A stretch of 64,000 nt of DNA from assembly GCA_021769885.1 (NCBI GenBank), contig JAETSA010000014.1:1-64000 (forward strand), read 5' to 3'. Shown here in pieces: positions 1-64,000 of the stretch (position 1 is its first letter; each line of letters opens with the position of its first letter). The notes under the pieces were generated by a model that was given only the letters and a program-made list of their open reading frames with translations, was not told the DNA's origin and did not search any database. A program made the translations under genes and the position numbers. Origin of the DNA: Bacillota bacterium. GTDB taxonomy: Bacteria; Bacillota; Clostridia; Oscillospirales; Acutalibacteraceae.

Positions 1-682
1 AGTGGGAGGGATTCCGCCGTAGTCGGCATTGTAGGAAAATCCAAAAGTTTAGATTTTCTCAAAATGCTTATCTTTTGGTCTTTGGTTCGGAATAGTGTAG
101 TGCTGGCGGTCTATCTCTTGTTTTCGGTTGCTTGCTTCCTTACCGTACATGAGCATTATGTCCGGTCACATTTCACGGTTGGAGCAGTTTGTGGAGAGCA
201 TGAACACGGTACAAAAGTTGGAAGATCTGTCGATACAGAAAGAGTCGGTCAATACGGAAGAATTTTTAGGACACCTGCGGGAATCTGCAAACATTCTCTG
301 TCAGACCAGCGGCCTCGACTGTAAATTTGACGCACCGATTACCGCCAATTCGTTATGCCTGGATGCCGGTGCAGTGATACAGGTCTATGAGAACCTTATG
401 AGCAATGCGATCCGTTTTGCTCATTCAAAGGTCACGATCCAATGCGAGTATAACGTCGGTTCTTTCTCCATTACTGTGTCCGACGATGGCAAAGGCTTTT
501 CGGATAAGGACTTGCTGAAAGCCGATAAGCCCTATTACTGCGGCGAAGCTCAGAAGCAAGAGTATCACTTTGGACTTGGTCTGCATATCTGCCGGACACT
601 CTGCGAAAAACACGGCGGACGATTGAAATTAGAAAATGCTCCACAAGGCGGAGCGAGAATAACGGCATGGTTTTCCGTGTAA
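1..682 (+). pseudogene. Sensor histidine kinase remnant (membrane segment and ATPase domain in different frames)
   Basis: Frame 2 from about 128 to 682 encodes the end of the second dimerization helix (ISRLEQFVE) and a complete HATPase_c domain: N box ENLMSNA, G1 box DDGKGF and G2 box FGLGLHI. The phosphoacceptor H box is absent. Frame 1 is open from position 1 and encodes a hydrophobic segment (FWSLVRNSVVLAVYLLF) that would suit a sensor membrane helix, but it is out of frame with the kinase part. I infer an internal deletion or frameshift that removed the H box. It probably once controlled the ABC exporter downstream. The gene is also cut at the left window edge, so part of the damage judgement is uncertain. 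Confidence 0.65.
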
Positions 683-748
683 TAAAACAGCGGCGATCTG
701 TCAAAGTACAAGTTACCGTTGTTTTTACAAAAATCCAGCTTTTGAGTA

Positions 749-1711
749 ATGAAAATAGCATATTGGTCCAACAGCGACTATGTAGATGAAAACGGCACGA
801 TAGTTAATTATGGCGAGCGTCTTCACCGTATGAACATAGACGGAACAGAACATGAGGTGGTGCAGGAGTTGGATTTTGAACCCGGTGGTGATACGAGTAA
901 TTTTCTCACTAAACCGATCATTCATCGGGGCATTGTTTACTTCTGTTATAGCGGGTACTTATATGCGGTTACTCTTGGTGATGATATTGAAAATGCTATG
1001 TGCATTTACGGTGAGGAAATCATCGACGATGGAAGCCATATTATAAATCCCAACGAAATGTATTATGAATTGTGGGCTGACGGAGATATGGTTTACTTTA
1101 TGGCAAAGAACGTAAAGCAATCCAACGGAACATATAAAGATACGCTTTATTCTTACGACCCGCAAAATGAAAAGCTGACAAAGGTATGGCAAGTTCCCGA
1201 CAAATCCGAGGTCGGAACGTGGAGTACAACGGGCGTGAGTGTTAGCTCGTGGTATGTTTCGGGAGGTTACATTTACTATTATTTGTCAGGAAATGATCTA
1301 TGGTATGCTGACCTCTCCACAGGTAAAAATGCAAAACTTGCCGATGTGGATTTAAGTGCGGGAGAAGCAATATTTTCATCAGAGTACATCGTTATAATGC
1401 AGAAAGAAGTATGGGGACAAGACTTGATCAGCGGAGGTGCCGCTGTCAAAGGCGGCGATAAGCTTTATGTATATGATTACAGCGGAGAACTTGTAAAAGA
1501 AATATCATTGAAACAAATCTACGATGATAGTGTTAATGTTTCTGATGTGTATTTGCTTTGGATAGATGATAATCAAGTATTTATGCTTGCTGATGCAACA
1601 GTAAATCCTACAGACCCCTCTATTACGCATACTACTTTGGTATATCGTATGTATAAAGCAGATATTGAAAGTGGAACGGTAACAAAAGCGGGTTGGTCAG
1701 ACGGAGAATAA
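749..1711 (+). CDS. Beta-propeller-like (DUF5050-type) protein, probably N-terminally truncated
   Basis: The 320-residue product contains repeated YY/YF-rich strands of the kind found in extracellular propellers that read like (I/V)YY..N...LYR...DG, for example the N-terminal block with GERLHRMNIDGTEH and later DTLYSYDPQNEKL. Proteins of this type normally carry a signal peptide or lipobox; here the frame opens inside the first blade, directly after an in-frame TGA at 743-745, and no good ribosome binding site precedes ATG 749. I infer loss of the 5' end. It lies between the kinase remnant and the ABC ATPase and its stop codon overlaps the ATPase ribosome binding site. Function unknown. Confidence 0.55.
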   Translation: MKIAYWSNSDYVDENGTIVNYGERLHRMNIDGTEHEVVQELDFEPGGDTSNFLTKPIIHRGIVYFCYSGYLYAVTLGDDIENAMCIYGEEIIDDGSHIINPNEMYYELWADGDMVYFMAKNVKQSNGTYKDTLYSYDPQNEKLTKVWQVPDKSEVGTWSTTGVSVSSWYVSGGYIYYYLSGNDLWYADLSTGKNAKLADVDLSAGEAIFSSEYIVIMQKEVWGQDLISGGAAVKGGDKLYVYDYSGELVKEISLKQIYDDSVNVSDVYLLWIDDNQVFMLADATVNPTDPSITHTTLVYRMYKADIESGTVTKAGWSDGE

Positions 1712-1725
1712 GGAGGTCGCATATC

Positions 1726-2589
1726 GTGCAATTAGAACTTATTGATTTAACCAAACGATATGGGGACTTCGTAGCTCTCGACCACTTGAACATCACTTTT
1801 ACGGCGGGTATTTATGGAATCCTCGGTGCAAACGGTGCGGGAAAAAGCACGATGATGAATTTGCTGACCGATAACATATCCCGAAGCAATGGGAAAATCC
1901 TGTATGATGGTACAGATATTTTGAAACTGGGCAAAGACTTCCGCAAGATACTCGGCTATATGCCCCAGCAGCAGGGATTTTACGAACACATGACAGCGCA
2001 GACATTCCTTTACTATATGGCAGATCTAAAGGGTATACCGAAAAGGCAGGCAGCACAGGAAATTGACGATCTGCTGGATGCAACTAACCTTTCGGATGTC
2101 CGGCATAAGAAGTTGGGTGGCTATTCCGGTGGTATGAAACAGCGTGTGCTACTGGCACAGGCACTTTTAGGAGATCCCAAGGTGGTTATCTTGGACGAGC
2201 CAACTGCCGGGCTTGATCCGAAAGAGCGCATCCGTATCCGTAACTTTATTTCTGCTATGTCACGGAACCGCATCATTCTGCTGGCTACCCATATCGTCAG
2301 CGATATTGAATCCATATCTGATCAAATTTTGATGATGAAAAAAGGTCAAATGGTTGGTATGGGTACTCCGGGCGAACTGATCGAAAGTGTTGCGGACAAG
2401 GTAAAAGAAATGTCTTGTTCCCCGGAAGAGCTGGATCGAGTGCAGGAACAGTACAAAGTAGGCAACATCTTCCAGCGCCATGGCGAAACATGGGTACGTA
2501 TCATTGGCGACAATCTTTCCACAGAGGGACAGTATGTAGAGGATCACTTATCTTTGGAAGATGTGTACCTGTACTACCTCGGAGAGTAG
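1726..2589 (+). CDS. ABC transporter ATP-binding protein
   Basis: The 287-residue ATPase has Walker A GANGAGKST, Q-loop YMPQQQ, signature YSGGMKQRV, Walker B VVILDEPTAGLDP and the switch histidine in LLATHI. The start is GTG 1726, eight bases after a strong AGGAGG; the longer open frame begins inside the upstream gene and is not supported. A C-terminal extension after residue ~210 resembles the accessory region of bacteriocin-immunity and exporter ATPases (family knowledge). It is followed eight bases later by the permease gene and should energise it. Substrate unknown; a role in export of, or resistance to, a peptide antibiotic is inferred from the neighbouring two-component remnant. Confidence 0.9.
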   Translation: MQLELIDLTKRYGDFVALDHLNITFTAGIYGILGANGAGKSTMMNLLTDNISRSNGKILYDGTDILKLGKDFRKILGYMPQQQGFYEHMTAQTFLYYMADLKGIPKRQAAQEIDDLLDATNLSDVRHKKLGGYSGGMKQRVLLAQALLGDPKVVILDEPTAGLDPKERIRIRNFISAMSRNRIILLATHIVSDIESISDQILMMKKGQMVGMGTPGELIESVADKVKEMSCSPEELDRVQEQYKVGNIFQRHGETWVRIIGDNLSTEGQYVEDHLSLEDVYLYYLGE

Positions 2590-2596
2590 GTGCGCT

Positions 2597-5074
2597 ATGG
2601 CTGAATGGAAACGAATTTTTCGCAACCGCCGTCTGTGCGCTGGTCTGCTTGTCATCCTGCTGCTGAACGGTTTTTTGTTTCTGCGAGAACAGAAGGCTCA
2701 GGATTACGGAATTGATGGAACGATCCCTGCCTTTTCGTTTTCGTTGAACATTGGTGAGGGTGGTTACGAAGTTGCTCAGGAAACCGTGGACAGCATGGAT
2801 GGGTATAACCGGTATCTGCAATGGCTGGAGGATTATAAAGACCTTCCCCTTGCAGAATCCTTACCCAAACTGGAAAAGGAAAAAGAACGGTTGACCACAA
2901 TCCTGCAAATCTACGAGATGCTGGAAAACGATAGCGAAATGTTCCTGTCGGACTCTTTGGAGCAATACCGTGCTGAACAGCCGGAATTGGTACAGCAAAT
3001 TGAAAATGGTGAGCTTGATCTGTACGAGGTGCATTTGGACTATGCGGCTGTCAACCATTTATTGAAGCAAGTGCAGTATTTGGATGGCTATGACGATTAT
3101 CTGAACACCATCCGGGCAAACAAGGACAAAATGCTGTCATTCTCTATTTTCAATGACCCTGATAGTTTCTCCGGGCGAAACATCATCCTAACCGCAGAGG
3201 AATTTCAAGCATTGGAGGGCATTTCGCTTACCCTCGGCGCAGATGGAGCCATATCTGCATTCATGGACTTCGCCATAACCGATTACCTCCTGCTGGCTGT
3301 GCTGATGTTGATTTGCATCTCATTTCTGGACGAGCGCAAGAAAGGGTTATGGAGTGTCGTTCATGCAGCACCGAATGGCAGACTGCGGCTGGCTTTACAA
3401 AGAACGGGCATCCTGCTTGGTGTGTCTGCCATCAGTGTGTTGCTGTTATGCGGCTCAAACCTGTTGCTTGGCTTTTCCGTTTACGGCGGAATGGACGATT
3501 TGGGACGGGCGGTACAGTCTGTGGAGCTGCTTGGCAAAATGCCGCTGGTATGCTCCGTGGGGCAATTCCTGCTGATGTACCTGTTATTTAAGATCGGAGC
3601 AACCTTCCTTGTGGCGCTCCTGTTATGGCTGATCTTCACAGCGATCAACAATGTGAAATACACCATCATGGCGGCTGCGAGTGTACTCGTGGTGGAATAC
3701 AGCCTTTACAGCTTCCTGCCGGTGCAGAGTGGTCTCAATCTACTCAAATATTTCAATATCTTTACCTATATCAGCCTGTCCGACCTATACACGAACTACT
3801 TGAACATTGACCTGTTTGGGTATCCTGTGGGTATTCGGGCAGTATCACAGTATGCGTGTCTGCCGCTGATCCTGTTACTGGCTGTGGTGTGCATCATAAT
3901 TCATTGCCGCAAACGCCCAGCAGCCGGAAAAGACCTTCTTGGATGGTTTGTATATGGCATAAACCATATTGTAGACAGGTTTCTCCGCCGATTCCACCTA
4001 TTAGGAATGGAGTTTCACAAAACACTCTCCATTCAAAAAGGTGTTGTTATCTTGTTGCTGTTTCTCTATTTGCTATCGGGTCTGTCCTTCACTGTGACAA
4101 TTCCTGTAACAGATCAGACCGATGCCGCCGCAAGGCAATACACCTCTGAACTGGCGGGAGCAATCACGGACGATACCTTCCGGCGAATAGATGAAATCCA
4201 AACGGAGTTAGACAATACGCTTGCCGCCTATGAGCAGGCATTACTCAAGTACGAAAGCGGCGAAATGGAATATCCGCAGTATGATGTGTATGCCCGTGAA
4301 GCGGAAGCTGCGAGAATCAAAAGTACCGGGCTCAGCGTTGTCCGACAGCGAGCTGAGGAACTGCGTTCCCTCGGAGACGAAAAAGGCTTTGCTCCGTGGC
4401 TCATTGAGGAGAGCCCCTATAAAGGCACCTATGGCAATGAAGCAAGAGTAAATCAGCAGAGTGCTGCTTTGGTCGCTATGTTGACAGTTGTTCTGCTTCT
4501 TGCCGGTTCCTTTGCCTATGAAACACAGTCCGGTATGACCTATCTTCTGGCCTCTACTCAGCGGGGCCGAAAAACACTACTCCGAAGAAAGGTCGGTATG
4601 GCAGCGATCCTTACAACAATCGTTTGGGCAGTTACCTATGGATTGGAGTTTCATGCGTTCCTCGGTGTCTGTGACACTGGCACCTTTACTGCATCGGTGC
4701 AGAATCTTTCTATGCTGGAGAATTTTCCGATTCAGTGTAGTATTGCAGTTTTTCTTGTCGGACTGTATTTGTTCCGCTGGCTGGCGTTGTTCACCTGTGC
4801 CATGCTGACAATGCTGATTTCATCATTTATGAAGCGTATGGAAACGGCTTACATTGCTACCTGCGGTGTAATACTTCTACCTTCAGTATTGTACCTCTAT
4901 TTGGACTTAGAGCCGCTGAAATACCTGTCATTAGCGTTGCTTGTAGAGGCTATGCCCGTACTGATTGATTTAAGCAGTAAAGGAATTTCAATATTTATTG
5001 TACTCATTTTGCTTCTGGCTTTAGCAATTTTGTCTGGATGCGTATTGCGGAGAAAAACAAAAGCTGCAACATAA
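2597..5074 (+). CDS. Large ABC-2-type permease with two permease-like halves
   Basis: The product (825 residues from ATG 2597) has a first membrane helix at ~15-32, a long charged extracellular segment, a cluster of helices at ~220-480, then the same layout again: helix at ~500-520, a Glu/Ala-rich extracellular segment (~530-620) and a second helix cluster to the C terminus. This suggests two ABC-2 permease units joined in one chain. It would form the membrane part of the exporter with the ATPase upstream. The ribosome binding site lies in GGAGAGTAGG. A perfect hairpin at 5162-5195 ends the transcript. Confidence 0.8.
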   Translation: MAEWKRIFRNRRLCAGLLVILLLNGFLFLREQKAQDYGIDGTIPAFSFSLNIGEGGYEVAQETVDSMDGYNRYLQWLEDYKDLPLAESLPKLEKEKERLTTILQIYEMLENDSEMFLSDSLEQYRAEQPELVQQIENGELDLYEVHLDYAAVNHLLKQVQYLDGYDDYLNTIRANKDKMLSFSIFNDPDSFSGRNIILTAEEFQALEGISLTLGADGAISAFMDFAITDYLLLAVLMLICISFLDERKKGLWSVVHAAPNGRLRLALQRTGILLGVSAISVLLLCGSNLLLGFSVYGGMDDLGRAVQSVELLGKMPLVCSVGQFLLMYLLFKIGATFLVALLLWLIFTAINNVKYTIMAAASVLVVEYSLYSFLPVQSGLNLLKYFNIFTYISLSDLYTNYLNIDLFGYPVGIRAVSQYACLPLILLLAVVCIIIHCRKRPAAGKDLLGWFVYGINHIVDRFLRRFHLLGMEFHKTLSIQKGVVILLLFLYLLSGLSFTVTIPVTDQTDAAARQYTSELAGAITDDTFRRIDEIQTELDNTLAAYEQALLKYESGEMEYPQYDVYAREAEAARIKSTGLSVVRQRAEELRSLGDEKGFAPWLIEESPYKGTYGNEARVNQQSAALVAMLTVVLLLAGSFAYETQSGMTYLLASTQRGRKTLLRRKVGMAAILTTIVWAVTYGLEFHAFLGVCDTGTFTASVQNLSMLENFPIQCSIAVFLVGLYLFRWLALFTCAMLTMLISSFMKRMETAYIATCGVILLPSVLYLYLDLEPLKYLSLALLVEAMPVLIDLSSKGISIFIVLILLLALAILSGCVLRRKTKAAT

Positions 5075-5161
5075 CATATTTTTAATATGACAACATTCGA
5101 CGAAATACTAAGGAATAAATTGGTGGGATTTTGTTGTAGAGAAAACGAATATGTAATATTA

Positions 5162-5195
5162 AAAGGCGTCACAGAAACTTTTCTGTGACGCCTTT
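5162..5195. terminator. Bidirectional terminator between convergent genes
   Basis: A perfect 15-bp stem (AAAGGCGTCACAGAA and its complement) with a short loop, A-rich before and T-rich after, lies between the permease and the leftward XRE operon and can serve both. Confidence 0.85.
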
Positions 5196-5200
5196 ACTGA

Positions 5201-5797
5201 TCATGTATTCGTTTTGAATGCTAACCATTTAGCCCCGTAGGTATCAATTGCGAATCTGTTTCCGTGGTTGTTTTCAACCCAATGTTCGTAAACGCGATAA
5301 GTTCCGCGCAGCTGCTCTCTGAGCTCTGCATCGTGAGAGATCGGTTCAAGCCATATCTCATTGTAGTTGCCCAGTTCTTTTTTATTCAGCGGCTTTGTAT
5401 CCGGAAGAGCTGCCTCATAGAATGGAGGCTGTGCTGCGTAGACTGATCCGGCATTGTCAAATGGGACCGTAGACCCATCCAGACGGACCACAACATTTTT
5501 AACTGAGTCTACGAGAACCCAACCAAAGTCAGATGACCATACAGACTTGCCGTGATAGATTTTCAGCAGATCCAGAGAAAGTGGAAGAGATGTTACTGTG
5601 CTTGGATTTCCTCTGCCGAGAAGATAGTCTGTTGATACTTTATACAGATCTGCCATTGCTTCTAAGCTTTCTATGGAAGGAGTTTTCCTTTCAGCTTCCC
5701 AGGCGCCCAGTGTGGATGGAGATACGTCAAGTTTAGCTGCAGCATCCTTAGCCATTAGCTTTTGTGCCTTACGAGCATTTTTATATTGTCGTGCCAT
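5201..5797 (-). CDS. XRE-family transcriptional regulator
   Basis: Residues ~1-60 of this 198-residue protein form a helix-turn-helix of the Cro/CI type (AAAKLDVSPSTLGAWEAERKT, then a LYKVSTDYLLGR ending typical of Firmicute XRE proteins). The C-terminal ~130 residues are not recognised; they contain aromatic-rich segments. ATG 5797 is preceded by GGTGGTGGGG. It is the last gene of a leftward three-gene operon (excisionase-like, AlbA_2/ATPase, XRE), 21 bases after its neighbour. Probably a regulator of the element. Confidence 0.8.
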   Translation of the reverse strand: MARQYKNARKAQKLMAKDAAAKLDVSPSTLGAWEAERKTPSIESLEAMADLYKVSTDYLLGRGNPSTVTSLPLSLDLLKIYHGKSVWSSDFGWVLVDSVKNVVVRLDGSTVPFDNAGSVYAAQPPFYEAALPDTKPLNKKELGNYNEIWLEPISHDAELREQLRGTYRVYEHWVENNHGNRFAIDTYGAKWLAFKTNT

Positions 5798-5818
5798 AGC
5801 ATCCCCACCACCTTTTCT

Positions 5819-7309
5819 TTATTTTAATATGATCCACTTTCCACTTTTGAAAGAACCTTCACGAACTATGAATCCCTTTTCCTTCAAACTTTTAATAGCT
5901 CGCTCTACAGTCGGCTTGGATACACCGATAATCTCGGCAAGTTTTGCTGCCGTTAATGAAGGCATCTTGGAAAGCTCATGGTACACTTTGGCTTCCTTAT
6001 CATTCAAACCGCTGTTTTCACCATCATTTACACCATCATTTACACCATCAGGATGATGGAGAAAATCAGGATGAATAAGAAGGGTGGTGGAGAAAGATAA
6101 GCGTTCCGGATCTGTTTCAAAAATAGGTTTCGGGGAACCGTTTCTTTCAAGAGCATTGAGGATTTTTCGGAAACCGGTATTACGTCCCTCTGTAAGATGC
6201 ATTTCCTTCAGGAATTCGCCAATACGTCTGTTTCTGTATCTACGGTTAAAGACATGATACGTTCTTAACCCTTCGTCTGTGATGGAACGGTCCGCACCTG
6301 GATGACTTACGATTTCAATTCGGTCTGGGAGTACACGTACCTCTATCGGTTCACGCACATCGTAGCCCTTGTGATAAACGGCGTTTGACAGGGCTTCTTC
6401 AATTGCTGCATACGGATAATTGAAGTGGCGTTTCGCCTCAGCAACATTCGGCAGTTTCAAAACGTGCTCTTGGATAACACTGTTCTGGATATACTGTAAT
6501 GCCTCTCTAAGCTGTTGATGCAAAGGTCCCTTGAATGTCTTCTCAATGATCCTATCACCACCGAGGTCATCAGGGAACTGTACTACATCAATCTGTGCGT
6601 ATGGGAAAAAGCGTTCCGGATTAAAGCTGAAAAACATCAGACCGACATTCTTAGGTTTCGTGTATTCCGGCAGCGAGTTGACGATATTCATACTCTTGCA
6701 GAGATCCACGAAATCCATCTTTTTAGAAGCTTCATAAAGAGAGCTTCCAACCTCCTTCAGATAGCTCTGAATTAGGGTGATATTAAGATCAGTAATATCG
6801 GCTTCGTGATTTACACGATCATCAAAAGGCACATTGTTTGCCAATGCAAAAAGATCTCGAATCTCTTCCTGTGTTGGCGAAATTGTACTTGCCATTTTAC
6901 GAATATAGTAAATGCGTTCCTTATTATCCTTGCTCATGGTTTTAGGAGAAGAATAAGGACGGACACTTCCACCAGGAGCCCACACAACGATGAATTTCTT
7001 GCCGACATAGTCTACAACCTCTGTTATAGGCATGTACTCAGGCTGGATAAGTTTGCATTTGTTAAGCATATCCTTTAGATATCCATCAATTTTATCCGGA
7101 GATACTCCCAAAAGCGTGTCCGGCTCACCATTGTCTTTGTTTTTGACGCCGATGACTAAATAGCCGCCGCCCCAGTTGTCAATATCATTTGCGAATGCAC
7201 AAATTGTCTTTAGTGATGCTTCAGGATCCCAGGTTTCCTTAAATTCAATTCTTGCCCACTCAACTACATCTCCGGACAAGAGAGTTTTTATATTAGTTGG
7301 TATTGCCAT
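5819..7309 (-). CDS. AlbA_2/Schlafen-type putative transcriptional regulator with ATPase and winged-helix domains
   Basis: This 496-residue protein has an N-terminal AlbA_2 domain (EFKETWDPEASLKTICAFAND, then GGGYLVIGV), a middle HATPase_c_4-like segment (AIEEALSNAVYHKGYD, with LPDRIEI) and a C-terminal winged helix (TAAKLAEIIGVSKPTVERAI). The linker carries the repeated tripeptide-like run DGVNDGVNDGEN. The family is often annotated RecG-like helicase, but no helicase motifs are present. ATG 7309 with GAGGTG seven bases upstream is preferred over TTG 7315. It overlaps the end of the excisionase-like gene by 17 bases, indicating translational coupling. Confidence 0.85.
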   Translation of the reverse strand: MAIPTNIKTLLSGDVVEWARIEFKETWDPEASLKTICAFANDIDNWGGGYLVIGVKNKDNGEPDTLLGVSPDKIDGYLKDMLNKCKLIQPEYMPITEVVDYVGKKFIVVWAPGGSVRPYSSPKTMSKDNKERIYYIRKMASTISPTQEEIRDLFALANNVPFDDRVNHEADITDLNITLIQSYLKEVGSSLYEASKKMDFVDLCKSMNIVNSLPEYTKPKNVGLMFFSFNPERFFPYAQIDVVQFPDDLGGDRIIEKTFKGPLHQQLREALQYIQNSVIQEHVLKLPNVAEAKRHFNYPYAAIEEALSNAVYHKGYDVREPIEVRVLPDRIEIVSHPGADRSITDEGLRTYHVFNRRYRNRRIGEFLKEMHLTEGRNTGFRKILNALERNGSPKPIFETDPERLSFSTTLLIHPDFLHHPDGVNDGVNDGENSGLNDKEAKVYHELSKMPSLTAAKLAEIIGVSKPTVERAIKSLKEKGFIVREGSFKSGKWIILK

Positions 7310-7511
7310 CGTCAATCACCTCATTATTAGACTTCATATACTTTCCGGTTTTAATTCGAGCATCTGCAGGTTTGTCTGCGTCTGCCGGAATAAGCCATGT
7401 GTTACCGACCTTTTTGACCCCGGGTATTCGTCCTTCGGAGCAAAGGGTAGCTACACGTCTATGTGACAGATTCCATTTTTCACCGGCTTCAATTGTAGAG
7501 ATGTAATCCAC
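7293..7511 (-). CDS. Small MerR/excisionase-like HTH_17 DNA-binding protein
   Basis: The 72-residue protein shows the compact winged-helix pattern EKWNLSHRRVATLCSEGRIPGV followed by the wing VGNTWLIPADADKP, typical of HTH_17 excisionase-like proteins on mobile elements. I choose GTG 7511 because AAAGGAGTG lies at the right distance; ATG 7529 would overlap that site. First gene of the leftward operon. It may act as a recombination directionality factor or as an operon regulator; the sequence alone does not decide. Confidence 0.75.
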   Translation of the reverse strand: MDYISTIEAGEKWNLSHRRVATLCSEGRIPGVKKVGNTWLIPADADKPADARIKTGKYMKSNNEVIDDGNTN

Positions 7512-7642
7512 TGCAAACACTCCTTTCAAAATCTCTATTTAATATTATATTCATTTTGAGGAATAATATCAAGACCTTTTCACGAATTCACTTTTATAAG
7601 CACTCTGATTTTGCACGTCAGACTGGGTTAGATATAATGACA

Positions 7643-7736
7643 ATTATGTTTAACCCACGAAATCAGCACGATTGGAAATGATATTTGAGTTAAACATAAT
7701 CAACATTGTTTTCCACCAAACCGAGTTAAACATAAT
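7643..7736. repeat. Three copies of GTTAAACATAAT upstream of the tyrosine recombinase
   Basis: A 12-base motif occurs at 7643-7654 (reverse orientation), 7689-7700 and 7725-7736 (forward; the last two each preceded by GA and 36 bases apart). The motif sits in the divergent control region (7530-7792) between the excisionase-like operon and the recombinase. It could be a set of binding sites for the XRE, the excisionase-like protein or the recombinase. No further gene is seen in this gap. Confidence 0.6.
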
Positions 7737-7792
7737 TTTTTCGTTGTATCCTCGCTTCCTCCTTCGTGTAATAAATGTAGGAGGCGATAAAA

Positions 7793-8626
7793 ATGTTAAC
7801 TGAATTCCAAGAGTATTTAAGAAGCATCGGCAAGTCACAGAATACAGCACTGGGATACTGTGATAAGGTTAGACTCTACTTCAAATGGTGTCTGGATAGT
7901 TTCGGAAGCGAACCGCAGCAGCTGTACCGAGCAAATGTGCTTGATTACATTTCATATATGAAGACGATTAAGCGATACAGTCCTAAGTCTGTAAATAACC
8001 ATCTGTCATCCCTGAGAAGTTTCAATGAGTACCTGATCTTCTCCGGTCGTCAGACAGAACTGGCGATCGTAAAGAATGACTTTATGAAAATCCAAACCCA
8101 GTATGCCAATCCCTGCACTGTCGAGCAGAAGGATGTAGAGGCATTCAGGCAGCGTCTGCTTGAGGGTGGCAATAAGAGAGACTTCGCCATTGTGACTCTC
8201 TATACTTATACCGGCATTCGTAGATCGGAGTGTGTTAATCTTCGACTTGACCAGGTAGATCTAATCGCAAAAGAAATCTACGTTGTCGGTAAAGGAGATA
8301 AACAAAGGACAGTTTATTTGAACGATAAAACCGTACATGCAATCCGCGAGTACCTGAAGGTGAGAAACTCAGACAGTCCGTATTTGTTTGTGAGCCGCCA
8401 GTCCGAGAAGATGGCAGCATCCCGTATCAATCAGATCTTTAACCAGTATTCTGATGTCATCACACCAAAGATGCTAAGACATTATTTTTGTAGCCACGCA
8501 CTCGATACCGGTGAATATAAGATCCACGAGGTTGCAAATCAAGCCGGTCATAGTAATGTCCAAACCACTCTGATTTATAGTAACCCGTCGGCAAGGCAGA
8601 TGAAGGAGAAGGCAAACAAACTATGA
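7793..8626 (+). CDS. XerC-like tyrosine recombinase
   Basis: The 277-residue protein has an N-terminal SAM-like core-binding domain (1-~95) and a catalytic domain with Arg in TGIRRSEC, Lys in VGKGDKQR, the LRHYF box, His in GHSNVQTT and the nucleophile Tyr in LIYSN. The first His of the usual HxLRH box is replaced by Lys (KMLRH). ATG 7793 follows TAGGAGGCG. Its stop overlaps the sortase start (ATGA). Because serine recombinases sit at the element end, this enzyme may serve inversion, multimer resolution or an older integration event rather than the present insertion. Confidence 0.9.
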   Translation: MLTEFQEYLRSIGKSQNTALGYCDKVRLYFKWCLDSFGSEPQQLYRANVLDYISYMKTIKRYSPKSVNNHLSSLRSFNEYLIFSGRQTELAIVKNDFMKIQTQYANPCTVEQKDVEAFRQRLLEGGNKRDFAIVTLYTYTGIRRSECVNLRLDQVDLIAKEIYVVGKGDKQRTVYLNDKTVHAIREYLKVRNSDSPYLFVSRQSEKMAASRINQIFNQYSDVITPKMLRHYFCSHALDTGEYKIHEVANQAGHSNVQTTLIYSNPSARQMKEKANKL

Positions 8627-9399
8627 GAAAATTTATTTCTGTCATACTGATTTTGATTTTTATATTTATTGCCGCCTTCGCAGGATATCAGATTTTCCGG
8701 GAGCATACAGAGAGGCAGGAAAGTGCTGAGTCCTATGCTGACCTGGAAGAGCTCATCTCTTTTCCCGAAGTGCCTCCTTCCGAAGAGACGGATGAGACAT
8801 TTTCATCTGAGTCTGGAGAAACCGAGAAAGTACCTGTAGGGCCCGCAGTAGATTTTGACGCACTTCTTGAAATCAATGAAGATTGTGTCGCGTGGATTTA
8901 TATTGAAGATACAGCAATCAATTATCCCGTTGTACAAGGCGCTGATAACAGTTATTACCTTAAACACCTATTTGACCGCAAGTGGAACAGTGCAGGATGC
9001 ATCTTTCTGGATTCCAGAGTGGCTTCGGATATGTCAAACCGACATAGCATCATCTATGGACATCACATGAAAAACGGGACAATGTTCTCGGGACTGACCC
9101 AGTATAAGAAGCAGCAGTATTATGATGAGCACCCGGAAGCTCTTCTTATCACTCCGAATGCAACCTACCGGATAGAGTTTTTTGCCGGCTATGTTGCCAG
9201 TGTTGAGGATTCTGCCTGGAAGATTGGATTTGAGTCTGACGAAGAATTTGAAACTTGGATTAAGGAAGCAAAGCAGCGCTCGTGGTTTGAAAGCCCCCTT
9301 TCTCCCGCAGTCACAGATAGGATTCTTACATTGTCTACCTGCAGCTATGAATTCGATAACGCGAGATTTGTTTTACACGCTATCATCATTGAAGCATAG
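8623..9399 (+). CDS. srtB: Class B sortase
   Basis: This 258-residue membrane-anchored transpeptidase has an N-terminal helix (~5-22), a Glu/Ser-rich linker to ~80 and a sortase fold with catalytic His in IIYGHHM, Cys in TLSTCSYE and Arg in DNARFVLHA. WIYIEDTAINYPVVQG is the SrtB-type start of the domain. The start overlaps the recombinase stop, so the two are translated together. No LPxTG/NPxTG-like substrate is visible in this window; substrates are expected further left in the element, where cell-surface conjugation proteins would be encoded (inference). Confidence 0.92.
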   Translation: MRKFISVILILIFIFIAAFAGYQIFREHTERQESAESYADLEELISFPEVPPSEETDETFSSESGETEKVPVGPAVDFDALLEINEDCVAWIYIEDTAINYPVVQGADNSYYLKHLFDRKWNSAGCIFLDSRVASDMSNRHSIIYGHHMKNGTMFSGLTQYKKQQYYDEHPEALLITPNATYRIEFFAGYVASVEDSAWKIGFESDEEFETWIKEAKQRSWFESPLSPAVTDRILTLSTCSYEFDNARFVLHAIIIEA

Positions 9400-9421
9400 A
9401 CTTGTAAATTCATCAAACATC

Positions 9422-9450
9422 TTGCATTTTGCGGACGCTTCTGCTATAAT
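9422..9450 (+). promoter_or_regulatory. Sigma-A-type promoter upstream of hairpin cluster
   Basis: TTGCAT at 9422-9427 and a perfect TATAAT at 9445-9450 are separated by 17 bases. Confidence 0.8.
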
Positions 9451-9507
9451 ATCTATGTTAGTATCAGATATTGCCCATCGGCAGTAACAGTTATCAGAGT
9501 TTTCACA

Positions 9508-9539
9508 GTGCCTGAGAGATTATCTTTCGGGCACTTTTT
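9508..9539 (+). terminator. Terminator-like hairpin 1
   Basis: GTGCCTGA pairs with TCGGGCAC (one wobble pair) and is followed by TTTTTGTTTT. It lies only ~50 bases after the predicted start of transcription, so the transcript would be a short RNA unless it is read through. Confidence 0.7.
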
Positions 9540-9585
9540 GTTTTCTTATGCTTTCTTCCAGTAAGAAGCACAAGTATCGGAAACT

Positions 9586-9608
9586 GAAGGGGCTATCCCT
9601 TCTTTTTA
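9586..9608 (+). terminator. Terminator-like hairpin 2
   Basis: GAAGGG pairs with CCCTTC across a five-base loop and is followed by TTTTTA. Confidence 0.6.
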
Positions 9609-9640
9609 CAATTGAATCATGGCCGGTTATGGCAACAAGA

Positions 9641-9684
9641 GCACTCATTGAATGCAAGCAATTGCAATCATTGGGTGCTTTTTT
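9641..9684 (+). terminator. Terminator-like hairpin 3
   Basis: A long stem (14 of 17 pairs between 9641-9657 and 9662-9678) is followed by a run of six T. A fourth, smaller hairpin (AAAGGTT/AACCTTT) follows at about 9709-9727. The 385-base gap between sortase and the next gene is filled by these structures. Confidence 0.7.
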
Positions 9685-9784
9685 ATATAGATCGGAGCCG
9701 AAAGGTTCCCCCAACCTTTTTTCTCGGGGAGCCTCAGGGCTTGCCGTTACTATATAACAAAACAGAAAAGGAGTGTATCTCGCT

Positions 9785-10042
9785 ATGAGAAAATTATCAT
9801 TCATTTTAACCGTCGCCATGATCATTATGGCGGTAATCATTATCCCCGTTGGGATATCCAACATTGTACTGGCCCTGCAGCTTGGACTCCTCTTTGAGTG
9901 TGTCAGCAGTCTGTTCTTTCTGTGCCTTTTCATTGCCTTCTGCCTGTTTGAGGTAAGAGAGTTTATCAAGGAGTATTCCTGGTATTACGAGGAGGCGCCG
10001 GTCGAAGGAATGCACGATGCAGACGACGAAGGACCGTTTTAA
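9785..10042 (+). CDS. Small two-helix membrane protein of the element
   Basis: The 85-residue product has two hydrophobic helices (about residues 5-25 and 30-55) and an acidic C-terminal tail. ATG 9785 is preceded by AAAAGGAG; the upstream GTG 9773 sits directly on that site and is unlikely. It is followed 12 bases later by the DUF6061-like gene. Function unknown; proteins of this size and layout are common companions in conjugative-element accessory operons. Confidence 0.7.
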   Translation: MRKLSFILTVAMIIMAVIIIPVGISNIVLALQLGLLFECVSSLFFLCLFIAFCLFEVREFIKEYSWYYEEAPVEGMHDADDEGPF

Positions 10043-10054
10043 GGAGGTGTCGGC

Positions 10055-10471
10055 ATGCGATTGTATCTGACAGCCGAAACATCCATACCGGATTTGTACA
10101 TCGATTATATCGAGGTGCTTTTGAAATCCGGAGAAGAAGTTTCGCTAAACTGGGATTATAGCGATATCGAACGTACACCTTCTGGCTTTTCGGCCAGGTA
10201 TAAGGGCGTGTACTTTGATGAAGATTATGCCAATGGTCGGATTGAAGAACTACGTGACATGAAGATCACCGACATAGGCGTATATTATGAGTCAAAGTGC
10301 GAACAGGATATCAAAATCACGATTTTAAGTACATACTACAATAACCCGGAAATTATATATCTGCGAGAAATTGCTGAGAGAATTGATAAATATGATGTTT
10401 CTCAACGCATTCTTGTGTGTGAAAGTTTCGGTAGTTACTTGGATGCCATGGAACGTTTTGCAAAGAAGTAA
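10055..10471 (+). CDS. DUF6061-like element protein
   Basis: The 138-residue protein begins MRLYLTAETSIPDLYIDYIE and contains GEEVSLNWDYSDIERT and SARYKGVYFDEDYANGRI, a pattern I associate with the DUF6061 family of Firmicute conjugative elements. The C-terminal ~50 residues are less characteristic. ATG 10055 follows AAGGAGGTG. Two terminators follow the gene. Function unknown. Confidence 0.7.
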   Translation: MRLYLTAETSIPDLYIDYIEVLLKSGEEVSLNWDYSDIERTPSGFSARYKGVYFDEDYANGRIEELRDMKITDIGVYYESKCEQDIKITILSTYYNNPEIIYLREIAERIDKYDVSQRILVCESFGSYLDAMERFAKK

Positions 10472-10540
10472 ATCGGAGAAGCATATGATGCGGAGAATTA
10501 GCTAACAAGAGAAAAAATAATAACAGATGTAGATTAAAAG

Positions 10541-10565
10541 AAACCGGCATTTGTCCGCCGGTTTT
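10541..10565 (+). terminator. Terminator after DUF6061-like gene
   Basis: AAACCGGC pairs with GCCGGTTT and leads into TTTT. Confidence 0.75.
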
Positions 10566-10581
10566 ATATGCACGCCTAATC

Positions 10582-10622
10582 AAGCGGCCTTGCCATATTT
10601 ATTTATGGTTGGGCCGCTTTTT
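10582..10622 (+). terminator. Second terminator before the sigma-like gene leader
   Basis: AAGCGGCC pairs with GGCCGCTT, with further pairing across CCATA/TATGG, followed by TTTTTGTTT. Confidence 0.8.
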
Positions 10623-10635
10623 GTTTGTCTTACGG

Positions 10636-10660
10636 GAAGGAGGTGATTCCAATGTTCTGA
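10636..10660 (+). promoter_or_regulatory. Strong Shine-Dalgarno followed by a two-codon open frame (Met-Phe-stop)
   Basis: GAAGGAGGTGA at 10636-10645 is followed at normal spacing by ATG TTC TGA (10652-10660). A hairpin (CATGCCAC/GTGGCATG, about 10705-10723) follows and then the ribosome binding site of the sigma-like gene. The layout suggests a leader in which ribosome occupancy could affect expression. This is inference from arrangement only. Confidence 0.45.
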
Positions 10661-10769
10661 TTGCTGTGGACCCAACTGTACGAACACAGAATATAATTTC
10701 ACGGCATGCCACTGTGGCATGTTGTAAATATAGTTTTGCTCGGTGGTATGCCCCAAAGGAGGCATATGT

Positions 10770-11183
10770 TTGGACTACCGACAAAACGCTGATCGAGATG
10801 AGCTCCGCGCAAGATTTACTGCGTGGCTCGATACGTTGTTAAAACGTGCTAAGCTCAATTACTTAGAGCGAGAATGTGAGGAACCTCACGAATCGTTAGA
10901 TTCGCTTGATGAGGATCAGTTGCCGGCGACTGAGGACGCATATATGCAGACACTATTCTCTGATGATCCTTTTGGGTTTACAGAAGAGCGTCTTGCAAAA
11001 GCATTTTCTGAGCTGCCGCTGATGAGGCAACAGATACTTAAGTTGCTTTTCGTTGATGAAATGAAGCCGCGGGATATCGCCAAAATACTGAATTGTTCAG
11101 CGCAGTATGTTTCAAACCAGAAGCAAAAAGGATTGAAGTATTTGCGTAAGACAATCGTGGAAGGTGGTGATATTGATGGATAA
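10770..11183 (+). CDS. RNA polymerase sigma-70-like factor of the element
   Basis: The 137-residue protein has a C-terminal region-4-like helix-turn-helix (LPLMRQQILKLLFVDEMKPRDIAKILNCSAQYVSNQ split over ~85-125). The N-terminal part (RARFTAWLDTLLKRAKLNYL) matches the small sigma-like proteins of Tn916/Tn1549-type elements. TTG 10770 is chosen because AAAGGAGG sits seven bases upstream; GTG 10743 precedes that site. It overlaps the next small gene by eight bases. Probably a positive regulator of element transfer genes (family-based inference). Confidence 0.8.
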   Translation: MDYRQNADRDELRARFTAWLDTLLKRAKLNYLERECEEPHESLDSLDEDQLPATEDAYMQTLFSDDPFGFTEERLAKAFSELPLMRQQILKLLFVDEMKPRDIAKILNCSAQYVSNQKQKGLKYLRKTIVEGGDIDG

Positions 11184-11367
11184 AACCGAATTTCAGATTA
11201 TATTACAAGGCGCTATTGCAGGCAATCATAATGACTTTGAGAAATTGATTACCCTTTATGATCCTCTGATAGACAAGCATTGTTTTATAAACGGAAAGCG
11301 TGATGACGATCTGAAGCAGTATCTTTTGATGCATCTGGCTCTCAATATCAACAAGTTCATAATATAA
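11176..11367 (+). CDS. Helix-turn-helix (HTH_16-type) conjugative-element protein
   Basis: The 63-residue protein (MDKTEFQIILQGAIAGN, then NDFEKLITLYDPLID and a helix ending LALNINKFI) matches the small helix-turn-helix protein that usually accompanies the sigma-like factor in Tn916-type elements. ATG 11176 follows GAAGGTGGTG and overlaps the end of the sigma-like gene, so the two are translationally coupled. It probably acts with that factor. Confidence 0.75.
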   Translation: MDKTEFQIILQGAIAGNHNDFEKLITLYDPLIDKHCFINGKRDDDLKQYLLMHLALNINKFII

Positions 11368-11373
11368 CGACAA

Positions 11374-11402
11374 GGCTCCGGACTGCACATTCGGAGCTTT
11401 TT
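11374..11402 (+). terminator. Terminator after the sigma-like operon
   Basis: GGCTCCG pairs with CGGAGC and is followed by TTTTT. Confidence 0.75.
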
Positions 11403-11439
11403 CTATAATTTTTTTCGGGAAGTGATTATATTTTGAGAT

Positions 11440-11760
11440 TTTTTTGTGTTTTTACCTTATGAAAGCATCCCTATGTTTTATCGCACCTTGAAAAACGAAT
11501 AGTCCAGAACCGGTACTTTCCATTTTCGCTGAGCGCCTATCCGTCTGCCTGGCAAGCAGAACCAAGAGTAATAATATGCGGGTGGCTCCCGCATTTCGCC
11601 AAGACGCGAATTTGGGACAATGATACTTCCGTAATTCGCGGTCCGGCCACAATGAAGGCGGGAAGGTGAAACTCCTATGGACCTGTTCGCTGCAGGCGCC
11701 GGGTGGACGTTAAAATCAAATGCTCGTTGAATAGACGAGCACCTTAATGGCAATAATTTC
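11440..11760 (+). ncRNA. Candidate structured non-coding RNA or long structured leader
   Basis: This ~320-base stretch has no plausible gene but many hairpins: TCTGC/GCAGA at 11544-11560, GCGGG/CCCGC at 11579-11593, a perfect 8-bp stem CGCGAATT (11605-11612) with AATTCGCG (11633-11640), CCTG/CAGG near 11680, and a perfect 7-bp stem TGCTCGT (11721-11727) with ACGAGCA (11735-11741). It is GC-richer than its flanks, begins after a terminator and ends just before the DUF6870-like gene. I do not recognise the family. It could be a free RNA or a cis-acting leader. Confidence 0.55.
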
Positions 11761-11783
11761 TATATAAAAGAAAGGAGTATCCA

Positions 11784-12041
11784 ATGTATAGTTACGATAA
11801 GAATGATGTCGCTACGCTTAAGAGTGTGGATATAAGAAGCGTTGATAAAAGTAGCTTAGTTGATCTGAACTCCGTTCACATAGACGAATCAAAACCGGTG
11901 CAGGAACGAGTTCTGAGCTTTTTACAACAGATTCAGAACCCCTATTGTTTTCGCATCGGTGATGTGGCCGTAAAAGTAAATTATAAGTCAGACGGACCAT
12001 CATTCCAGCAGAATTTCGAGGATCTTCTGCGAACAATGTAA
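11784..12041 (+). CDS. DUF6870-like small protein preceding the recombinases
   Basis: The 85-residue protein has VDIRSVDKSSLVDLNSVHID and the near-invariant NPYCFRIGDVAVKV, the pattern of DUF6870 proteins found next to large serine recombinases in Clostridia. ATG 11784 follows AAAGGAG. Its conserved place directly before the recombinases suggests a role in recombination or its control, but no function is established to my knowledge. Confidence 0.7.
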   Translation: MYSYDKNDVATLKSVDIRSVDKSSLVDLNSVHIDESKPVQERVLSFLQQIQNPYCFRIGDVAVKVNYKSDGPSFQQNFEDLLRTM

Positions 12042-12094
12042 ACGGTAAGTTATGGAAATGTCCGAAAAGTATAGATTTTTTGAAAGTTTTATGC

Positions 12095-12100
12095 TATACT
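12095..12100 (+). promoter_or_regulatory. Extended -10 promoter for the recombinase operon
   Basis: TATACT preceded by TGC (extended -10) lies about 80 bases before the first recombinase; no good -35 is seen. Confidence 0.5.
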
Positions 12101-12178
12101 CATACACGGACTAAAAATCATACTCACCCTTGGAATGTTTGTTGGTTGTACTGACAATCCATCCAAAGGAGTGAGCTT

Positions 12179-13831
12179 ATGGAAAATACAAACATTATTC
12201 AGTATAATGCTGCTGCTTATGTGCGCCTGTCCAAAGAGGACTTGATCAGTATTAGTGGCGCAAGAACTGAGAGCAACAGTATTTCCAATCAAAAACAGCT
12301 GATTCTGGACTTCGTAAAAGACAAAACTGACATAAAAATAGTGTCGATTAGAGAAGACGATGGATATACAGGGACAGATTATGACCGTCCTGATTTCCAG
12401 CGCATGATGGATGACATCCGCGCCGGGATCGTGAATTGCGTCATTGTAAAAGATCTGTCTCGTTTTGGCAGAGAGTATATCAATGCCGGAAAGTATATCG
12501 ATCGCCTTTTTCCGTATTATGGGGTTCGTTTAATTTCCATAAACGATGGAATTGACACCATCACCAGAAGCAGCTCTGATGATTTTAACATCATGGTGAA
12601 GAACCTAATGAATGACAACTACTGCCGAGATATTTCTATTAAAATCCGCAGTCAGTTGCAGGTAAAACGTAAAAACGGCGAATTTATCGGTGCTTTTGCG
12701 CCATACGGTTATGAGAAATCCGAAGAGGATAAAAATAAGCTTGTTATCGATGTTTATGCCGCAGAAGTTGTGCGGGACATATTCCGTTGGAAACTGGAAG
12801 GTCTCAACCCGGACACCATAGCTCGAAAACTGAACGAGCAAGGTGTTTTGTCACCGATGGAATATAAGAAAAGCCGAGGATTATCCTATAAAACCTCTTT
12901 TAAGACCAAGAGTAAGGCACAGTGGGTGCCTATGGCGGTACGACGCATCTTAACAAACCCAGTCTATGTAGGAACTCTTGTGCAAGGGATCCGAACAAGG
13001 CCCAATTACAAAATAAAAACAGTAATCGTTAATGAAGAAGAAAAATGGGCGATTTTTGAAAATGCCCACGAAGCAATCATCAAGCCAAGAATATTTCTGC
13101 TTGTACAACGGCTTCTTGAATTGGATACCCGAACTTCACCGAATGAAGAAGGGGTATTTCCGTTGGCAGGTTTGCTATACTGTAGCGACTGCAAAGGTCC
13201 TATGATACGGAAAACACAGACTGCAAGCGGAAAGAAATTCTATTATTATGTTTGTGGTCATCACAAGAAAACCGGCAAGTGTTCAACACACCGTATCTCT
13301 AAAAATCAGTTGGAAGATACCGTGCTGAAACTTCTGCAGGAGCATATCCGTTTACTAATGGAACTGGATACATGCCTGCAGACTATTAGAAGTGCCCCTA
13401 TGCGCCGCCTTAGTATAAGGAAGGCCGAGGAACGGTTACTTGCGGTTGAGGCAGAAATTGACCGATATCGTAGGCTGAAAATGTCGGCATATGAGGATAT
13501 GAAGGATGGCATTCTTTCAAAAGACGATTATCTTGATATTAAAGAGCAGTACGAAACTCGAATTGCTGATGCACAATTAGCCGAAGAACAGGTGCGTCGC
13601 GAAATCAATCTGTACCTTGAAAACGGGAATGCTCCACAGCAGTGGATCCAAGATTTCCTTGAATACCGCAACATCCAAAGCTTAACACGAAGTGTGGCAG
13701 TGGAATGCATTGAGAGTATTGTTATCTATGAAGATAAGCGAATCGAATTGACGTTTACTCATATGCAAGATTATCAAGCACTCGTTTCACAAGTACAGGA
13801 TTATTATCTTGAACAGAAAGGAGCGAGTTAA
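12179..13831 (+). CDS. Large serine recombinase 1
   Basis: This 550-residue protein has the resolvase N-terminal domain with the nucleophile Ser in YVRLSKED, the SNSISNQKQLI helix, IVKDLSRFGRE and the recombinase domain (KTSFKTKSKAQW, VRRILTNPVYVG). A zinc ribbon follows (CSDCKGPM, then CGHHKKTGKC) and a coiled-coil segment (~400-490). It cuts and rejoins DNA through a phosphoserine link. ATG 12179 follows AAAGGAGTGAG. Its stop codon directly abuts the start of recombinase 2. All expected motifs are intact. Confidence 0.93.
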   Translation: MENTNIIQYNAAAYVRLSKEDLISISGARTESNSISNQKQLILDFVKDKTDIKIVSIREDDGYTGTDYDRPDFQRMMDDIRAGIVNCVIVKDLSRFGREYINAGKYIDRLFPYYGVRLISINDGIDTITRSSSDDFNIMVKNLMNDNYCRDISIKIRSQLQVKRKNGEFIGAFAPYGYEKSEEDKNKLVIDVYAAEVVRDIFRWKLEGLNPDTIARKLNEQGVLSPMEYKKSRGLSYKTSFKTKSKAQWVPMAVRRILTNPVYVGTLVQGIRTRPNYKIKTVIVNEEEKWAIFENAHEAIIKPRIFLLVQRLLELDTRTSPNEEGVFPLAGLLYCSDCKGPMIRKTQTASGKKFYYYVCGHHKKTGKCSTHRISKNQLEDTVLKLLQEHIRLLMELDTCLQTIRSAPMRRLSIRKAEERLLAVEAEIDRYRRLKMSAYEDMKDGILSKDDYLDIKEQYETRIADAQLAEEQVRREINLYLENGNAPQQWIQDFLEYRNIQSLTRSVAVECIESIVIYEDKRIELTFTHMQDYQALVSQVQDYYLEQKGAS

Positions 13832-15532
13832 ATGGCACGAAAAAGCCGAAAAACCACTGTTGCAGAACCAGCGGTGATAAAGGCGGTCGATAAGGTCTAC
13901 CGCGCAGGATTATATGCACGAATTTCTGTAGAAACAGAAAGGAAGCGTGAGGCCGACACGATCGGTAATCAGCTTCAATTACTGAAGGATTATGTTTCTG
14001 AGCATTCGGACCTTACCGTGTTCGACATTTACAGTGATGATGATATATCCGGTACCGATTTTATCCGACCGGAATTTTCACGAATGATGAATGATCTACG
14101 TGACGGAAAGATTGATTGTATAATCGTCAAGGACCTTTCTCGTTTGGGAAGAAACTATCTTGAGTCTGGCGAATATATCGAAATGGTATTTCCGTTTTTT
14201 AGGTGTAGGTTTATTTCGGTTACAGACCGTTTCGATACCAAGTACCAACAAGCGGATATCTCTGTACAGTTGAAGAATATGGCTAATGAGATGTATGCGA
14301 AAGATATCTCAAGGAAGATTTGTTCCACTATGCGTACTATTCAGGACCAAGGCAAATTTGCCGGCAGCCGTGCGCCATATGGTTATCGACTGGATCCCGC
14401 AGACAAGCATCATCTTATTATTGATGAAGAGACGGCACCAATTGTAAAACAGCTCTTCGAATTGCTTGCAGAAGGTAATACGGTTCATTATGTTGCGACT
14501 ACGATGAACGCAAGAGGTATCCCATCTCCGGGGCGCTTATTGTACGAAAGAGGAATTGCCACTACCGATCACTTTAAGAACTCTAAGTGGTATATGCAAA
14601 CTGTACGGCGTATTCTTCAGGATGAAATATATCTCGGGTGGATGGTATCTGGTAAGTTCCGTTCCACATACCACTCTACTGGTAAAAAAGGATCTCAACC
14701 GGTGCCGCGTGAAGAATGGATTGTTACTAAAGGCACACATGAGCCTATTGTTACTGAAGAGCTTTTTAATAAGGTTCAGGAATACTTCGTGCGCATGAAG
14801 GAAGAACACGGTCAAACCGCTGTCTATAACTCTAAAAGCAAAAAAGCCAGCATTTTTAAGGGGCATCTTCGCTGCGGCGAGTGCGGACAGGCTATGTTCC
14901 TTAGAAACAAACACAGTCATGGCAAAGTAACTGCTTGGTATTATTGTGCTTTGCACGAAAATTACAATTCTTCATATTGCGTAAAAAAAGCGGTTAAGAA
15001 GCAGGATGTCGAAGATATTGCTTTGAAACTGATCCGCACGCAAATAAAACTGTTTACCGATGCCAGAGAAATGATTATTGCTCTAAATAAAAAGGAAAGC
15101 AGTAAAACAAAACATCGTATTTACAGCGATCAAATCCGTAACGTAAAGAAACAAATTGAGAAGTATATGAGTCTGAAGGCGTCTTTATATGAGGATTTTG
15201 CAAATGGAGTGCTCAGCCAAAGTGATTATATCAGTATGGGACAAGAATATGCCCAGAAAGCTGATGAACTCCGAATCTTTCTTGCCGAACTGGAAAAGGA
15301 AGCACAAAAATATAGTCAAACGTATGCTATGAACGGTTCGTGGGCGCAAATCATCGAGCAATACCAAAATGCTGAAACTCTTACAGAGGAAATGATTGAT
15401 GCGTTCATAGATGAGATGATTCTGTATAACAATGGACATGTTGAGGTCAAATTCAGATTTAAGGATGAGCTGGATGAGGTAATACATCTTGCTGCAATCC
15501 GCCAGAGGGAGGTTGAACGGTATGCTATGTAA
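13832..15532 (+). CDS. Large serine recombinase 2
   Basis: This 566-residue paralogue has the nucleophile Ser in YARISVETE, IVKDLSRLGRN, the recombinase domain (KWYMQTVRRILQDEIYLG) and a zinc ribbon (CGECGQAM, then YYCALHENYNSSYC). A Lys-rich tail replaces part of the coiled coil seen in its neighbour. The start codon lies directly after the stop of recombinase 1, with GAAAGGAGCG upstream. It overlaps recombinase 3 by 11 bases. Such adjacent sets often act together in excision and integration (family knowledge). Confidence 0.93.
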   Translation: MARKSRKTTVAEPAVIKAVDKVYRAGLYARISVETERKREADTIGNQLQLLKDYVSEHSDLTVFDIYSDDDISGTDFIRPEFSRMMNDLRDGKIDCIIVKDLSRLGRNYLESGEYIEMVFPFFRCRFISVTDRFDTKYQQADISVQLKNMANEMYAKDISRKICSTMRTIQDQGKFAGSRAPYGYRLDPADKHHLIIDEETAPIVKQLFELLAEGNTVHYVATTMNARGIPSPGRLLYERGIATTDHFKNSKWYMQTVRRILQDEIYLGWMVSGKFRSTYHSTGKKGSQPVPREEWIVTKGTHEPIVTEELFNKVQEYFVRMKEEHGQTAVYNSKSKKASIFKGHLRCGECGQAMFLRNKHSHGKVTAWYYCALHENYNSSYCVKKAVKKQDVEDIALKLIRTQIKLFTDAREMIIALNKKESSKTKHRIYSDQIRNVKKQIEKYMSLKASLYEDFANGVLSQSDYISMGQEYAQKADELRIFLAELEKEAQKYSQTYAMNGSWAQIIEQYQNAETLTEEMIDAFIDEMILYNNGHVEVKFRFKDELDEVIHLAAIRQREVERYAM

Positions 15533-17129
15533 AAAGAAGCTGGCGTTCTATATTCGTCTGTCCTTGGAGGACTTTGACCTGAAGACATCGGATAAAACCG
15601 AAAGTAACAGTGTCTCGAACCAGAGAAAACTCTTGCAGGATTACTACGATTCGCATCCAGAACTGAAGGAATATGAAATCATTGAATTCTGTGATGATGG
15701 TTATACCGGAACCAATTTTGACCGTCCCAGATTTATGGCAATGATGGAGTTAGCACGCCAAAAGGAGATCCATGCCATTATTGTAAAAGACTTATCTCGT
15801 TTCGGTCGTGACTATCTTGAGGTGGGCGCCTATTTAGAGTTGATTCTGCCCTTGTTTGGCACACGATTCATATCTGTGAATGATAACTTCGACAGTAACA
15901 ACTATATCGGCACTACCGGCGGTCTTGAGCTGGCCTTGCGTAATCTGATCAATGGGTTGTATAGCAAGGATTTGTCTGTAAAAATCAAAAGTGCAAATAA
16001 GACTCGAAGCCGTCGCGGTGAATACTGGGGAGGAACCGCATTCTATGGATACCGATTGGATCCCAAGAATAAGCATAAAATCATCGTTGACACAGATGTG
16101 GCCAGTGTTATAGTTCGTATCTTTGATGAATGTATCGAGGGTAAAAGCTCATCGCAAACGGCCAGGGGGTTAAATGATGAAGGTATACCTTCACCGGCTG
16201 CATACAAGCAGATAACCGGGGATTTCTATAATGGACGTGTTGCTGATGAAGTTCCGATTTGGACAGCATCAACAGTTCTTAGAATCTTGAAGGATGAACG
16301 CTATACTGGAAAAATGGTTTCTAATAAGAGAGAAACCGTTGGTGTAAGTACAGGAAAGATGCGTCCATTGCCAAAAGAAGAATGGATTATCGTAGATGGT
16401 ACACACGAAGCAATAATTCCGCAGGCCAAGTTTGACGAAGCAGCTACCTCCAGAGTCGGAAGAGTAAAAACTATCAATAAGAATACTGCCGGAAACAGAG
16501 CTGATAATCTGTTCGTTTGCGGACACTGCGGACGGAAACTTCAGAAATCATATGGGATCATTACGCATCTGTTTTGTATGAAAGCAGGTGTGTCCTCTGA
16601 GAGCCTCTGTGCTTCGATACACGAACCGATTGAAGATCTGAAAGCCAAAGTCCTTTTGGTATCAAAAACGCTTGCCAAAATGCTTATGGAGAAATCTGTA
16701 CAGGTTAAAGCTACGACTAATCAAGAGATACCAAGAACAGAAAAAAAGATTGCAGAAGCCAAAAGGTCTCTGCAAAGACTACAAAACGGCAAGCTTGATC
16801 TGTATGAAGAATACAGGCAAGGAAAAATTACAAGAGAGAAATTCATATCTATTCAAGAAAGCAGACAAGCGGAAATGGATTCGCTGCAAGATGAACTGGC
16901 AAAACTTGAACAGTATCTTGCTAAAATAAAATCCGGACGAGAAAAAATAGATGAACTGACAGCTGATGCAAAAGACATTTGGGCGTTGTCAGAGTACCGC
17001 CCGGAAGTGATCCGCAAAATTGTTGAAAGGGTTCGTGTCTATGAGAACGGACGGATTGAGATTGACTTGCTTAATAATGATGACTTTATAACTGAGATAT
17101 TGGAGTCGGCAGTCAAAATGGCAGGATGA
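15522..17129 (+). CDS. Large serine recombinase 3
   Basis: The 535-residue protein has the nucleophile Ser in FYIRLSLED, ESNSVSNQRKLL, IVKDLSRFGRD, a recombinase domain (STVLRILKDERYTG) and a reduced zinc ribbon (CGHCGRKL, then LFCMKAG and LC). A long coiled coil (~380-470) follows. ATG 15522 with AGAGGGAGG upstream is chosen over the longer frame starting inside recombinase 2. It is the last gene of the element; only ~100 bases separate its stop from the resumed spoVAC frame. Confidence 0.93.
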   Translation: MLCKKKLAFYIRLSLEDFDLKTSDKTESNSVSNQRKLLQDYYDSHPELKEYEIIEFCDDGYTGTNFDRPRFMAMMELARQKEIHAIIVKDLSRFGRDYLEVGAYLELILPLFGTRFISVNDNFDSNNYIGTTGGLELALRNLINGLYSKDLSVKIKSANKTRSRRGEYWGGTAFYGYRLDPKNKHKIIVDTDVASVIVRIFDECIEGKSSSQTARGLNDEGIPSPAAYKQITGDFYNGRVADEVPIWTASTVLRILKDERYTGKMVSNKRETVGVSTGKMRPLPKEEWIIVDGTHEAIIPQAKFDEAATSRVGRVKTINKNTAGNRADNLFVCGHCGRKLQKSYGIITHLFCMKAGVSSESLCASIHEPIEDLKAKVLLVSKTLAKMLMEKSVQVKATTNQEIPRTEKKIAEAKRSLQRLQNGKLDLYEEYRQGKITREKFISIQESRQAEMDSLQDELAKLEQYLAKIKSGREKIDELTADAKDIWALSEYRPEVIRKIVERVRVYENGRIEIDLLNNDDFITEILESAVKMAG

Positions 17130-17165
17130 ATTTGGGAGTTGCCTTAAAAAGTGAAAATTCGACTG

Positions 17166-17197
17166 ATTTCGGTCTAAATCATAAAAAAATCCGAAAT
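17166..17197. other. Hairpin near the right element end
   Basis: ATTTCGG (17166-17172) pairs perfectly with CCGAAAT (17191-17197) and is followed by TTTTTG. It may end the recombinase transcript or be part of the recombinase binding region. Confidence 0.5.
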
Positions 17198-17210
17198 TTT
17201 TGCAAAAAAT

Positions 17211-17232
17211 TAATGGGTCCTACTTGACCACA
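17211..17232. other. Predicted right attachment junction in spoVAC
   Basis: The spoVAC frame can be followed back to the codon for Gln at 17231; upstream the frame runs into element sequence with a stop at 17225-17227. The junction carries GGTC (17216-17219), six bases, then GACC (17226-17229), the small dyad expected around a serine-recombinase crossover. The exact crossover bases cannot be set without the left end or an empty site. Confidence 0.6.
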
Positions 17233-17356
17233 AGCAGAAGGGCGCATACTCGGTACAGGCGCAAAGCTGTTTACGATTGCAGGACCTGTCATTGCCTACG
17301 GCTGTTCCGCCGCTGTGATTTACGGACTGATTATCTATATTTTCGGACTGTATTAA
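17231..17356 (+). pseudogene. spoVAC: 3' fragment of spoVAC (interrupted by the element)
   Basis: The last 41 codons read QAEGRILGTGAKLFTIAG and continue to YIFGLY before TAA. They align in register with the C-terminal end of Bacillus SpoVAC (KSEGLVLGVATNMFKLAG as I recall it). SpoVAC is a membrane subunit of the spore dipicolinate channel. The 5' part of the gene must lie left of the window. spoVAD follows 17 bases later, the standard order. Unless the element can be excised, the gene is broken. Confidence 0.85.
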
Positions 17357-17373
17357 AAAGGGGGGGCTGATTT

Positions 17374-18402
17374 ATGGCGATTCGGCAAGGCAGATACACA
17401 CTGAATTTGACAACGCGCCCGTCTATTCTCGGCAACGCGGCGGTGGTCGGCAAAACCGAGGGCGAGGGACCGCTTTCGGCGGAGTTTGACCACGTATATA
17501 CAGATGACACGCTCGGGGAAATCTCCTTTGAAAAGGCAGAAAGCACCTTACAGCGGGAAGCCATCATCCGTGCACTGGACAAGGCGGGCAAAACACCTGC
17601 GGATATCGACTATGTACTCGCGGGCGATTTATTGAACCAATGCATCGGCACATCGTTCGGTATTCGCGAATTGGGGATTCCGTTTTTGGGTCTGTACGGC
17701 GCGTGCTCGACGATGGCACTCTCGTTAGGACTTGCAAGTGTGTTGGTGGATGCAAAGGCGGCGAATTTTGCGGTCGCGTCCACGTCTTCGCACTTTGCTT
17801 CGGCAGAACGGCAATTCCGACAGCCGTTGGAATACGGCGGACAGCGTCCGCAGACAGCCCAGCGCACTGCCACGGCGGCAGGCGCATCGGTCGTCGGCTG
17901 CAGTGACCCGAACAAGCCGTGTGTCGAAGCGGTCACGTTCGGCAAAATTATGGATCTCGGCATTAAAGACGCAAATAATATGGGCGCGGCAATGGCACCC
18001 GCCGCCGCAGACACCATTGCAAACTTTTTGACAGATACCGCAACGGCACCTGCGGATTACGATTTGATTCTGACCGGCGACTTAGGACTTGTCGGTTCGC
18101 AGCTGTTAAAGGAGCTGTTGCAAAAAGATCACAATATCGACATCAGCCGCAACCATACAGACTGCGGACTGCTTCTGTATGATATTGAGCGGCAGGATGT
18201 GCACGCAGGCGGCTCCGGCTGCGGCTGTGCAGGGTCGGTGTTCAATTCGTATATTCTGCGCCGTCTCTCTGAGGGCGAGCTTAAAAAGGTTCTGCTGGTC
18301 GCTACGGGTGCACTGATGTCGCCGACCTCGACATTACAGGGCGAAAGCATTCCGTCCGTCGCACACGCGGTGTTGGTTGCGAAGCCACAGAATGTTTCGT
18401 AA
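17374..18402 (+). CDS. spoVAD: Stage V sporulation protein AD
   Basis: This 342-residue protein has the thiolase-like fold of SpoVAD: YVLAGDLLNQCIGTSFG, LYGACSTMALSL, ASTSSHFASAERQFR, LILTGDLGLVGSQLL and the Gly/Cys segment AGGSGCGCAGSVF. SpoVAD binds dipicolinic acid and helps move it into the forespore through SpoVAC/SpoVAE-type membrane partners (established for Bacillus). ATG 17374 follows a run of G that serves as ribosome binding site. It lies directly downstream of the interrupted spoVAC, so its own transcription may come from within the element or depend on excision. Confidence 0.95.
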   Translation: MAIRQGRYTLNLTTRPSILGNAAVVGKTEGEGPLSAEFDHVYTDDTLGEISFEKAESTLQREAIIRALDKAGKTPADIDYVLAGDLLNQCIGTSFGIRELGIPFLGLYGACSTMALSLGLASVLVDAKAANFAVASTSSHFASAERQFRQPLEYGGQRPQTAQRTATAAGASVVGCSDPNKPCVEAVTFGKIMDLGIKDANNMGAAMAPAAADTIANFLTDTATAPADYDLILTGDLGLVGSQLLKELLQKDHNIDISRNHTDCGLLLYDIERQDVHAGGSGCGCAGSVFNSYILRRLSEGELKKVLLVATGALMSPTSTLQGESIPSVAHAVLVAKPQNVS

Positions 18403-18433
18403 GGATTTGGTATAAAGGGGAAAAAGAAAACGT

Positions 18434-18604
18434 ATGGATGTATTGTTTCGGGATATGCGCATTATCGGCATCGGCGCAAAGCTCATTAAAGGACTGTATC
18501 TGCTCAAAACGGTATTGACGGTTGGGATAATAGTCTTTTCCGCTTTGGAGCTGTACACCGCGGTGCGCGAAAAAAAAGAAGCGATGCCGCAAATTGCACA
18601 GTGA
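18434..18604 (+). CDS. Small single-helix membrane protein after spoVAD
   Basis: The 56-residue frame encodes a hydrophobic segment (LLKTVLTVGIIVFSALELY) and a charged tail. GGGGAAAAAG precedes ATG 18434, and a terminator follows six bases after the stop. Position suggests co-expression with spoVAD. It is far too short for SpoVAE (about 116 residues) and does not look like it. Function unknown. Confidence 0.6.
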   Translation: MDVLFRDMRIIGIGAKLIKGLYLLKTVLTVGIIVFSALELYTAVREKKEAMPQIAQ

Positions 18605-18609
18605 CGAGA

Positions 18610-18643
18610 ACACCCCGCGCCTGCTTTGGTGCGGGGTGTTTTT
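18610..18643 (+). terminator. Terminator of the spoVA operon
   Basis: ACACCCCGC pairs perfectly with GCGGGGTGT and is followed by TTTTT. Confidence 0.9.
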
Positions 18644-18689
18644 GTGCATTATTTTTGTTTTGTGTTTGTGCAAAATCCGACCGTGCTTA

Positions 18690-18855
18690 GGCGATTCGTG
18701 AATCGCCCCTGCAGGTGTAGGGAACGACCTTAGTGTCGTTCCGAAAAGTTTGCACAGACTTTGACGGGGCGCCGAGGTCGTCGCCCCCTACGGGTGGGTG
18801 CTCCGTCGTTGGGTTGTGCGGATTTTGACGGGCGCGCAATGCGCGCCCCTACGGT
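18690..18855. repeat. Hairpin-module array A
   Basis: Successive hairpins: GGCGATT/AATCGCC (18690-18707), GGAACGAC/GTCGTTCC (18721-18742), GGGGCG/CGCCCC (18767-18787) and GGCGCGC/GCGCGCC (18831-18848), each ending in CCCTAC or a near copy. The linkers also recur (AATCCGACCGTGCT, and CACCGTTGGGTTGTG-like). No gene is seen between the spoVA terminator and 18,915. Confidence 0.75.
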
Positions 18856-18914
18856 ATGTACACCAACGCAAAATCGTGCAGAATGAACCAAACAGGTCAC
18901 CGAATCGTCATCCT

Positions 18915-19094
18915 CTATTTATCCTGCAAGTGAATTTCACCCTCCGCCTCTTCAAATTCCTTAATACATTTACGAATCAAATACAGTATCTGACCGTTGG
19001 CAGATCGCCCCTCATATTTCGCAATATAATGCAGTTTGCCGTGTAATTCGGGGTCAATTTCAATGCCCAGATGCTTGTTGTTTTTATTGCGCAT
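18915..19094 (-). CDS. Arc/CopG-like ribbon-helix-helix protein
   Basis: A 59-residue leftward frame reads MRNKNNKHLGIEIDPELHGK, then LHYIAKYEGRSANGQILYLI and a Glu-rich tail. The strand (HLGIEIDP) followed by two helices with RSANGQI is the ribbon-helix-helix pattern of Arc-type DNA-binding proteins. It lies between array A and proC. Target unknown; autoregulation would be typical. Confidence 0.7.
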   Translation of the reverse strand: MRNKNNKHLGIEIDPELHGKLHYIAKYEGRSANGQILYLIRKCIKEFEEAEGEIHLQDK

Positions 19095-19130
19095 ACTGTC
19101 ACCGCCAAATCAACTTAATTTAAGTTTGTT

Positions 19131-19928
19131 CTACAGCCGTTTATCTTTATCCAGCGCCGCTTCCACTGCGCGGGTCACGGCGGCGTCCAAGGCGTCCGCT
19201 TGCAAAGAGGCTACACCTTCAATCGTCGTACCGCCGGGCGAACAGACGCGGTCCACCAATTCCCACGGGTGCGCATCGTTTTCCAAAATCTGCTTGGCAC
19301 TGCCGTAAACAGTTTGTGCCGCGATTTTCAGGGCATCCGCTTTCGGCATCCCGTTTTTGACGCCCGCGCGCGCCAGTGCGTCGATAAACATATAACTGAA
19401 TGCAGGCGCACAGCCCGCCAAAACGCCGAACAGCGGAAAGGCACTTTCCGAAAGGCACATCACCTTGCCGAACGCCCCGCAAAGCTTTTCGGTCAACGCT
19501 TTTTGCGCTTCGGTCACACGGGCATTAAAGCAATAGGCACTCATCGCCTCGCCGACCGTGGCGTTGATGTTCGGCATTACACGCACCACCGCCGCCGAAT
19601 ACGGCAATAGGTTCTCAATAAATTCTATGGTTTTCCCTGCGGCAATGGAAATTACCAGCGGGTCTTTTTTCTGTAAAACCGTACCGACAGACGGCAGAAG
19701 CGTCGGGAAGACATTCGGCTTGACTGCAAGCACGACGGTATCCGAACCCGAAATCAACGCTTCACAGCTTTCGGCGGTTGCAATCCCCAATTTTGCTTTC
19801 AGTGCTTCTGCTTTTTGCGGATTCACGTCATAAGCACAAATATCCGCCGCTTGGAATGCACCCGAGCGCACTGCGCCCTCAATAATCGCAGACGCCATAT
19901 TGCCTGCACCGATAAATCCAATCTTCAT
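19131..19928 (-). CDS. proC: Pyrroline-5-carboxylate reductase
   Basis: This 265-residue enzyme performs the last step of proline synthesis, NAD(P)H reduction of pyrroline-5-carboxylate. It has the Rossmann start MKIGFIGAGNMASAIIEG, the VVLAVKPN box, VVRVMPNI and the C-terminal signature with SPGGTTIEG. Length is normal. ATG 19928 is set by the Rossmann start and the preceding AAAAGAGATG; a longer frame upstream adds unrelated residues and overlaps the mscL end. The leftward order radical SAM, mscL, proC suggests independent units with short gaps. Confidence 0.95.
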   Translation of the reverse strand: MKIGFIGAGNMASAIIEGAVRSGAFQAADICAYDVNPQKAEALKAKLGIATAESCEALISGSDTVVLAVKPNVFPTLLPSVGTVLQKKDPLVISIAAGKTIEFIENLLPYSAAVVRVMPNINATVGEAMSAYCFNARVTEAQKALTEKLCGAFGKVMCLSESAFPLFGVLAGCAPAFSYMFIDALARAGVKNGMPKADALKIAAQTVYGSAKQILENDAHPWELVDRVCSPGGTTIEGVASLQADALDAAVTRAVEAALDKDKRL

Positions 19929-19996
19929 AAAGACATCTCTTTTCTGTATATATAAGGACACGCACGCCCGCTCGGACGTGCGCAAAATCTCTTTTC

Positions 19997-20464
19997 TTAT
20001 TCTACCTCGGAAGTGCAATGCGGACATTTGGTTGCCGCAATATCAATTTCCGATTTGCAGTACGGACACACTTTGGTTGTCGGTGCGGCAGGTTCTTCGG
20101 GCTTTTCCTTTTTCAGCTTGTCGGATACGGTGTTAATGATTTTGATGAATACAAAAATCACAAACGCCATAATCAAAAAGTCCAGTGCCGTGCCGATAAA
20201 CGTGCCGTAATTCAACGTTGCAACACCCGCCGCTTTCGCGTCCGCCGCAGTCGCAAAATCACCCTCGCCGAGCACCAAGAACCAGTTGTTGAAATCCACG
20301 CCGCCTGTAATCAAACTGATGAGCGGCATAACAACATCGTTCACCAAAGAATTGACGATTTTTTGAAACGCACCGCCGATAATCACGCCGACCGCGAGGT
20401 CAATTACGTTGCCGCGCATAATGAATTTCTTAAATTCTGCAATAAAGCCTTTTCCTTTTGCCAT
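19997..20464 (-). CDS. mscL: Large-conductance mechanosensitive channel with C-terminal zinc ribbon
   Basis: The 155-residue protein has MscL's amphipathic start (FKKFIMRGNVIDLAVGVIIG), the pore helix, the periplasmic-type loop (GVDFNNWFLVLG) and the second helix (TALDFLIMAFVIFVFIKIIN). After the Lys/Glu linker it carries CPYCKSEIDIAATKCPHC, a four-Cys zinc-ribbon motif. MscL releases solutes on osmotic down-shock. The ribbon tail is also seen in other Firmicute MscL proteins as far as I recall; its role is unknown. ATG 20464 follows AAAGGTGAAAG. Confidence 0.93.
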   Translation of the reverse strand: MAKGKGFIAEFKKFIMRGNVIDLAVGVIIGGAFQKIVNSLVNDVVMPLISLITGGVDFNNWFLVLGEGDFATAADAKAAGVATLNYGTFIGTALDFLIMAFVIFVFIKIINTVSDKLKKEKPEEPAAPTTKVCPYCKSEIDIAATKCPHCTSEVE

Positions 20465-20521
20465 AACTTTCACCTTTTTTTGAAAATCTGGGAGTATTGT
20501 AGCACACAAAGTGAATTTTTG

Positions 20522-21400
20522 TCAAATTCCTGTGCCGTCAAATTTCGGAATATAACAGGTGTCCGCCGCTGTGCGCTCCTGCATAAAGCCGTTTCGAAAG
20601 CCCAAAGCCCAAAACTCGTCTACGACCCTTTGATATTCGGCGGTTGTTAAGCGGCGGTTCAGCTCCTTTTGCGCATACGTTCTGCTACAGGGGGTATACT
20701 GGCTCATCAGGCTTAAGTACGTCTTTTCACCGAGATTTTCCCGAATCCAGCGAAGAATATTTTTGGAATCCTCTGTGTGCTTCGGCAAAACCAAATGCCG
20801 CACAAGAAGCCCCGACTGCATAATGCCGTCTGCATCGAAAACATCTTCAACCTGCGCACGCATTTCTAAAATTGCCGCGCGCGCAATTTCGGGATAATCC
20901 GCCGCCGCTGAACAGCTTTTTGCAAGCTCGGCATCAAAATATTTGAAATCGGGCAGATAAATATCGACAAGTCCGCGAAGACTGCGCAAAGATTCCACGG
21001 AATCATACCCGCCGCTGTTGTATACCACGGGGATTTTCGGCTTGTATTCGCGTAAAGCTTCCGCTAAAAAGGGTGTAAAGTGCGTCGGATTTACAAGATT
21101 GATATTGTGTGCGCCCTTAGCCTCCAATTCCTGCATAATTTCAATAAACCGTGCACGGCTTACAGGCTTGCCCGTTTCGCCGCGGCTGATTTCAAAATTT
21201 TGGCAAAACACGCACCGCAAAGAACAGCCCGAAAAGAAAATTGCGCCCGAGCCGTTTTTTCCGCTGATGGGCGGTTCTTCCCAAAAATGCAGAGCGGCAC
21301 GCGCCAGCACAGGATTATAGGGCATTTTGCAAAATCCCGTCGATGCGGCATTTTCTGTTCTTTGGGCGCCGCATCGGCGCGGACAGGCTGTACAAATCAT
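20522..21400 (-). CDS. Radical SAM protein, PflA-related (PflX-like)
   Basis: This 292-residue protein has the cluster motif CSLRCVFCQN and an N-terminal Cys set (CTACPRRCGAQ, then GFCKMP). The remaining sequence (GKNGSGAIFFSGC, INLVNPTHFTP, VYNSGGYDS, DIYLPDFKY) matches the uncharacterised PflX/AmmeMemoRadiSam-like group of putative glycyl-radical or protein-modifying enzymes. No dedicated partner is adjacent. ATG 21400 opens with MICTACPRRC, the usual start of the family. Substrate unknown. Confidence 0.85.
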   Translation of the reverse strand: MICTACPRRCGAQRTENAASTGFCKMPYNPVLARAALHFWEEPPISGKNGSGAIFFSGCSLRCVFCQNFEISRGETGKPVSRARFIEIMQELEAKGAHNINLVNPTHFTPFLAEALREYKPKIPVVYNSGGYDSVESLRSLRGLVDIYLPDFKYFDAELAKSCSAAADYPEIARAAILEMRAQVEDVFDADGIMQSGLLVRHLVLPKHTEDSKNILRWIRENLGEKTYLSLMSQYTPCSRTYAQKELNRRLTTAEYQRVVDEFWALGFRNGFMQERTAADTCYIPKFDGTGI

Positions 21401-21414
21401 GGTGGCTCCGTTTC

Positions 21415-21892
21415 TGTTTGTAGGGAACGACCTTAAGTGTCGTTCCGTAAAATCTGCACGAAATAAATTTGATTCGAAAATTGTAGGGGTCGCTGTTCTC
21501 GCCTGCCGGCTCGGTCGCGCTTCTAAGCTACGCTTAGAGGTATCCGCTGGACACCCGCACCCTCAGCGACCCGCGGGCGAACGCAGTTCGCCCCTACGTG
21601 GGTTGTGTATCACCGTTCGGTTGTGTAAAATCCGACCATGCTCGGGGCGCCGAGTCGTCGCCCCCTACGAATGTAGGGAACGACCTTAAGTGTCGTTCCG
21701 TAAAATTTATCAAACTTCTGCGGGCGCTTCGTGAAGCGCCCCTACAAGATTTTGCATCGTCGTTAGATAGTTCAAAATCGAACAACGGGCGGCTGAAGGC
21801 AGCCGCCCCTACGAGATAGCGTATTCCCATTTAGTTTACACAAAATCCAAACCGTGTTCGGGCGGGCACGGAGACCCGCCCCTACGAAAAGT
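21415..21892. repeat. Hairpin-module array B, with a 69-bp core insert
   Basis: The gap between the radical SAM gene and the ABC ATPase is filled by hairpins: GGAACGAC/GTCGTTCC at 21424-21446 and again near 21676, a module with outer arms GGGTCGCT (21487-21494) and AGCGACCC (21565-21572) that encloses the 69-bp core at 21495-21563, then GCGAACGCAGTTCGC, GGGGCG/CGCCCC, GGCGCTTCGTGAAGCGCC and GGCGGCTGAAGGCAGCCGCC. Most end in CCCTAC. No gene seen. Confidence 0.8.
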
Positions 21893-21904
21893 CTACATAT
21901 AAAT

Positions 21905-22663
21905 TTACAGAATCAAGTTCTCGGCAATCTGCCGTTTGTAATCCAAAAACGCCGAGGAGAGATTGAAATCGTGCGCACGCGGGCGCGGCTCGGTTACGGG
22001 GATATCGCAAATAATCTTCCCGGGGTGTCCCGATAAAATACAAATACGGTCAGACAGCTTGACGGCCTCGTCCATATCGTGCGTAATGAACAGCGTCGTA
22101 AGCTCGATTTCGCGCATAATATCGAGATACCACTCGTGCATAGCGCTTTTGGTGATGGTATCCAGTGCGCTGAACGGCTCGTCAAGCAGTGCGACGCCGT
22201 CCGAGGCGAGATAGGTACGAAGCAACGCCGCACGCTGACGCATACCGCCCGAAAGCTTGTTCGGATATTTTTTCTCTGTCCCCTGCAGACCGAATTTTTG
22301 AAAATAGGACGCGGCTTTTTCGCGTGCCTGCTTTTTGGGCACGCCGCGCACCAACAGCGGCAGTGCGACATTGTCGACCACCGTGCGGTACGGCAACAGC
22401 AAATCCTTTTGCAGCATATAGCTGATTTTCCCGGGGCGTCCCGTGATGTTTACGCCGTTTAAAAGTACTTGCCCGCTGTCGGGCGTTATCAGTCCCGAAA
22501 GGATGTTGAACAGCGTGGTTTTGCCCGCGCCGCTCACACCCAAAAGACAGACAAGCTCGCCTTTTTTCAACGTGAAATCCACATTTTCGAGCACCTTATT
22601 TTCGCCGAAGCTTTTGGAAATACCGCGTGCTTCCAGCAAAACGGAATTAGGAGAGATAGGCAT
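21905..22663 (-). CDS. thiZ: ABC transporter ATPase for thiamine precursor uptake
   Basis: The 252-residue ATPase has Walker A GVSGAGKTT, Q-loop YMLQKDLLLPYRTV, signature LSGGMRQRAALLR, Walker B VALLDEPFSALD and the switch His in FITHDMDEA. It resembles the NitT/TauT group to which ThiZ belongs. ATG 22663 overlaps the end of the binding-protein gene by 17 bases; a start at 22699 is possible. Last gene of the TPP-riboswitch operon. Confidence 0.88.
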   Translation of the reverse strand: MPISPNSVLLEARGISKSFGENKVLENVDFTLKKGELVCLLGVSGAGKTTLFNILSGLITPDSGQVLLNGVNITGRPGKISYMLQKDLLLPYRTVVDNVALPLLVRGVPKKQAREKAASYFQKFGLQGTEKKYPNKLSGGMRQRAALLRTYLASDGVALLDEPFSALDTITKSAMHEWYLDIMREIELTTLFITHDMDEAVKLSDRICILSGHPGKIICDIPVTEPRPRAHDFNLSSAFLDYKRQIAENLIL

Positions 22664-23657
22664 TTGTATACCCCGTTCCTGCGGGTAATTCTTTTTCAAT
22701 CAAGCCCTGTTCCCAAAGCCACGCATAAAACGCATCCCAACGCGCGGGGTCAATGTAGCCCCACTGTTCAACTTCTGCCTTATACTGCTTGGAAATCCAT
22801 TTTTGGCTTTCGGTCACTAAGGTTTCAGACCCCTTTAAAGAGCCTGTATCATCGCCGTCAATCAAAATCTGTGCCGCTTCTTCGGGATTGTCTATTGCGA
22901 ACTCATAACCCTTTTTCAGTGCAGAAAGCAGGGCTTTTGTGGTTTCGGGATTTTCCTCTATATAGGCATTGTTCCCGATGAGCACAGGCGTGTAATAGTC
23001 GAACACGGGATTGATATCCTTAAAATCGAAATAATCAAACTCCGCATCGGCAAGCGTGGAAGCAATGCCGCCCCAAGCGTAGAATACCCAAATTGCATCG
23101 GTAAGACCCGCACTTAAAGTGCCTGCCTCGTCGGTAAAGTTATTCGGAATCAGCTTGACTTTGGAGAAGTCGCCGCCGTCGGTTTCCACAACGGATTTGA
23201 GCATTGCCTTTTCAATCGGAGAATCCCAGGTCGCATAGGTGTGATTTTCCAAGCCGCGCGGTCTGTCCATTCCCTCGCCCTTACGGGAAAGAATGCCCGA
23301 GGTGTTGTGCTGTAAAAGCGCGGCAACCGCTGTAATGCTGAGCGGCTCGTCTGTGGCGAACGCCGCCGCAAGCGTATCCTGAAATTCAATTGCAAACTGT
23401 GCCTGCCCTGCGGCACACATCGAGGCGGCACCGTTCTGCGACGGCTGTACGACCGAAACCTCTAAGCCTGCATCCTTAAAATAGCCCTTGGCAAGCGCTA
23501 CATAGATACCTGTATGGTTGGTGTTCGGCGTCCAGTCGAGCGCCAATGTGATTTTTTGCAGTTCTTGATTTTCTTTCGGCTCTGCACCGCACGCGGCAAG
23601 GCAGAATAACAGCACTGCGCACAAAAGCACAGCGATGATTTTTTTGATCCGTTTCAT
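22647..23657 (-). CDS. thiY: Thiamine-precursor (ThiY/NMT1-like) binding lipoprotein
   Basis: The 336-residue protein has a lipoprotein signal (LFCLAACG lipobox; Cys ~23) and the ThiY/THI5 hallmark LALDWTPNTNHTGIYVALAKGYF, followed by SQNGAASMCAAGQAQFAI. In this family the ligand is a pyrimidine precursor such as formylaminopyrimidine or HMP (family knowledge). ATG 23657 overlaps the permease stop (ATGA). The riboswitch upstream supports the assignment. Confidence 0.9.
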   Translation of the reverse strand: MKRIKKIIAVLLCAVLLFCLAACGAEPKENQELQKITLALDWTPNTNHTGIYVALAKGYFKDAGLEVSVVQPSQNGAASMCAAGQAQFAIEFQDTLAAAFATDEPLSITAVAALLQHNTSGILSRKGEGMDRPRGLENHTYATWDSPIEKAMLKSVVETDGGDFSKVKLIPNNFTDEAGTLSAGLTDAIWVFYAWGGIASTLADAEFDYFDFKDINPVFDYYTPVLIGNNAYIEENPETTKALLSALKKGYEFAIDNPEEAAQILIDGDDTGSLKGSETLVTESQKWISKQYKAEVEQWGYIDPARWDAFYAWLWEQGLIEKELPAGTGYTNAYLS

Positions 23658-24433
23658 TTCTTTTTCTCCTTTTCTTTTCGCTCCCAGGGCATTACAAGCA
23701 TCTTTATGCCCATAACCCCCCACATCAGGAGCAGACTTATCAGCGTGATAAAAATTACCACAGAAAACATTTTGTCGAACGCGTACGCCTTTTGCACGCG
23801 GGTCATATACACGCCCAAGCCCTCAAAGCCGCCGAGCCATTCGGCAATGACTGCGCCGACGACGGCATAGGAAGCCGACACCTTCAAGCCCGCAAAAAAC
23901 GAGCCGAGGCTTGAGGGGAATTTGATATACCGAAATATTTTTACGCGCCCCGCGCCCATACTGCGCAAAAGATGAATCGCATCCGGGTCTGCACTGCGGT
24001 AGCCGTCCAACAGGCTCACCGCCACGGGGAAAAAGGTGGTCAGAACCACCAAGGTGATTTTCGGTGCCATTCCGAAGCCCATCCACAACACCAAAAGCGG
24101 CGCTACGGCAATCGTCGGAATGGTTTGGGTAATGACCAACAACGGGTACAGCGCTTTATACAGTATCGGGAATCTGTCCATCAGCGTGGCAAGCAGAAAT
24201 GCAAGCAGTACGCCGAGCAGTAATCCCAAAAACGCCTCCGTCAAGGTAACGGACGCGTGATGCATCAAAATGGGGAAATCCCCGAAAAATGCTTTTGCCA
24301 CATCGCGCGGCGACGGCAGCATAAAGGACGGCACAAGGGACGCCCCTGTCACCGCCGCCCAAATCAGCACCACTGTGAGCAGTGTCCCGACGGGCGCAAG
24401 CTTACTGATGATGCTTGGTAACTTTTTTGTCAA
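23654..24433 (-). CDS. thiX: ABC transporter permease for thiamine precursor
   Basis: The 259-residue membrane protein has six predicted helices and the EAA loop (MGAGRVKIFRYIKFPSSLGSF) of BPD permeases, and resembles ThiX. TTG 24433 is used because the frame opens there with GGAGGGCGG upstream and the homologous N terminus starts close by. It overlaps the thiamine-binding gene by 32 bases, so translation is probably coupled. It forms the membrane channel for the ThiY-type lipoprotein. Confidence 0.88.
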   Translation of the reverse strand: MTKKLPSIISKLAPVGTLLTVVLIWAAVTGASLVPSFMLPSPRDVAKAFFGDFPILMHHASVTLTEAFLGLLLGVLLAFLLATLMDRFPILYKALYPLLVITQTIPTIAVAPLLVLWMGFGMAPKITLVVLTTFFPVAVSLLDGYRSADPDAIHLLRSMGAGRVKIFRYIKFPSSLGSFFAGLKVSASYAVVGAVIAEWLGGFEGLGVYMTRVQKAYAFDKMFSVVIFITLISLLLMWGVMGIKMLVMPWERKEKEKKK

Positions 24434-24701
24434 TGGTCAGTACACCGCCCTCCGGTTTATATACCACCTTTACATAAGCGGAAACGGACGGTGCGCCCGC
24501 ACGAATCGCGACGTGCTGGCACTCTTTCACAATTTCCATCAATTGGTCGTAGCTTTCGCCCTCAATTGTGGTTTCGAACGGGCCGACATAGCAATTTAAG
24601 CCCGTACTTTTGATGTAGGCGATGACCTCGTCTACAATGCGAATCAATTCATCCTCGCTCTGCACATCGGGCAGAACCTGAATCGCAACACTTGCCTGCA
24701 T
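24402..24701 (-). CDS. MTH1187/YkoF-type thiamine-binding protein (DUF77)
   Basis: The 99-residue ferredoxin-like protein (MQASVAIQVLPDVQSEDEL, YVGPFETTIEGESYDQLMEI) belongs to the MTH1187 family, several members of which bind thiamine or pyrimidine ligands (family knowledge). ATG 24701 follows CGGAGGTAAAC. It is the first gene after the TPP riboswitch and overlaps the permease gene. A role in sensing or passing on the imported precursor is plausible. Confidence 0.85.
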   Translation of the reverse strand: MQASVAIQVLPDVQSEDELIRIVDEVIAYIKSTGLNCYVGPFETTIEGESYDQLMEIVKECQHVAIRAGAPSVSAYVKVVYKPEGGVLTIDKKVTKHHQ

Positions 24702-24744
24702 ACTGTTTACCTCCGAATTTTTAGCTGAAAGATGCTTCAGCCGT

Positions 24745-24784
24745 AAAATAAAAAGTCTTACGATATACTGCATACCGTAAGACT
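24745..24784 (-). terminator. Intrinsic terminator of the TPP riboswitch
   Basis: On the minus strand AGTCTTACG pairs perfectly with CGTAAGACT (24754-24762 with 24776-24784), followed by TTTTTATTTT. It lies between the aptamer and the first gene, which points to transcriptional control. Confidence 0.88.
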
Positions 24785-24799
24785 GTAACTGTATTCGCA

Positions 24800-24896
24800 A
24801 CAAGCTTCCTACGGCGGCATTATCCGCATCAGGTTATAGGGTCAAAGAAGCGTGCATTCTTTATCTCAGCCGGCTTCGCGCCAGCCCCCCTGTGTA
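24800..24896 (-). promoter_or_regulatory. TPP riboswitch (thi box)
   Basis: The minus strand carries the conserved CTGAGA near 24865 and ACCTGATGCGGATAATGCC followed by GCGTAGGAA (24805-24836), with an outer helix region GGGGGGC. These are the two ligand-contacting segments of the TPP aptamer. With the terminator downstream, TPP binding should switch off the four-gene uptake operon. Together they occupy the gap 24,702-24,900. Confidence 0.95.
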
Positions 24897-25046
24897 TGAG
24901 ATGTCCTAAGACTTTAAACAGAGTATAAGCCAAAGCTTTCAAAATGTCAAGATTTGTTTTGCACGTAACACGTACACAAATCAACTATTCGTAATTGTTT
25001 TGTAACTTTTGTAAATATTCTGTAATCTTTTCCCGCTTTTTTCCGC

Positions 25047-25075
25047 TTGACGATTACAAAAAAATCCTGTAGTAT
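25047..25075 (+). promoter_or_regulatory. Promoter of the Pro/Gln-rich membrane protein
   Basis: TTGACG and TAGTAT with a 17-base spacer, 35 bases before the start codon. Confidence 0.75.
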
Positions 25076-25109
25076 GAGGATAGTAGATATGGGGAAGAAA
25101 GGAAAATAT

Positions 25110-26117
25110 ATGAAAGAGAATAAAGAAGACATCTACACAAGCTACAGCGGCAGTGCGCCGCAGCCGCTGCAAGACCCGCCCGAGCACAAATGGGCAAGCC
25201 ACACATCGGATGCGCCGCAGTACACACAAGCACCACAGTATACACAAGCACCGCAGGCGCCCTTTGGGCAGCCGCAAACGCCGCCGCAGCAACCGATGTA
25301 TCCGCCGAACGGCTATTCGAATGCACCTTTGGCGCCGCAGGGCAATTACGCACAGCAACCTTTCGCACCGAACACACCGCCCGTATACGGACAGCCGCAA
25401 TACGTGCCCCAGCCGTACGCACCGGGACAGCCGCCGAAGAAAAAAAGTACCGGCAAGACGGTGGCAATCGTCATTGCCGCCGTGGTCGCGGTAAATTTAT
25501 TGATCGGTATTATATTTTTCGCCTCCTTTTTCGGGCAGAGCCCCGACGCAAAGCTGGAGGCTTACGCAGAAAGCGGCAATCTTGCCGATTTGATTGACGC
25601 CTGCGACATTTATGACAACACCATTGTGTCACTGGAGGACACACAAACCGCCGAAAAGCATTTTGAAACGGCGCTTTCGGACACCAAAGCATTTTACCGT
25701 GCCTTAGACAATGCGGAATGCGCCGACTATTACGACAGCAGTCGCGCGGCATACAATCAAATGATGGCCGACTGGCTGTATTTGATGCTCAAAAACGGGC
25801 AATATGACAAATACGTTTCCGTTTTCTCGCAGAAAATGACGGAATATTCGCCGTCAGGTGAGTATTATATGGATTCTTATGCATTTGCGGCTTTCGTGGA
25901 AAGCGAATATTTCGAATTAACCGAAGAGCAAAAGCAGGTCACCCTGCGCGGATTTGATACCTTGCTTCAAATTTCGGAGGATGAAGAAGAACGCCGTATG
26001 AACTTAAAGGAATATTACGATTTCTGTGAATCGCTCGGTATGTATGACCGTGCGGACGAAATTGAACGGGAATTGGAAGAAAGCAACGCGACCCCCACCC
26101 CCGCAGTCGCCGCGTAG
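25110..26117 (+). CDS. Pro/Gln/Tyr-rich single-pass membrane protein
   Basis: Residues 1-~110 of this 335-residue protein are low-complexity, with repeated QYTQAPQ and QPYAPGQPP units and no Cys. A positive stretch (PPKKKSTGK) precedes one membrane helix (TVAIVIAAVVAVNLLIGIIFF), and the remaining ~190 residues are acidic and helical, probably outside. The layout resembles Firmicute proteins with a cytoplasmic Pro-rich tail and an external sensor-like domain. Function unknown. ATG 25110 follows GAAAGGAAAA. Confidence 0.75.
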   Translation: MKENKEDIYTSYSGSAPQPLQDPPEHKWASHTSDAPQYTQAPQYTQAPQAPFGQPQTPPQQPMYPPNGYSNAPLAPQGNYAQQPFAPNTPPVYGQPQYVPQPYAPGQPPKKKSTGKTVAIVIAAVVAVNLLIGIIFFASFFGQSPDAKLEAYAESGNLADLIDACDIYDNTIVSLEDTQTAEKHFETALSDTKAFYRALDNAECADYYDSSRAAYNQMMADWLYLMLKNGQYDKYVSVFSQKMTEYSPSGEYYMDSYAFAAFVESEYFELTEEQKQVTLRGFDTLLQISEDEEERRMNLKEYYDFCESLGMYDRADEIERELEESNATPTPAVAA

Positions 26118-26145
26118 CCGGACGGCTAAAAACGAAAGCAAAAAA

Positions 26146-26183
26146 CCGACGGGCTGTTCTTTTGAACAGTCCGCCGGCTTTTT
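26146..26183 (+). terminator. Terminator, also usable by the convergent gene
   Basis: CCGACGGGCTGTTC pairs with GAACAGTCCGCCGG (two mismatches) around TTTT and is followed by TTTTT. Confidence 0.85.
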
Positions 26184-26204
26184 ATTGTGCAAAATACAGG
26201 TCAA

Positions 26205-26750
26205 TTACCACTCCAAAATAAATTTACAGTCCGCCGAGGAATTGAACATATTATCGTAAAATTCAATTTCGAGATAATTTTCATCACAATTCAGCGCATA
26301 AGCATCAATTCCGTTGCTCTTTCTGCCTGTCCCGACCGAAGAACCGTATTTCGTGCCGCTCGCAGGATACGTTTCCAACAAATTATTTTCCTTGTCGTAC
26401 ACCTTCATATCCATACTGCTGACGGAAAGATCGTTTTGATACGATACATTTTCGTATTCATAGGAAATCAGCACCACGCGGTTTGCCTGCGTGTCGGAGA
26501 ATTGGTTGCGATCCGAGGTTTCCTCGACCTTGGTGATTTTTACGTGATATTCCCCTGCAGAGGTTTTCACCGTAACGACCTCACCCAAACCGTAGGTCGG
26601 CATTTTTGCGGCGGCTGCCGTCTGTGTTTCTTCTGCGCCTTGCGTGCCGCCGGAAGAAGTTTCGGCATCACTGCCGCTGGCAACGGCAAAAAACAGAAAC
26701 AGCCCTGCCAACGCAACAGATACCATGGTACAAATTACTTTTTTCATCAT
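26205..26750 (-). CDS. Secreted DUF4352-like protein
   Basis: The 181-residue protein starts with a signal or anchor helix (ICTMVSVALAGLFLFFAV), a Ser/Glu/Ala linker, and a beta-rich domain (GEVVTVKTSAGEYHVKITKV, VLISYEYENV, DMKVYDKENNLLE) typical of DUF4352 immunoglobulin-like proteins of Firmicutes. No clear lipobox Cys. ATG 26750 overlaps the upstream VanZ-like stop (ATGA). Function unknown; these domains are usually on the outer face of the membrane. Confidence 0.75.
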   Translation of the reverse strand: MMKKVICTMVSVALAGLFLFFAVASGSDAETSSGGTQGAEETQTAAAAKMPTYGLGEVVTVKTSAGEYHVKITKVEETSDRNQFSDTQANRVVLISYEYENVSYQNDLSVSSMDMKVYDKENNLLETYPASGTKYGSSVGTGRKSNGIDAYALNCDENYLEIEFYDNMFNSSADCKFILEW

Positions 26751-27130
26751 TTCTTTTCCCTTCCTGTATAGAGTTTTTTTATAATCAAACAGCCAAAAAC
26801 CGCGGCTGTCAGATACACCGCACAATCCCAAAAATCCCCTGTTCCCATGCAAATGCCTTTCGCCTGTAAACATTCAAACAAGCTTCCGCAGCCCAGACTG
26901 ACCGACACCAACACTATCGTGTATTTCTTCGGAAAAATCTCTTTGACAAACGGCGCAAGCGCAAATACCATAGACAACGCCCATAAAAAATCCGCACCGA
27001 AATTCCGCAGAAAAACAAACGCTGCGCCGCCCCCAAAAACCGAGGACGATATGTATATCCCCACGCCTGCCGCTAAAGCGCATACAGACAATGTTAGACA
27101 AATTAAATCGTTTCTTCCCGATGCTCTCAT
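26747..27130 (-). CDS. VanZ/DUF2809-like small membrane protein
   Basis: The 127-residue protein has four predicted helices and the VanZ-like pattern RNFGADFLWALSMVFAL, GSLFECLQ and GDFWDCAVYLTAAVFG. Its operon partner is the DUF4352-like gene. The promoter -10 lies so close that the mRNA would start at or next to ATG 27130; either the gene is leaderless or translation begins at an internal Met. Function unknown. Confidence 0.65.
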   Translation of the reverse strand: MRASGRNDLICLTLSVCALAAGVGIYISSSVFGGGAAFVFLRNFGADFLWALSMVFALAPFVKEIFPKKYTIVLVSVSLGCGSLFECLQAKGICMGTGDFWDCAVYLTAAVFGCLIIKKLYTGREKK

Positions 27131-27136
27131 AGGCGT

Positions 27137-27165
27137 AGTATACCATAATTATCCGCAGTAGTCAA
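27137..27165 (-). promoter_or_regulatory. Promoter for the VanZ-like/DUF4352 operon
   Basis: On the minus strand TTGACT (27160-27165) and TATACT (27137-27142) are 17 bases apart. Confidence 0.85.
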
Positions 27166-27236
27166 TAGTAATAGCTAAATATTAAGTTATAAGTGTCTGT
27201 ATAATTGAAGCTATACCTAATATAATAGTATCGGTG

Positions 27237-27581
27237 ATGGAAATGGTGGATTATGCACTGATTGGCGCGCGCATAAAAGCAAAGCGAAAAGAAAGCGGCG
27301 TTACGCAGGAAAAGTTAGCGGAACAGCTTGCGGTTTCCGTTGGCTATATCAGTCAGTTGGAGCGCGGCGCAACAAAAATCAATTTGGAAACGCTCTCCAA
27401 AATCGCCGCCGCAACCAACAGTGACCTTGCCGATTTCGTCGGCGGTGCTTCTTCCCAAAGCTGTTTGTATGCGCAGGATGAGTTTTCGGCCTATCTAAGC
27501 GCGCTCAACGGTAAAGAGCGCGCACTGTTACTGCACCAATTAAAAAGCTACATCTCCTTTCGCGATGCCGAAAACGGATGA
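27237..27581 (+). CDS. XRE-family transcriptional regulator
   Basis: The ~114-residue protein has a Cro/CI helix-turn-helix at ~8-65 (TQEKLAEQLAVSVGYISQLERG) and a short C-terminal segment (FSAYLSALNGKERALLLHQL). TATAAT at 27221-27226 lies only ~11 bases before ATG 27237, and no ribosome binding site is visible, so a leaderless transcript is likely; GTG 27234 is an alternative start. It is divergent from the VanZ-like operon and may control it. Confidence 0.85.
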   Translation: MEMVDYALIGARIKAKRKESGVTQEKLAEQLAVSVGYISQLERGATKINLETLSKIAAATNSDLADFVGGASSQSCLYAQDEFSAYLSALNGKERALLLHQLKSYISFRDAENG

Positions 27582-27589
27582 AACGAATA

Positions 27590-27632
27590 AAACCACGGGC
27601 TGTTCAAAAAACGGAACAGCCCGTGGTTTTTT
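27590..27632. terminator. Bidirectional terminator
   Basis: AAACCACGGGCTGTTC pairs perfectly with its complement around a short A-rich loop, followed by TTTTTT; it serves the XRE gene and the convergent lipid kinase. Confidence 0.92.
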
Positions 27633-27647
27633 ATAAATTCATATTTT

Positions 27648-28628
27648 TTATTCTGCCGTGGCTTCTTTTTGCACGCTTTCAGTTGCGAAGTCCCGGTCGC
27701 CGCCCTCAACAGACACCCATTCAGGTTTTTGCACCATAATTTTTACCGCATGCTTTAAGGTTTTCGCTTCCACCTCTAAATGCTCGCCGCCGAACTCCCC
27801 GTCTAAGGTGAAGGGCGTCGGTTCGTCGAACATAAATTTAATATGGTCGCAGTGGCGAATGATGACGCTCGGATTGTCCGCCACGGTTTTATGCACCATA
27901 TCGTTGGCAAGACGCAGAATATCCGCAGGGCTTTTGAACATCTCCACAAGAATCAGCTCGTGCTTGCCGTCGTCAAATTCCACGCCCATATTGTGTAGAA
28001 CCGGCATACCCGCAATCGAATACGAGTTGGACGCTTCACCGTAGAAATAATCGCCCTCAAAAAATTCACCGTCTGCCTCCACACGTGCGTGGAACGGCTT
28101 CATTCGGAAAAATTCCTTCACCGCCTGCAAATAGTACGCATTTTTGCCGAGCACATTTTTCAGCTTTTGATTCGCAGAATAGGAAATCGCCGTAAAATTG
28201 CCGAAGCCCGCCACATAAATGAAGTTTTCATTCCCGAACTGCCCGATATCCACCGGCTTCGGTTCGCCGTTGATGATGGCTTCCACCGCTTCAAACACAT
28301 CGGTCGGAATATTCATAGAATGTGCGAAGTCGTTGGTCGAGCCCATCGGCAAATAGCCGACGGGAATATCCAGCCCCAGCTCCATAATGCCGCAAACCGT
28401 TTCCTTAAGCGTACCGTCACCGCCGCAACAGACTACAATATCAAATTCCCTGCCGCGGTTTTTGACGATGTCGTAAGCATTTTTATTGATTTGCGTACAG
28501 CAGGCGGTCACATTGTATCCTGCCTGATCGAATCGGTTGATCATCCGCATCATATACTGCTTCGCCAATTTTTTGCCCGAAACGGGATTGACAACCAACA
28601 GCATCTTTTTATTGGTTACCTGTGCCAT
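27648..28628 (-). CDS. dagK: Diacylglycerol/lipid kinase family protein
   Basis: This 326-residue kinase has the DAGK catalytic core: LLVVNPVSGKKLA, the nucleotide loop VVCCGGDGTLKE, LPMGSTNDFAHSM and the C-terminal FTLDGEFG. The family phosphorylates diacylglycerol or related lipids at the membrane, recycling DAG to phosphatidate. ATG 28628 follows AAGGGGAACGAAGGG. It lies 19 bases after glycyl-tRNA synthetase on the same strand and is probably co-transcribed with it. Confidence 0.92.
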   Translation of the reverse strand: MAQVTNKKMLLVVNPVSGKKLAKQYMMRMINRFDQAGYNVTACCTQINKNAYDIVKNRGREFDIVVCCGGDGTLKETVCGIMELGLDIPVGYLPMGSTNDFAHSMNIPTDVFEAVEAIINGEPKPVDIGQFGNENFIYVAGFGNFTAISYSANQKLKNVLGKNAYYLQAVKEFFRMKPFHARVEADGEFFEGDYFYGEASNSYSIAGMPVLHNMGVEFDDGKHELILVEMFKSPADILRLANDMVHKTVADNPSVIIRHCDHIKFMFDEPTPFTLDGEFGGEHLEVEAKTLKHAVKIMVQKPEWVSVEGGDRDFATESVQKEATAE

Positions 28629-28647
28629 ACCCTTCGTTCCCCTTAAA

Positions 28648-30027
28648 TTAAAATTCGATTTTTTCGGAAAGCAAACCTACTAAGGAGTCTATCGGAACGC
28701 GCACCTGCTCCATCGTATCGCGGTCACGTACGGTCACACAGCCGTCCGTTTCGCTCTCAAAGTCATAAGTAATGCAGAACGGTGTACCAATCTCGTCCTG
28801 ACGGCGGTACCGTTTGCCGATAGAGCCTGTTTCATCGAAATCCACCATAAACTTTTTGGAAAGTGCTTCGAAAACAGGCGTTGCTTTCTCCGAAAGCTTC
28901 TTGGAAAGGGGCAGAACCGCCGCTTTATAAGGCGCAACAACAGGGTTCAAATGCAGAACCACGCGGGTGTCGTTCTTTTCGGCGTCAATCACTTCTTCGT
29001 CATACGCCTCGCAGAGAAGCGCGAGCACGGTTCTGTCCAACCCGTAGGTCGATTCAATGATAAACGGAATAAACTTCTCGTTGGTTTCGGGGTCAAGATA
29101 ATCCATCTTCTGCCCGCTGTATTCCTGATGTCTGGTCAGGTCGAAGTTTGTGCGGTTGTGCGTGCCGTTGATTTCGCCCCAGCCGAACGGGAACAAAAAT
29201 TCAATATCGCACGCCGCTTTTGCATAATGCGCCAGCTTTTCGTGGTCGTGGAAGCGAAGATGGTCTGCGGGAAGTCCCAAATCCTCAAAATACTGCTTGC
29301 CGTAAGCCTTAAAATATTCGTACAAATCGGTATCCGTCCCCTCTTTGCAGAAGGTCTGAAATTCCATTTGTTCAAATTCAATCGTGCGGAACGTAAAGTT
29401 GCCGGGTGTAATCTCGTTGCGGAACGCCTTACCGATTTGCCCGATAGAGAACGGCAGCTTTGCACGCATGGTGCGCTGTACGTTCAAAAAGTTTACATAC
29501 TCGCCCTGCGCATTTTCAGGACGCAGGTAAATCACGCTCTTGCTGTTGTTGGTCACGCCGCGGAATGTCTGAAACATCAAGTTAAATTCACGGATATCCG
29601 TAAAATTGTGCTTGCCGCAGTTCGGGCAGGGAATGCTGTGATCCTTGATATATTGGAACATTTCCTCTTTCGTCATACCGTCGGCGTGCGCGTCGGGGTC
29701 GAAATCATCAATCAGATTGTCGGCACGGTGGCGCATTTTGCACTCCTTGCAGTCGAGTAAGGGGTCGGAGAACGATGCCACGTGCCCGCTTGCCTCCCAC
29801 ACACGCGGATGCATCAAAATGTCTGCATCGACTTCATAGCTGTTCTTGCGTTCCTGAATAAAGCGTTTTCTCCAGGTATCTTTCACATTATTTTTAAGGC
29901 GCGCACCCAAAGGACCGTAATCCCAAGTATTGGCAAGCCCGCCGTAAATGTCACTGCCGGGGAAAATAAACCCGCGGTTTTTGCAAAGCGCAACGATTTT
30001 TTCCATCGTCTTATCTGTATTTTTCAT
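28648..30027 (-). CDS. glyQS: Glycine--tRNA ligase, dimeric type
   Basis: This 459-residue class II synthetase has the alpha2-type start (MEKIVALCKNRGFIFPGSDI, YGPLGARLKNN), motif 2 region (FRNEITPGNFTFRTIEFEQMEFQ) and motif 3 (GLDRTVLALL), plus a C-terminal anticodon-binding domain (APYKAAVLPL, DETGSIGKRYRRQDEIGTP). It attaches glycine to tRNA-Gly. ATG 30027 follows AAAGGAAG. The leader is only ~80 bases and shows no T-box. Confidence 0.97.
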   Translation of the reverse strand: MKNTDKTMEKIVALCKNRGFIFPGSDIYGGLANTWDYGPLGARLKNNVKDTWRKRFIQERKNSYEVDADILMHPRVWEASGHVASFSDPLLDCKECKMRHRADNLIDDFDPDAHADGMTKEEMFQYIKDHSIPCPNCGKHNFTDIREFNLMFQTFRGVTNNSKSVIYLRPENAQGEYVNFLNVQRTMRAKLPFSIGQIGKAFRNEITPGNFTFRTIEFEQMEFQTFCKEGTDTDLYEYFKAYGKQYFEDLGLPADHLRFHDHEKLAHYAKAACDIEFLFPFGWGEINGTHNRTNFDLTRHQEYSGQKMDYLDPETNEKFIPFIIESTYGLDRTVLALLCEAYDEEVIDAEKNDTRVVLHLNPVVAPYKAAVLPLSKKLSEKATPVFEALSKKFMVDFDETGSIGKRYRRQDEIGTPFCITYDFESETDGCVTVRDRDTMEQVRVPIDSLVGLLSEKIEF

Positions 30028-30112
30028 ACATAAACACTTCCTTTTGTTCCTTTTGGCGCACGGTCGCAAGCACAGTTTTCGTGCAGGCAGAGAACCGTAT
30101 TTCTAAAGTAAA

Positions 30113-30141
30113 ATTTTAGCCTATTCTATAAGATATGTCAA
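30113..30141 (-). promoter_or_regulatory. Promoter of glyQS
   Basis: On the minus strand TTGACA (30136-30141) and TAAAAT (30113-30118) are 17 bases apart. Confidence 0.88.
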
Positions 30142-30276
30142 GGAAAATTCTAACATTTTGACAAGTGAAAAAATAAATCCAACAAAAAGCTTGTTTTTGA
30201 AATGCAACTTTACTTTTCCCATCCCCCGCGCGCACATTTACATTTGCAAGCCCGCAAAAAAATCCGAAAATAATAG

Positions 30277-30305
30277 TTGACATTTTAAAAACATCGGTTT
30301 ATAAT
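30277..30305 (+). promoter_or_regulatory. Consensus promoter of the tRNA-Ala gene
   Basis: Perfect TTGACA and perfect TATAAT, 17-base spacer, 13 bases before the tRNA. Confidence 0.95.
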
Positions 30306-30318
30306 CAATATGCTGTTT

Positions 30319-30394
30319 GGGCCCGTAGCTCAGCTGGGAGAGCGTACGGTTCGCATCCGTAAGGTCGAGAGTTCGATCCTCTTCGGGTCCACCA
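30319..30394 (+). tRNA. tRNA-Ala, anticodon CGC
   Basis: The 76 bases fold as a standard cloverleaf: acceptor GGGCCCG/CGGGTCC with the G3-U70 pair that marks alanine tRNAs, D arm GCTC/GAGC, anticodon stem TACGG/CCGTA around TTCGCAT (anticodon CGC, reading GCG), variable loop AGGTC, T arm with GTTCGATC, discriminator A and an encoded CCA end. Confidence 0.95.
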
Positions 30395-30437
30395 AAACGA
30401 AAATCCGTTCTCGTAAGAGGGCGGATTTTCGTTTTGT
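30395..30437 (+). terminator. Terminator of the tRNA gene
   Basis: AAAACGAAAATCCG pairs with CGGATTTTCGTTTT (perfect 14 bp), followed by TTTTG. Confidence 0.9.
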
Positions 30438-30438
30438 A

Positions 30439-30541
30439 TTCTTCATTTTTCATTATTCAATATTCATCATTCATCAAATCGGATTTTCGTAATGAAGAAT
30501 GAATAATGAAATCGCTTCGCTAATGAATAATTAATAATTAA
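30439..30541. repeat. AT-rich inverted repeat after the tRNA
   Basis: Runs of TTCATTATTC / TTCATCATTC are mirrored 40-60 bases later by ATGAAGAATGAATAATGAA, with CGCTTCGC between. It looks like a small non-coding inverted-repeat element. No gene. Confidence 0.5.
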
Positions 30542-30638
30542 TTTGTTATTCGATTGCTGTTATAATATTCATAAAATTTGGCGAGCGTATGCAAGGGGCT
30601 TTTATACCAAAACCTTATTATACGGGGAGTGTATATTT

Positions 30639-31143
30639 ATGAGCAACATCAAAAATGAACCGCGCATCAAAAATCCAATCGTTGTCGCTGTGCGGGAGCA
30701 GTTGGAGCACCGTGCACTGTGGATGTATCTGCTGTGCGACGAGGCAAAGAAAAAGGGCTTAGCACCCGAACAATATGCGCCGGATGCGATTCGCCGCTGC
30801 GGACTGTATCAGGGTGCAGAACTGCGCCGCAAGGCGGGCGGCGGTGATTCCCTGAAGGGCTTAAAAAAGACCTTGTTTTCAAAGCCTGCGCAATGGATGT
30901 TTGAAATGGATATCAAGCAGTGCACCGATGACCATTTAGACATTGACTTCCACTACTGCCCGCTCGTCAAGGCTTGACAGAAGCAGGGCTGCTCCGACGA
31001 AGAAATCCGTACACTTTGCGACCACGCTATGTGTGGTGACCGTGGCATTGCCGCAAGCTTTGGCTGTGAGCTGGATTTGCCCGCCACGATTGCCAGAGGC
31101 GACGGTGTTTGCAAAATCCGCTTCGTGCGCAGAGAGAAATAAA
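30639..31143 (+). pseudogene. L-2-amino-thiazoline-4-carboxylic acid hydrolase-like gene, two lesions
   Basis: The first 112 codons encode an ATC-hydrolase-like protein (DIDFHYCPLVKA). An in-frame TGA at 30975-30977 stands where the family usually has Trp (TGG), and the frame then continues as QKQGCSDEEIRTLCDHAM, GDRGIAASFGCELDL. A second lesion, one extra C in the CCCC run at 31080-31083, shifts the last segment (ATIARGDGVCKIRFVRREK) to another frame. Two independent faults argue for a pseudogene (or sequence errors). The start follows GGGGAGTG. Confidence 0.8.
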
Positions 31144-31162
31144 TTTATACTACATAACAAAA

Positions 31163-31204
31163 GCAGGGTATAACGCGTTGCGCGGTATATCCTGCTGTTT
31201 TTTC
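31163..31204 (+). terminator. Terminator after the hydrolase pseudogene
   Basis: AGCAGGGTATA pairs with TATATCCTGCT (one mismatch) and leads into TTTTTT. Confidence 0.8.
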
Positions 31205-31227
31205 TATCGCTTTTGCAAGCTGGTTTT

Positions 31228-31497
31228 TTAAGCAGTTGGTTTATATTTTTTCACCAAAATCAACTCGCACGCACGTTCCTTGCCCGTCAAAAACGGGTCG
31301 TAGTGCACGTGACTGCCCTCGGGCAAATCGTTATATGCCATATACAGCATCTGCCTTGCCAGTGAAATCAGTCCTTCCCGATTGGCTGTCAGCGCAACTT
31401 CACCGTCAAAAACGTCTATGGTATAATCCGCATCTTCGTACCAAATCACCTCTTGTGCCTGTCCGTCATAATTCGGAATATCAATTTGTAATTGCAT
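31228..31497 (-). CDS. Imm32-like small protein
   Basis: The 89-residue protein (YTIDVFDGEVALTANREGLI, SLARQMLYMA, LPEGSHVHYDPFLTG) resembles the Imm32 immunity-protein family, in which a short strand pattern ends in a GSHxHYD motif. No toxin gene is adjacent, so this may be a stand-alone relative rather than an active immunity protein. ATG 31497 has GGAGATAAAG upstream. Confidence 0.6.
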   Translation of the reverse strand: MQLQIDIPNYDGQAQEVIWYEDADYTIDVFDGEVALTANREGLISLARQMLYMAYNDLPEGSHVHYDPFLTGKERACELILVKKYKPTA

Positions 31498-31557
31498 CGC
31501 TTTATCTCCTATTCTTTCTCTAAATCCATATAAAGCACAACCGTCAACGCTCTTTGA

Positions 31558-32046
31558 TTATCCCGCAATCTCCCCGAACTCCGCCTGTGCCGCGCGCAGT
31601 AAATCCTGCGGGGCGAGTTCGATTTGGAATCCGATTTTGCCGCCGCTGACGATGAGTGTATCCAAATTCTCTGCGGATGCGTCTATCACGGTGCGGTACT
31701 GTTTTTTCATCCCAACGGGACTGCATCCGCCGCGGATATATCCCGTTACGCGGTTGATGTCTTTTACGTGAATCATCTCCACGCTTTTTTCGCCCACAAC
31801 GGCGGCCGCCTGCTTCAAGCGCAGTTCCGCCGCCACGGGAATGACAAACACGTAATATTCACCCGACTTTCCCTGCGTGACCAGAGTCTTAAACACCCGA
31901 TTCGGGTCTGTTCCGATTTTTTCGGCAACGCTGATGCCGTCAATTTTATCTCCCGCATCATATGTATGCATTTGATAGGCAATTTTCTCTTTTTCGAGAA
32001 TCCGCATCGCGTTGGTTTTTGGCGTTCCTTTCGACGTAACAATCAC
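31558..32046 (-). CDS. ybaK: Cys-tRNA(Pro) deacylase, YbaK/EbsC family
   Basis: The ~162-residue protein has the YbaK fold with the conserved VFKTLVTQGKSGEYYVFVIPV, TGYIRGGCSPVGMKK and VSGGKIGFQIEL. The family hydrolyses mischarged Cys-tRNA(Pro). The open frame extends upstream, but ATG 32067 lies on top of the predicted -10 box; GTG 32046 (product starting MIVTSKGTPKTNAMRILEK) is the first in-frame start inside the mRNA. ATG 32007 is the other option. It forms a single-gene unit. Confidence 0.85.
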   Translation of the reverse strand: MIVTSKGTPKTNAMRILEKEKIAYQMHTYDAGDKIDGISVAEKIGTDPNRVFKTLVTQGKSGEYYVFVIPVAAELRLKQAAAVVGEKSVEMIHVKDINRVTGYIRGGCSPVGMKKQYRTVIDASAENLDTLIVSGGKIGFQIELAPQDLLRAAQAEFGEIAG

Positions 32047-32067
32047 CTGCTTTAAAATTGTATGCAT

Positions 32068-32096
32068 ATCATAGCAAATCCGCAGGATTCGGTCAA
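32068..32096 (-). promoter_or_regulatory. Promoter of the ybaK-like gene
   Basis: On the minus strand TTGACC (32091-32096) and TATGAT (32068-32073) are 17 bases apart. Confidence 0.75.
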
Positions 32097-32159
32097 GATG
32101 CTGCGGATTTTTATTACGCAAGAGCGGGTAGGATTCCTATAGGTTGTGTGCAGTTATCC

Positions 32160-32515
32160 GTCTGCATACGGTAGGGCGGGAGCTTGCTCCCGCCGCAGGC
32201 TTGTGTGAAAACCAACCGTGCTCGGGCGGATGAGGTTACGGCTTCGCCATTACCCTTTTGTCGCTTCGCGCCATTTCCCCTAAAAGGGGAATCTACATCC
32301 GCCCCTACGGGGTACACGTTGGTTTGTGTATATCGTAGGGACAGTTCTCGCCTGCCGGCTCGGTCGCGCTTCTAAGCTCCGCTTAGAGGTGTCCACTGGA
32401 CACCCGCACCCCTCGCGGCTGTCCGTCTTTCGGGCGCAGAATCCCTCCGCCACGGCTACGCCGTGCCACCTCCCTTTAACAAGGGAGGCATACTGTTCGC
32501 CCTACGAATTGTGCG
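32160..32515. repeat. Hairpin-module array C, with a 68-bp core insert
   Basis: Modules include GGCGGGAGCTTGCTCCCGCC, a GGGCGGATG.../CATCCGCCCC pair around TTCGCCATTACCC, and a module with outer arms GGACAG (32339-32344) and CTGTCC (32419-32424) enclosing the ~68-bp core at 32344-32411. A second repeat type (CCCTCCGCCACGGCTACGCC and CCTCCCTTTAACAAGGGAGG) follows at 32443-32489. The array fills the divergent gap between ybaK and the HAD gene; no coding region seen. Confidence 0.8.
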
Positions 32516-32609
32516 TTATCATCGCGAATGGGTGAAACCCGACCTTCGCTTGGAAATCAACACGGTGCAAAAATTTGTGCATATTTTTTTGCGCACACCG
32601 CTTCTGTCT

Positions 32610-32638
32610 TGACGAAATCGGCGCAGAATGATAGTATT
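32610..32638 (+). promoter_or_regulatory. Promoter of the HAD/GDPD unit
   Basis: TTGACG and TAGTAT with a 17-base spacer, 38 bases before the start. Confidence 0.75.
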
Positions 32639-32676
32639 ATATACAGCAAAAATCAGACAGCTACGGAGGCTTTACG

Positions 32677-33276
32677 ATGCGTGTATTTGATTTTGACAAT
32701 ACGATTTATGACGGTGAAAGCGGCTTTGACATCTTTATGTATTACCTCAAAAAAGAGCCGAAGCTCATTGCCAAATACATTCCGAAATTCGGCGAAGGGT
32801 TTGTCCGCTACAAAATGGGCAAAGTCCCGCTGGAGGATGTGAAAAGCGAATACGGATACATTTTAAAGGAATGCTGTGCACAGCTTGACGATATTGAGCA
32901 GACGATTCTCGATTTTTGGGACGAGCACGAAAAGAAAATTAAGAGCTTTTACCCGAAAATCCAGCGTGCAGATGATATCATCGTTTCCGCCTGCCCCGAG
33001 GTGATGCTCGGCGAAATCTGCCGCCGCATCGGCGTACGGCATTTCATCGGTACAGAGGTTGATTTGAAAACGGGCGAAATCGGGCGTGTGTGCTATCGCG
33101 AAGCGAAAATCGCGGCATTTTACGAGCAGTACGGTGAGCGGGAAATCGACGAATTTTATACCGACTCCATAAACGACCGCGCGATGATGGATATTTCAAA
33201 AGACGTCTATTATGTCACAGGCGACCGCATTGAAAAAATCAAGGCGGACGGCATTTGGCTGAAAGAACTCGACTAA
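32677..33276 (+). CDS. HAD-superfamily (IB-type) phosphatase
   Basis: The 199-residue protein has motif I VFDFDNTIYDGES, motif II in IIVSACPEVML, a Lys in REAKIAAF and motif IV DSINDRAMMD, the order of PSP-like IB hydrolases. The cap (~20-85) is helical. Substrate unknown; related proteins act on phosphoserine or on cell-envelope phosphates. It is followed 15 bases later by the GDPD-like gene with a good ribosome binding site, so the two form an operon. Confidence 0.88.
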   Translation: MRVFDFDNTIYDGESGFDIFMYYLKKEPKLIAKYIPKFGEGFVRYKMGKVPLEDVKSEYGYILKECCAQLDDIEQTILDFWDEHEKKIKSFYPKIQRADDIIVSACPEVMLGEICRRIGVRHFIGTEVDLKTGEIGRVCYREAKIAAFYEQYGEREIDEFYTDSINDRAMMDISKDVYYVTGDRIEKIKADGIWLKELD

Positions 33277-33291
33277 AAAAGGGAGCACACA

Positions 33292-34044
33292 ATGAAAGCA
33301 CTGAAACTTGCCGCTTTGGCAATCGGCGCGGCGGGCGTTTGCGTGTCCGCCTATGTCGGAAAAGAAATGCACCGCCTTCTGCACAGCAAACCGCATTTGC
33401 CTGCGGACTTTTTATATACCGCGCACAGCGGCTGTGAAAACACGGCGGACAATTCTTTGGAATTTTTGGAAAAAGCACTGGCACTCGGCGTCCCCGCTTT
33501 GGAGGTCGATGTTACGGTGCGCAACGACGGCACGCCCGTACTGCTCCACGCAGAGAGCGCAGGCGAAAACGAAGGTCTGCTGTTGGACGACGCACTGCGT
33601 CTGATTGCAGAAAAGTCTGACAGCGTACAAATCAATTTAGATTTAAAGGCGTTTTCAAATCTTCCGAAAATCGCCGAATTGATTGAAAAATACAACCTTG
33701 CCTCGCGTTGCTTCTTCACCGGCGTGGAAAAAGCGCAAAGCCAAACGGTGAAAATCGATGCGCCAAACGTGCCGTATTATCTCAATATGGATTTAAACAA
33801 AATGCGGCTCGAGGACGAGGACTATTTACGGTCGGCGGCATTGGAAGTGCAGCGCAGCGGTGCTGTCGGCATCAACTGTCAATATCGGAATGCTTCGAAA
33901 AAGCTGATGCAGGTTTTCCGTGCAGAGGGCTTAAAGGTTTCGCTGTGGACAGCCGACAATCCGTTGGTGATGCGAAATCTTCTGCTTTTAGAACCCGACA
34001 ACATCACGACCCGCCGCCCGATACAGCTTGCTTCTCTGTTATAA
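33292..34044 (+). CDS. Glycerophosphodiester phosphodiesterase-like protein with altered HRG motif
   Basis: The 250-residue protein starts with a membrane anchor (LAALAIGAAGVCVSAYVG) and has the GDPD barrel pattern: AHSGCENTADNSLEFLEKAL, ALEVDVTVRNDGTPVLLHAES, QINLDLKAF and LWTADNPLVM. The family HRG is HSG here, so the active-site Arg is missing; Glu and Asp of ExD and the second His remain. It may be a variant enzyme or a non-catalytic relative. ATG 33292 follows AAAGGGAG. Confidence 0.8.
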   Translation: MKALKLAALAIGAAGVCVSAYVGKEMHRLLHSKPHLPADFLYTAHSGCENTADNSLEFLEKALALGVPALEVDVTVRNDGTPVLLHAESAGENEGLLLDDALRLIAEKSDSVQINLDLKAFSNLPKIAELIEKYNLASRCFFTGVEKAQSQTVKIDAPNVPYYLNMDLNKMRLEDEDYLRSAALEVQRSGAVGINCQYRNASKKLMQVFRAEGLKVSLWTADNPLVMRNLLLLEPDNITTRRPIQLASLL

Positions 34045-34077
34045 TTGCAGGCGCGTGGACAAAAACTAAGCATACCC

Positions 34078-34119
34078 CCTCCCTTTTCGGCATATGTATG
34101 TGCTAAGGGAGGTTTTTTT
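34078..34119 (+). terminator. Hairpin that is both terminator-like and carrier of the yabP ribosome binding site
   Basis: CCTCCCTT (34078-34085) pairs perfectly with AAGGGAGG (34105-34112), followed by seven T and then ATG 34120. AAGGGAGG is also the only Shine-Dalgarno sequence of yabP. A transcript from upstream would be terminated here; a transcript starting inside the hairpin would have a free ribosome binding site. Confidence 0.75.
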
Positions 34120-34413
34120 ATGAACGCAGCAGAAAACAGCACCAAGCTTATGAAAGTACCGCACAATATCGTTTTAGAAGATCGCCGCCATTTGACCGTT
34201 TCGGGTGTTTCGGATGTGGACAGCTTTGACGAGCAGACCGTAACCGTATTTACAGACCTCGGGGAGTTGACCATCAAGGGTGAGGACTTGCACATCAACC
34301 GCCTGAGCCTTGAAATGGGCGAGCTGGTTGTAGACGGCGAGATTGCCGCGCTCGCTTATTCCGAAAACGCGAAGCCGCAGCAAGGCTCGTTTTGGAATCG
34401 GGTATTCCGCTGA
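34120..34413 (+). CDS. yabP: Sporulation protein YabP
   Basis: The 97-residue protein (LMKVPHNIVLEDRRHLTVSGV, DSFDEQTVTVFTDLGELTI, GEDLHINRLSLEMGELVVDG) is YabP, a small spore-specific protein made in the mother cell in Bacillus. ATG 34120 follows AAGGGAGG. The stop codon overlaps the yabQ start by one base (TGATG), so the two are translated together, as in other spore formers. Confidence 0.95.
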   Translation: MNAAENSTKLMKVPHNIVLEDRRHLTVSGVSDVDSFDEQTVTVFTDLGELTIKGEDLHINRLSLEMGELVVDGEIAALAYSENAKPQQGSFWNRVFR

Positions 34414-34988
34414 TGACCTATCTTGTTTCGAGTCCCCAGCAGCTGCGTACATTTTTGTATGCGGTCGGCTTCGGATTTTTTATCGGGATTCTGTATGATT
34501 TGTTCCGCACACTGCGTTTGCTTCTCTGGAACGGCAAACGGGCGTTCCTCATTTCGGATGTTCTGTTTTCGCTTGCTGCGGGATTTTTTACATTTCTGTT
34601 CGCCCTCTCGCAACTCGACGGCAATATTCGCGGTTATGCCCTTTTTGGGGAATTGCTCGGATTTTTAATTTATTCTGTCACGTTCGGGGTGTTTTTTTCG
34701 AAGCTCAGCGACCGATTGGTTCGTATGCTTTCCCGCGTTTTGCACATCCTTTCAAAGCCTTTTTTGTATCTTTACGGAAAAGCCTGTCGTTTTTTTCGGA
34801 AAAATGTTCAAAAAGTGCGAAAAAAAGCGAGTTTTTCAGTAAAAAAATCAAAATTCCACTTGAAAAGTGCAAAAGGTCTGTTGTATAATCTACGTGTTAG
34901 ACTATCTTCCGAAACGAATGCAAACTCGCGTGATGAAAGTGACGGCACGAAAAATGAAAGCAAAACGGCGCAAAAAACAAAAACATAG
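34413..34988 (+). CDS. yabQ: Spore cortex biosynthesis protein YabQ
   Basis: The 191-residue membrane protein starts MTYLVSSPQQLRTFLYAVGFG, followed by GILYDLFRTLRLL and GELLGFLIYS, the YabQ pattern; YabQ is needed for spore cortex formation in Bacillus. About four helices are predicted in the first ~110 residues, with a basic, Lys-rich tail. The coding region overlaps the DivIC-like gene, and no independent ribosome binding site is seen. Confidence 0.92.
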   Translation: MTYLVSSPQQLRTFLYAVGFGFFIGILYDLFRTLRLLLWNGKRAFLISDVLFSLAAGFFTFLFALSQLDGNIRGYALFGELLGFLIYSVTFGVFFSKLSDRLVRMLSRVLHILSKPFLYLYGKACRFFRKNVQKVRKKASFSVKKSKFHLKSAKGLLYNLRVRLSSETNANSRDESDGTKNESKTAQKTKT

Positions 34989-35253
34989 CTTCATTTTAGG
35001 GTTAGCTCTGCTGCTTGCGGCAGGGTATTTTGCCATTAATCTCATCGGCGCGCAGTTGGAAATTCGCAATAAGGAAAAGGAAGCTGCCGCTGTACGTGCG
35101 CAGTATGAAGCACAGGTTGCCGAAAATGAACGCTTGCAGGCGGTTGTGGACGGCGGCGACGAGGCGGAATACATTGAGCGCGTGGCACGTGAAAAATTAG
35201 GATATGTTATGCCGAATGAAAAGGTATACTATGATATTACACCGAGCAACTAA
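34933..35253 (+). CDS. divIC: Septum formation initiator, DivIC/FtsB family
   Basis: The ~106-residue protein has a basic N terminus (RKMKAKRRKKQK), one membrane helix (SFILGLALLLAAGYFAINLI), a coiled coil (~45-75) and the C-terminal signature YIERVAREKLGYVMPNEKVYY of DivIC/FtsB proteins, which act in the divisome with FtsL and DivIB. Start uncertain: ATG 34918, 34933 and 34954 are all possible, each inside the yabQ tail. Conserved place between yabQ and the S1-domain gene. Confidence 0.88.
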   Translation: MKVTARKMKAKRRKKQKHSFILGLALLLAAGYFAINLIGAQLEIRNKEKEAAAVRAQYEAQVAENERLQAVVDGGDEAEYIERVAREKLGYVMPNEKVYYDITPSN

Positions 35254-35292
35254 ACATCTGCGTTTTGCTCGACGGGAGGATTATTCTTTTTT

Positions 35293-35748
35293 ATGGTAGA
35301 AGTTGGGGCTATACTCGAAGGCAAAGTAACAGGGCTTACGAATTTCGGCGCGTTTGTTACACTGCCGGGAAATGTGACGGGGATGGTACACATTTCTGAA
35401 GTTTCGACCAGTTATGTCAATGACATTCACGACTTTTTGCAGGAAGGGCAAACCGTTAAGGTGAAGGTTTTGGACGTAACCGAACAGGGAAAGGTCAGCC
35501 TTTCCATCAAAAAGACATTGCCGCCGCCCGAGCACCCGCAGGGTGACCGCCCGCCGCGCAGGAACGGACAGCAGGGTCGCAGAAACGGCGCGCCCAATGT
35601 TTGGAAGGGCAACGATACACGCCGCGAAGAGCCGCAGTCCTTTGAGGATATGATGGCGCGCTTCAAGCAGGTCAGTGACGAAAAAATCTCCGACTTAAAG
35701 CGTGCAAACGACGGCGGAAGACGTAGTTCCTATTCCAAAAGAAAATAA
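35293..35748 (+). CDS. yabR: S1 RNA-binding domain protein (YabR-like)
   Basis: The 151-residue protein has an S1 domain at ~1-75 (GAILEGKVTGLTNFGAFVTL, GMVHISEVS, VKVKVLDVTEQGKVSLSIKK) and a Pro/Arg/Asn-rich, probably disordered tail (~78-115). It is the usual neighbour of divIC in Firmicutes. RNA-binding role inferred from the fold. ATG 35293 follows GGGAGGATTATT. Confidence 0.9.
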   Translation: MVEVGAILEGKVTGLTNFGAFVTLPGNVTGMVHISEVSTSYVNDIHDFLQEGQTVKVKVLDVTEQGKVSLSIKKTLPPPEHPQGDRPPRRNGQQGRRNGAPNVWKGNDTRREEPQSFEDMMARFKQVSDEKISDLKRANDGGRRSSYSKRK

Positions 35749-35762
35749 TCCATAAAACTGCA

Positions 35763-35807
35763 ACAGACAGACGCGGCGGCGGAAAACCGCTTTGTCTGTC
35801 TGTTTTT
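35763..35807 (+). terminator. Terminator of the yabP-yabR cluster
   Basis: ACAGACAGA pairs with TCTGTCTGT, with inner GCGG/CCGC pairing, followed by TTTTTG. Confidence 0.9.
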
Positions 35808-35820
35808 GTGAGGAAAAATT

Positions 35821-36663
35821 ATGCGTGAAATTCATATAAATGAAATTGAAAACACCGTAGCCGAGCTGCTGATTAAAGCCAATAAAATTCTGCCCGACGA
35901 TTTGTGCCGCTGTATTGCCTGCGGCGAACAGACGGAAAGCGAGCCCCTGCCGCGCGGCATTATGCATTCGCTGTTGGACAATTTGGATGCGGCAAAGGAA
36001 TTGGATATTCCGATTTGTCAGGATACGGGTATGGCGGTGCTGTTCTTTGAAATCGGGCAGGACGTGCATATTGTCGGCGGTGATTTTGAGGAAGCGGTCA
36101 ACCGCGGTACGGCAAAGGGCTACACGGAAGGGCTTTTGCGCAAATCCGTCGTGCGCGACCCGCTCCAACGTGTCAACACAGAGGACAACACCCCTGCCGT
36201 GATACACACACGCATTGTCAGCGGCGATAAAATTCGCATTACCGCCGCGCCGAAAGGCTTCGGCAGTGAAAATATGAGCCAAATGAAGATGTTTACGCCC
36301 TCCGCCAAAAAAGAAGATTTGATGAACTTTGTTGTGCAGGTCGTAAAAGACGCAGGCGGCAACCCCTGCCCGCCGATGGTGGTCGGCGTCGGCTTCGGCG
36401 GCAACTTTGAGCACTGCGCATACCTCGCCAAAAAAGCACTTTGCCGCCCCGTTTCCGAGCGGAATACAAATCCGTTTTACGCGGATATGGAAAAAGAGCT
36501 TTTAGAGCGTATCAATGCCTTGGGCATCGGTCCGCAGGGCTTCGGCGGCAGCACCACGGCACTCGCGGTCAACATTGAAACCGCGCCCACACATATTGCG
36601 GGTCTGCCTGCCGCAGTCAATATCGGCTGTCACGTCACCCGCCACGCAAGCGCGGTGATTTGA
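35821..36663 (+). CDS. fumA: Class I fumarate hydratase alpha subunit
   Basis: The 280-residue protein is the alpha part of a two-subunit 4Fe-4S hydro-lyase (fumarase or tartrate dehydratase): IACGEQTESEPLPRGIM, PICQDTGMAV, GVGFGGNFEHCAYLAKKAL and QGFGGSTTALAVNIE. Cys at ~34, ~66 and ~203 are the expected cluster ligands. The beta subunit, usually directly downstream, is absent; the next sequence is a promoter and a riboswitch. It may be encoded elsewhere. ATG 35821 follows GAGGAAAAATT. Confidence 0.92.
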   Translation: MREIHINEIENTVAELLIKANKILPDDLCRCIACGEQTESEPLPRGIMHSLLDNLDAAKELDIPICQDTGMAVLFFEIGQDVHIVGGDFEEAVNRGTAKGYTEGLLRKSVVRDPLQRVNTEDNTPAVIHTRIVSGDKIRITAAPKGFGSENMSQMKMFTPSAKKEDLMNFVVQVVKDAGGNPCPPMVVGVGFGGNFEHCAYLAKKALCRPVSERNTNPFYADMEKELLERINALGIGPQGFGGSTTALAVNIETAPTHIAGLPAAVNIGCHVTRHASAVI

Positions 36664-36666
36664 GGA

Positions 36667-36695
36667 TTGACTTTCTATAATATTTTTGATAGAAT
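36667..36695 (+). promoter_or_regulatory. Promoter before the riboswitch/MATE remnant
   Basis: TTGACT and TAGAAT, 17-base spacer. Confidence 0.8.
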
Positions 36696-36707
36696 ACAAA
36701 GCACTAT

Positions 36708-36801
36708 AAACAGAAGCGAGTTTCCTGCCGCCGGGTAGGAAATTTAAGCACCGCACATACCGTCGTTAGGCCTTTGAAGACGGTATGTACGGTGCTTTTT
36801 A
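36708..36801 (+). promoter_or_regulatory. Probable guanidine-IV (mepA-type) riboswitch with terminator
   Basis: After the promoter the RNA reads AAACAGAAGCGAG, a hairpin TTTCCT/AGGAAA (36721-36742) with loop GCCGCCGGGT, AATTTAAG, then a long terminator (36747-36796; AGCACCG, CATACCGTC and their complements) with a loop containing AGGCC, followed by TTTTTATTTT. The loops can pair (GCC with GGC). This matches what I recall of the guanidine-IV class, which controls MATE (mepA) exporters; the gene that follows is a MATE remnant. Family call from memory, not from a covariance search. Confidence 0.6.
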
Positions 36802-36833
36802 TTTTGAAAAAAGAAAGAAAGGAAAAATCATCT

Positions 36834-37136
36834 GTGAAAAATACGTCTTATTTCCGTGCATTCGCGCGCTATTCCGTTTTTCTTTCCGTCTGGTTTGTCG
36901 GGTATAACACGGTGCTTTCCGTCTATTTCCCCTGCATCGGGCAGGAAAAGCGCGCACATATCCTCTCGTGGCTGCGCGGCCTTTTACTCATTGTGCCCGC
37001 CGCGCTTTTGCTGTCTGCCGTATTCGGGATGACAGGCGTATGGCTCTCCTACCCCATTACGGAATTGCTTGTTGCAGGCATCGGATGCTATATGCTTCGA
37101 AAAAGGCACATCTGCAAACAGACCGAAACTTTTTAG
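36834..37136 (+). pseudogene. MATE (MepA-like) multidrug exporter with large internal deletion
   Basis: The 100-residue frame from GTG 36834 (AAGGAAAAATC upstream) starts like a MATE protein (VKNTSYFRAFARYS) and then jumps to the C-terminal MATE end (FVGYNTVLSVYFPCIGQEKR, AHILSWLRGLLLIVPAALLL, TGVWLSYPITELL). About 350 of ~450 residues are missing, with the frame kept. The product cannot form the 12-helix transporter. Promoter and riboswitch upstream are intact. Confidence 0.8.
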
Positions 37137-37206
37137 ACTAAGTCAGGATTTAATTAGTTATGCATCTGATACATCGTGATTTTTTACAACATTCCAAGAT
37201 GATTTT

Positions 37207-37227
37207 TATCTATTTTGCAAATAGATA
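37207..37227. promoter_or_regulatory. Palindrome upstream of the small-peptide gene
   Basis: TATCTAT (37207-37213) and ATAGATA (37221-37227) form a perfect inverted repeat; TATACT follows at 37245-37250. A possible operator over the promoter region. Confidence 0.45.
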
Positions 37228-37275
37228 TCCAATCTTGATTATGTTATACTAAATTTGCCAGTAAGGAGGGAAAGT

Positions 37276-37377
37276 ATGGGAGATGTTTTTGTATTTCTAA
37301 ATGCAGGCGCAAGAATAATCGAAGTCATCACTTGTATACTCATTTGTATTTGTGCGGTAAAATACTTAAAAAAGTAA
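37276..37377 (+). CDS. Very small membrane peptide (33 residues)
   Basis: ATG 37276, preceded by an optimal TAAGGAGGG, opens a frame encoding MGDVFVFLNAGARIIEVITC then a hydrophobic ILICICAVKYLKK end: one helix with a basic C terminus. Its strong ribosome binding site argues that it is translated. It precedes a secreted protein by ~100 bases in an AT-rich segment. Function unknown; size and charge also fit a holin- or toxin-like peptide, which cannot be decided here. Confidence 0.5.
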   Translation: MGDVFVFLNAGARIIEVITCILICICAVKYLKK

Positions 37378-37476
37378 TGCGCAAAGTAAGACATATAAAA
37401 TTTAGAAAGATGTGATTCCAATGTACAACAAACTTTTCGTTTTCTAATCATCAAAGAAAAGGAGTTGAATACTCTT

Positions 37477-38103
37477 ATGAAAAAATTCTTTAAACCACTC
37501 ACGTTTCTTCTCTGCCTTTCTATCATTTTTTCAACTGTAATATTCTCAAATGCATATACCACGAGCAATGATACCCTTACCTATAATGAATTCTATCACA
37601 CAGTGTGTACTGCCTTTTCCGAACACGGAAAAGAACTGATTATGGAATACGATGAAAATCATATATATACTTCTCAAGATGTTGCATATATGCTAGATTT
37701 TTTAGAAAATGATAAAATTAAGGTAGTCGCAACTGAAGTCAAACACGTTCCTACTGTCTACAGACTAATGCCTTCTGCATTTAATTATTCTCATTACTTT
37801 ACAGTTTCCTCATCTCAAACTTATATCTCTTATGCCACTTTTGAGTTGATTGTAAAAGGGACAATTGACTTACAGGGAAATAACGTAATGGGCATTGATT
37901 CCAATCAGATTGTTTTCCGTTCTGGTATCAATTATTCAAGCAATACGCTTTCTGCCACATGCACTCGGGACAAAAGCATTGTTCGTGTGAAGATTACCGG
38001 AAGTGTTTTATTCTCCTATACCGAACCCAATACAGGATTGAACTTTAGCGTCAATGAGCCTGTCACATATTATGTTAATTTTGACGCTGGAAAGTATATC
38101 TAA
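37477..38103 (+). CDS. Secreted protein of unknown function
   Basis: The 208-residue protein has a clear signal peptide (MKKFFKPLTFLLCLSIIFST, cleavage near FSNAY) and a beta-rich mature part with many Tyr, Ser and Thr (FTVSSSQTYISYATFELIV). No domain is recognised. Codon use is AT-rich and unlike the flanking chromosome genes, which suggests recent acquisition together with the upstream small peptide. ATG 37477 has AAAAGGAG 15 bases upstream. A strong terminator follows. Confidence 0.7.
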   Translation: MKKFFKPLTFLLCLSIIFSTVIFSNAYTTSNDTLTYNEFYHTVCTAFSEHGKELIMEYDENHIYTSQDVAYMLDFLENDKIKVVATEVKHVPTVYRLMPSAFNYSHYFTVSSSQTYISYATFELIVKGTIDLQGNNVMGIDSNQIVFRSGINYSSNTLSATCTRDKSIVRVKITGSVLFSYTEPNTGLNFSVNEPVTYYVNFDAGKYI

Positions 38104-38123
38104 CGCTTTCATCCATTTTACAA

Positions 38124-38165
38124 CGCACGCAGAGATGTCGCCAACATCTCTGCGTGCGTATATTT
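38124..38165 (+). terminator. Terminator after the secreted protein
   Basis: A perfect 16-bp stem (ACGCACGCAGAGATGT) with a four-base loop, followed by ATATTTTT. Confidence 0.9.
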
Positions 38166-38196
38166 TTACCGCCTTATGAAAATTCGGCAGAATCCC

Positions 38197-38225
38197 TTGA
38201 ATCCGTTTGCAAAATCCGCTATACT
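38197..38225 (+). promoter_or_regulatory. Promoter of guaA
   Basis: TTGAAT and TATACT, 17-base spacer, 57 bases before the start. Confidence 0.75.
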
Positions 38226-38281
38226 GTATACATAGAAAAAATCAGCGCAAGCGCCTGTCGCTTGCAGAAAAGGAGAAAATT

Positions 38282-39262
38282 ATGCAGAATAATGTTCGTC
38301 CCGAAACGATGGAACGCATTACTACCCCCGCACTCGCTGACGCATTTATTGCCGAGCAGGTTGATGCCATCCGCGCACAGGTCGGCAGTAAAAAGGTATT
38401 GCTGGCACTGTCGGGCGGTGTAGACAGCTCCGTTGTTGCCGCGTTGCTCATCAAAGCGGTCGGGCAGCAGTTGGTTTGCGTGCACGTCAATCATGGTCTT
38501 TTACGCAAAGGTGAGCCCGAACAGGTTATAGAAGTTTTCCGCAATCAAATGAATGCAAATCTTGTATATGTAGACGCTGTGGATCGCTTTTTGGACAAGC
38601 TGGCAGGCGTTGCAGAGCCTGAGCAGAAGCGCAAAATCATCGGCGCGGAGTTCATTCGCGTATTCGAGGAAGAGGCAAGAAAGCAAGAGGGCATCGAGTT
38701 CTTGGCACAAGGCACGATTTACCCCGACATTATTGAAAGCGACGGCGTAAAAGCGCATCACAACGTCGGCGGTCTGCCCGAGGATTTGCAGTTCGAATTG
38801 GTCGAGCCGCTTCGTTTCCTCTATAAAGACGAGGTGCGCGTCGTCGGCAAAGCATTGGGACTTCCCGACGGGATGGTCTATCGTCAGCCGTTCCCAGGTC
38901 CGGGTCTGGGCGTGCGCTGCCTTGGCGCAATTACCCGTGAACGCTTAGAGGCCGTCCGTGAATCCGATGCAATTCTGCGTGAGGAATTTGCGAAAAACGG
39001 CTTAGAGGGCAAGGTCTGGCAGTACTTCACCGCCGTGCCCGATTTCAAATCCGTTGGTGTGAAAGATGGAAAGCGCACGTTTGCTTACCCCGTCATCCTG
39101 CGCGCAGTCAACACGGTAGATGCGATGACCGCCACGGTGGAAGAAGTCCCCTTTGCACTGCTGAAGCACATCACTGAGCGCATCACGAGCGAAGTCGAGA
39201 ACGTCAACCGCGTCCTCTACGACCTCACCCCCAAGCCCTCAGGCACGATTGAGTGGGAATAA
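38282..39262 (+). CDS. guaA: GMP synthase ATP-pyrophosphatase subunit (no glutaminase domain)
   Basis: The 326-residue protein has the PP-loop [31 protein letters not shown], the acceptor segments ([21 protein letters not shown]) and the C-terminal dimerization domain ending PSGTIEWE. It converts XMP to GMP. Normal bacterial GuaA is ~515 residues with an N-terminal glutamine amidotransferase; here the frame starts directly at the synthetase part with its own promoter and AAAAGGAG, so this is a split enzyme. The glutaminase is not in the window. Confidence 0.93.
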
Positions 39263-39272
39263 TTGCAAAAGT

Positions 39273-39313
39273 AAAGAGCCATCAGATTTTTCTACAGTCT
39301 GATGGTTCTTTTT
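39273..39313 (+). terminator. Terminator of guaA
   Basis: GAGCCATCAGA pairs with TCTGATGGTTC, followed by TTTTTG. Confidence 0.88.
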
Positions 39314-39431
39314 GTTTTTAAATATGTAAATTCGCGCAACGGGGTTTGCCCAATTATTTTTCGAAAAAGCAAAAAATTTTTTGCCTTTCCTATCCTTAAA
39401 AAATCCCGAAATCTCGTATTTGTTTCCGATC

Positions 39432-39465
39432 GGTAACTACCCAGTAGTATCCTTTGGGTAACTAC
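39432..39465. promoter_or_regulatory. Repeated GGTAACTAC motif upstream of the MBL-like gene
   Basis: GGTAACTAC occurs at 39432-39440 and 39457-39465, with a 7-of-9 inverted copy (GTAGTATCC) at 39444-39452 between them, 20-50 bases before the -35 box. Probable regulator binding sites. Confidence 0.4.
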
Positions 39466-39484
39466 ACCACAATAAAGTGCGTAC

Positions 39485-39513
39485 TTGTAGCCTTTTATTT
39501 GCCTGTGTATAAT
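39485..39513 (+). promoter_or_regulatory. Promoter of the MBL-like gene
   Basis: TTGTAG and TATAAT with an extended TG, 17-base spacer. Confidence 0.82.
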
Positions 39514-39559
39514 ACAGACAAATCACACGGGGAGCGAATCCCCGAAGGGAGTAAACAGT

Positions 39560-40351
39560 ATGAACGAAAACACATTCGAAACCGTAAAGCTCGCCAAAGG
39601 TGAAATGCACATTTATGACTTCAGCGGCATCCGCTTGCACGCCTACAAGACCAACGATTTCATCGACGATGAGGTTTTTATCATCGAAAAGAACGGCAAA
39701 GCGGTCATCGTGGAGTCGCCCTGCTTCTTCGACAACAACACGGAGCTTGCAGAATATCTGAAGGATGTTGAGATTGCGGGTATGCTCATCGCTTATCACG
39801 GTGCAGGCGCCACATTCCTTCCCGATGTTCCGAAGTATGCGACGCAGAATGCGGTTGAGTATTCCGCGAACGGCGGCGACAAAGCTTTGATTGACAACTT
39901 TACCGGTGCATTCGGAGAAATCTTTGATTCTTCCGTGCACAAAATCACAAATGTAATGGAAGCAGGTCAGGTGACCATTGGCGGCATTGATTTTGTCATC
40001 AAGCAAACAGGTGAGGCTTTTGATGTAGAAATCCCCGAAATCAACGCAGTCTATACCCATATGCTCGGTCACGACTGCCACTCCATCGTTGCAGGTGCGG
40101 GGCACGCCGACGCGATGATTGCAGAGCTTCGCAGCTATATTGAAAAAGGCTATGATTTGATTCTCACCTCGCACTATACCCCCGAAGATTTAAAGGATGC
40201 GCAGACGAAAATCGACTATTTGGAAAACCTGAAAAAGATTGCATCGAATGCCGACAACGCAGATGCATTCAAGGCAGAGGTTCAGAAGCAGTATCCCGCA
40301 TACAGCGGTCAGAACTATCTGGATATGACAGCAGGATTTTTCTACGCGTAA
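39560..40351 (+). CDS. Metallo-beta-lactamase-fold-like protein lacking the HxHxDH motif
   Basis: The 263-residue protein follows the outline of MBL-fold enzymes (EVFIIEKNGKAVIVESPCFF, AGMLIAYHGAGATFLPD, GHDCHSIVAGAGHADAMI, GYDLILTSHYTPEDL), but the metal-binding HxHxDH is reduced to AYHGAGA. It may bind metal differently or have lost hydrolase activity. Strong promoter and AAGGGAG suggest good expression. Substrate unknown; some related proteins sit in flavodiiron or quorum-quenching families. Confidence 0.6.
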   Translation: MNENTFETVKLAKGEMHIYDFSGIRLHAYKTNDFIDDEVFIIEKNGKAVIVESPCFFDNNTELAEYLKDVEIAGMLIAYHGAGATFLPDVPKYATQNAVEYSANGGDKALIDNFTGAFGEIFDSSVHKITNVMEAGQVTIGGIDFVIKQTGEAFDVEIPEINAVYTHMLGHDCHSIVAGAGHADAMIAELRSYIEKGYDLILTSHYTPEDLKDAQTKIDYLENLKKIASNADNADAFKAEVQKQYPAYSGQNYLDMTAGFFYA

Positions 40352-40370
40352 GCGGCATCTTACTAAAATT

Positions 40371-40404
40371 GCGGGGGCTGTCAGAACGGCAGACCCCGCT
40401 TTTC
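40371..40404 (+). terminator. Terminator of the MBL-like gene
   Basis: GCGGGG.CTG pairs with CAG.CCCCGC, followed by TTTTC. Confidence 0.82.
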
Positions 40405-40439
40405 TTCCGATAAAGGCCGTTTCACAAAGAGGATAAAAA

Positions 40440-41104
40440 ATGACACAAACCAAAAGAAGAACGTATTTAATCGCGGTGCTCTTAAAGGAACAGCCGCAAT
40501 ATTCTAAAATAGAAATTCCGTCGAGTGAAGCGGCACAAAAAATTCTGCTTCGTTCGCTTTTGAATATTCGTATGCCGTTACCTCTGAATGATGCATTTTT
40601 GACGGTACAGGACGCTTACTTGCAGGAAGCAATACGGCAAAAGGCATTACAAGCCTTCGGATTTAGAGCCGCTTCAAAAGGGGCTGTATCTTTGGCGCGG
40701 GGATATTACCACCCTGCGGTGCGATGCGATTGTAAATGCCGCCAACAGCCAAATGCCCTGTGTGCGGTGCACCGATGACAATGAATTTACGGTGTGATAA
40801 TAAATTTGTGCAGGACGAGGGTTGGTATGCCGCGGCAAACCGTTATGATGATTTTTTGCGGCGGCATCAGAATTTGCATCTTCTGTTTTTGGAACTCGGC
40901 GTCGGTGGAAACACCCCGGTGATTATTAAGTATCCGTTTTGGAAAATGACAGCCCAAAATCCTCGGGCAACCTACGCTTGTATCAACTTCGGTGCGGCAA
41001 CAGCACCCGCAGAGATTAAAAATCAGTCCATTTGCATCGACGCAGACATAGCCTCGATATTGACTGATTTGAAAAATTTTAAATCAACTGTGTGTGCAGG
41101 ATGA
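40440..41104 (+). pseudogene. Fusion relic: macrodomain ADP-ribosylhydrolase 5' end joined to SirTM sirtuin 3' end
   Basis: The first part (LLNIRMPLPLNDAFLTVQDA, YLQEAIRQKA) is the N terminus of a protein-ADP-ribose hydrolase. A frameshift near 40,660 then moves the continuation (DLEPLQKGLYLWRGDITTLR, CDAIVNAANSQM) to another frame. Right after NAANSQM the sequence changes to the C terminus of a class M sirtuin (KCPVCGAPMTMNLRCDNKF, GVGGNTPVIIKYPFWKMT), open to 41,104. I infer a deletion that joined two adjacent genes of a macrodomain-SirTM operon, plus a frameshift. Neither part is complete. Confidence 0.78.
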
Positions 41105-41121
41105 AAGCAACAAAAAACAAA

Positions 41122-41156
41122 GCGCCTTGAAAGCGAAAGCCTTCAAGGTGCTCATT
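41122..41156. terminator. Bidirectional terminator
   Basis: GCGCCTTGAA pairs with TTCAAGGTGC (one wobble), between convergent units. Confidence 0.7.
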
Positions 41157-41185
41157 TGCATAATCGTTTAAAGCTATGTTAAAAG

Positions 41186-41464
41186 TTATGCCTGTTCCTT
41201 CATTTTTGCAAAGCATTCACTGCAATACACCGGACGGTCGTCGCGGGGCTGGAAGGGAACCTTCGCTTCGCCGCCGCAAGCTGCGCAGGTTGCTGTGAAC
41301 AGCTCTCTGTCGCCTCTGGCTGCATTCTTTCTGGCGTCACGGCAGGGTTTGCATCTCTGGGGCTCATTTACAAAGCCTTTCTCTGCGTAGAACTCCTGCT
41401 CACCTGCGGTGAAAACAAATTCGTTTCCGCAGTCTTTGCAAATGATGGTCTTGTCTTCGTACAT
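41186..41464 (-). CDS. Zinc-ribbon protein with two CxxC pairs per half
   Basis: The 92-residue protein starts MYEDKTIICKDCGNEFVFTA, continues with RCKPCRDARK, TCAACGGEAKVPF and YCSECFAKM, making four CxxC knuckles typical of the zf-trcl family of small Firmicute zinc-binding proteins. ATG 41464 follows GCGAGGTACG. Function unknown; nucleic acid or protein binding is usual for such ribbons. It follows the sigma factor gene on the same strand. Confidence 0.82.
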   Translation of the reverse strand: MYEDKTIICKDCGNEFVFTAGEQEFYAEKGFVNEPQRCKPCRDARKNAARGDRELFTATCAACGGEAKVPFQPRDDRPVYCSECFAKMKEQA

Positions 41465-41573
41465 ATTCGTACCTCGCTTGAAAAAATTTTTACCCCGAGC
41501 GGGTTCGCACCGCTGCATAGTATCAATGCTCTCCTTGCCGAGAAAGGGCTTATCACAAATTGAGACCGAAAGG

Positions 41574-42146
41574 TTACCCTTTCAGCTTTTGCCGAACCCT
41601 TTGAAGCGCATTGTCAACGGATTTGGGCGCGATACCGAGCACTTCCGCAATTCCACGGTAAGTTCGGCCACTTAAAAATAATTTCAGTACGGTTCGTTCG
41701 GTGTCAGACAAGCGTGTTTCCACCAAGGACAGCAGACGTGCGCACTCCTCGCGAAGATCCTGCCGTTCTTCCAAAGATAAAGAAGAATCCGGCAATTCAC
41801 AGTCCGTAAGCGGCACTGTAGACGCGATGTGCACACTCTTCCCCCCTGCTGCGCGGCGCAATGCGGACAGCATACGGTTTTGTACGCAGATACCCGCATA
41901 GGTCAAAAAGGAGGCCGCCGCTTCACTGCGGTAGGTATGCACCGCGGAGAGCAGCCCGAGCATTCCCTCTTGCGTGAGGTCATCCACATCCAAATATGCG
42001 GTAGACAACCGACTTGCGCGGCGGCGTACGGACGGCAACAGTTCCGCCGCAAGGCGGGCAAATGCCGCATCGTCACCGTTTTGTGCGGCGAACGCCAAGA
42101 GCTCCAAATCGGCGGACTTGTCCGTCGGGATGACCAAAGCACTCAC
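41574..42146 (-). CDS. sigH: RNA polymerase sigma factor, SigH-like
   Basis: The 190-residue sigma-70 protein has region 2 (YLDVDDLTQEGMLGLLSAVHTY, FLTYAGICVQNRMLSALRRA) and region 4 (LSDTERTVLKLFLSGRTYRGIAEVLG, KSVDNALQRVRQKLKG). Its size and KSVDNALQR signature match SigH (Spo0H), which directs early sporulation genes. GTG 42146 follows TGTGAGGTGA. An extended -10 (TGGTATAAT, minus strand 42190-42195) lies upstream, next to a CACAAT-TTC-ATTGTG dyad. Confidence 0.82.
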   Translation of the reverse strand: MSALVIPTDKSADLELLAFAAQNGDDAAFARLAAELLPSVRRRASRLSTAYLDVDDLTQEGMLGLLSAVHTYRSEAAASFLTYAGICVQNRMLSALRRAAGGKSVHIASTVPLTDCELPDSSLSLEERQDLREECARLLSLVETRLSDTERTVLKLFLSGRTYRGIAEVLGIAPKSVDNALQRVRQKLKG

Positions 42147-42225
42147 CTCACAACAGGGAATACGAACACAACTAAACTATGTAAACGTTATTATACCACA
42201 ATTTCATTGTGCAAAGCACAATGGG

Positions 42226-42256
42226 CGGCGTAGCCGCAGGGCGTTAGCCCAAATTG
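42226..42256. repeat. Two small hairpin modules
   Basis: GCGGCGTAGCCGC and GGGCGTTAGCCC follow each other directly in the gap upstream of sigH. They resemble single modules of the larger hairpin arrays but lack the CCCTAC end. The rest of the gap 42,147-42,380 is AT-rich with no gene. Confidence 0.45.
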
Positions 42257-42380
42257 ATGATACAATGTTCTCCGAAGCTCTTGAAATCTATGATTTCTTA
42301 GAGTTATATATTTTGTCAACTGATTTTTTGTATAAACTGTATAATTGTGCGAAAATTGTCAAAAAATAACAATAATCAAC

Positions 42381-42422
42381 AAAGAGGGTGCGATTCGTTG
42401 GTTTCAGCCACGAGCCGCACCC
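42381..42422 (-). terminator. Terminator of the pgm operon
   Basis: On the minus strand GGGTGCG pairs with CGCACCC, followed by TCTTTGTTG. Confidence 0.65.
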
Positions 42423-42428
42423 AAAGCA

Positions 42429-42533
42429 TTACATATTTCCGAGCATACTGCCCAAAGCACTCACGCCGCCGCAAAGCATCAGCACCGCAAGCACAATGGC
42501 AATAATCCGTATGGCGGCTTTATGATTGAACAT
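42429..42533 (-). CDS. Very small membrane protein (34 residues) after pgm
   Basis: The minus strand encodes MFNHKAAIRIIAIVLAVLML then CGGVSALGSMLGNM, one hydrophobic helix. AAAGGGGATATAAAG precedes ATG 42533, 15 bases after the pgm stop, and a terminator follows the stop. Similar 30-40 residue single-helix proteins are widespread in Firmicutes but mostly unannotated. Function unknown. Confidence 0.6.
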   Translation of the reverse strand: MFNHKAAIRIIAIVLAVLMLCGGVSALGSMLGNM

Positions 42534-42548
42534 CGCTTTATATCCCCT

Positions 42549-44267
42549 TTACACGCCGAGAATTTTTTCCATATCTGCCGCGATGCAGTCTGCTTTCGCC
42601 TGTGCGGCATCACGCGTCGGCGCAACCGCCGTGATATAGACCTTGATTTTCGGCTCTGTCCCGGACGGGCGCACGATTACGCTGTCCGCGCCGTCTAAAA
42701 GATACTGTAACACGTTGGACTTCGGCAGAGTGATGGCTGACACTTCGCCCGTCTGCATATTTTTGCGTACGCTTTCTCTGTAGTCCGCAATCCCCTGCAC
42801 GGCTTCGCCTGCAACCGCTTTCGGCGGTTCGGCGCGCAGTGCGTTCATCATATCCGACATTTTCTGCATCCCTGCCGCGCCCTCAAACGAGAAGTTCAAA
42901 AGCGTGTTGAGGTACATTCCGTACTTTTCGTAGATGCTCTGCATAAAGGCGTACAGGCTCATACCTTTTGCCTTGTAATATGCCGCCATTTCGCAAATGA
43001 GCATAGATGCGACGACCGCATCCTTATCGCGCGCGTGCGCACCGCGCAGATAGCCGTAGGATTCCTCCATACCGACAATGAATCGGTCGGTTTCACCGTT
43101 TTTCTCCAAATTGGTCACAAGCTCGCCGATGTATTTGAAGCCCGTCAGCAGGTCGGCTGTCTCGGCACCGTAGCTTTCCGCAATCTTCTCGACCAAGCGA
43201 GAGGTGACGATGGTTTTCACCACAATCGGATTTTCGGGAAGCTTCCCCTGCTCTTTCAAAGAGGATAAAATATACTCTGTCAGCATAATGCCGACTTCGT
43301 TGCCGCTCATCAGCTTATATTCGCCGTCGTCAAAAACCGCAATGCCGACGCGGTCGCAGTCGGGGTCGGTGGCAAGCAGTAAATCGGCTTTTTTCGTTTC
43401 GGACAGCTTGATTGCGCATTCAAACGCCTGCCGAATTTCAGGATTCGGATACGGGCAGGTCGGGAAGTTGCCGTCGGGCAGTTCCTGCTCAGGCACGACT
43501 GTGACGTCGCGAATCCCGATTTGCCGAAGGATTTCGCGCACGTGCAGATTGCCTGTACCGTTTAACGGCGTATAGATTACCGACAAATCGGTATTTTCGC
43601 ACACGGCGGGATTGACCTGCGCTTTTCTGACTTCGGCGTAGAAATTCTCAAACACCTCGCGCCCGATATATTCGATTGCACCGCTTTTAATCGCTTCGTC
43701 AAAGTCCACGGTTTTTGCGCCTGTGAACATATCCACCTTTTGGATATACGCATAGGTTTTTGCCGCCGCTTCGTCGGTCATTTGATACCCGTTCGGGTCA
43801 TAGCATTTGTAGCCGTTGTATTTTGAAGGGTTATGGCTCGCAGTGATGATGATGCCAGAACTGCACCCGAGCGCACGCACCGCGTACGAGAGCATAGGTG
43901 TAGGCACCAATTCCGGGTACAGATACACCTTCACGCCGTTCGCCGCCAAAACAGATGCGGCAGAACGCGCAAACACATCGGATTTAATGCGCGAATCATA
44001 GGCAATCGCGATGGAAGGGTTCTCGAAGTCCGCATTCAGATAATCCGCAAGACCCTGCGTCGCCTGGTTGACGGTGTAGATATTCATACGGTTTGTGCCT
44101 GCGCCGATGACGCCGCGCAAGCCCGCCGTCCCAAATTCCAAATTCTTATAGAAGCGGTCTAAGATTTCGTCCTCGTTCCCCTGCACAGACTGCAGTTCAG
44201 GCAGTAAATCCGCGTCCGCCGTCGCTTTTTCGCACCAAAGGGTATATAATGCATGGATGTCGTTCAT
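42549..44267 (-). CDS. pgm: Phosphoglucomutase/phosphomannomutase
   Basis: This 572-residue enzyme of the alpha-phosphohexomutase family interconverts glucose-1- and -6-phosphate through a phosphoserine: catalytic loop GIIITASHNPSKYNGYK, metal loop ATDPDCDRVGIAV, sugar loop GMEESYGYLRG and C-terminal phosphate loop IVRPSGTEPKIK. Length fits the long Firmicute PgcA type. ATG 44267 follows TGGGAGG. It supplies glucose-1-phosphate for envelope sugars. Confidence 0.96.
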   Translation of the reverse strand: MNDIHALYTLWCEKATADADLLPELQSVQGNEDEILDRFYKNLEFGTAGLRGVIGAGTNRMNIYTVNQATQGLADYLNADFENPSIAIAYDSRIKSDVFARSAASVLAANGVKVYLYPELVPTPMLSYAVRALGCSSGIIITASHNPSKYNGYKCYDPNGYQMTDEAAAKTYAYIQKVDMFTGAKTVDFDEAIKSGAIEYIGREVFENFYAEVRKAQVNPAVCENTDLSVIYTPLNGTGNLHVREILRQIGIRDVTVVPEQELPDGNFPTCPYPNPEIRQAFECAIKLSETKKADLLLATDPDCDRVGIAVFDDGEYKLMSGNEVGIMLTEYILSSLKEQGKLPENPIVVKTIVTSRLVEKIAESYGAETADLLTGFKYIGELVTNLEKNGETDRFIVGMEESYGYLRGAHARDKDAVVASMLICEMAAYYKAKGMSLYAFMQSIYEKYGMYLNTLLNFSFEGAAGMQKMSDMMNALRAEPPKAVAGEAVQGIADYRESVRKNMQTGEVSAITLPKSNVLQYLLDGADSVIVRPSGTEPKIKVYITAVAPTRDAAQAKADCIAADMEKILGV

Positions 44268-44434
44268 AGAAAAACCTCCCAAAAGCCGTTTCGGCTTGTC
44301 ACTTACAGATTTTGTAAATACAGTATACTACAAACTTTTCCGAAAAGCAAATCGAAAACAGGCGATTGAATAATTCTTTGCTTTATGATAAAATACGCTA
44401 AGGTCACCTTATCTATTCGAGGGGAGATGGTTTT

Positions 44435-45964
44435 TTGTTTGCCAGCGTCCACAGTGTGGGATTAAGCGGTCTGGAGGCGTACACCGTGGCAGTAGAAGCG
44501 GATTTATCCGCAGGACTGCCGCGCTTTGATATGGTGGGACTGCCCGATGCGGCTGTATCGGAAAGCCGCGAGCGTGTGCGCTCGGCAATCCGCAATTCGG
44601 GGCTGGACTTCCCCGTTTCGCGCGTGACCATCAATCTTGCCCCTGCGGATATCCGCAAGGAAGGGCCGATTTACGATTTGCCCGTGCTCATTGCAATCTT
44701 AAAAGCCACAGGGCAGTTAAAGTGCAATACGGAATCGCGCGCATTTATCGGCGAGCTGTCTTTAAGCGGCGAGGTGCGCCGTATCAACGGCGTTCTGCCG
44801 ATGGTCATTCAGGCGCGCAAAGCAGGCTTCCGTGAAATTTATATCCCCCGTAAAAATCTTGCTGAGGGCGCAGTGGTCGAAGGCATTTCGGTATTCCCCG
44901 TGCAAACCGTGTCGGAATTGCTGGCGCATCTGCGGGAGGAAGCACCGCTCTCCCCCGTCACCGCCAAGGATTACAGCGAATACACGCTTCCCGCGGATTT
45001 GCCCGATTTTGCAGACGTAAAGGGGCAGTACGAAGCCAAACGCGCGTTAGAGGTTGCCGCCGCAGGCGGACACAACGTGATGATGATCGGGCCGCCCGGC
45101 TCGGGCAAAAGTATGCTTGCCAAGCGCATCCCCTCAATTCTCCCCGATATGACCTTTGACGAGGCGTTGGAAACCACAAATATTTATTCCGTAGCAGGCG
45201 CACTGCCGCCTGAAATTTCCTTAATTCGCGCGCGTCCGTTCCGTTCGCCGCACCACACGGTTTCCCCTGCGGGTCTTTCGGGCGGCGGCACTGTACCGCG
45301 CCCCGGCGAAATCTCTTTGGCGCACAACGGTGTACTGTTTTTAGATGAACTGCCCGAATTTTCACGAACGGCAATGGAGATTATGCGTCAGCCGATTGAA
45401 GACGGCAGAATCACCATCGCACGCGTCGCGGCGACATTTTCCTATCCGTGCTCGGTGATGCTTGTGTGCGCGATGAATCCGTGTCCGTGTGGATTTTTCG
45501 GACATCCGACGCGCAAATGCACCTGCCCTGCGGGCGCGCCGCAGCGGTATCTGTCACGCGTGTCGGGGCCGCTTTTAGACCGATTGGATATTCACATTGA
45601 AGTCCCGCCCGTGGATTTTGACGATTTGTCGAAAACCGCGAAGGAAGAATCCTCCGCAGATATCAAAGCGAGGGTGGACAAAGCCCGCGCCATACAGCAG
45701 GAACGGTTAAAGGACACAGGCATTTCGTGCAACGCCAAAATGGATGCGGCGCTCACAAGAAAATTCTGCACACCGACTCCTGCCGCTTCGGCGCTTCTCA
45801 AAAATGCCTTTGAAAAACTGGGGCTTTCCGCGCGTGCATACGACAAGGTTTTGCGCGTCGCACGCACAATTGCCGATTTGGACGGCAAAGCGCAAATCGA
45901 TGTACCGCACGTTGCCGAGGCTGTGCAGTACCGCTCCCTTGACCGCAAGTTTTGGAAGGGATAA
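44435..45964 (+). CDS. comM: YifB/ComM-family AAA+ ATPase
   Basis: This 509-residue protein has the N-terminal Lon-protease-like domain (VHSVGLSGLEAYTVAVEADL, GLPRFDMVGLPDAAVSES), an AAA+ core with Walker A GPPGSGKSM, Walker B LFLDELPEF, a Cys set CPCGFFGHPTRKCTC and a C-terminal Mg-chelatase-like domain. ComM is a helicase that aids branch migration during transformation in Gram-negatives; its role in Firmicutes is less clear. TTG 44435 follows GGGGAGATGG. Confidence 0.92.
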   Translation: MFASVHSVGLSGLEAYTVAVEADLSAGLPRFDMVGLPDAAVSESRERVRSAIRNSGLDFPVSRVTINLAPADIRKEGPIYDLPVLIAILKATGQLKCNTESRAFIGELSLSGEVRRINGVLPMVIQARKAGFREIYIPRKNLAEGAVVEGISVFPVQTVSELLAHLREEAPLSPVTAKDYSEYTLPADLPDFADVKGQYEAKRALEVAAAGGHNVMMIGPPGSGKSMLAKRIPSILPDMTFDEALETTNIYSVAGALPPEISLIRARPFRSPHHTVSPAGLSGGGTVPRPGEISLAHNGVLFLDELPEFSRTAMEIMRQPIEDGRITIARVAATFSYPCSVMLVCAMNPCPCGFFGHPTRKCTCPAGAPQRYLSRVSGPLLDRLDIHIEVPPVDFDDLSKTAKEESSADIKARVDKARAIQQERLKDTGISCNAKMDAALTRKFCTPTPAASALLKNAFEKLGLSARAYDKVLRVARTIADLDGKAQIDVPHVAEAVQYRSLDRKFWKG

Positions 45965-45980
45965 CGACACAAAGCCATAA

Positions 45981-46019
45981 AAAAAGCAGCTGAAAGCTTT
46001 ATGCCTTCAACTGCTTTTC
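45981..46019. terminator. Terminator for the convergent comM and VanZ genes
   Basis: AAGCAGCTGAA pairs with TTCAACTGCTT (one bulge), A-rich before and T-rich after; it overlaps the end of the VanZ gene. Confidence 0.75.
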
Positions 46020-46478
46020 TTCTGTTAAAAATTTCTGTATCGGTTTCCATTTCCACACGCCGTAACCGAGTACCGCGCCGAATGCATTTAAAATGAAATC
46101 GTCTATATCAAAAATGCCGATTTGTAAAATCAGCTGTAAAGATTCTACCGCCAATACAATCAAAAACACGGTCAGCATAGTCTTCCAAAGCCTGCGCAGT
46201 TTTGGGAATACAGCGGGAAGCAAAAAGCCGAGCGGTGTAAACAGAAAAATATTGCCCGCCAAATTGATAAAGACCGTTTTTAAATTGATTGTGCCCGTGC
46301 CGATGCTTTTTATATAATTCGCAACCGTCAAAAACGGAATGAAATTCACCGAACGCCGTACATATTCGAGCAAAGGCATATCGTACAGTCTCCCTCGTCC
46401 GTTAAACAGCCAGATGTACAACAGCACCACGCTATAGAGGGTGAACACAACGCCTATAAATATTCTCTTCTTTTTCAT
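45999..46478 (-). CDS. VanZ-family membrane protein
   Basis: The 159-residue protein has four to five helices and the VanZ pattern SVNFIPFLTVANYI, NLAGNIFLFTPLGFLLPAV, ESLQLILQIGIFDIDDFILN. VanZ proteins are best known from teicoplanin resistance, but most chromosomal copies have no assigned role. ATG 46478 lies just after the DUF3795 gene on the same strand, with AAGGTGTCGG upstream. Confidence 0.88.
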   Translation of the reverse strand: MKKKRIFIGVVFTLYSVVLLYIWLFNGRGRLYDMPLLEYVRRSVNFIPFLTVANYIKSIGTGTINLKTVFINLAGNIFLFTPLGFLLPAVFPKLRRLWKTMLTVFLIVLAVESLQLILQIGIFDIDDFILNAFGAVLGYGVWKWKPIQKFLTEEKQLKA

Positions 46479-46496
46479 ATGCCGACACCTTACAAG

Positions 46497-46772
46497 TTAC
46501 ACATCGGACTGCGCCGCCCATTTTTTACACTGCTCGATTCTGGCACCGTGCGGCGTATCCCCGTGTTCGGGGTCGCAGGAATACTGTGTCAGCAAATCAC
46601 AGGGAATGTTCGGGCATTCACCGCAATGCACAAAGCCTTTTTCCTGACAGCACGCGGCAACCGGGCATTCCCCGTGAAAAGGATGCCCGTTGGTTGCAAT
46701 GCATCCGCCGCAGTTGCAGTCCTTTACAAACGAACAACCGTCACATCTTAAACCGCATCTTGTATCAATCAT
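46497..46772 (-). CDS. Cys-rich DUF3795 protein
   Basis: The 91-residue protein carries twelve Cys in a regular pattern (CGLRCDGCSFVKDCNCGGC, CPVAACCQEKG, HCGECPNIPCDLL) typical of DUF3795, thought to bind metal or Fe-S clusters. ATG 46772 follows GGAGGATTC. It precedes the VanZ gene by 18 bases and is probably co-transcribed. Function unknown. Confidence 0.88.
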   Translation of the reverse strand: MIDTRCGLRCDGCSFVKDCNCGGCIATNGHPFHGECPVAACCQEKGFVHCGECPNIPCDLLTQYSCDPEHGDTPHGARIEQCKKWAAQSDV

Positions 46773-46847
46773 ATTGAATCCTCCGCAATCTGCTCTTTTT
46801 CTCTTTTATTCTATCGGTATCTCCGAAAAAAGTCAATAAAAACAGCC

Positions 46848-46876
46848 TTGCAACGCACCCGAAAGTTCGCTATACT
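46848..46876 (+). promoter_or_regulatory. Promoter of pflA
   Basis: TTGCAA and TATACT, 17-base spacer. Confidence 0.82.
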
Positions 46877-46911
46877 ATATGAAAACAAATACAAAATACG
46901 GCGGTGAAACT

Positions 46912-47610
46912 ATGATTGGCAGAATCCATTCCTTTCAAAGTATGGGTACGGTAGACGGCCCCGGTGTGCGCAGTGTGGTATTTTTACAGGGCTGTCCGCT
47001 TCGCTGTCCGTATTGCCACAATCCCGACACCTGGGACAGAAACGGCGGCACTGACCGGGAAGCGAAAGATATTTTTGAAACCGTACAGCGGTACAAGCCC
47101 TATTTCGGTGAAAACGGCGGCGTGACGGTTTCGGGCGGCGAGCCGCTGTTGCAGGCAGAATTTGTCACGGAGCTGTTCACGCTTTGCAAAGCAGACGGCA
47201 TCTCCACCGCGCTGGATACCTCGGGCATTCGGCTGGACGAGTCCGTTAAAAAACTGCTTGCCGTCACCGATATCGTCTTATTAGATATCAAGTTTCCCGA
47301 TACGGAACGCTATCAAAAATATATCGGCGTGCCGCTTGAGAACGTAAAAACGTTCTTAGACTATTTGGAGATACAGCATAAGCGCGTGATTGTACGGCAG
47401 GTTATAACCCCCACCGTAAACGACGCGCCGCAGGATATTGCGGCATTGGGCGCGCTTTGTGCACAGTACCCGTGCATCGAAAAAATTGAGCTTTTGCCGT
47501 TTTTAAAGCTGTGCGCAGAAAAATACGACGCAATGGGCATCGAATTTCCCTTTGGGAAATATGAAGCTGCGAACGCCGAACAAGTGGCAGCTTTGGCAAA
47601 GTATTTGTGA
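46912..47610 (+). CDS. pflA: Pyruvate formate-lyase activating enzyme
   Basis: The 232-residue radical SAM enzyme has MGTVDGPGVRSVVFLQGCPL, the cluster motif CPLRCPYCHNPDTW and GGVTVSGGEPLLQ. It installs the glycyl radical on pyruvate formate-lyase. ATG 46912 follows CGGCGGTG; the longer frame upstream overlaps the leader. No pflB or other glycyl-radical enzyme is adjacent, which is unusual because the pair is normally linked. Confidence 0.93.
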   Translation: MIGRIHSFQSMGTVDGPGVRSVVFLQGCPLRCPYCHNPDTWDRNGGTDREAKDIFETVQRYKPYFGENGGVTVSGGEPLLQAEFVTELFTLCKADGISTALDTSGIRLDESVKKLLAVTDIVLLDIKFPDTERYQKYIGVPLENVKTFLDYLEIQHKRVIVRQVITPTVNDAPQDIAALGALCAQYPCIEKIELLPFLKLCAEKYDAMGIEFPFGKYEAANAEQVAALAKYL

Positions 47611-47697
47611 TTCCCAAATTGTACGGGTCGCACAAACCTGTCATTTTGAGCCGCAGGCGAAGAATCTCACGCAGAACAGAGTAAATTCTTTACACGC

Positions 47698-48269
47698 GTA
47701 GGGACGGACATCCTTGTCCGTCCGCAGGCGAACGCAGTTCGCCCCTACGACCTGTAGGGAACGACCTCTGTGTCGTTCCGCAGAAGTTGCATTAAATTCC
47801 GACGGGCGCTTCGTGAAGCGCCCCTACGCAGATTGTGCGTACCCATTGGTTTTGCGAAAAATCGGGCTTTGCTCGGGCGGGCGTGGAAACCCGCCCCTAC
47901 GGTTTGTGTGTTGTTTTACCACATACCGTAGGGACAGCCCAGGCTCGCTGTCCGCGGGCGAACGCAGTTCACCCCTACGGGGTTGCGCACAACCGTTGGG
48001 TTTATGCAAAATCCGACCGTGCTCGGGGCGCCGTGGTCGTCGCCCCCTACGGGGTTTGTGGCCACCGTTGAGTTTGCACAGAATTTAACAGGCGCGCAAT
48101 GCACGCCCCTACAGGTGTAGGGAACGACCTCTGTGTCGTTCCGCAGAAGTTGCATTAAATTCTGGCGGGCGCTTCGTGAAGCGCCCCTACGAAATTGTGC
48201 GTGATTTTACCACGCATCGTAGGGACAGCCCAGGCTCGCTGTCCGCGGGCGCGCAATGCGCGCCCCTAC
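47698..48269. repeat. Hairpin-module array D (three full two-hairpin units)
   Basis: Three units of 51 bp (47698-47748, 47928-47978, 48219-48269) share one plan: GTAGGG, hairpin 1, a GCGGG or GCAGG linker, hairpin 2, CCCCTAC. Hairpin 1 is GGACGGACA/TGTCCGTCC in the first and GGACAG/CTGTCC in the others; hairpin 2 is GCGAACGCAGTTC-type in two and GCGCGCAATGCGCGC in the third. Between them are single hairpins (GGAACGACCTCTGTGTCGTTCC twice, GGGCGCTTCGTGAAGCGCCC twice, GGCGGGCGTGGAAACCCGCC, GGGGCGCC...GCCCC). The 750-base gap holds no gene. Confidence 0.85.
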
Positions 48270-48300
48270 AAACTGCCAATGAAATTCCTTTTTTCTGTTA

Positions 48301-48329
48301 TTGATTCACCTTACAGAATTTGGTATACT
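48301..48329 (+). promoter_or_regulatory. Promoter of the cyclophilin gene
   Basis: TTGATT and TATACT with TG before the -10, 17-base spacer. Confidence 0.85.
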
Positions 48330-48363
48330 ATATGTAATGACAAACCAAAAAGGAGTTTACGAT

Positions 48364-48960
48364 ATGAAACAATTGGAAGCACCGAAGCAGGGCGAAGAAA
48401 TCGCTGTATTCAAAACCTCTATGGGCGACATCAAAGTGCGTCTGTTCCCCGAGGCCGCGCCCAAAGCGGTCGAGAACTTTAAAACACACGCAAAAAACGG
48501 CTATTACAATGGGTTGATTTTCCACCGCGTCATTAACGATTTTATGATTCAGGGCGGCGACCCCACAGGTTCAGGTATGGGCGGTGAAAGCATTTGGGGC
48601 GAAAGCTTCCGGGATGAGTTCAGCCCCGAATTTCACAACCTGCGCGGCGCGCTTTCCATGGCGAATGCAGGTCCGAACACCAACGGCAGTCAATTCTTCA
48701 TTGTACAGGCTAAAACCGTTTCCGACGATATGCTGGAACAGCTGGAAGCCGCTTCGGAAGAGCTTTTCCCCACGGAATGCGTGCGGGCCTATGAAGCAGA
48801 GGGCGGCACACCGTGGCTCGACTACAAGCACACCGTATTCGGACAGGTGTTCGAGGGGATGGACGTTGTGGACGCAATTGCAGGCGTAAAAGTCGATTTC
48901 TTCCAAAACAAACCGCTTACGGATGTTGTGATGGAATCCGTTGAAATCACAACTGTATAA
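48364..48960 (+). CDS. ppiB: Cyclophilin-type peptidyl-prolyl isomerase
   Basis: The 198-residue protein has the cyclophilin core: [60 protein letters not shown] and [15 protein letters not shown]. Arg, Phe and Gln of the active site (FHRV, FMIQGGD) are present. No signal peptide, so cytoplasmic. It contains an insertion (~125-155) relative to short bacterial PpiB. ATG 48364 follows AAAAAGGAG. Confidence 0.95.
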
Positions 48961-48972
48961 TAGGCTACAGAA

Positions 48973-49006
48973 GCGGGGCGCGGGCTTTTGCACCGCCCCG
49001 CGTTTT
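48973..49006 (+). terminator. Terminator of the cyclophilin gene
   Basis: GCGGGGCG pairs perfectly with CGCCCCGC, followed by GTTTT; it lies directly before the next start codon. Confidence 0.85.
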
Positions 49007-49014
49007 AAGTATTT

Positions 49015-49860
49015 ATGAAAAAAACACAATCCAAATGGCGGCGGCGCGATTTTATTTTGTTGGGTGCGGCAGTCGTGCTTTGCATCGTATTCAGTCTTTG
49101 GCAGAACAACGCGCTGACCGTCACAAATTATAGGATGGAAAGTAATAAGCCATTGCCGCAGGACGGACTGCGAATTGTGCAGCTTTCCGATTTGCATAAC
49201 AAATGGTTCGGAAACGGGCAGAAGCGGTTGCTTACAGAACTCCGTGCACAAAGCCCCGACCTCATTGTATGCACAGGCGATATGGTGGATTCCCGCCGCA
49301 CAGAGTTTGCACCCGCATTTGTGCTTGCCGAAGCGCTTACGGAGATTGCCCCAACCTATTATGTTTCCGGAAACCACGAGCTTCGCCTTTCCAACGAAAT
49401 GCGCAATGCGCTTTATGACGGACTCTCCGCGCGCGGGGTAATTCTTCTGCTGAACCGAACAGATACGCTTACGGTGCGCGGCTGTACAGTTACCCTGATT
49501 GGACTGGACGACCGCAATTTAGAGGATGATACTCTGTCGCAGATTGCCGATTCCTTACCGACCGAAAGCATCCGCATTCTTTTGGCACACGAGCCGCAGG
49601 CATTTTCACACTATGCGGCGTATGCAGATGTTGTTTTTTCAGGTCATACGCACGGCGGGCAGATTCGGTTGCCGTTTGTGGGCGGTCTTGCCGCGCCTGA
49701 CCAAGGGTTGTTCCCGAAATACGATGCAGGCGAGTTTCAAGAGGGCGAATCCACAATGTTCATCAGCCGAGGTCTTGGCAACAGCCTGTTTCCGATTCGG
49801 GTATTCAACCGCCCGGAGCTGGTCACAGTCACAATACAAAATCCCATTACGGAGGAATAA
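49015..49860 (+). CDS. Membrane-anchored metallophosphoesterase (YkuE-like)
   Basis: The 281-residue protein has an N-terminal anchor (FILLGAAVVLCIVFSLW) after basic residues and the calcineurin-like motifs QLSDLHN, VCTGDMVDS, SGNHE, LAHEP and FSGHTHGGQI. YkuE-type enzymes act outside the membrane on lipid-linked phosphates such as UDP-diacylglucosamine-like substrates (family knowledge). The start lies only eight bases after a terminator, so transcription probably begins close by or by read-through. It is followed by the deaminase gene three bases later. Confidence 0.9.
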   Translation: MKKTQSKWRRRDFILLGAAVVLCIVFSLWQNNALTVTNYRMESNKPLPQDGLRIVQLSDLHNKWFGNGQKRLLTELRAQSPDLIVCTGDMVDSRRTEFAPAFVLAEALTEIAPTYYVSGNHELRLSNEMRNALYDGLSARGVILLLNRTDTLTVRGCTVTLIGLDDRNLEDDTLSQIADSLPTESIRILLAHEPQAFSHYAAYADVVFSGHTHGGQIRLPFVGGLAAPDQGLFPKYDAGEFQEGESTMFISRGLGNSLFPIRVFNRPELVTVTIQNPITEE

Positions 49861-49863
49861 AAA

Positions 49864-51165
49864 ATGTTGTTTTCCGATATTACTGTTTTAGACGAGCAAT
49901 TTTGCTGTCAGCCGCATCAATACGTTGCCACAAAGGACAGCAAAATCGTTTATATAGGCAAGGAAAAGCCCGAGGGCGATTTCGGAGAATGCTATGACGG
50001 GCACAACCGACTGCTGATGAGCGGACTTGTCAACGCGCATTCGCACGCCGCCATGACGCTTTTGCGCGGCTATGCGGAGAATCTGCCGCTTGACCGTTGG
50101 CTGAACGAGCGCGTATTCCCGTTTGAGGATAAAATTCAAAACGAGGATGCGTACTACAGCACGATGCTCGCGGTAGCTGAAATGCTCCGCACAGGCACAA
50201 CCTCGTTTACCGATATGTATTTCTTTTCGGAACATGTCATCAAAGCGGTCGGCGAAAGCGGCATCAAATGCAATTTCAGCCGTGCCATTACAAGCTTTTC
50301 GGACTGCGATATTTCGGGAATCCCAAGCTTTCAGGAAAGCGAGTCGCTCGTGAAAACCTATCACAACGCGTTTGACGGGCGGTTAAAAATCGATATGAGC
50401 CTGCACGCGGAATACACCAATCGCCGCACGGTGATGGAGCAGTTCGCCGAAAGCGTGAAAGCGCACAATTTACGTGCGCACGTGCATCTTTCCGAAACCG
50501 AAAAGGAGCACGAGGAATGTAAACAGCGGCACGGCGGACTGACGCCGACCGAACTCTTCCAAGCGTGCGGCGTGTTCGATGTGCCGACCACAGCGGCGCA
50601 CTGCGTTTGGGTGACGGAACGCGATATGGACATTCTCAAAGAAAAGGACGTAACTGTTGCAACCAATCCCGCAAGCAATCTGAAGCTTGGGAGCGGCGTC
50701 TGCAACACTGCGGCGTTGCTCGGAAAGGGCGTAAATGTTGCACTCGGCACGGATTCCGTCGCCTCGAACAACAATTTGGATATGTTTCGCGAAATGTATC
50801 TCTGCGCGTTACTGCCGAAGGGCTTCCACCGCCGTCCCGATATTGTTTCGGAGCGTGATGTGCTGAAAATGGCGACGCAAAACGGCTATTCTGCGCAGGG
50901 GCGCACGGACTGCGGCACAGTCAAGGTCGGCAATCGCGCGGACTTGATTGTCGTGGATTTAGACACCGTGCATATGTGCCCCCACAACGATACGGTCAAC
51001 AACCTCGTCTATGCCGCAAGCGGCGAGGATGTCCTGCTCACGATGGTGGACGGCAAGGTACTGTATAAAGACGGTACATACACAACCATCGATATTGAAA
51101 AAGTCAAGCGCGAAGTCGAACTGCGCACAAAAAGAATCCAAAACGAGGTGAACGGCAATGCGTAA
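49864..51165 (+). CDS. mtaD: 5-methylthioadenosine/S-adenosylhomocysteine deaminase
   Basis: The 433-residue amidohydrolase has metal ligands in NAHSHAAMTLLRG, LHAEYT, HVHLSETEKEHEE, TAAHCVWV and LGTDSVASNN, and MTA/SAH deaminase features (ENLPLDRWLNERVFPFE). It converts MTA to methylthioinosine or SAH to S-inosylhomocysteine. ATG 49864 follows GGAGGAATAAA. It overlaps the phosphorylase gene by eight bases, and with mtnA forms an MTA-salvage set. Confidence 0.93.
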   Translation: MLFSDITVLDEQFCCQPHQYVATKDSKIVYIGKEKPEGDFGECYDGHNRLLMSGLVNAHSHAAMTLLRGYAENLPLDRWLNERVFPFEDKIQNEDAYYSTMLAVAEMLRTGTTSFTDMYFFSEHVIKAVGESGIKCNFSRAITSFSDCDISGIPSFQESESLVKTYHNAFDGRLKIDMSLHAEYTNRRTVMEQFAESVKAHNLRAHVHLSETEKEHEECKQRHGGLTPTELFQACGVFDVPTTAAHCVWVTERDMDILKEKDVTVATNPASNLKLGSGVCNTAALLGKGVNVALGTDSVASNNNLDMFREMYLCALLPKGFHRRPDIVSERDVLKMATQNGYSAQGRTDCGTVKVGNRADLIVVDLDTVHMCPHNDTVNNLVYAASGEDVLLTMVDGKVLYKDGTYTTIDIEKVKREVELRTKRIQNEVNGNA

Positions 51166-51970
51166 AACCGCAGACGAATACGCGAAGCTTATACGGGAAA
51201 AAATCGGATTTTCGCCGAAAATCGGTATTGTGTTGGGGTCGGGGCTCGGCGATTTGGGCGAAAAAATTGAGAATCCCGTCTTTGTGGACTACAACACCTT
51301 AGAGGGATTCCCTGTTTCCACCGCACCCGGGCACAAAGGGCGGTTTATTGCGGGCGTGCTTTCGGGCAAGCAGGTCATTTGTATGCAAGGCAGACTCCAT
51401 TTTTACGAGGGCTACAATATGGCGGACATTCTCCTGCCCGTTCGCACTATGCGGCGGCTCGGCGTGGAAATTTTGATTCTCACCAATGCGGCAGGCGGTA
51501 TCAATACGGCATTTGCCGTCGGCGACATTATGCTGATAGAGGATCATATCAATTTTATGGGCAGAAACCCGCTGGTCGGGCAAAACGATGACGCCTTCGG
51601 CTGCCGTTTTCCCGATATGAGTTATGCTTATAATCCCGAATTGCGCGCCTTAGCAGAGCAATGCGCAGAGGAAACAGATATTGATATCTGTAAAGGCGTT
51701 TACCTTGCCTGCTCGGGGCCGAGCTATGAAACGCCCGCCGAGATTCGTGCCTTCCGCACACTCGGCGCAGACGCGGTGGGGATGTCCACCGTGCCCGAGG
51801 TCATTGCCGCAAACCATTGCGGGATGCGGGTTCTGGCGTTTTCGCTGATTTCCAATATGGCGGCGGGCATTCTGCCGCAGCCTTTGACAGAAGAGGAAGT
51901 CCTCGAAGCCGGACGCCGAAAAGGCGCAGAAATGCAAAAATTGATTTGCGAAATTATAAAGAAACTATAA
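51158..51970 (+). CDS. punA: Purine-nucleoside phosphorylase (PNP/MtiP type)
   Basis: This 270-residue trimeric-type PNP has IGIVLGSGLGDLGEK, VSTAPGHKGRFIAG, RLHFYEGYNMADI, LTNAAGGINTAF and GMSTVPEVIAANHCGM. It splits purine nucleosides with phosphate. In this cluster the likely substrate is inosine or methylthioinosine produced by the deaminase upstream, giving hypoxanthine and (methylthio)ribose-1-phosphate, the substrate of MtnA downstream. ATG 51158 lies inside the end of mtaD. Confidence 0.93.
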   Translation: MRKTADEYAKLIREKIGFSPKIGIVLGSGLGDLGEKIENPVFVDYNTLEGFPVSTAPGHKGRFIAGVLSGKQVICMQGRLHFYEGYNMADILLPVRTMRRLGVEILILTNAAGGINTAFAVGDIMLIEDHINFMGRNPLVGQNDDAFGCRFPDMSYAYNPELRALAEQCAEETDIDICKGVYLACSGPSYETPAEIRAFRTLGADAVGMSTVPEVIAANHCGMRVLAFSLISNMAAGILPQPLTEEEVLEAGRRKGAEMQKLICEIIKKL

Positions 51971-52078
51971 GACTTTGCGTGTATCGAGATTTCTCTCCCT
52001 CGTCAGAGGGAGGAAACAAGGTTTTTCTACAGTTTAAAATTGTAAAGTTTTTTAACTTTACTGATTTGAGGAAATTCT

Positions 52079-53110
52079 ATGTATAATATGCACGGCGAAA
52101 CGGTTCATTTTGATACAGAAAATAACCGTTTACGGCTGATTGACCAAACCAAACTGCCGCAAAGCACGGTTATTTTATCTCTGCACACGGCAGAAGAAAT
52201 CTATACGGCGATTGCACGCTTACAGGTGCGCGGTGCACCCGCCATCGGTGTGGCGGCGGCAATCGGGCTGGCGGTTTTGGCGAACGAAAGCCGCACCGAA
52301 ACACTTGCGGAATTTGAAAAAGAGTTCGAGACAAACGCCGCATATCTTGTATCCGCACGCCCGACGGCAGTCAATTTACCGTGGGCAGTCGGGGAAATGC
52401 AAAAAGCATTCGCGGAGAACCGGCAGAAATCCGTATCGGAAGTGAAAGATGCGCTCACACGCCGCGCGTTGGAGCTGCATACGGCAGATACAGACGTTTG
52501 CCGCCGCATCGGGGAATACGGTGCGCCGCTTCTCAAGAACTGCCGTGCGGTACTCACCCACTGCAACGCGGGACGCCTTGCCGCCGTCAAATACGGAACG
52601 GCGCTCGCGCCCATCTATATCGCGAAAGAACAGGGACATACCGTTTCGGTGTACGCCGACGAAACCCGTCCTTTGTTGCAGGGCGCACGGCTGACAGCGT
52701 ATGAATTGCAGGCGGCAGGCATTGACGTGACAGCAATCTGCGACAATATGGCTTCCTACGTAATGCAGAATAAACTCGTTGACGCGGTACTGGTCGGCTG
52801 TGACCGTGTGGCAAAAAACGGCGATACGGCAAATAAAATCGGCACTTCGGGCGTAGCGGTGCTCGCAAAGCATTACGGGATTCCGTTTTACGTCTGCGCG
52901 CCGTATTCTACGATTGATTTTTCGATTTCGTGCGGCGCAGAAATTCCGATTGAACAACGCGACGGTGCGGAAATCGGTGAAATGTGGTACAGCCGCCCGA
53001 TGCTCCCCAAAGGTGTGCACACCTTAAATCCCGCATTTGACGTCACCGACCACAGCCTCATTACGGCATTCATCACCGAAAAAGGCGTACTGCAGCCGTC
53101 AGAGTTTTAA
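52079..53110 (+). CDS. mtnA: S-methyl-5-thioribose-1-phosphate isomerase
   Basis: This 343-residue enzyme of the eIF2B-like fold has YTAIARLQVRGAPAIGVAAA, the catalytic Cys region VLTHCNAGRLAAVKYGTAL, DNMASYVM, VLVGCDRVAKNGDTANKIGT and FYVCAPYSTIDF. It isomerises methylthioribose-1-phosphate to the ribulose form. ATG 52079 follows GAGGAAATTC. A small CTCCCTC/GAGGGAG hairpin lies between it and the phosphorylase. No mtnK, mtnB or mtnD is present nearby. Confidence 0.93.
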   Translation: MYNMHGETVHFDTENNRLRLIDQTKLPQSTVILSLHTAEEIYTAIARLQVRGAPAIGVAAAIGLAVLANESRTETLAEFEKEFETNAAYLVSARPTAVNLPWAVGEMQKAFAENRQKSVSEVKDALTRRALELHTADTDVCRRIGEYGAPLLKNCRAVLTHCNAGRLAAVKYGTALAPIYIAKEQGHTVSVYADETRPLLQGARLTAYELQAAGIDVTAICDNMASYVMQNKLVDAVLVGCDRVAKNGDTANKIGTSGVAVLAKHYGIPFYVCAPYSTIDFSISCGAEIPIEQRDGAEIGEMWYSRPMLPKGVHTLNPAFDVTDHSLITAFITEKGVLQPSEF

Positions 53111-53118
53111 GGCTCCCC

Positions 53119-53589
53119 TCACCCACGCACGCCTTCAATATGAATGTATCTTGCTTTCATATAAAAATAGCTGTCTAACGGGCGGTCAAAGCAATCGTCT
53201 GTATGCGCCGCGACGGTGATTCCGTTTTTCACGGACACCGCAAGCAATGTGTGCGCCCATTCCGCGCCGAAATTCAACTGTACCAAATCCCCCGGCTCCA
53301 CCTCTTCTGCTGTACACACGGTGCCGTACGGCCCTGTGCTCTTGTTTTCCGTTAAAAATTTGTACAGCGGCCCGACACCTGTCCAAGCGGGCGCACGGTT
53401 ATTCAAATCGGTATAATACCAGCCAAAGGTTCTGCGGTACTGCATTTTTGCACCGCCTGCCGCCAAGCACTGCGAAATAAAATTGGTGCAGTCCCCGCCC
53501 ATTGCGTCAAAGTTGTCATAAGCGGGATTGCGTGAATACGCCCACCGCTCGGCATAGCGCACGGCACGCGTGCGATTGTAAAATGCCAT
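53119..53589 (-). CDS. Putative amidase-domain (Amidase_6) protein
   Basis: The 156-residue protein matches the cell-wall amidase_6 domain: YNRTRAVRYAERWAYSRNPAY, GGDCTNFISQCLAAGG with the catalytic Cys, WAHTLLAVS with the His, and AAHTDDCFDRPLDSY. There is no signal peptide, which is common for this family in Clostridia. It probably acts on peptidoglycan stem peptides; some members are spore-related. It follows the YlmC-like gene by 15 bases on the same strand. Confidence 0.85.
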   Translation of the reverse strand: MAFYNRTRAVRYAERWAYSRNPAYDNFDAMGGDCTNFISQCLAAGGAKMQYRRTFGWYYTDLNNRAPAWTGVGPLYKFLTENKSTGPYGTVCTAEEVEPGDLVQLNFGAEWAHTLLAVSVKNGITVAAHTDDCFDRPLDSYFYMKARYIHIEGVRG

Positions 53590-53604
53590 ATGCGCACGCC
53601 CCCT

Positions 53605-53907
53605 TCAGCCCTGCCGAAACAGTGTTTCCAAGGGATTTTTCTTTTTCTGGCAGGATTTGCAGACATCCGGGCAATCAAAGCGCACCAGAATCGTATCGTC
53701 GCCGATGACCTCAATTTCCTCCCAGCAAATACGGATGTCCTCCGTCCTGCCGCCGAGCCCGAAGCATTTTGATTTTCCGAATACAATAATCGCAACCAAG
53801 CGCCCCGTGCAGGTGTCAATCTCGACATCGCACACACAGCCGAGCCGACAGCCGTCTTTTAAATTGATAATCTCCTTTTCGCGCAAATCCGTTACACAGC
53901 AATTCAT
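53605..53907 (-). CDS. ylmC: YlmC/YmxH-family sporulation protein
   Basis: The 100-residue PRC-barrel protein has VTDLREKEIINLKDGCRLG, VCDVEIDTCTGRLVAIIVFG and a basic C-terminal tail with CPDVCKSCQKKK. The family is linked to sporulation in Firmicutes. ATG 53907 follows GGAGGTG; ATG 53916 precedes that site. It forms a two-gene unit with the amidase gene. Confidence 0.88.
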   Translation of the reverse strand: MNCCVTDLREKEIINLKDGCRLGCVCDVEIDTCTGRLVAIIVFGKSKCFGLGGRTEDIRICWEEIEVIGDDTILVRFDCPDVCKSCQKKKNPLETLFRQG

Positions 53908-54055
53908 AACGAACACCTCCGAAACAGTATATGCGCGCCGATTTGGATTCTTTCATATTCACTTTTTATTCATTTTTAATTCACAAATTATTCATAATTA
54001 GACTGCGTGATTATGATAAACTAAAATATAACAATTTTCTTAGGGGGAAAGATCT

Positions 54056-55300
54056 ATGAATCTACAAAAAATCATTGACAAAAAGGATGCCGCCGCGCAG
54101 TATATGTTAGATGAAATTACATACATCTGCAAAAATTTTGAAAAGCGCGACCCCGGCTCCAAGGGTGAACAGCAGGCGTGCGAGTATATGGCGGAAGTCC
54201 TGAAAAAGGACTGCGGCTGTGACCGTGCCGATGTAGAATCCTTTAAAGAAAATCCCGGTTCTTTCTTCGGCTGGATTTACTTCACCATCACATTCGTTTT
54301 GCTTGCGATTCCGCTGTTTTTCGTGTTCCCGCTGGCTTCCATCTTGCTGATTTTGGCAGGTCTGTTCATTGTCTTTATGCAGTTCGGTCTTTACAAAAAG
54401 CTGATTGACCGCTGCTTCCCCGAAAAGACGGGGCACAATGTGACCGCCGTCAAAAAATGCACAGGCGAAGTGAAACGCCGTATTTTCTTCAACGGCCACC
54501 CCGACGCGGCTTGGGAATGGCCCGTCAACTATAAGCTCGGCGGCGTCGGCTTTGAAGGGCACGCAGTGCTCTGCGGCATCGGTGCGATTTATTATCTCGT
54601 CATTTCCATTATCTCCATCGTGCAGAGGGGCGGCGTGTCTTTCGGTATGATGGACACAGGCTCCCTGCTCTTTAAGCTGGCACTCGGCGGTCTGGTGTTC
54701 GTGCCGTTCTTAGTCGGTCTTTATTGGATGTGGAACAAAAACCGCATTGTGGACGGTGCAAACGATAACCTTTCGGGCTGCTATATGGGCATTGCCATTC
54801 TCAAGGCATTGCAGGACGAAGGCATCGAATTTGAAAATACCGAAATCGGCGTAATCCTTTCGGGCTCTGAGGAAGCAGGCTTGCGCGGTGCAAAAGCCTG
54901 GTGCGAACAGCATAAAGGTGAGTTTGACGATGTGCCGACATTCATCTTCTCCTATGACACGATTCACGACCCGAAATATTTGATGACCAACTACCGCGAT
55001 TTGAACGGTACGGTAAAAGCGGACAAGGACGTTTCCGATTTGTTTATGGAAGCATCTAAGGAAGTCGGTATTCCCTGTAAAAAGGGTTGGGTTCCGCCCC
55101 TCGGCGGTGCAACGGATTCTGCCGCATTTGCACAGGCAGGCTTCCGCGCAACAGGCGTGACAGGTTTAAACCACAAGCTGGAAGATTATTACCACACCCG
55201 TCGCGACACCTACGACAATATGAATTTAGAGGGCTTGGCGGGCTGCTTCGCCGTCAGCGTAAAAGCACTCGAAATGTTCGACAACGGCGCAAAGCAGTAA
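54056..55300 (+). CDS. M28-family peptidase with membrane segments
   Basis: The 414-residue protein has an M28 catalytic domain split by hydrophobic inserts: helices at ~72-110 and ~170-230. Metal ligands are His in FNGHPDA, Asp in GANDNLSG, Glu-Glu in SGSEEAGLRG, Asp in FSYDTIH and His in EDYYHTRRD. Such proteins are membrane-bound aminopeptidase-like enzymes in Firmicutes. ATG 54056 follows TAGGGGGAAAG. Single-gene unit with its own terminator. Confidence 0.88.
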   Translation: MNLQKIIDKKDAAAQYMLDEITYICKNFEKRDPGSKGEQQACEYMAEVLKKDCGCDRADVESFKENPGSFFGWIYFTITFVLLAIPLFFVFPLASILLILAGLFIVFMQFGLYKKLIDRCFPEKTGHNVTAVKKCTGEVKRRIFFNGHPDAAWEWPVNYKLGGVGFEGHAVLCGIGAIYYLVISIISIVQRGGVSFGMMDTGSLLFKLALGGLVFVPFLVGLYWMWNKNRIVDGANDNLSGCYMGIAILKALQDEGIEFENTEIGVILSGSEEAGLRGAKAWCEQHKGEFDDVPTFIFSYDTIHDPKYLMTNYRDLNGTVKADKDVSDLFMEASKEVGIPCKKGWVPPLGGATDSAAFAQAGFRATGVTGLNHKLEDYYHTRRDTYDNMNLEGLAGCFAVSVKALEMFDNGAKQ

Positions 55301-55310
55301 ATCCTATAAA

Positions 55311-55349
55311 AAAGGCACCTGTTCTCTCAAAGGGCAGGTGCCTTTTTTA
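55311..55349 (+). terminator. Terminator of the M28 peptidase gene
   Basis: AAAGGCACCTG pairs perfectly with CAGGTGCCTTT, followed by TTTTT. Confidence 0.9.
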
Positions 55350-55380
55350 TTTGCGACTTTTTGCGTCAAAATGCGTAAAA

Positions 55381-55409
55381 TTGCATTTTCATACAAATTC
55401 TGCTATAAT
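55381..55409 (+). promoter_or_regulatory. Promoter of the DUF4832 gene
   Basis: TTGCAT and perfect TATAAT, 17-base spacer. Confidence 0.88.
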
Positions 55410-55437
55410 AAGTTTATTCTATGCTCGGAGGCAATGT

Positions 55438-56802
55438 ATGGAAACGATTTTACTGCATCCCCCCATGTTAGAGGGCTTGGAATTCCAAAAGCTTCGGCAA
55501 AATCCCGATCGCGGCTGGCGATTGGAAACCTATCTGACCTTGGGCAGCAATACAGTTATGTTTAAGCCGGGTGAAACACCGCTCGGTTTTTTAGATACAC
55601 AGCGGGAGCTGTATCGCGACACACCTGTTTCGCTGGTGCAATTCTATGTATATCTTACGGAATACTGCTCGAAGCCCTTAGACAGTAAGGCGTTCGGACA
55701 GCTCCGTGCCTATTTGGAGGCTCTGCGCGAGCGCAAAATGCGTGCTGTTTTGCGGTTTGCCTATGAATTTGAAACCGACCGCAAAACAGGTCCGACCTCT
55801 TACCGCATTTATAAGCATTTAAAACAAATCCGCCAATGGTTTGCCGAAAATGAAGCTTTGGTGCGCCAAACGGTTGCCGTTGTGCAAGCAGGCATCATCG
55901 GTGTTTGGGGCGAATGGCATACAGCGCGTTTCCCGCACAATCAGAAAAAGGTGCTTCTGAAAATTTGCGATGCCGTCCCCGCCTATTTACCGATACAGGT
56001 ACGTATGCAGGTATTCAAGGATAAAATACGTGAATTGCCGCAGGCAAAGCGCGTCGGATATCACGATGATTTCTTAGTCGGCGCCTACCACAAGTGGAAT
56101 GCCCCGGCAGGCGCACCGAATACCGCGGCGTTTGAGGCTTTTGCGGAAGAATCTAAATACACCTATAACGACGGTGAAATGCCCTGGGGCAGAGATAAAA
56201 CGCATCAGGACGGTTTTATTGACGGACAGGAAATGATGACCGCCTGTGCGCAGAGAAGCCTTTCCACACTGAGCCTCGTGCACAATTATATGGAAGAAAA
56301 CGGGCAGTATAATGCTGTGCGCTGGCAGAATGAAATGCTCACGGCTGTGCGCGTGCGGGAGCTCGGCTGTCCTTGCGCGAGTGCATACTTCACCGCAAAC
56401 GGTACAGCATTGGAACGCTCGGTGTTTGATTATCTGACCGACCATTTGGGCTATCAAATCGCTGTGCGTGAAATTTCCGTTGTGCAAACGGAAGACCGTG
56501 TACAGGCTGTGACTGTGAAGCTCTCCAACAGCGGATTTGCACTGCCGTACGGATTCACAAAATTGCAATTGCACTTGCGCTGTCCTGACGGAAACGAACA
56601 AGTGTATTCGTTCGCAGACTTCACGCCGGAAAAACTCACAGGCGGAAAAACGGCAAGCTTTTCTGTACAGTGTGACTGCCCGAGACCCGAAAAAATCGGG
56701 ATATCCCTGCAAAAAGAAAGCAGTAAGGCAACCGTCCGCTTCGCCAACCGCGGCGAATATCAAAACGGCGTTCAATATTTTTGCGCAAAAAATCCGCTCT
56801 AA
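55438..56802 (+). CDS. DUF4874/DUF4832-type glycoside-hydrolase-like protein
   Basis: The 454-residue protein has the DUF4874-type N-terminal barrel start (NPDRGWRLETYLTLG, VSLVQFYVYLTEYCS, KMRAVLRFAYEFE) and the DUF4832 end (GVWGEWHTA, RVGYHDDFLVG, LVHNYME, LGYQIAVREISV). The fold is TIM-barrel-like with a C-terminal beta domain; a carbohydrate-related role is likely but no substrate is known. ATG 55438 follows TCGGAGG. A much longer open frame upstream has no support. Confidence 0.85.
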   Translation: METILLHPPMLEGLEFQKLRQNPDRGWRLETYLTLGSNTVMFKPGETPLGFLDTQRELYRDTPVSLVQFYVYLTEYCSKPLDSKAFGQLRAYLEALRERKMRAVLRFAYEFETDRKTGPTSYRIYKHLKQIRQWFAENEALVRQTVAVVQAGIIGVWGEWHTARFPHNQKKVLLKICDAVPAYLPIQVRMQVFKDKIRELPQAKRVGYHDDFLVGAYHKWNAPAGAPNTAAFEAFAEESKYTYNDGEMPWGRDKTHQDGFIDGQEMMTACAQRSLSTLSLVHNYMEENGQYNAVRWQNEMLTAVRVRELGCPCASAYFTANGTALERSVFDYLTDHLGYQIAVREISVVQTEDRVQAVTVKLSNSGFALPYGFTKLQLHLRCPDGNEQVYSFADFTPEKLTGGKTASFSVQCDCPRPEKIGISLQKESSKATVRFANRGEYQNGVQYFCAKNPL

Positions 56803-56861
56803 ACCAAAGCTTATGGCGGGAGAAGACTCTCGCCGTTCAGACTGTAGAAAAACCTTTTTCC

Positions 56862-57118
56862 TCCCGTCTTCGGAGGGAGGTGGCACGCGCTTTGCGCGTG
56901 ACGGAGGGAGAGAAAAGCTTGATAAACTAAGCTTTTTAACTACCCCTCAGTCGGCTCGCTGTCCGTTTTCCCCACAGCACAAGGTAAATCGGATTCGCGC
57001 GTAGGGGCGGCGTTCTCGCCTGCCAGCTCGGTCGGTGCTTCTAAGCTTCGCTTAGAGGTGTCCACTGGACACCCGCACCCTCAGCCGCCCGCGGGACGAT
57101 GTGGGCATCGTCCCCTAC
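56862..57118. repeat. Hairpin-module array E, with a 69-bp core insert
   Basis: A CCTCCC...GGGAGG-type repeat with CACGCGC/GCGCGTG lies at 56862-56915. From 57001 a full unit runs GTAGGGG ... CCCCTAC (to 57118): outer arms GGGCGGC (57005-57011) and GCCGCCC (57084-57090) enclose the core 57012-57080, and a second hairpin GACGATG...CATCGTC follows. It separates the convergent DUF4832 and beta-galactosidase genes; no coding region seen. Confidence 0.82.
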
Positions 57119-57156
57119 GGGGTGTGCGTCACCGTTGGGTTTGTGTGAAATCCGCC

Positions 57157-59394
57157 CTACGATTTTGCAATCTGATTCAGCTGACTGTTGAGAGCGAGCA
57201 ATTCTTCTTTGGTTAAGCTGATGCCTGCCGTACCGAGCAAATTGGTCAGACGCAGGACGGTGAAACCGCCGAGCATTTTGAGCATATCCGCCCCTACGGT
57301 AAATCCCGCGATTTTTTCGCCTTTGCCTTGGCGGTTCAATTTCCCGACCAATGCGGTAAACAGCTGTTTGCCTGCGTCCGTTTCTAAAATATCGCTTAAT
57401 TTATCATTTAAAGAAAAATACCCCTCGGGTGCGGTGATGTCAAACCAATTGAGCACCGCGCCTTTTTCTTTCAGGCGGTATTTTTCGGGGAATACATCGA
57501 CCTTTTGCAGAACGCACTCGTCGGTTTGTGTCCCTGCAACGGCTTTCAAATGTGATTCGCCGATGTTCGGCACATCAAAATAAAAGAAATGCTCTCGACT
57601 GGTTTGTTGCCCTAAGCTTTCCCCGTTTCGAAACAGCTCCACCGTCGGTAAATTCGAATACACGGTGACTTTGGTCACCTCCTCTGCACGTTCTTTATAA
57701 CGTTTCCCGCAGATATGCACAAACGGCTCGTCAGACAGCCACGCTTTGTACGCATAAAACGCATCTTTTTTATACTTTCGGTCAAAGGTGACAAGTCCTT
57801 TGTGATTTTGTCCGTTTTCGCCGCCCTCGTTGCGCGCATCTGCACCGAAATCAAACATATTCCACACGTGTGTCGCCCACAAATACGGTCTTGTGAACAG
57901 CTGTTTAATCAGCTCTTCGTGGTAATGCGCCTGATATTCCTCGGTATAATCGCCCTGCACGGGGTCGGAGGTATGCCAATCTAATCCCTCGCAGCCGTAT
58001 TCGCTCACGCCGATGGGCAAATCGGGAAAGGTTTCGTGAAAACGGTCGAGCCACGGACCGTTCATCGCCGTATCACCGCCGTACCAACCGAAATAATGGT
58101 TATAGGAAACGGCATCGGGAATTTTTAGATACGGGTCGTGTATATCGCACATCGACACGGCGGCAACCACTGTCGGGCGCGTCGGGTCTAATTCGTGCGC
58201 CAAAGCATTTAACTGTTTATGCGTTTCCAGCAAATCCGCATCCGAGCCGTTCATCGTGATTTCATTGGAAAGCCCCCAAACCGCGATACTCGGATGATTA
58301 TAATTCTGTACAATCAACTCGCGCAGCTGTGCTTCGGCGTTTTTGCTTGCCTGCGGCTCGTGCTTCGAAATATACGGAATCTCCGCCCAAACCACCAGCC
58401 CCCGTTCATCACAAAGGTCGTAAAAGTATTGGTCGTGCTGATAATGCGCCAAACGGACGGTGGTCGCACCCAGTTCGCAAATCAAATCCATATCTTCTCG
58501 GTGATGCTCGAGGGAGAGCGCATTGCCGATGCCGAGGCGATCCTGATGGCGGGAAACGCCGCGCAGCGGATACGCTTTGCCGTTTAGCATAAATCCTTTT
58601 TCGGGGTCGATGCAAAATGTTCTACAGCCGAATCGGGCAGATACACGGTCAAGCACCGCACCGCTTTCCCGCAATTCGGCGTACGCTGTGTAAAGGTACG
58701 GGTCTTTTCGCCCCCGCCAAAGGCGGACGTTCGGAATTTCCAAGGTCACCTGCGAGCAGTCCGCGTTGAGAACCGCTTCGGCAACCGTATTGCCGTCTTT
58801 GTCCTGCACACCGTAAAAAAGGGACTGTCCCCTTTTTACGGAATTTAAAAACACCTGCACGCGCACCTGCGCACTTTCGCCCTGCACCATAGGGGTCACG
58901 GCAATGCCGCTGCCGCCGTAATATTCGAGGTCAAAATGCGAATCGCTAACAGCAATCAAATGCACATCGCGGTACAGTCCCCCGTAAAAGGTAAAGTCCG
59001 CCATTTGCGGATACACCGTTTCATTTTCGCTGTTATCCACAGCGACGACCAGCAGATTTTCTTCCTGCAAAACTTTAGGAAGCTCCACACGCCACGTGGA
59101 ATAGCCGCCGTCGTGACCGCCGATGCATTCGCCGTTCCAATACACCTGCGCCGACGAATTTGCACCGCAAAACTCCAAATAATACCGCTCCGCTTCGGGC
59201 AGTTTGGATTTTAAAATCCGCTTCGCATAATAACAAGTGCCGCGGTAATAATCATTGCCGCCGTCCTGCCCGTCAATCTCATTCCACGTATGCGGCAGGT
59301 TTACAAACACCCAATTTTTCGGGAATGTCTTTGGAAGCTCCCTGCTCTCTTTCGAAAATGCCCATTTGTGATTCAAATTGATGATTTGTCTCAT
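57157..59394 (-). CDS. Glycoside hydrolase family 2 beta-galactosidase
   Basis: The 745-residue enzyme has the sugar-binding jelly roll (NLPHTWNEIDGQDGGNDYYR), the Ig-like domain, and a TIM barrel with the acid/base Glu in WGLSNEITMNG and the nucleophile Glu in PIGVSEYGCEGLDW. RGVSRHQDRLG is the usual start of the barrel. Cytoplasmic, no signal peptide. It follows the GPH transporter by 20 bases, so imported glycoside is probably hydrolysed inside. The C-terminal ~70 residues form a small helical extra domain. ATG 59394 follows CGGAGG. Confidence 0.92.
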   Translation of the reverse strand: MRQIINLNHKWAFSKESRELPKTFPKNWVFVNLPHTWNEIDGQDGGNDYYRGTCYYAKRILKSKLPEAERYYLEFCGANSSAQVYWNGECIGGHDGGYSTWRVELPKVLQEENLLVVAVDNSENETVYPQMADFTFYGGLYRDVHLIAVSDSHFDLEYYGGSGIAVTPMVQGESAQVRVQVFLNSVKRGQSLFYGVQDKDGNTVAEAVLNADCSQVTLEIPNVRLWRGRKDPYLYTAYAELRESGAVLDRVSARFGCRTFCIDPEKGFMLNGKAYPLRGVSRHQDRLGIGNALSLEHHREDMDLICELGATTVRLAHYQHDQYFYDLCDERGLVVWAEIPYISKHEPQASKNAEAQLRELIVQNYNHPSIAVWGLSNEITMNGSDADLLETHKQLNALAHELDPTRPTVVAAVSMCDIHDPYLKIPDAVSYNHYFGWYGGDTAMNGPWLDRFHETFPDLPIGVSEYGCEGLDWHTSDPVQGDYTEEYQAHYHEELIKQLFTRPYLWATHVWNMFDFGADARNEGGENGQNHKGLVTFDRKYKKDAFYAYKAWLSDEPFVHICGKRYKERAEEVTKVTVYSNLPTVELFRNGESLGQQTSREHFFYFDVPNIGESHLKAVAGTQTDECVLQKVDVFPEKYRLKEKGAVLNWFDITAPEGYFSLNDKLSDILETDAGKQLFTALVGKLNRQGKGEKIAGFTVGADMLKMLGGFTVLRLTNLLGTAGISLTKEELLALNSQLNQIAKS

Positions 59395-59414
59395 AAAAAA
59401 CCTCCGTAATCCGT

Positions 59415-60833
59415 TCAGTTATTTGCGTTCCCGTGTTTTCGGCGCAGTGCCTCGACATTCTCGTCTACCTGCTTTTTGTGGAGAGGGTACCAAAACCACA
59501 ATACCAGAGCGAGCAAAGTAAATCCGACCGCAGGCACAAGTGTCGAAATATTGTATATACCCCGCAAGACACGTTCTGTCTGCACAACGCCCTGCTGTGC
59601 GGCGGCGGTATTATAACCGATGGCAGTCAAAAGCCAGCCGACCATACCTGCCGCGACAGCCTGCCCCAGCTTGCGGGCAAAAGAATACATCGCATATACC
59701 GAACCGTCCTCGCGGATGCCGTTTTTCAGTTCCGAATAATCAATCACATCGGTAATCAGTGCCCAGGATACCATCGAAAATATGCCGAGCCCGAACCAGC
59801 AAAGCATTTGCAGTCCCACATAGACCCAAACATTTTCGGGGCGGAGCACAAACATCAGGACGCACACTGCCGCCGCAAACAGATTGGAGCCCACGCTGAC
59901 CTCTGCTTTGCCGATTTTTTTGGCAAGCGGCTTTGCGACAAAGGCGGCAACGGTCATCCCGACCATCATCATCACGGTGGACACAGACTGCGCAGACGCA
60001 TCGTTATAGTAATCGGGAAAAACATAGCCTGCCATATTCTGCATCGTCAGCTGCGCCAACAGCATCACAACCGAGGCGGCGATAATCGAAATCAGCGCGC
60101 GGTTATGCACGGCGTTTTTCAGCATTTTTCCCACCGAATTATTCCGAAATACATCTTCTTCCTCCCGCGGGCGCACGCGTTCCGTGACCAGCGCGTAACA
60201 GAGCAGATAGCAAAGAATGGCAAGCACCGAAAAAACCCCCGCCGCGAGTGTCACCCGACTGCCGACCAGCACTTCTTTTCCTGTTTCGGCGCTTTTTTCA
60301 TATGCAATCAGCGGCAACCCAACGCCAATCACCGCCCCCGCGAGCATACCGCCCATCGTGCGGAACGTGGAAAGCGACTGACGGTCGCCGGGGTCGCTCG
60401 AAATCGCCGACGCCATAGACCCGTACGGAATATTGATAGACGTATAAAATACCGATCCCCACAAAATATAAGTGACAAACAGATATCCGATTTTCAGCCA
60501 CTGCGGTGCAGCCGACAGTGCGCTTTGGTATATCAAAAAAGACGATACCGCCACAGGACCGCACATCCGTAAAATCCACGGCTTGAATTTCCCGTTTTTG
60601 TTGCCCTTGTGCCGATCACAGATTCTGCCCATCGTGACGTCTGTAAACGCATCGGTAAAACGTGCAATCATCATAATCGTGCCAACTACGCCCGCGCTCA
60701 CACCCATAACATCGGTATAAAATTTCATCAAAATCATGGTAGACAAAATAAAGGTGAAATCGTTTCCGAAATCGCCGAACAAATAGCCCAGCTTGTCGCG
60801 CAGTCCGAACGGGCGTATTGCCTGCCTCTTCAT
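59415..60833 (-). CDS. GPH-family (MelB-like) sugar:cation symporter
   Basis: The 472-residue protein has 12 predicted helices and GPH motifs: LGYLFGDFGNDFTFILSTMI, FTDAFTDVTMGRICDR, IPYGSMASAISSDPGDRQSL and DVIDYSELKNGIREDG. It would import a glycoside with Na+ or H+. ATG 60833 follows AGAGAGGACTG. First gene of the operon with the beta-galactosidase. A dyad AATACTG-CAAA-CAGTATT (60860-60877) lies just upstream and may be an operator. Confidence 0.9.
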   Translation of the reverse strand: MKRQAIRPFGLRDKLGYLFGDFGNDFTFILSTMILMKFYTDVMGVSAGVVGTIMMIARFTDAFTDVTMGRICDRHKGNKNGKFKPWILRMCGPVAVSSFLIYQSALSAAPQWLKIGYLFVTYILWGSVFYTSINIPYGSMASAISSDPGDRQSLSTFRTMGGMLAGAVIGVGLPLIAYEKSAETGKEVLVGSRVTLAAGVFSVLAILCYLLCYALVTERVRPREEEDVFRNNSVGKMLKNAVHNRALISIIAASVVMLLAQLTMQNMAGYVFPDYYNDASAQSVSTVMMMVGMTVAAFVAKPLAKKIGKAEVSVGSNLFAAAVCVLMFVLRPENVWVYVGLQMLCWFGLGIFSMVSWALITDVIDYSELKNGIREDGSVYAMYSFARKLGQAVAAGMVGWLLTAIGYNTAAAQQGVVQTERVLRGIYNISTLVPAVGFTLLALVLWFWYPLHKKQVDENVEALRRKHGNANN

Positions 60834-60859
60834 AAACTCAGTCCTCTCTGTATTTTCGA

Positions 60860-60877
60860 AATACTGCAAACAGTATT
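60860..60877. promoter_or_regulatory. Candidate operator of the sugar operon
   Basis: AATACTG (60860-60866) and CAGTATT (60871-60877) form a perfect inverted repeat with a four-base centre, 27 bases before the transporter start codon. Confidence 0.45.
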
Positions 60878-60902
60878 CCCCGAACGGGAAGCAAATATTT
60901 GC

Positions 60903-60931
60903 TTGACAAATATGTACGGATTTGATATTCT
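60903..60931 (+). promoter_or_regulatory. Promoter of the padR operon
   Basis: TTGACA and TATTCT, 17-base spacer. Confidence 0.85.
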
Positions 60932-60956
60932 TTATACATAGATACTAAATGTATAA
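60932..60956. promoter_or_regulatory. Probable PadR operator
   Basis: TTATACAT (60932-60939) and ATGTATAA (60949-60956) form a perfect inverted repeat directly after the -10 box. PadR proteins bind ATAC/GTAT dyads of this kind, so autorepression is likely. Confidence 0.65.
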
Positions 60957-60994
60957 AGGTACTCGAGGTATATTGGCAGAAAGGAGTTTACAAA

Positions 60995-61342
60995 ATGCGC
61001 ATCAGCAAAGAGCTTGCCAAAGGCAGTACGGGGCTTTTGGTGTTGGGCGTACTTTCCAAGCACGAAATGTACGGCTATCAGATTATTAAAACCGTAGAAT
61101 TGATGAGCGAAAACGTGTTTCAAATGAATGAGGGCACACTCTATCCGATTTTGCATTCGCTCGAAAAAGAGGAATTTTTAACCGCGCATTGGGCGGAAAA
61201 CGAGGAAACGGGGCGTCGGCGGAAATACTATAAAATCACCGAAAAGGGACTGAAAGAGCTTGCCGCGCAAAAACAGGAATGGGACACTTACCAAACTGCG
61301 GTCAACCGTGTGCTCGGGAATGCGCAAACGAGCCTCGCCTGA
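60995..61342 (+). CDS. PadR-family transcriptional regulator
   Basis: The 115-residue protein has the PadR winged helix: LLVLGVLSKHEMYGYQIIKTV, NEGTLYPILHSLEKEEFLTA, EETGRRRKYYKITEKGLKEL. ATG 60995 follows GAAAGGAG. It is followed by two genes for HAAS-type membrane proteins, the standard companions of this PadR type. An operator-like dyad overlaps its promoter. Confidence 0.95.
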   Translation: MRISKELAKGSTGLLVLGVLSKHEMYGYQIIKTVELMSENVFQMNEGTLYPILHSLEKEEFLTAHWAENEETGRRRKYYKITEKGLKELAAQKQEWDTYQTAVNRVLGNAQTSLA

Positions 61343-61372
61343 CGCTTGATTGTTTCGGAAGGGGGAAACAAT

Positions 61373-63082
61373 ATGGAATCGCGCTTTCAGGAATACATAG
61401 ACTACGTCTGCGGCGGCATTCGAAGCAAACGCACGCGTGCGGACGTTTCGGACGAGCTGCTTTCACATTTGGAAGCACGCTATGAACAAAACCGTGCGGT
61501 CGGATTGGAGGAGGAAGCCGCTCAGGCTGAGGCTGTGGCGCATATGGGTTCGCGCAAGGCGCTTCGCAAAACATTTTCGAAGCTGTATCCGTTTTCTGCT
61601 GTTGACTATATGCGCGCTGCTCTGAATTTTTTCATGGTCGGGCTTCTGTTCACGCATATACACATAGATTTCTTTGTCGGGTCGGAACAGATCACCGTAT
61701 TCGTCGGACAGCTTCTGATCTTATTTGCGTTGTTCAAATTATACACGGCAGACCGCCGTATTCGAACAGCGTTGATTTTGTATCCGCTGTATCTGTTGGG
61801 AAACACGGCTTGTGCCTGGATTGCCTACTACTATATACCCGTGCCGCCGCACCTGCGGCTTCTGCAAATTCTCACCGTCTGTCTGCTTGCCTCGGCATAC
61901 GGCTTCTTCTTCGCGGGACTGCATCGGCTTTGCCGTCAAAATCCCGTAGAGAACACAAAAGACCCGCATTTGCTGTTCTGCGGTATAACCACGGTCGGGA
62001 TACAGCTGTTTTTTATCGTAATTCTTGCCTGCACGGGCGCCGACAGCAAAATCGAGCTCGGCGGGTTCGGGTATATTTTGCTTGCCGCGGTACTGATTGT
62101 TTTGGCGGGTATGCAGCGCGCCAAAAAGCGATTGTGCCATACGGATTCGCCGTTTCTCCTGCGCAAACCCTTACAAACATACGGCAAGCTGTGTTACGCA
62201 CTGCTTTCTGTGCTTCTGCTGGTGGTTCTGCCCCTCGGCAGTATGTGCCACGCCGCTATGCGTCCGCCCAAAGCGGCGCTGTATGTGCAAAATGACATCG
62301 AAACTGCCGAGGCGGATATCCGCGAAGCGCGGGAAAATATGCTGCGACTCGGCTTTCCCGAAGTATATATAAAGGATTTGCCCGACAGTGAAATTCTAAA
62401 CTACAGGCACGCAACCTTTATGACGGTTTGCCGAGAAGAAGCCGTCGCGCGTGCGGCGGAAGAAAATCCAACCGTCACGCAGGTGCACACCTATGCGTTT
62501 TTCTTCCCGAAGGAAGCCACAAAAACCGAGCGGTCTGCTTTGCGTATGCTGTATGTGCTGGAGAATTTTGACGCGCAGTCCTTTCACGGGCGGGACGGCT
62601 TTTACTTTCAATTCTCAGGAGATGAATTTTGGGCATATACGCCGTCTGTGCGGGAAATCGAGGGTCTGTCCGCATTTTTCAGCCTGATTTTGGCGGACTG
62701 TGACGGCGAAACCGTATCCGCCGCACCGCTGTACACCGTGCCGTATCAGGATGCGGACGGTATGCCGAAAGCTTACACGGGCTGTGAGTTTACATTCCCC
62801 CGCAAAGCGGTAAACCGCCGCGCCTATTTTGCCGATACCGCACAGTTTCGGTCGGATACGGAACAGCTTTTGAATTACGATTCAGGATATGTAGCCGCCG
62901 TTTCTTATCACAAAAAAGCACCGTTTTATTTACTGCATACCAATACACTGCAAATGTCCGAACAGAAATTTTCCGCCGATATGTATTCTCTGCTGTTTCA
63001 GCCGAGCGACCCAACCGTAGAGCAGCGCAATGAGGACTGTCTTGTGCAGAATGCAGACGGCTCGCCGGAAAGAATGCAATAG
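61373..63082 (+). CDS. HAAS-domain membrane protein (PadR partner) 1
   Basis: The 569-residue protein starts with a HAAS-type helical domain (YIDYVCGGIRSKRTRADVSD, ELLSHLEARYEQ, AQAEAVAHMGSRKALRKTFS), followed by about eight membrane helices (~90-320) and a large external domain (~330-560). In PadR-linked pairs the HAAS protein is thought to work with the regulator in envelope stress (family knowledge). ATG 61373 follows AAGGGGGAAAC. The paralogue downstream repeats its first ~35 codons almost base for base. Confidence 0.82.
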   Translation: MESRFQEYIDYVCGGIRSKRTRADVSDELLSHLEARYEQNRAVGLEEEAAQAEAVAHMGSRKALRKTFSKLYPFSAVDYMRAALNFFMVGLLFTHIHIDFFVGSEQITVFVGQLLILFALFKLYTADRRIRTALILYPLYLLGNTACAWIAYYYIPVPPHLRLLQILTVCLLASAYGFFFAGLHRLCRQNPVENTKDPHLLFCGITTVGIQLFFIVILACTGADSKIELGGFGYILLAAVLIVLAGMQRAKKRLCHTDSPFLLRKPLQTYGKLCYALLSVLLLVVLPLGSMCHAAMRPPKAALYVQNDIETAEADIREARENMLRLGFPEVYIKDLPDSEILNYRHATFMTVCREEAVARAAEENPTVTQVHTYAFFFPKEATKTERSALRMLYVLENFDAQSFHGRDGFYFQFSGDEFWAYTPSVREIEGLSAFFSLILADCDGETVSAAPLYTVPYQDADGMPKAYTGCEFTFPRKAVNRRAYFADTAQFRSDTEQLLNYDSGYVAAVSYHKKAPFYLLHTNTLQMSEQKFSADMYSLLFQPSDPTVEQRNEDCLVQNADGSPERMQ

Positions 63083-63091
63083 GAGTGCCTT

Positions 63092-64000
63092 ATGGAAAAG
63101 AAAATATTTTCGGAATACATAGACTACGTCTGCGGCGGCATTCGAAGTAAACGCACGCGTGCGGACGTTTCGGACGAGCTGCTTTCACACTTAGAAGCAC
63201 GCTATGAGCAAAACCGCGCGGTCGGGCAGGATGAAATCATCGCACAGTCCCTTGCCATAGAGCAAATGGGAAACCGCGAAAAACTGCGGCAAAAATTTGC
63301 CACGCTGTATCGCTTTTACACGCCCGACTACCTGCGTACGGCACTTAACTGCCTGCTGTTCGGTCTGTTTTTTATTTTCACACGGCTGAATTTGTTTCCG
63401 TATGCAGACAGCATTTTGCCGTTTGTCGGGCAAATGTTGATTTTATATGCCCTGTACCGCCTGCACAGCATTAACGAACCCATAAAAATTGCCGCACGGA
63501 TATATTTGGTTTATCTTTTGGCAGACAATCTGCATTTGTTTTTGTCGCTGTATTTTACACCCGACCGTTTATGTGTATACATTACAGGCGTAATCGCAGT
63601 GCTGTTGTTCACGGCATCGTACACCGCACTGTTTTGGGGCTTGGACAGAGCCTGCGATACCAATTTTGCGTACGGCGATAAGCCGTCAAGGCTGATATTT
63701 TGCGCCTTAGCACTTTGGTGGACTTCCTTTTGGTTTTGCATACTTGCCGTCAGTGGCGAGCCGCTGACCGCTGAAGATTGGGGCTATTTCCATACAGAAA
63801 CGATTCTGCCGCTGTGCATCACCTATTTCGGATTTCGACGTGTAAAACGGATTCTGTGTCACAGCGAACCTGAATTTTCCCTGCAAAATCTGCCGACCAA
63901 ACGCGGCAAACGTATTTTCGCCGCTGTGCTTTGCGTCTTTTTGCTTCTGCCGTTCGCCGCGATGTGCGGTGCGGCACTCCGCACGCCGACTATCGAGCCA
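63092..64000 (+). CDS. HAAS-domain membrane protein 2 (partial, cut by window end)
   Basis: The frame is open for 303 codons to the window edge. It starts with the same HAAS segment (YIDYVCGGIRSKRTRADVSD, ELLSHLEARYEQ) and continues with several membrane helices that are only distantly similar to the upstream gene. ATG 63092 follows AGGAGTGCC and lies nine bases after the upstream stop. A tandem paralogue in the same operon. Its external domain, if any, lies outside the window. Confidence 0.85.
   Translation, partial: MEKKIFSEYIDYVCGGIRSKRTRADVSDELLSHLEARYEQNRAVGQDEIIAQSLAIEQMGNREKLRQKFATLYRFYTPDYLRTALNCLLFGLFFIFTRLNLFPYADSILPFVGQMLILYALYRLHSINEPIKIAARIYLVYLLADNLHLFLSLYFTPDRLCVYITGVIAVLLFTASYTALFWGLDRACDTNFAYGDKPSRLIFCALALWWTSFWFCILAVSGEPLTAEDWGYFHTETILPLCITYFGFRRVKRILCHSEPEFSLQNLPTKRGKRIFAAVLCVFLLLPFAAMCGAALRTPTIEP

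Follow-up and report, generated by a model that had tools for sequence, protein, structure and literature searches.

A mobile element splits spoVAC in a genome of the Clostridia, and gene cassettes occupy the same codon in related bacteria

Introduction

What does it mean that a member of the Clostridia holds, directly behind a serine recombinase gene, a short 3' end of the sporulation gene spoVAC: has the gene been lost, can it be put together again, or is this place in the gene an insertion site that is also used elsewhere? We addressed this question at the start of contig C2 of genome G000 (Acutalibacteraceae, GCA_021769885.1), whose first 64,000 nucleotides are the window analysed here. 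Elements that interrupt sporulation genes include skin in sigK, SPbeta in spsM, vfbin in spoVFB, gin in gerE and yin in yabG, according to excerpts of two papers (PMC10747680, PMC4430133). Among the matches listed from the open-access literature, judged by title and start of the abstract, none describes spoVAC as an insertion site or arrays of the kind reported below, and a search for spoVAC together with a serine recombinase returned nothing from the open-access literature; SpoVA genes are reported, in the excerpt of the source, only as cargo of gut elements (PMC6907783).

A split spoVAC and its empty site

The preliminary description of this DNA had proposed a mobile element inside spoVAC, followed by an intact spoVAD. 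The features concerned are the following.

1-17236, plus strand: right-hand part of the element, no match in sister species G005 for 1-16000 (the contig starts inside the element; left end on contig C18)
7793-8626, plus strand: tyrosine recombinase (PF00589, E 4.2e-27)
10743-11183, plus strand: small sigma-like regulator (PF08281, E 5.8e-7)
11164-11367, plus strand: HTH_16 protein (PF12645, E 2.8e-11)
11784-12041, plus strand: DUF6870 protein (PF21757, E 8.8e-30)
12179-13831, plus strand: large serine recombinase 1 (PF00239, PF07508, PF13408)
13832-15532, plus strand: large serine recombinase 2 (PF00239, PF07508, PF13408)
15489-17129, plus strand: large serine recombinase 3, adjoining the right end (PF00239, PF07508)
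17217-17236, plus strand: right-end half-site GTCCTACTTGACCACAAGCA, identical before the host spoVAC 3' ends in G585, G515, G452 and an IMG/VR contig
17237-17238, plus strand: GA crossover core within Glu codon 109 of spoVAC, with host sequence outside and element sequence inside in five to six hosts
17237-17356, plus strand: spoVAC 3' part, 39 codons and stop (PF03862; full-length SpoVAC once joined to the 5' part on C18)
17374-18402, plus strand: spoVAD-like ORF, intact, also found 3' of spoVAC in G005

The fragment at 17237-17356 encodes the final 39 residues of SpoVAC, EGRILGTGAKLFTIAGPVIAYGCSAAVIYGLIIYIFGLY, and scores above the family cut-off in a profile search (PF03862, 27.8 bits, E 4.4e-6). 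It begins 107 nt after the stop codon of serine recombinase 3, close behind it as had been described, although its length is 39 codons plus stop and not the 41 codons given there; the boundary between element and spoVAC falls exactly at 17236/17237. The next ORF, which we take to be spoVAD from its sequence and gene position, is open over 342 aa, in agreement with the claim of an intact gene. Absence of a 5' part from the left end of the element, or presence of a second intact spoVAC, had been named as evidence against an insertion. The 5' part is present at positions 431-712 of C18 (minus strand), at the contig terminus, where it covers PF03862 profile positions 2-94 and abuts the element's left end. 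The single full-length match to the family in G000, on contig C3, was considered as a second intact spoVAC and rejected, being full length yet only 46% identical to the SpoVAC query; since its sequence looks like that of a second SpoVA paralogue, no intact spoVAC is found in the assembly (97.59% complete; family profile search and SpoVAC query).

The comparison with relatives that had been suggested revealed an empty site in G005, collinear on both sides of the insertion point. The flanks on C18 and C2 match this locus with 80-85% identity and meet within 8 bases, whereas blastn (E 1e-10) finds no counterpart of window bases 1-16000 in its 19-kb collinear empty-site region. Joined in silico, the flanks yield a full-length SpoVAC in G000. 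With the 5' part on C18, the 3' part in the window and the site empty in G005, the proposed interruption of spoVAC by a mobile element is borne out. Between G000 and G005, the 5' part shows 12.5 nonsynonymous and 45.5 synonymous differences, and the 3' part 1 and 15, respectively. According to Pfam, the element encodes three large serine recombinases and one tyrosine recombinase; the rest of its interior was not found in G000 by one search with the G685 ATPase as query, which gave only a 22% match.

The same codon in other genomes

The same or a related left end lies at Glu codon 109 in six genomes from four families (G000, G585, G515, G452, G685 and G114). Over 114 nt, four of the other five match G000 at 112-113 positions (98-99%), and that of G685 has diverged (59/114 positions ungapped; 88% over 76 nt). 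Behind the left end of this related element in G685, conjugation proteins are encoded. The right end precedes the spoVAC of different hosts in G585, G515, G452 and one IMG/VR contig, in which a 99%-identical copy of recombinase 3 adjoins another host's spoVAC 3' end; likewise, a 57% relative of recombinase 3 adjoins the spoVAC 3' part in G174. Joining the element ends produces a 42-bp dyad site, GTCCTACTTGACCACAAGCA-GA-TGAGCGTGATATAATAGGAC. CA, our first guess for the core, was replaced by GA since G114 has the common left end from GATGAG on. The 22-mer of the left half-site had no match in viral contigs, and no circular or excised form was found there. The joined gene halves are full length in silico in four hosts (G000, G585, G515 and G452), and full-length spoVAC is absent from all seven element-bearing genomes.

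Among the 398 genomes of the family, relatives of recombinase 3 at E 1e-100 occur besides G000 only in G174 and G207; within the genus, full-length relatives reach 34% and short N-terminal pieces 53%. The G207 recombinase (38%) was not retained as a relative at the spoVAC site, there being no spoVAC after it in the available sequence. As left-end carriers, G527, G583 and G598 were set aside for weak, uninformative matches and G069 for a match located outside spoVAC. Contig C46 of G114 was discarded as a right end of the large element and assigned to a cassette joint, because the region preceding its 3' copy resembles ordinary chromosomal DNA. G029, a candidate mixture of occupied and empty sites, has an intact gene and a displaced 3' copy, which fits a cassette array.

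Cassette arrays behind an intact spoVAC

In other Clostridia, tandem cassettes sit at this codon behind an intact spoVAC, and these arrays are a larger find than the split gene. Neither the arrays nor the use of one codon across several families had been anticipated in the preliminary description. In each cassette, a duplicate of the spoVAC 3' end is combined with, typically, a single reverse ORF and with a terminus that carries the half-site of the element. From 111 contig stretches 101 cassettes were parsed, with the ORF reverse in 85 and single in 78; the unit is mostly one gene, about 1 kb long, with a 120-nt copy of spoVAC coding sequence, and most ORFs combine reverse orientation with a promoter-like end. 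Left out of this set are 29 positions matched by tblastn in the 111 loci at which both an intact spoVAC and a half-site (up to 6 mismatches) are lacking, and 19 of the 148 within-array pairs were dropped before the pN/pS input was formed. Of the 164 junctions in these contig stretches, 21 have the 20-mer half-site GTCCTACTTGACCACAAGCA, three of them being right ends of the large element.

Arrays were found in 11 of 28 selected family genomes and the cassette pattern in 21 of 398, and spoVAC is whole at all 48 intact junctions parsed. By tblastn, a spoVAC 3' end follows 25 of 28 pattern sites in the family and 90 of 98 sites in the first 80 loci. The remaining family sites comprise one followed by a visibly truncated 3' end (G347) and two followed by none (G146 and G360), which are perhaps chance matches; at the eight sites of the first 80 loci that fail tblastn, the ends appear by eye shortened or altered. 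Recombinases 1-3, used as queries against the 111 loci at E 1e-5, gave one match, in L232, identified as the right end of the large G515 element, and the tyrosine recombinase of the window gave none at this threshold. Likewise, no recombinase was met among the 25 families listed, of 70, in a Pfam search of 65 cassette proteins.

Near-identical cassettes occur in different hosts, across genera. In shared cassettes the identical stretch sets in somewhere in the final 30-45 nt of the spoVAC copy, and the 3'-end copies do not travel with the cassettes. In eight pairs aligned base by base, identity on the right ends at the half-site and core.

Codon 109 as a probable attachment site

We consider it likely that Glu codon 109 of spoVAC, with its central GA, serves as a chromosomal attachment site both for a serine-recombinase element and for cassettes moved in trans, an explanation built on assemblies, mostly MAGs. 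In G000 an element with three large serine recombinases has integrated at this codon, its 42-bp dyad site joining spoVAC and dividing the gene in two. In other genera and families the codon is occupied by this element or by relatives of it, one or more of which carry conjugation genes, and reversal of integration would restore full-length spoVAC. Single-gene cassettes with a like half-site occupy the codon in other Clostridia, each after a spoVAC 3' copy, so that spoVAC stays whole. Lacking a detectable recombinase, they would most likely depend for movement in trans on the recombinases that such elements supply, and homologous recombination between conserved flanks may also swap their cargo. 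The insertion with both its ends, its core and its empty site, the recurrence at the codon, the arrays and the presence of the same cassettes in different hosts are observed; which recombinase cuts, that excision happens and that the element drives the cassettes are points that we infer. In favour of a link, two cassettes sit behind the large element in G452. Against it counts that helper and cassettes seldom co-occur, since close relatives of recombinase 3 are rare (G174 and G207) compared with the cassette pattern (21/398).

A broader proposition, for and against which we see the balance as even, is that spoVAC anchors an undescribed gene-cassette system of the Clostridia, an integron analogue whose half-sites are those of serine recombinases. 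Recombinases and half-sites would come from conjugative elements that split spoVAC, and promoter-bearing single-gene cassettes would be captured behind the gene, a fresh 120-nt copy of the host's spoVAC 3' end arriving with each capture and thereby preserving the spore gene.

Alternatively, cassettes might spread by homologous recombination alone, their ORFs being swapped through conserved flanks and the half-site being a relic. The flanks suit such exchange, with the spoVAC end on one side and promoter plus half-site on the other; it would also account for the start of identity within the spoVAC copy, for promoter ends that differ in pairs 19/58, 63/97 and 12/51 despite bodies 94-99.8% identical, and for the full or almost full identity of the first 40-60 nt of the copies in some arrays (G217 and G287). 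However, the right-hand stop of identity at half-site and core in the eight pairs is what site-specific exchange predicts, and homology alone explains neither the origin of new units nor the retention of 20 nt plus GA. We consider this alternative possible, though somewhat doubtful. As a separate observation that counts against the attachment-site explanation, 3' copies that do not travel are not predicted by plain integration of a circle carrying the half-site and a spoVAC 3' end.

Fate of the split gene

The spoVA genes act in the forespore. The insertion may be a plain knockout, in which a gene silent in growing cells offers a harmless landing site, and either spores form without SpoVAC or sporulation is rare. 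The absence of full-length spoVAC from every element-bearing genome agrees with this reading, as does the report, in the excerpt of its source, that C. difficile spoVAC mutants sporulate, their spores lacking dipicolinate, germinating normally and being heat sensitive (PMC4959285). On the other hand, both spoVAC parts of G000 are free of decay, and the arrays keep the gene whole at 48 of 48 junctions; because they always do so, a working spoVAC is worth keeping in these bacteria. A knockout is a tentative reading, with rather more against it than for it.

A developmental switch of the skin type, with the element excised on schedule during sporulation so that SpoVAC is made, seems unlikely. Given the forespore setting, the element would be lost from the spore chromosome, or would have to persist as a circle that re-integrates at germination. 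The full-length joined gene in four hosts, the undecayed parts of spoVAC in G000 relative to G005, the retention of SpoIVA in eight of nine genomes tested, and the two G023 contigs that stop precisely at the GA core, the outcome expected if occupied and empty sites coexisted, are all compatible with a switch. Nevertheless, several hosts have left ends that agree at 98-99% over 114 nt, so that decay may not yet have had time to appear; an occupied/empty mixture in a MAG can result from differences between strains, and the excised form was not seen in the one search made, with a single 22-mer in viral contigs. Finally, that the C18 and C2 ends come from different organisms, through an artefact of assembly or binning, is scarcely credible: although G000 is a draft of 38 contigs with the C18-C2 joint unassembled, both ends match the one collinear G005 locus at 80-85% identity, meeting within 8 bases, and identical end-to-spoVAC joints recur across independent assemblies.

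Significance and comparison with known systems

With the split spoVAC, the known interruptions of sporulation genes come to include a SpoVA channel gene and an element of conjugative type, and since one codon is used in several families, target and recombinase are directly testable. The arrays point to another route for collecting single-gene cassettes, in little-studied gut Clostridia, define a compact, assayable half-site of 20 nt plus GA, and raise the question of how each unit acquires a copy of its own host's spoVAC 3' end.

Like elements of the skin type, the spoVAC element lies in and splits a sporulation gene, encodes its own site-specific recombinases, and restores the frame when precisely removed (in silico, in four hosts). 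In contrast to them, it targets a SpoVA gene, has one GA core instead of a long repeat, and occurs in at least four families, and its excision is a presumed step. Tn5397, which belongs with related conjugative transposons that use serine recombinases, has, in the excerpt of its source, a large serine recombinase (TndX), a central GA in the target, and Fic-encoding DNA as target (PMC4430133). The spoVAC element resembles it in its large serine recombinases (likened by domains, PF00239 and PF07508) and in the central GA at its joints, and conjugation genes are present in the G685 relative; it differs in having three tandem serine recombinases, and its target is spoVAC, and not Fic-encoding DNA, in every strong left-end match (six genomes).

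SCC and ECC elements use large serine recombinases and insert in the rlmH 3' region, as given in part of the source (PMC6222049). The present system has in common with them the type of recombinase, a target near the 3' end of a conserved gene, and half-sites with dyad symmetry. However, the cassettes lie at spoVAC 3' ends (25/28 and 90/98 sites) instead of rlmH, are mostly single-gene units of about 1 kb with a 120-nt spoVAC coding copy each, and show no serine recombinase of their own with recombinases 1-3 as queries.

Integrons carry tandem arrays of cassettes, mostly single-gene, with a shared end and varied cargo, which are shared between species. The spoVAC arrays are likewise tandem, mostly single-gene, with a common end and varied cargo, and shared between species. 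With the tyrosine recombinase of the window as query, no integron integrase was met around them. Unlike in integrons, their half-sites match those of a serine-recombinase element, the array is anchored in a spore gene, and the cassette ORFs are mostly reverse, with a promoter-like end.

The interrupted spoVAC gene

Both parts of spoVAC, the gene that the preliminary description had proposed to be interrupted by a mobile element, were found in the draft genome of G000 (38 contigs, 97.59% complete). The window covers bases 1–64000 of its contig C2. A profile search with PF03862 located three matching places, namely a full-length paralogue on contig C3, the spoVAC 5′ part at the end of contig C18 and, within the window, the 3′ part. 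C18 reads as SpoVAC up to ANSIVSPAMEFQS, beyond which homology is lost, and the 3′ part begins directly after GTCCTACTTGACCACAAGCA, 107 nt downstream of the third serine recombinase. The features of the window concerned are the following:

1–17236: right-hand part of the element, with three large serine recombinases, a tyrosine recombinase, a sigma-like protein, HTH_16 and DUF6870
7793–9399: tyrosine recombinase (PF00589) followed on the same strand by a sortase-like ORF, the latter named by eye from the sequence
15489–17129: third large serine recombinase (recombinase 3)
17237: first base of the spoVAC 3′ part

In the sister species G005, sequences matching the flanks from C18 and from the window lie on a single contig and adjoin to within 8 bases, and positions 1–16000 of the window have no match in that 19-kb region. 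Full-length SpoVAC-type profile matches, judged from E-values as a second SpoVA paralogue also matches, occur in 36 of the 39 genomes of the genus, the exceptions being G000, G023 and G027. Both spoVAC parts were found in G023, each at a contig end (C13 and C15; loci L036 and L037) exactly at the GA core of the insertion site, as would be expected if occupied and empty sites were mixed. G027 holds the 3′ part only, behind an end like those of the cassettes described below.

Ends of the element across hosts

In G114, which belongs to another genus, the spoVAC 5′ part is fused to the same left end as in G000, the host sequences being unlike before GATGAGCGTG and alike after it. The left end (161 nt) matched nine of 394 genomes of the order, with strong matches, besides G000, in G585, G515, G452 and G685, representing three further families; in all five genomes its junction with a spoVAC 5′ part falls at the same codon, G114 being the sixth case. 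Four weak matches were set aside as uninformative or not at spoVAC. The right ends of G585, G515, G452 and IMG/VR contig 3300023371_003229 share the same 20-nt half-site, after which each continues into the spoVAC 3′ end of its own host; recombinase 3 on the IMG/VR contig is 99% identical to that of the window. These left- and right-end comparisons across hosts give GA as the core at the spoVAC site. The predicted attP, a dyad GTCCTA..GA..TAGGAC, is identical in G000, G585, G515 and G452, and the joined spoVAC of these four genomes reads as full-length SpoVAC. A full-length spoVAC was seen in none of seven element-bearing genomes; SpoIVA was found in eight of the nine genomes tested and is absent only from G585, which is 62% complete. 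In G174, a 57% relative of recombinase 3 precedes a spoVAC 3′ part and, after it, a spoVAD-like ORF; the half-site there has diverged. Searches for the spoVAC 5′ part of G174 and the 3′ part of G685 found neither.

Behind its related left end, G685 encodes a type IV coupling protein (PF02534, E 6.5e-51) and a TraG-type ATPase, and the element is therefore called conjugative-type. With this ATPase as query, G000 gave only a 22% match, elsewhere in the genome; we infer that the G000 element may likewise be conjugative. At position 1500 of locus L260 (G069:C68:18346-21376), a left-end-like sequence (TATAATAGGAC..GGTCGGAAAGCC), with GA at the same distance, follows MKATGIVRRID, which we take to be the start of an AbrB/SpoVT-like gene; this may be a related element that uses a different target. 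Short alike peptides (VGNDLKCRSVK, S.TFVG/PTSVGA) seen by eye in overlapping frames at 21327–21830 of the window and 3988–4247 of locus L004 suggest an interspersed DNA repeat in G000.

Cassette arrays behind intact spoVAC

A SpoVAC query was run on 28 family genomes, chosen from 250 for extra or weak matches, and in 11 of them one or two additional copies of nothing but the spoVAC 3′ end lie downstream of an intact spoVAC, on its contig and strand, mostly with one reverse-strand ORF between successive copies. The pattern GTCCTANNTTGACANNAGC occurs at 28 sites in 21 of 398 family genomes (3 of 398 when read backward), and a spoVAC 3′ end follows 25 of these sites. A stricter pattern, run over the species-genome collection, gave 111 stretches, all titled as MAGs (Clostridia, Clostridiales, Oscillospiraceae, Ruminococcus, Lachnospiraceae, Bacillota and once just 'bacterium'). 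Among the first 80 loci, tblastn placed a spoVAC 3′ end after 90 of 98 pattern sites, the remaining eight having shortened or altered spoVAC ends. The 111 loci were parsed into 164 half-site junctions, 48 intact spoVAC junctions and 101 complete cassettes, the latter in 66 loci and with a median length of 956 bp (range 450–5510). Many Clostridia MAGs carry tandem single-gene cassettes of this kind downstream of an intact spoVAC (L075-L091, L120-L131, L135-L245), with half-sites resembling the end of the window's element.

A single ORF is present in 78 of the 101 cassettes, and the longest ORF is reversed in 85; the encoded proteins form 65 families. Cargo families, among 25 of 70 listed, include glycosidases, MerR, Fic, YitT, LGT and DMP19, with few PADLOC matches. 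The core is GA at 160 of 164 junctions, a count that is not independent, as the pattern required GA at most sites. A promoter-like stretch, A[TC]TATA-N16-19-TG[TC]AAA, which on the ORF strand is TTTACA..TATAAT-like, lies within the final 100 nt at 87 of 161 junctions (shuffle mean 0.12; 0 of 153 control stretches). Displaced spoVAC copies remain in frame, with a stop 114–129 nt past the core in 139 of 162, and pN/pS between copies within arrays is 0.22 (129 of 148 pairs). The element's own 20-mer half-site occurs at 21 of the 164 junctions, the right end of the large element accounts for three junctions, and in G452 the large element stands before two cassettes. The window's recombinases, used as queries against the 111 loci, gave a single match, which is the G515 large element's right end in L232.

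Forty-two cassette pairs from different loci, which are not independent events, share 75% identity or more, 25 of them 85% or more. Similar cassettes also occur across genera, in G087/G217 (99.3% over 874 bp) and G213/G306 (94% over 483 bp). Base-by-base alignment of eight pairs shows identity starting in the last 30–45 nt of the spoVAC copy and limited on the right by the half-site and core. For the 25 more similar pairs, median identities in the 90 nt with which the spoVAC copy begins are just 0.70–0.77, and within some arrays the first 40–60 nt are identical or nearly so. The copies thus resemble their host near the core even where the cassettes behind them are shared. Given low identity between hosts and near-identity within arrays, the 3′-end copy belongs to the host and not to the travelling unit, so each cassette has acquired a host copy, which may have been duplicated as the cassette was captured or converted later, starting at the core. 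Three of the eight pairs have exchanged the promoter end as well, a sign of homologous recombination between the conserved flanks.

Proposed mechanism and relation to known systems

Most probably, one of the element's recombinases joins attP to the GA site of spoVAC; the reverse reaction would rebuild the gene. The cassettes bear the same half-site, paired with a spoVAC 3′ half, and are best explained, we infer, as non-autonomous units that would use such recombinases in trans. Close recombinase relatives are rare whereas cassettes are commoner, which is against constant pairing. The nearest analogue is the integron, the likeness being one of behaviour.

According to excerpts of the literature, sporulation genes are interrupted by skin, SPbeta, vfbin, gin and yin (PMC10747680, PMC4430133), Tn5397 depends on a serine recombinase and its target has GA at the centre (PMC4430133), and in SCC and ECC serine recombinases act at the 3′ region of rlmH (PMC6222049); in those excerpts we found no description of single-gene-unit arrays behind spoVAC. 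A further source reports that spoVAC mutants of C. difficile form spores without dipicolinate (PMC4959285). The preliminary description had considered either developmental excision or loss of a functional channel: the undecayed spoVAC halves fit a developmental switch and a recent insertion alike, and the left ends, nearly identical across families, favour recent insertion.
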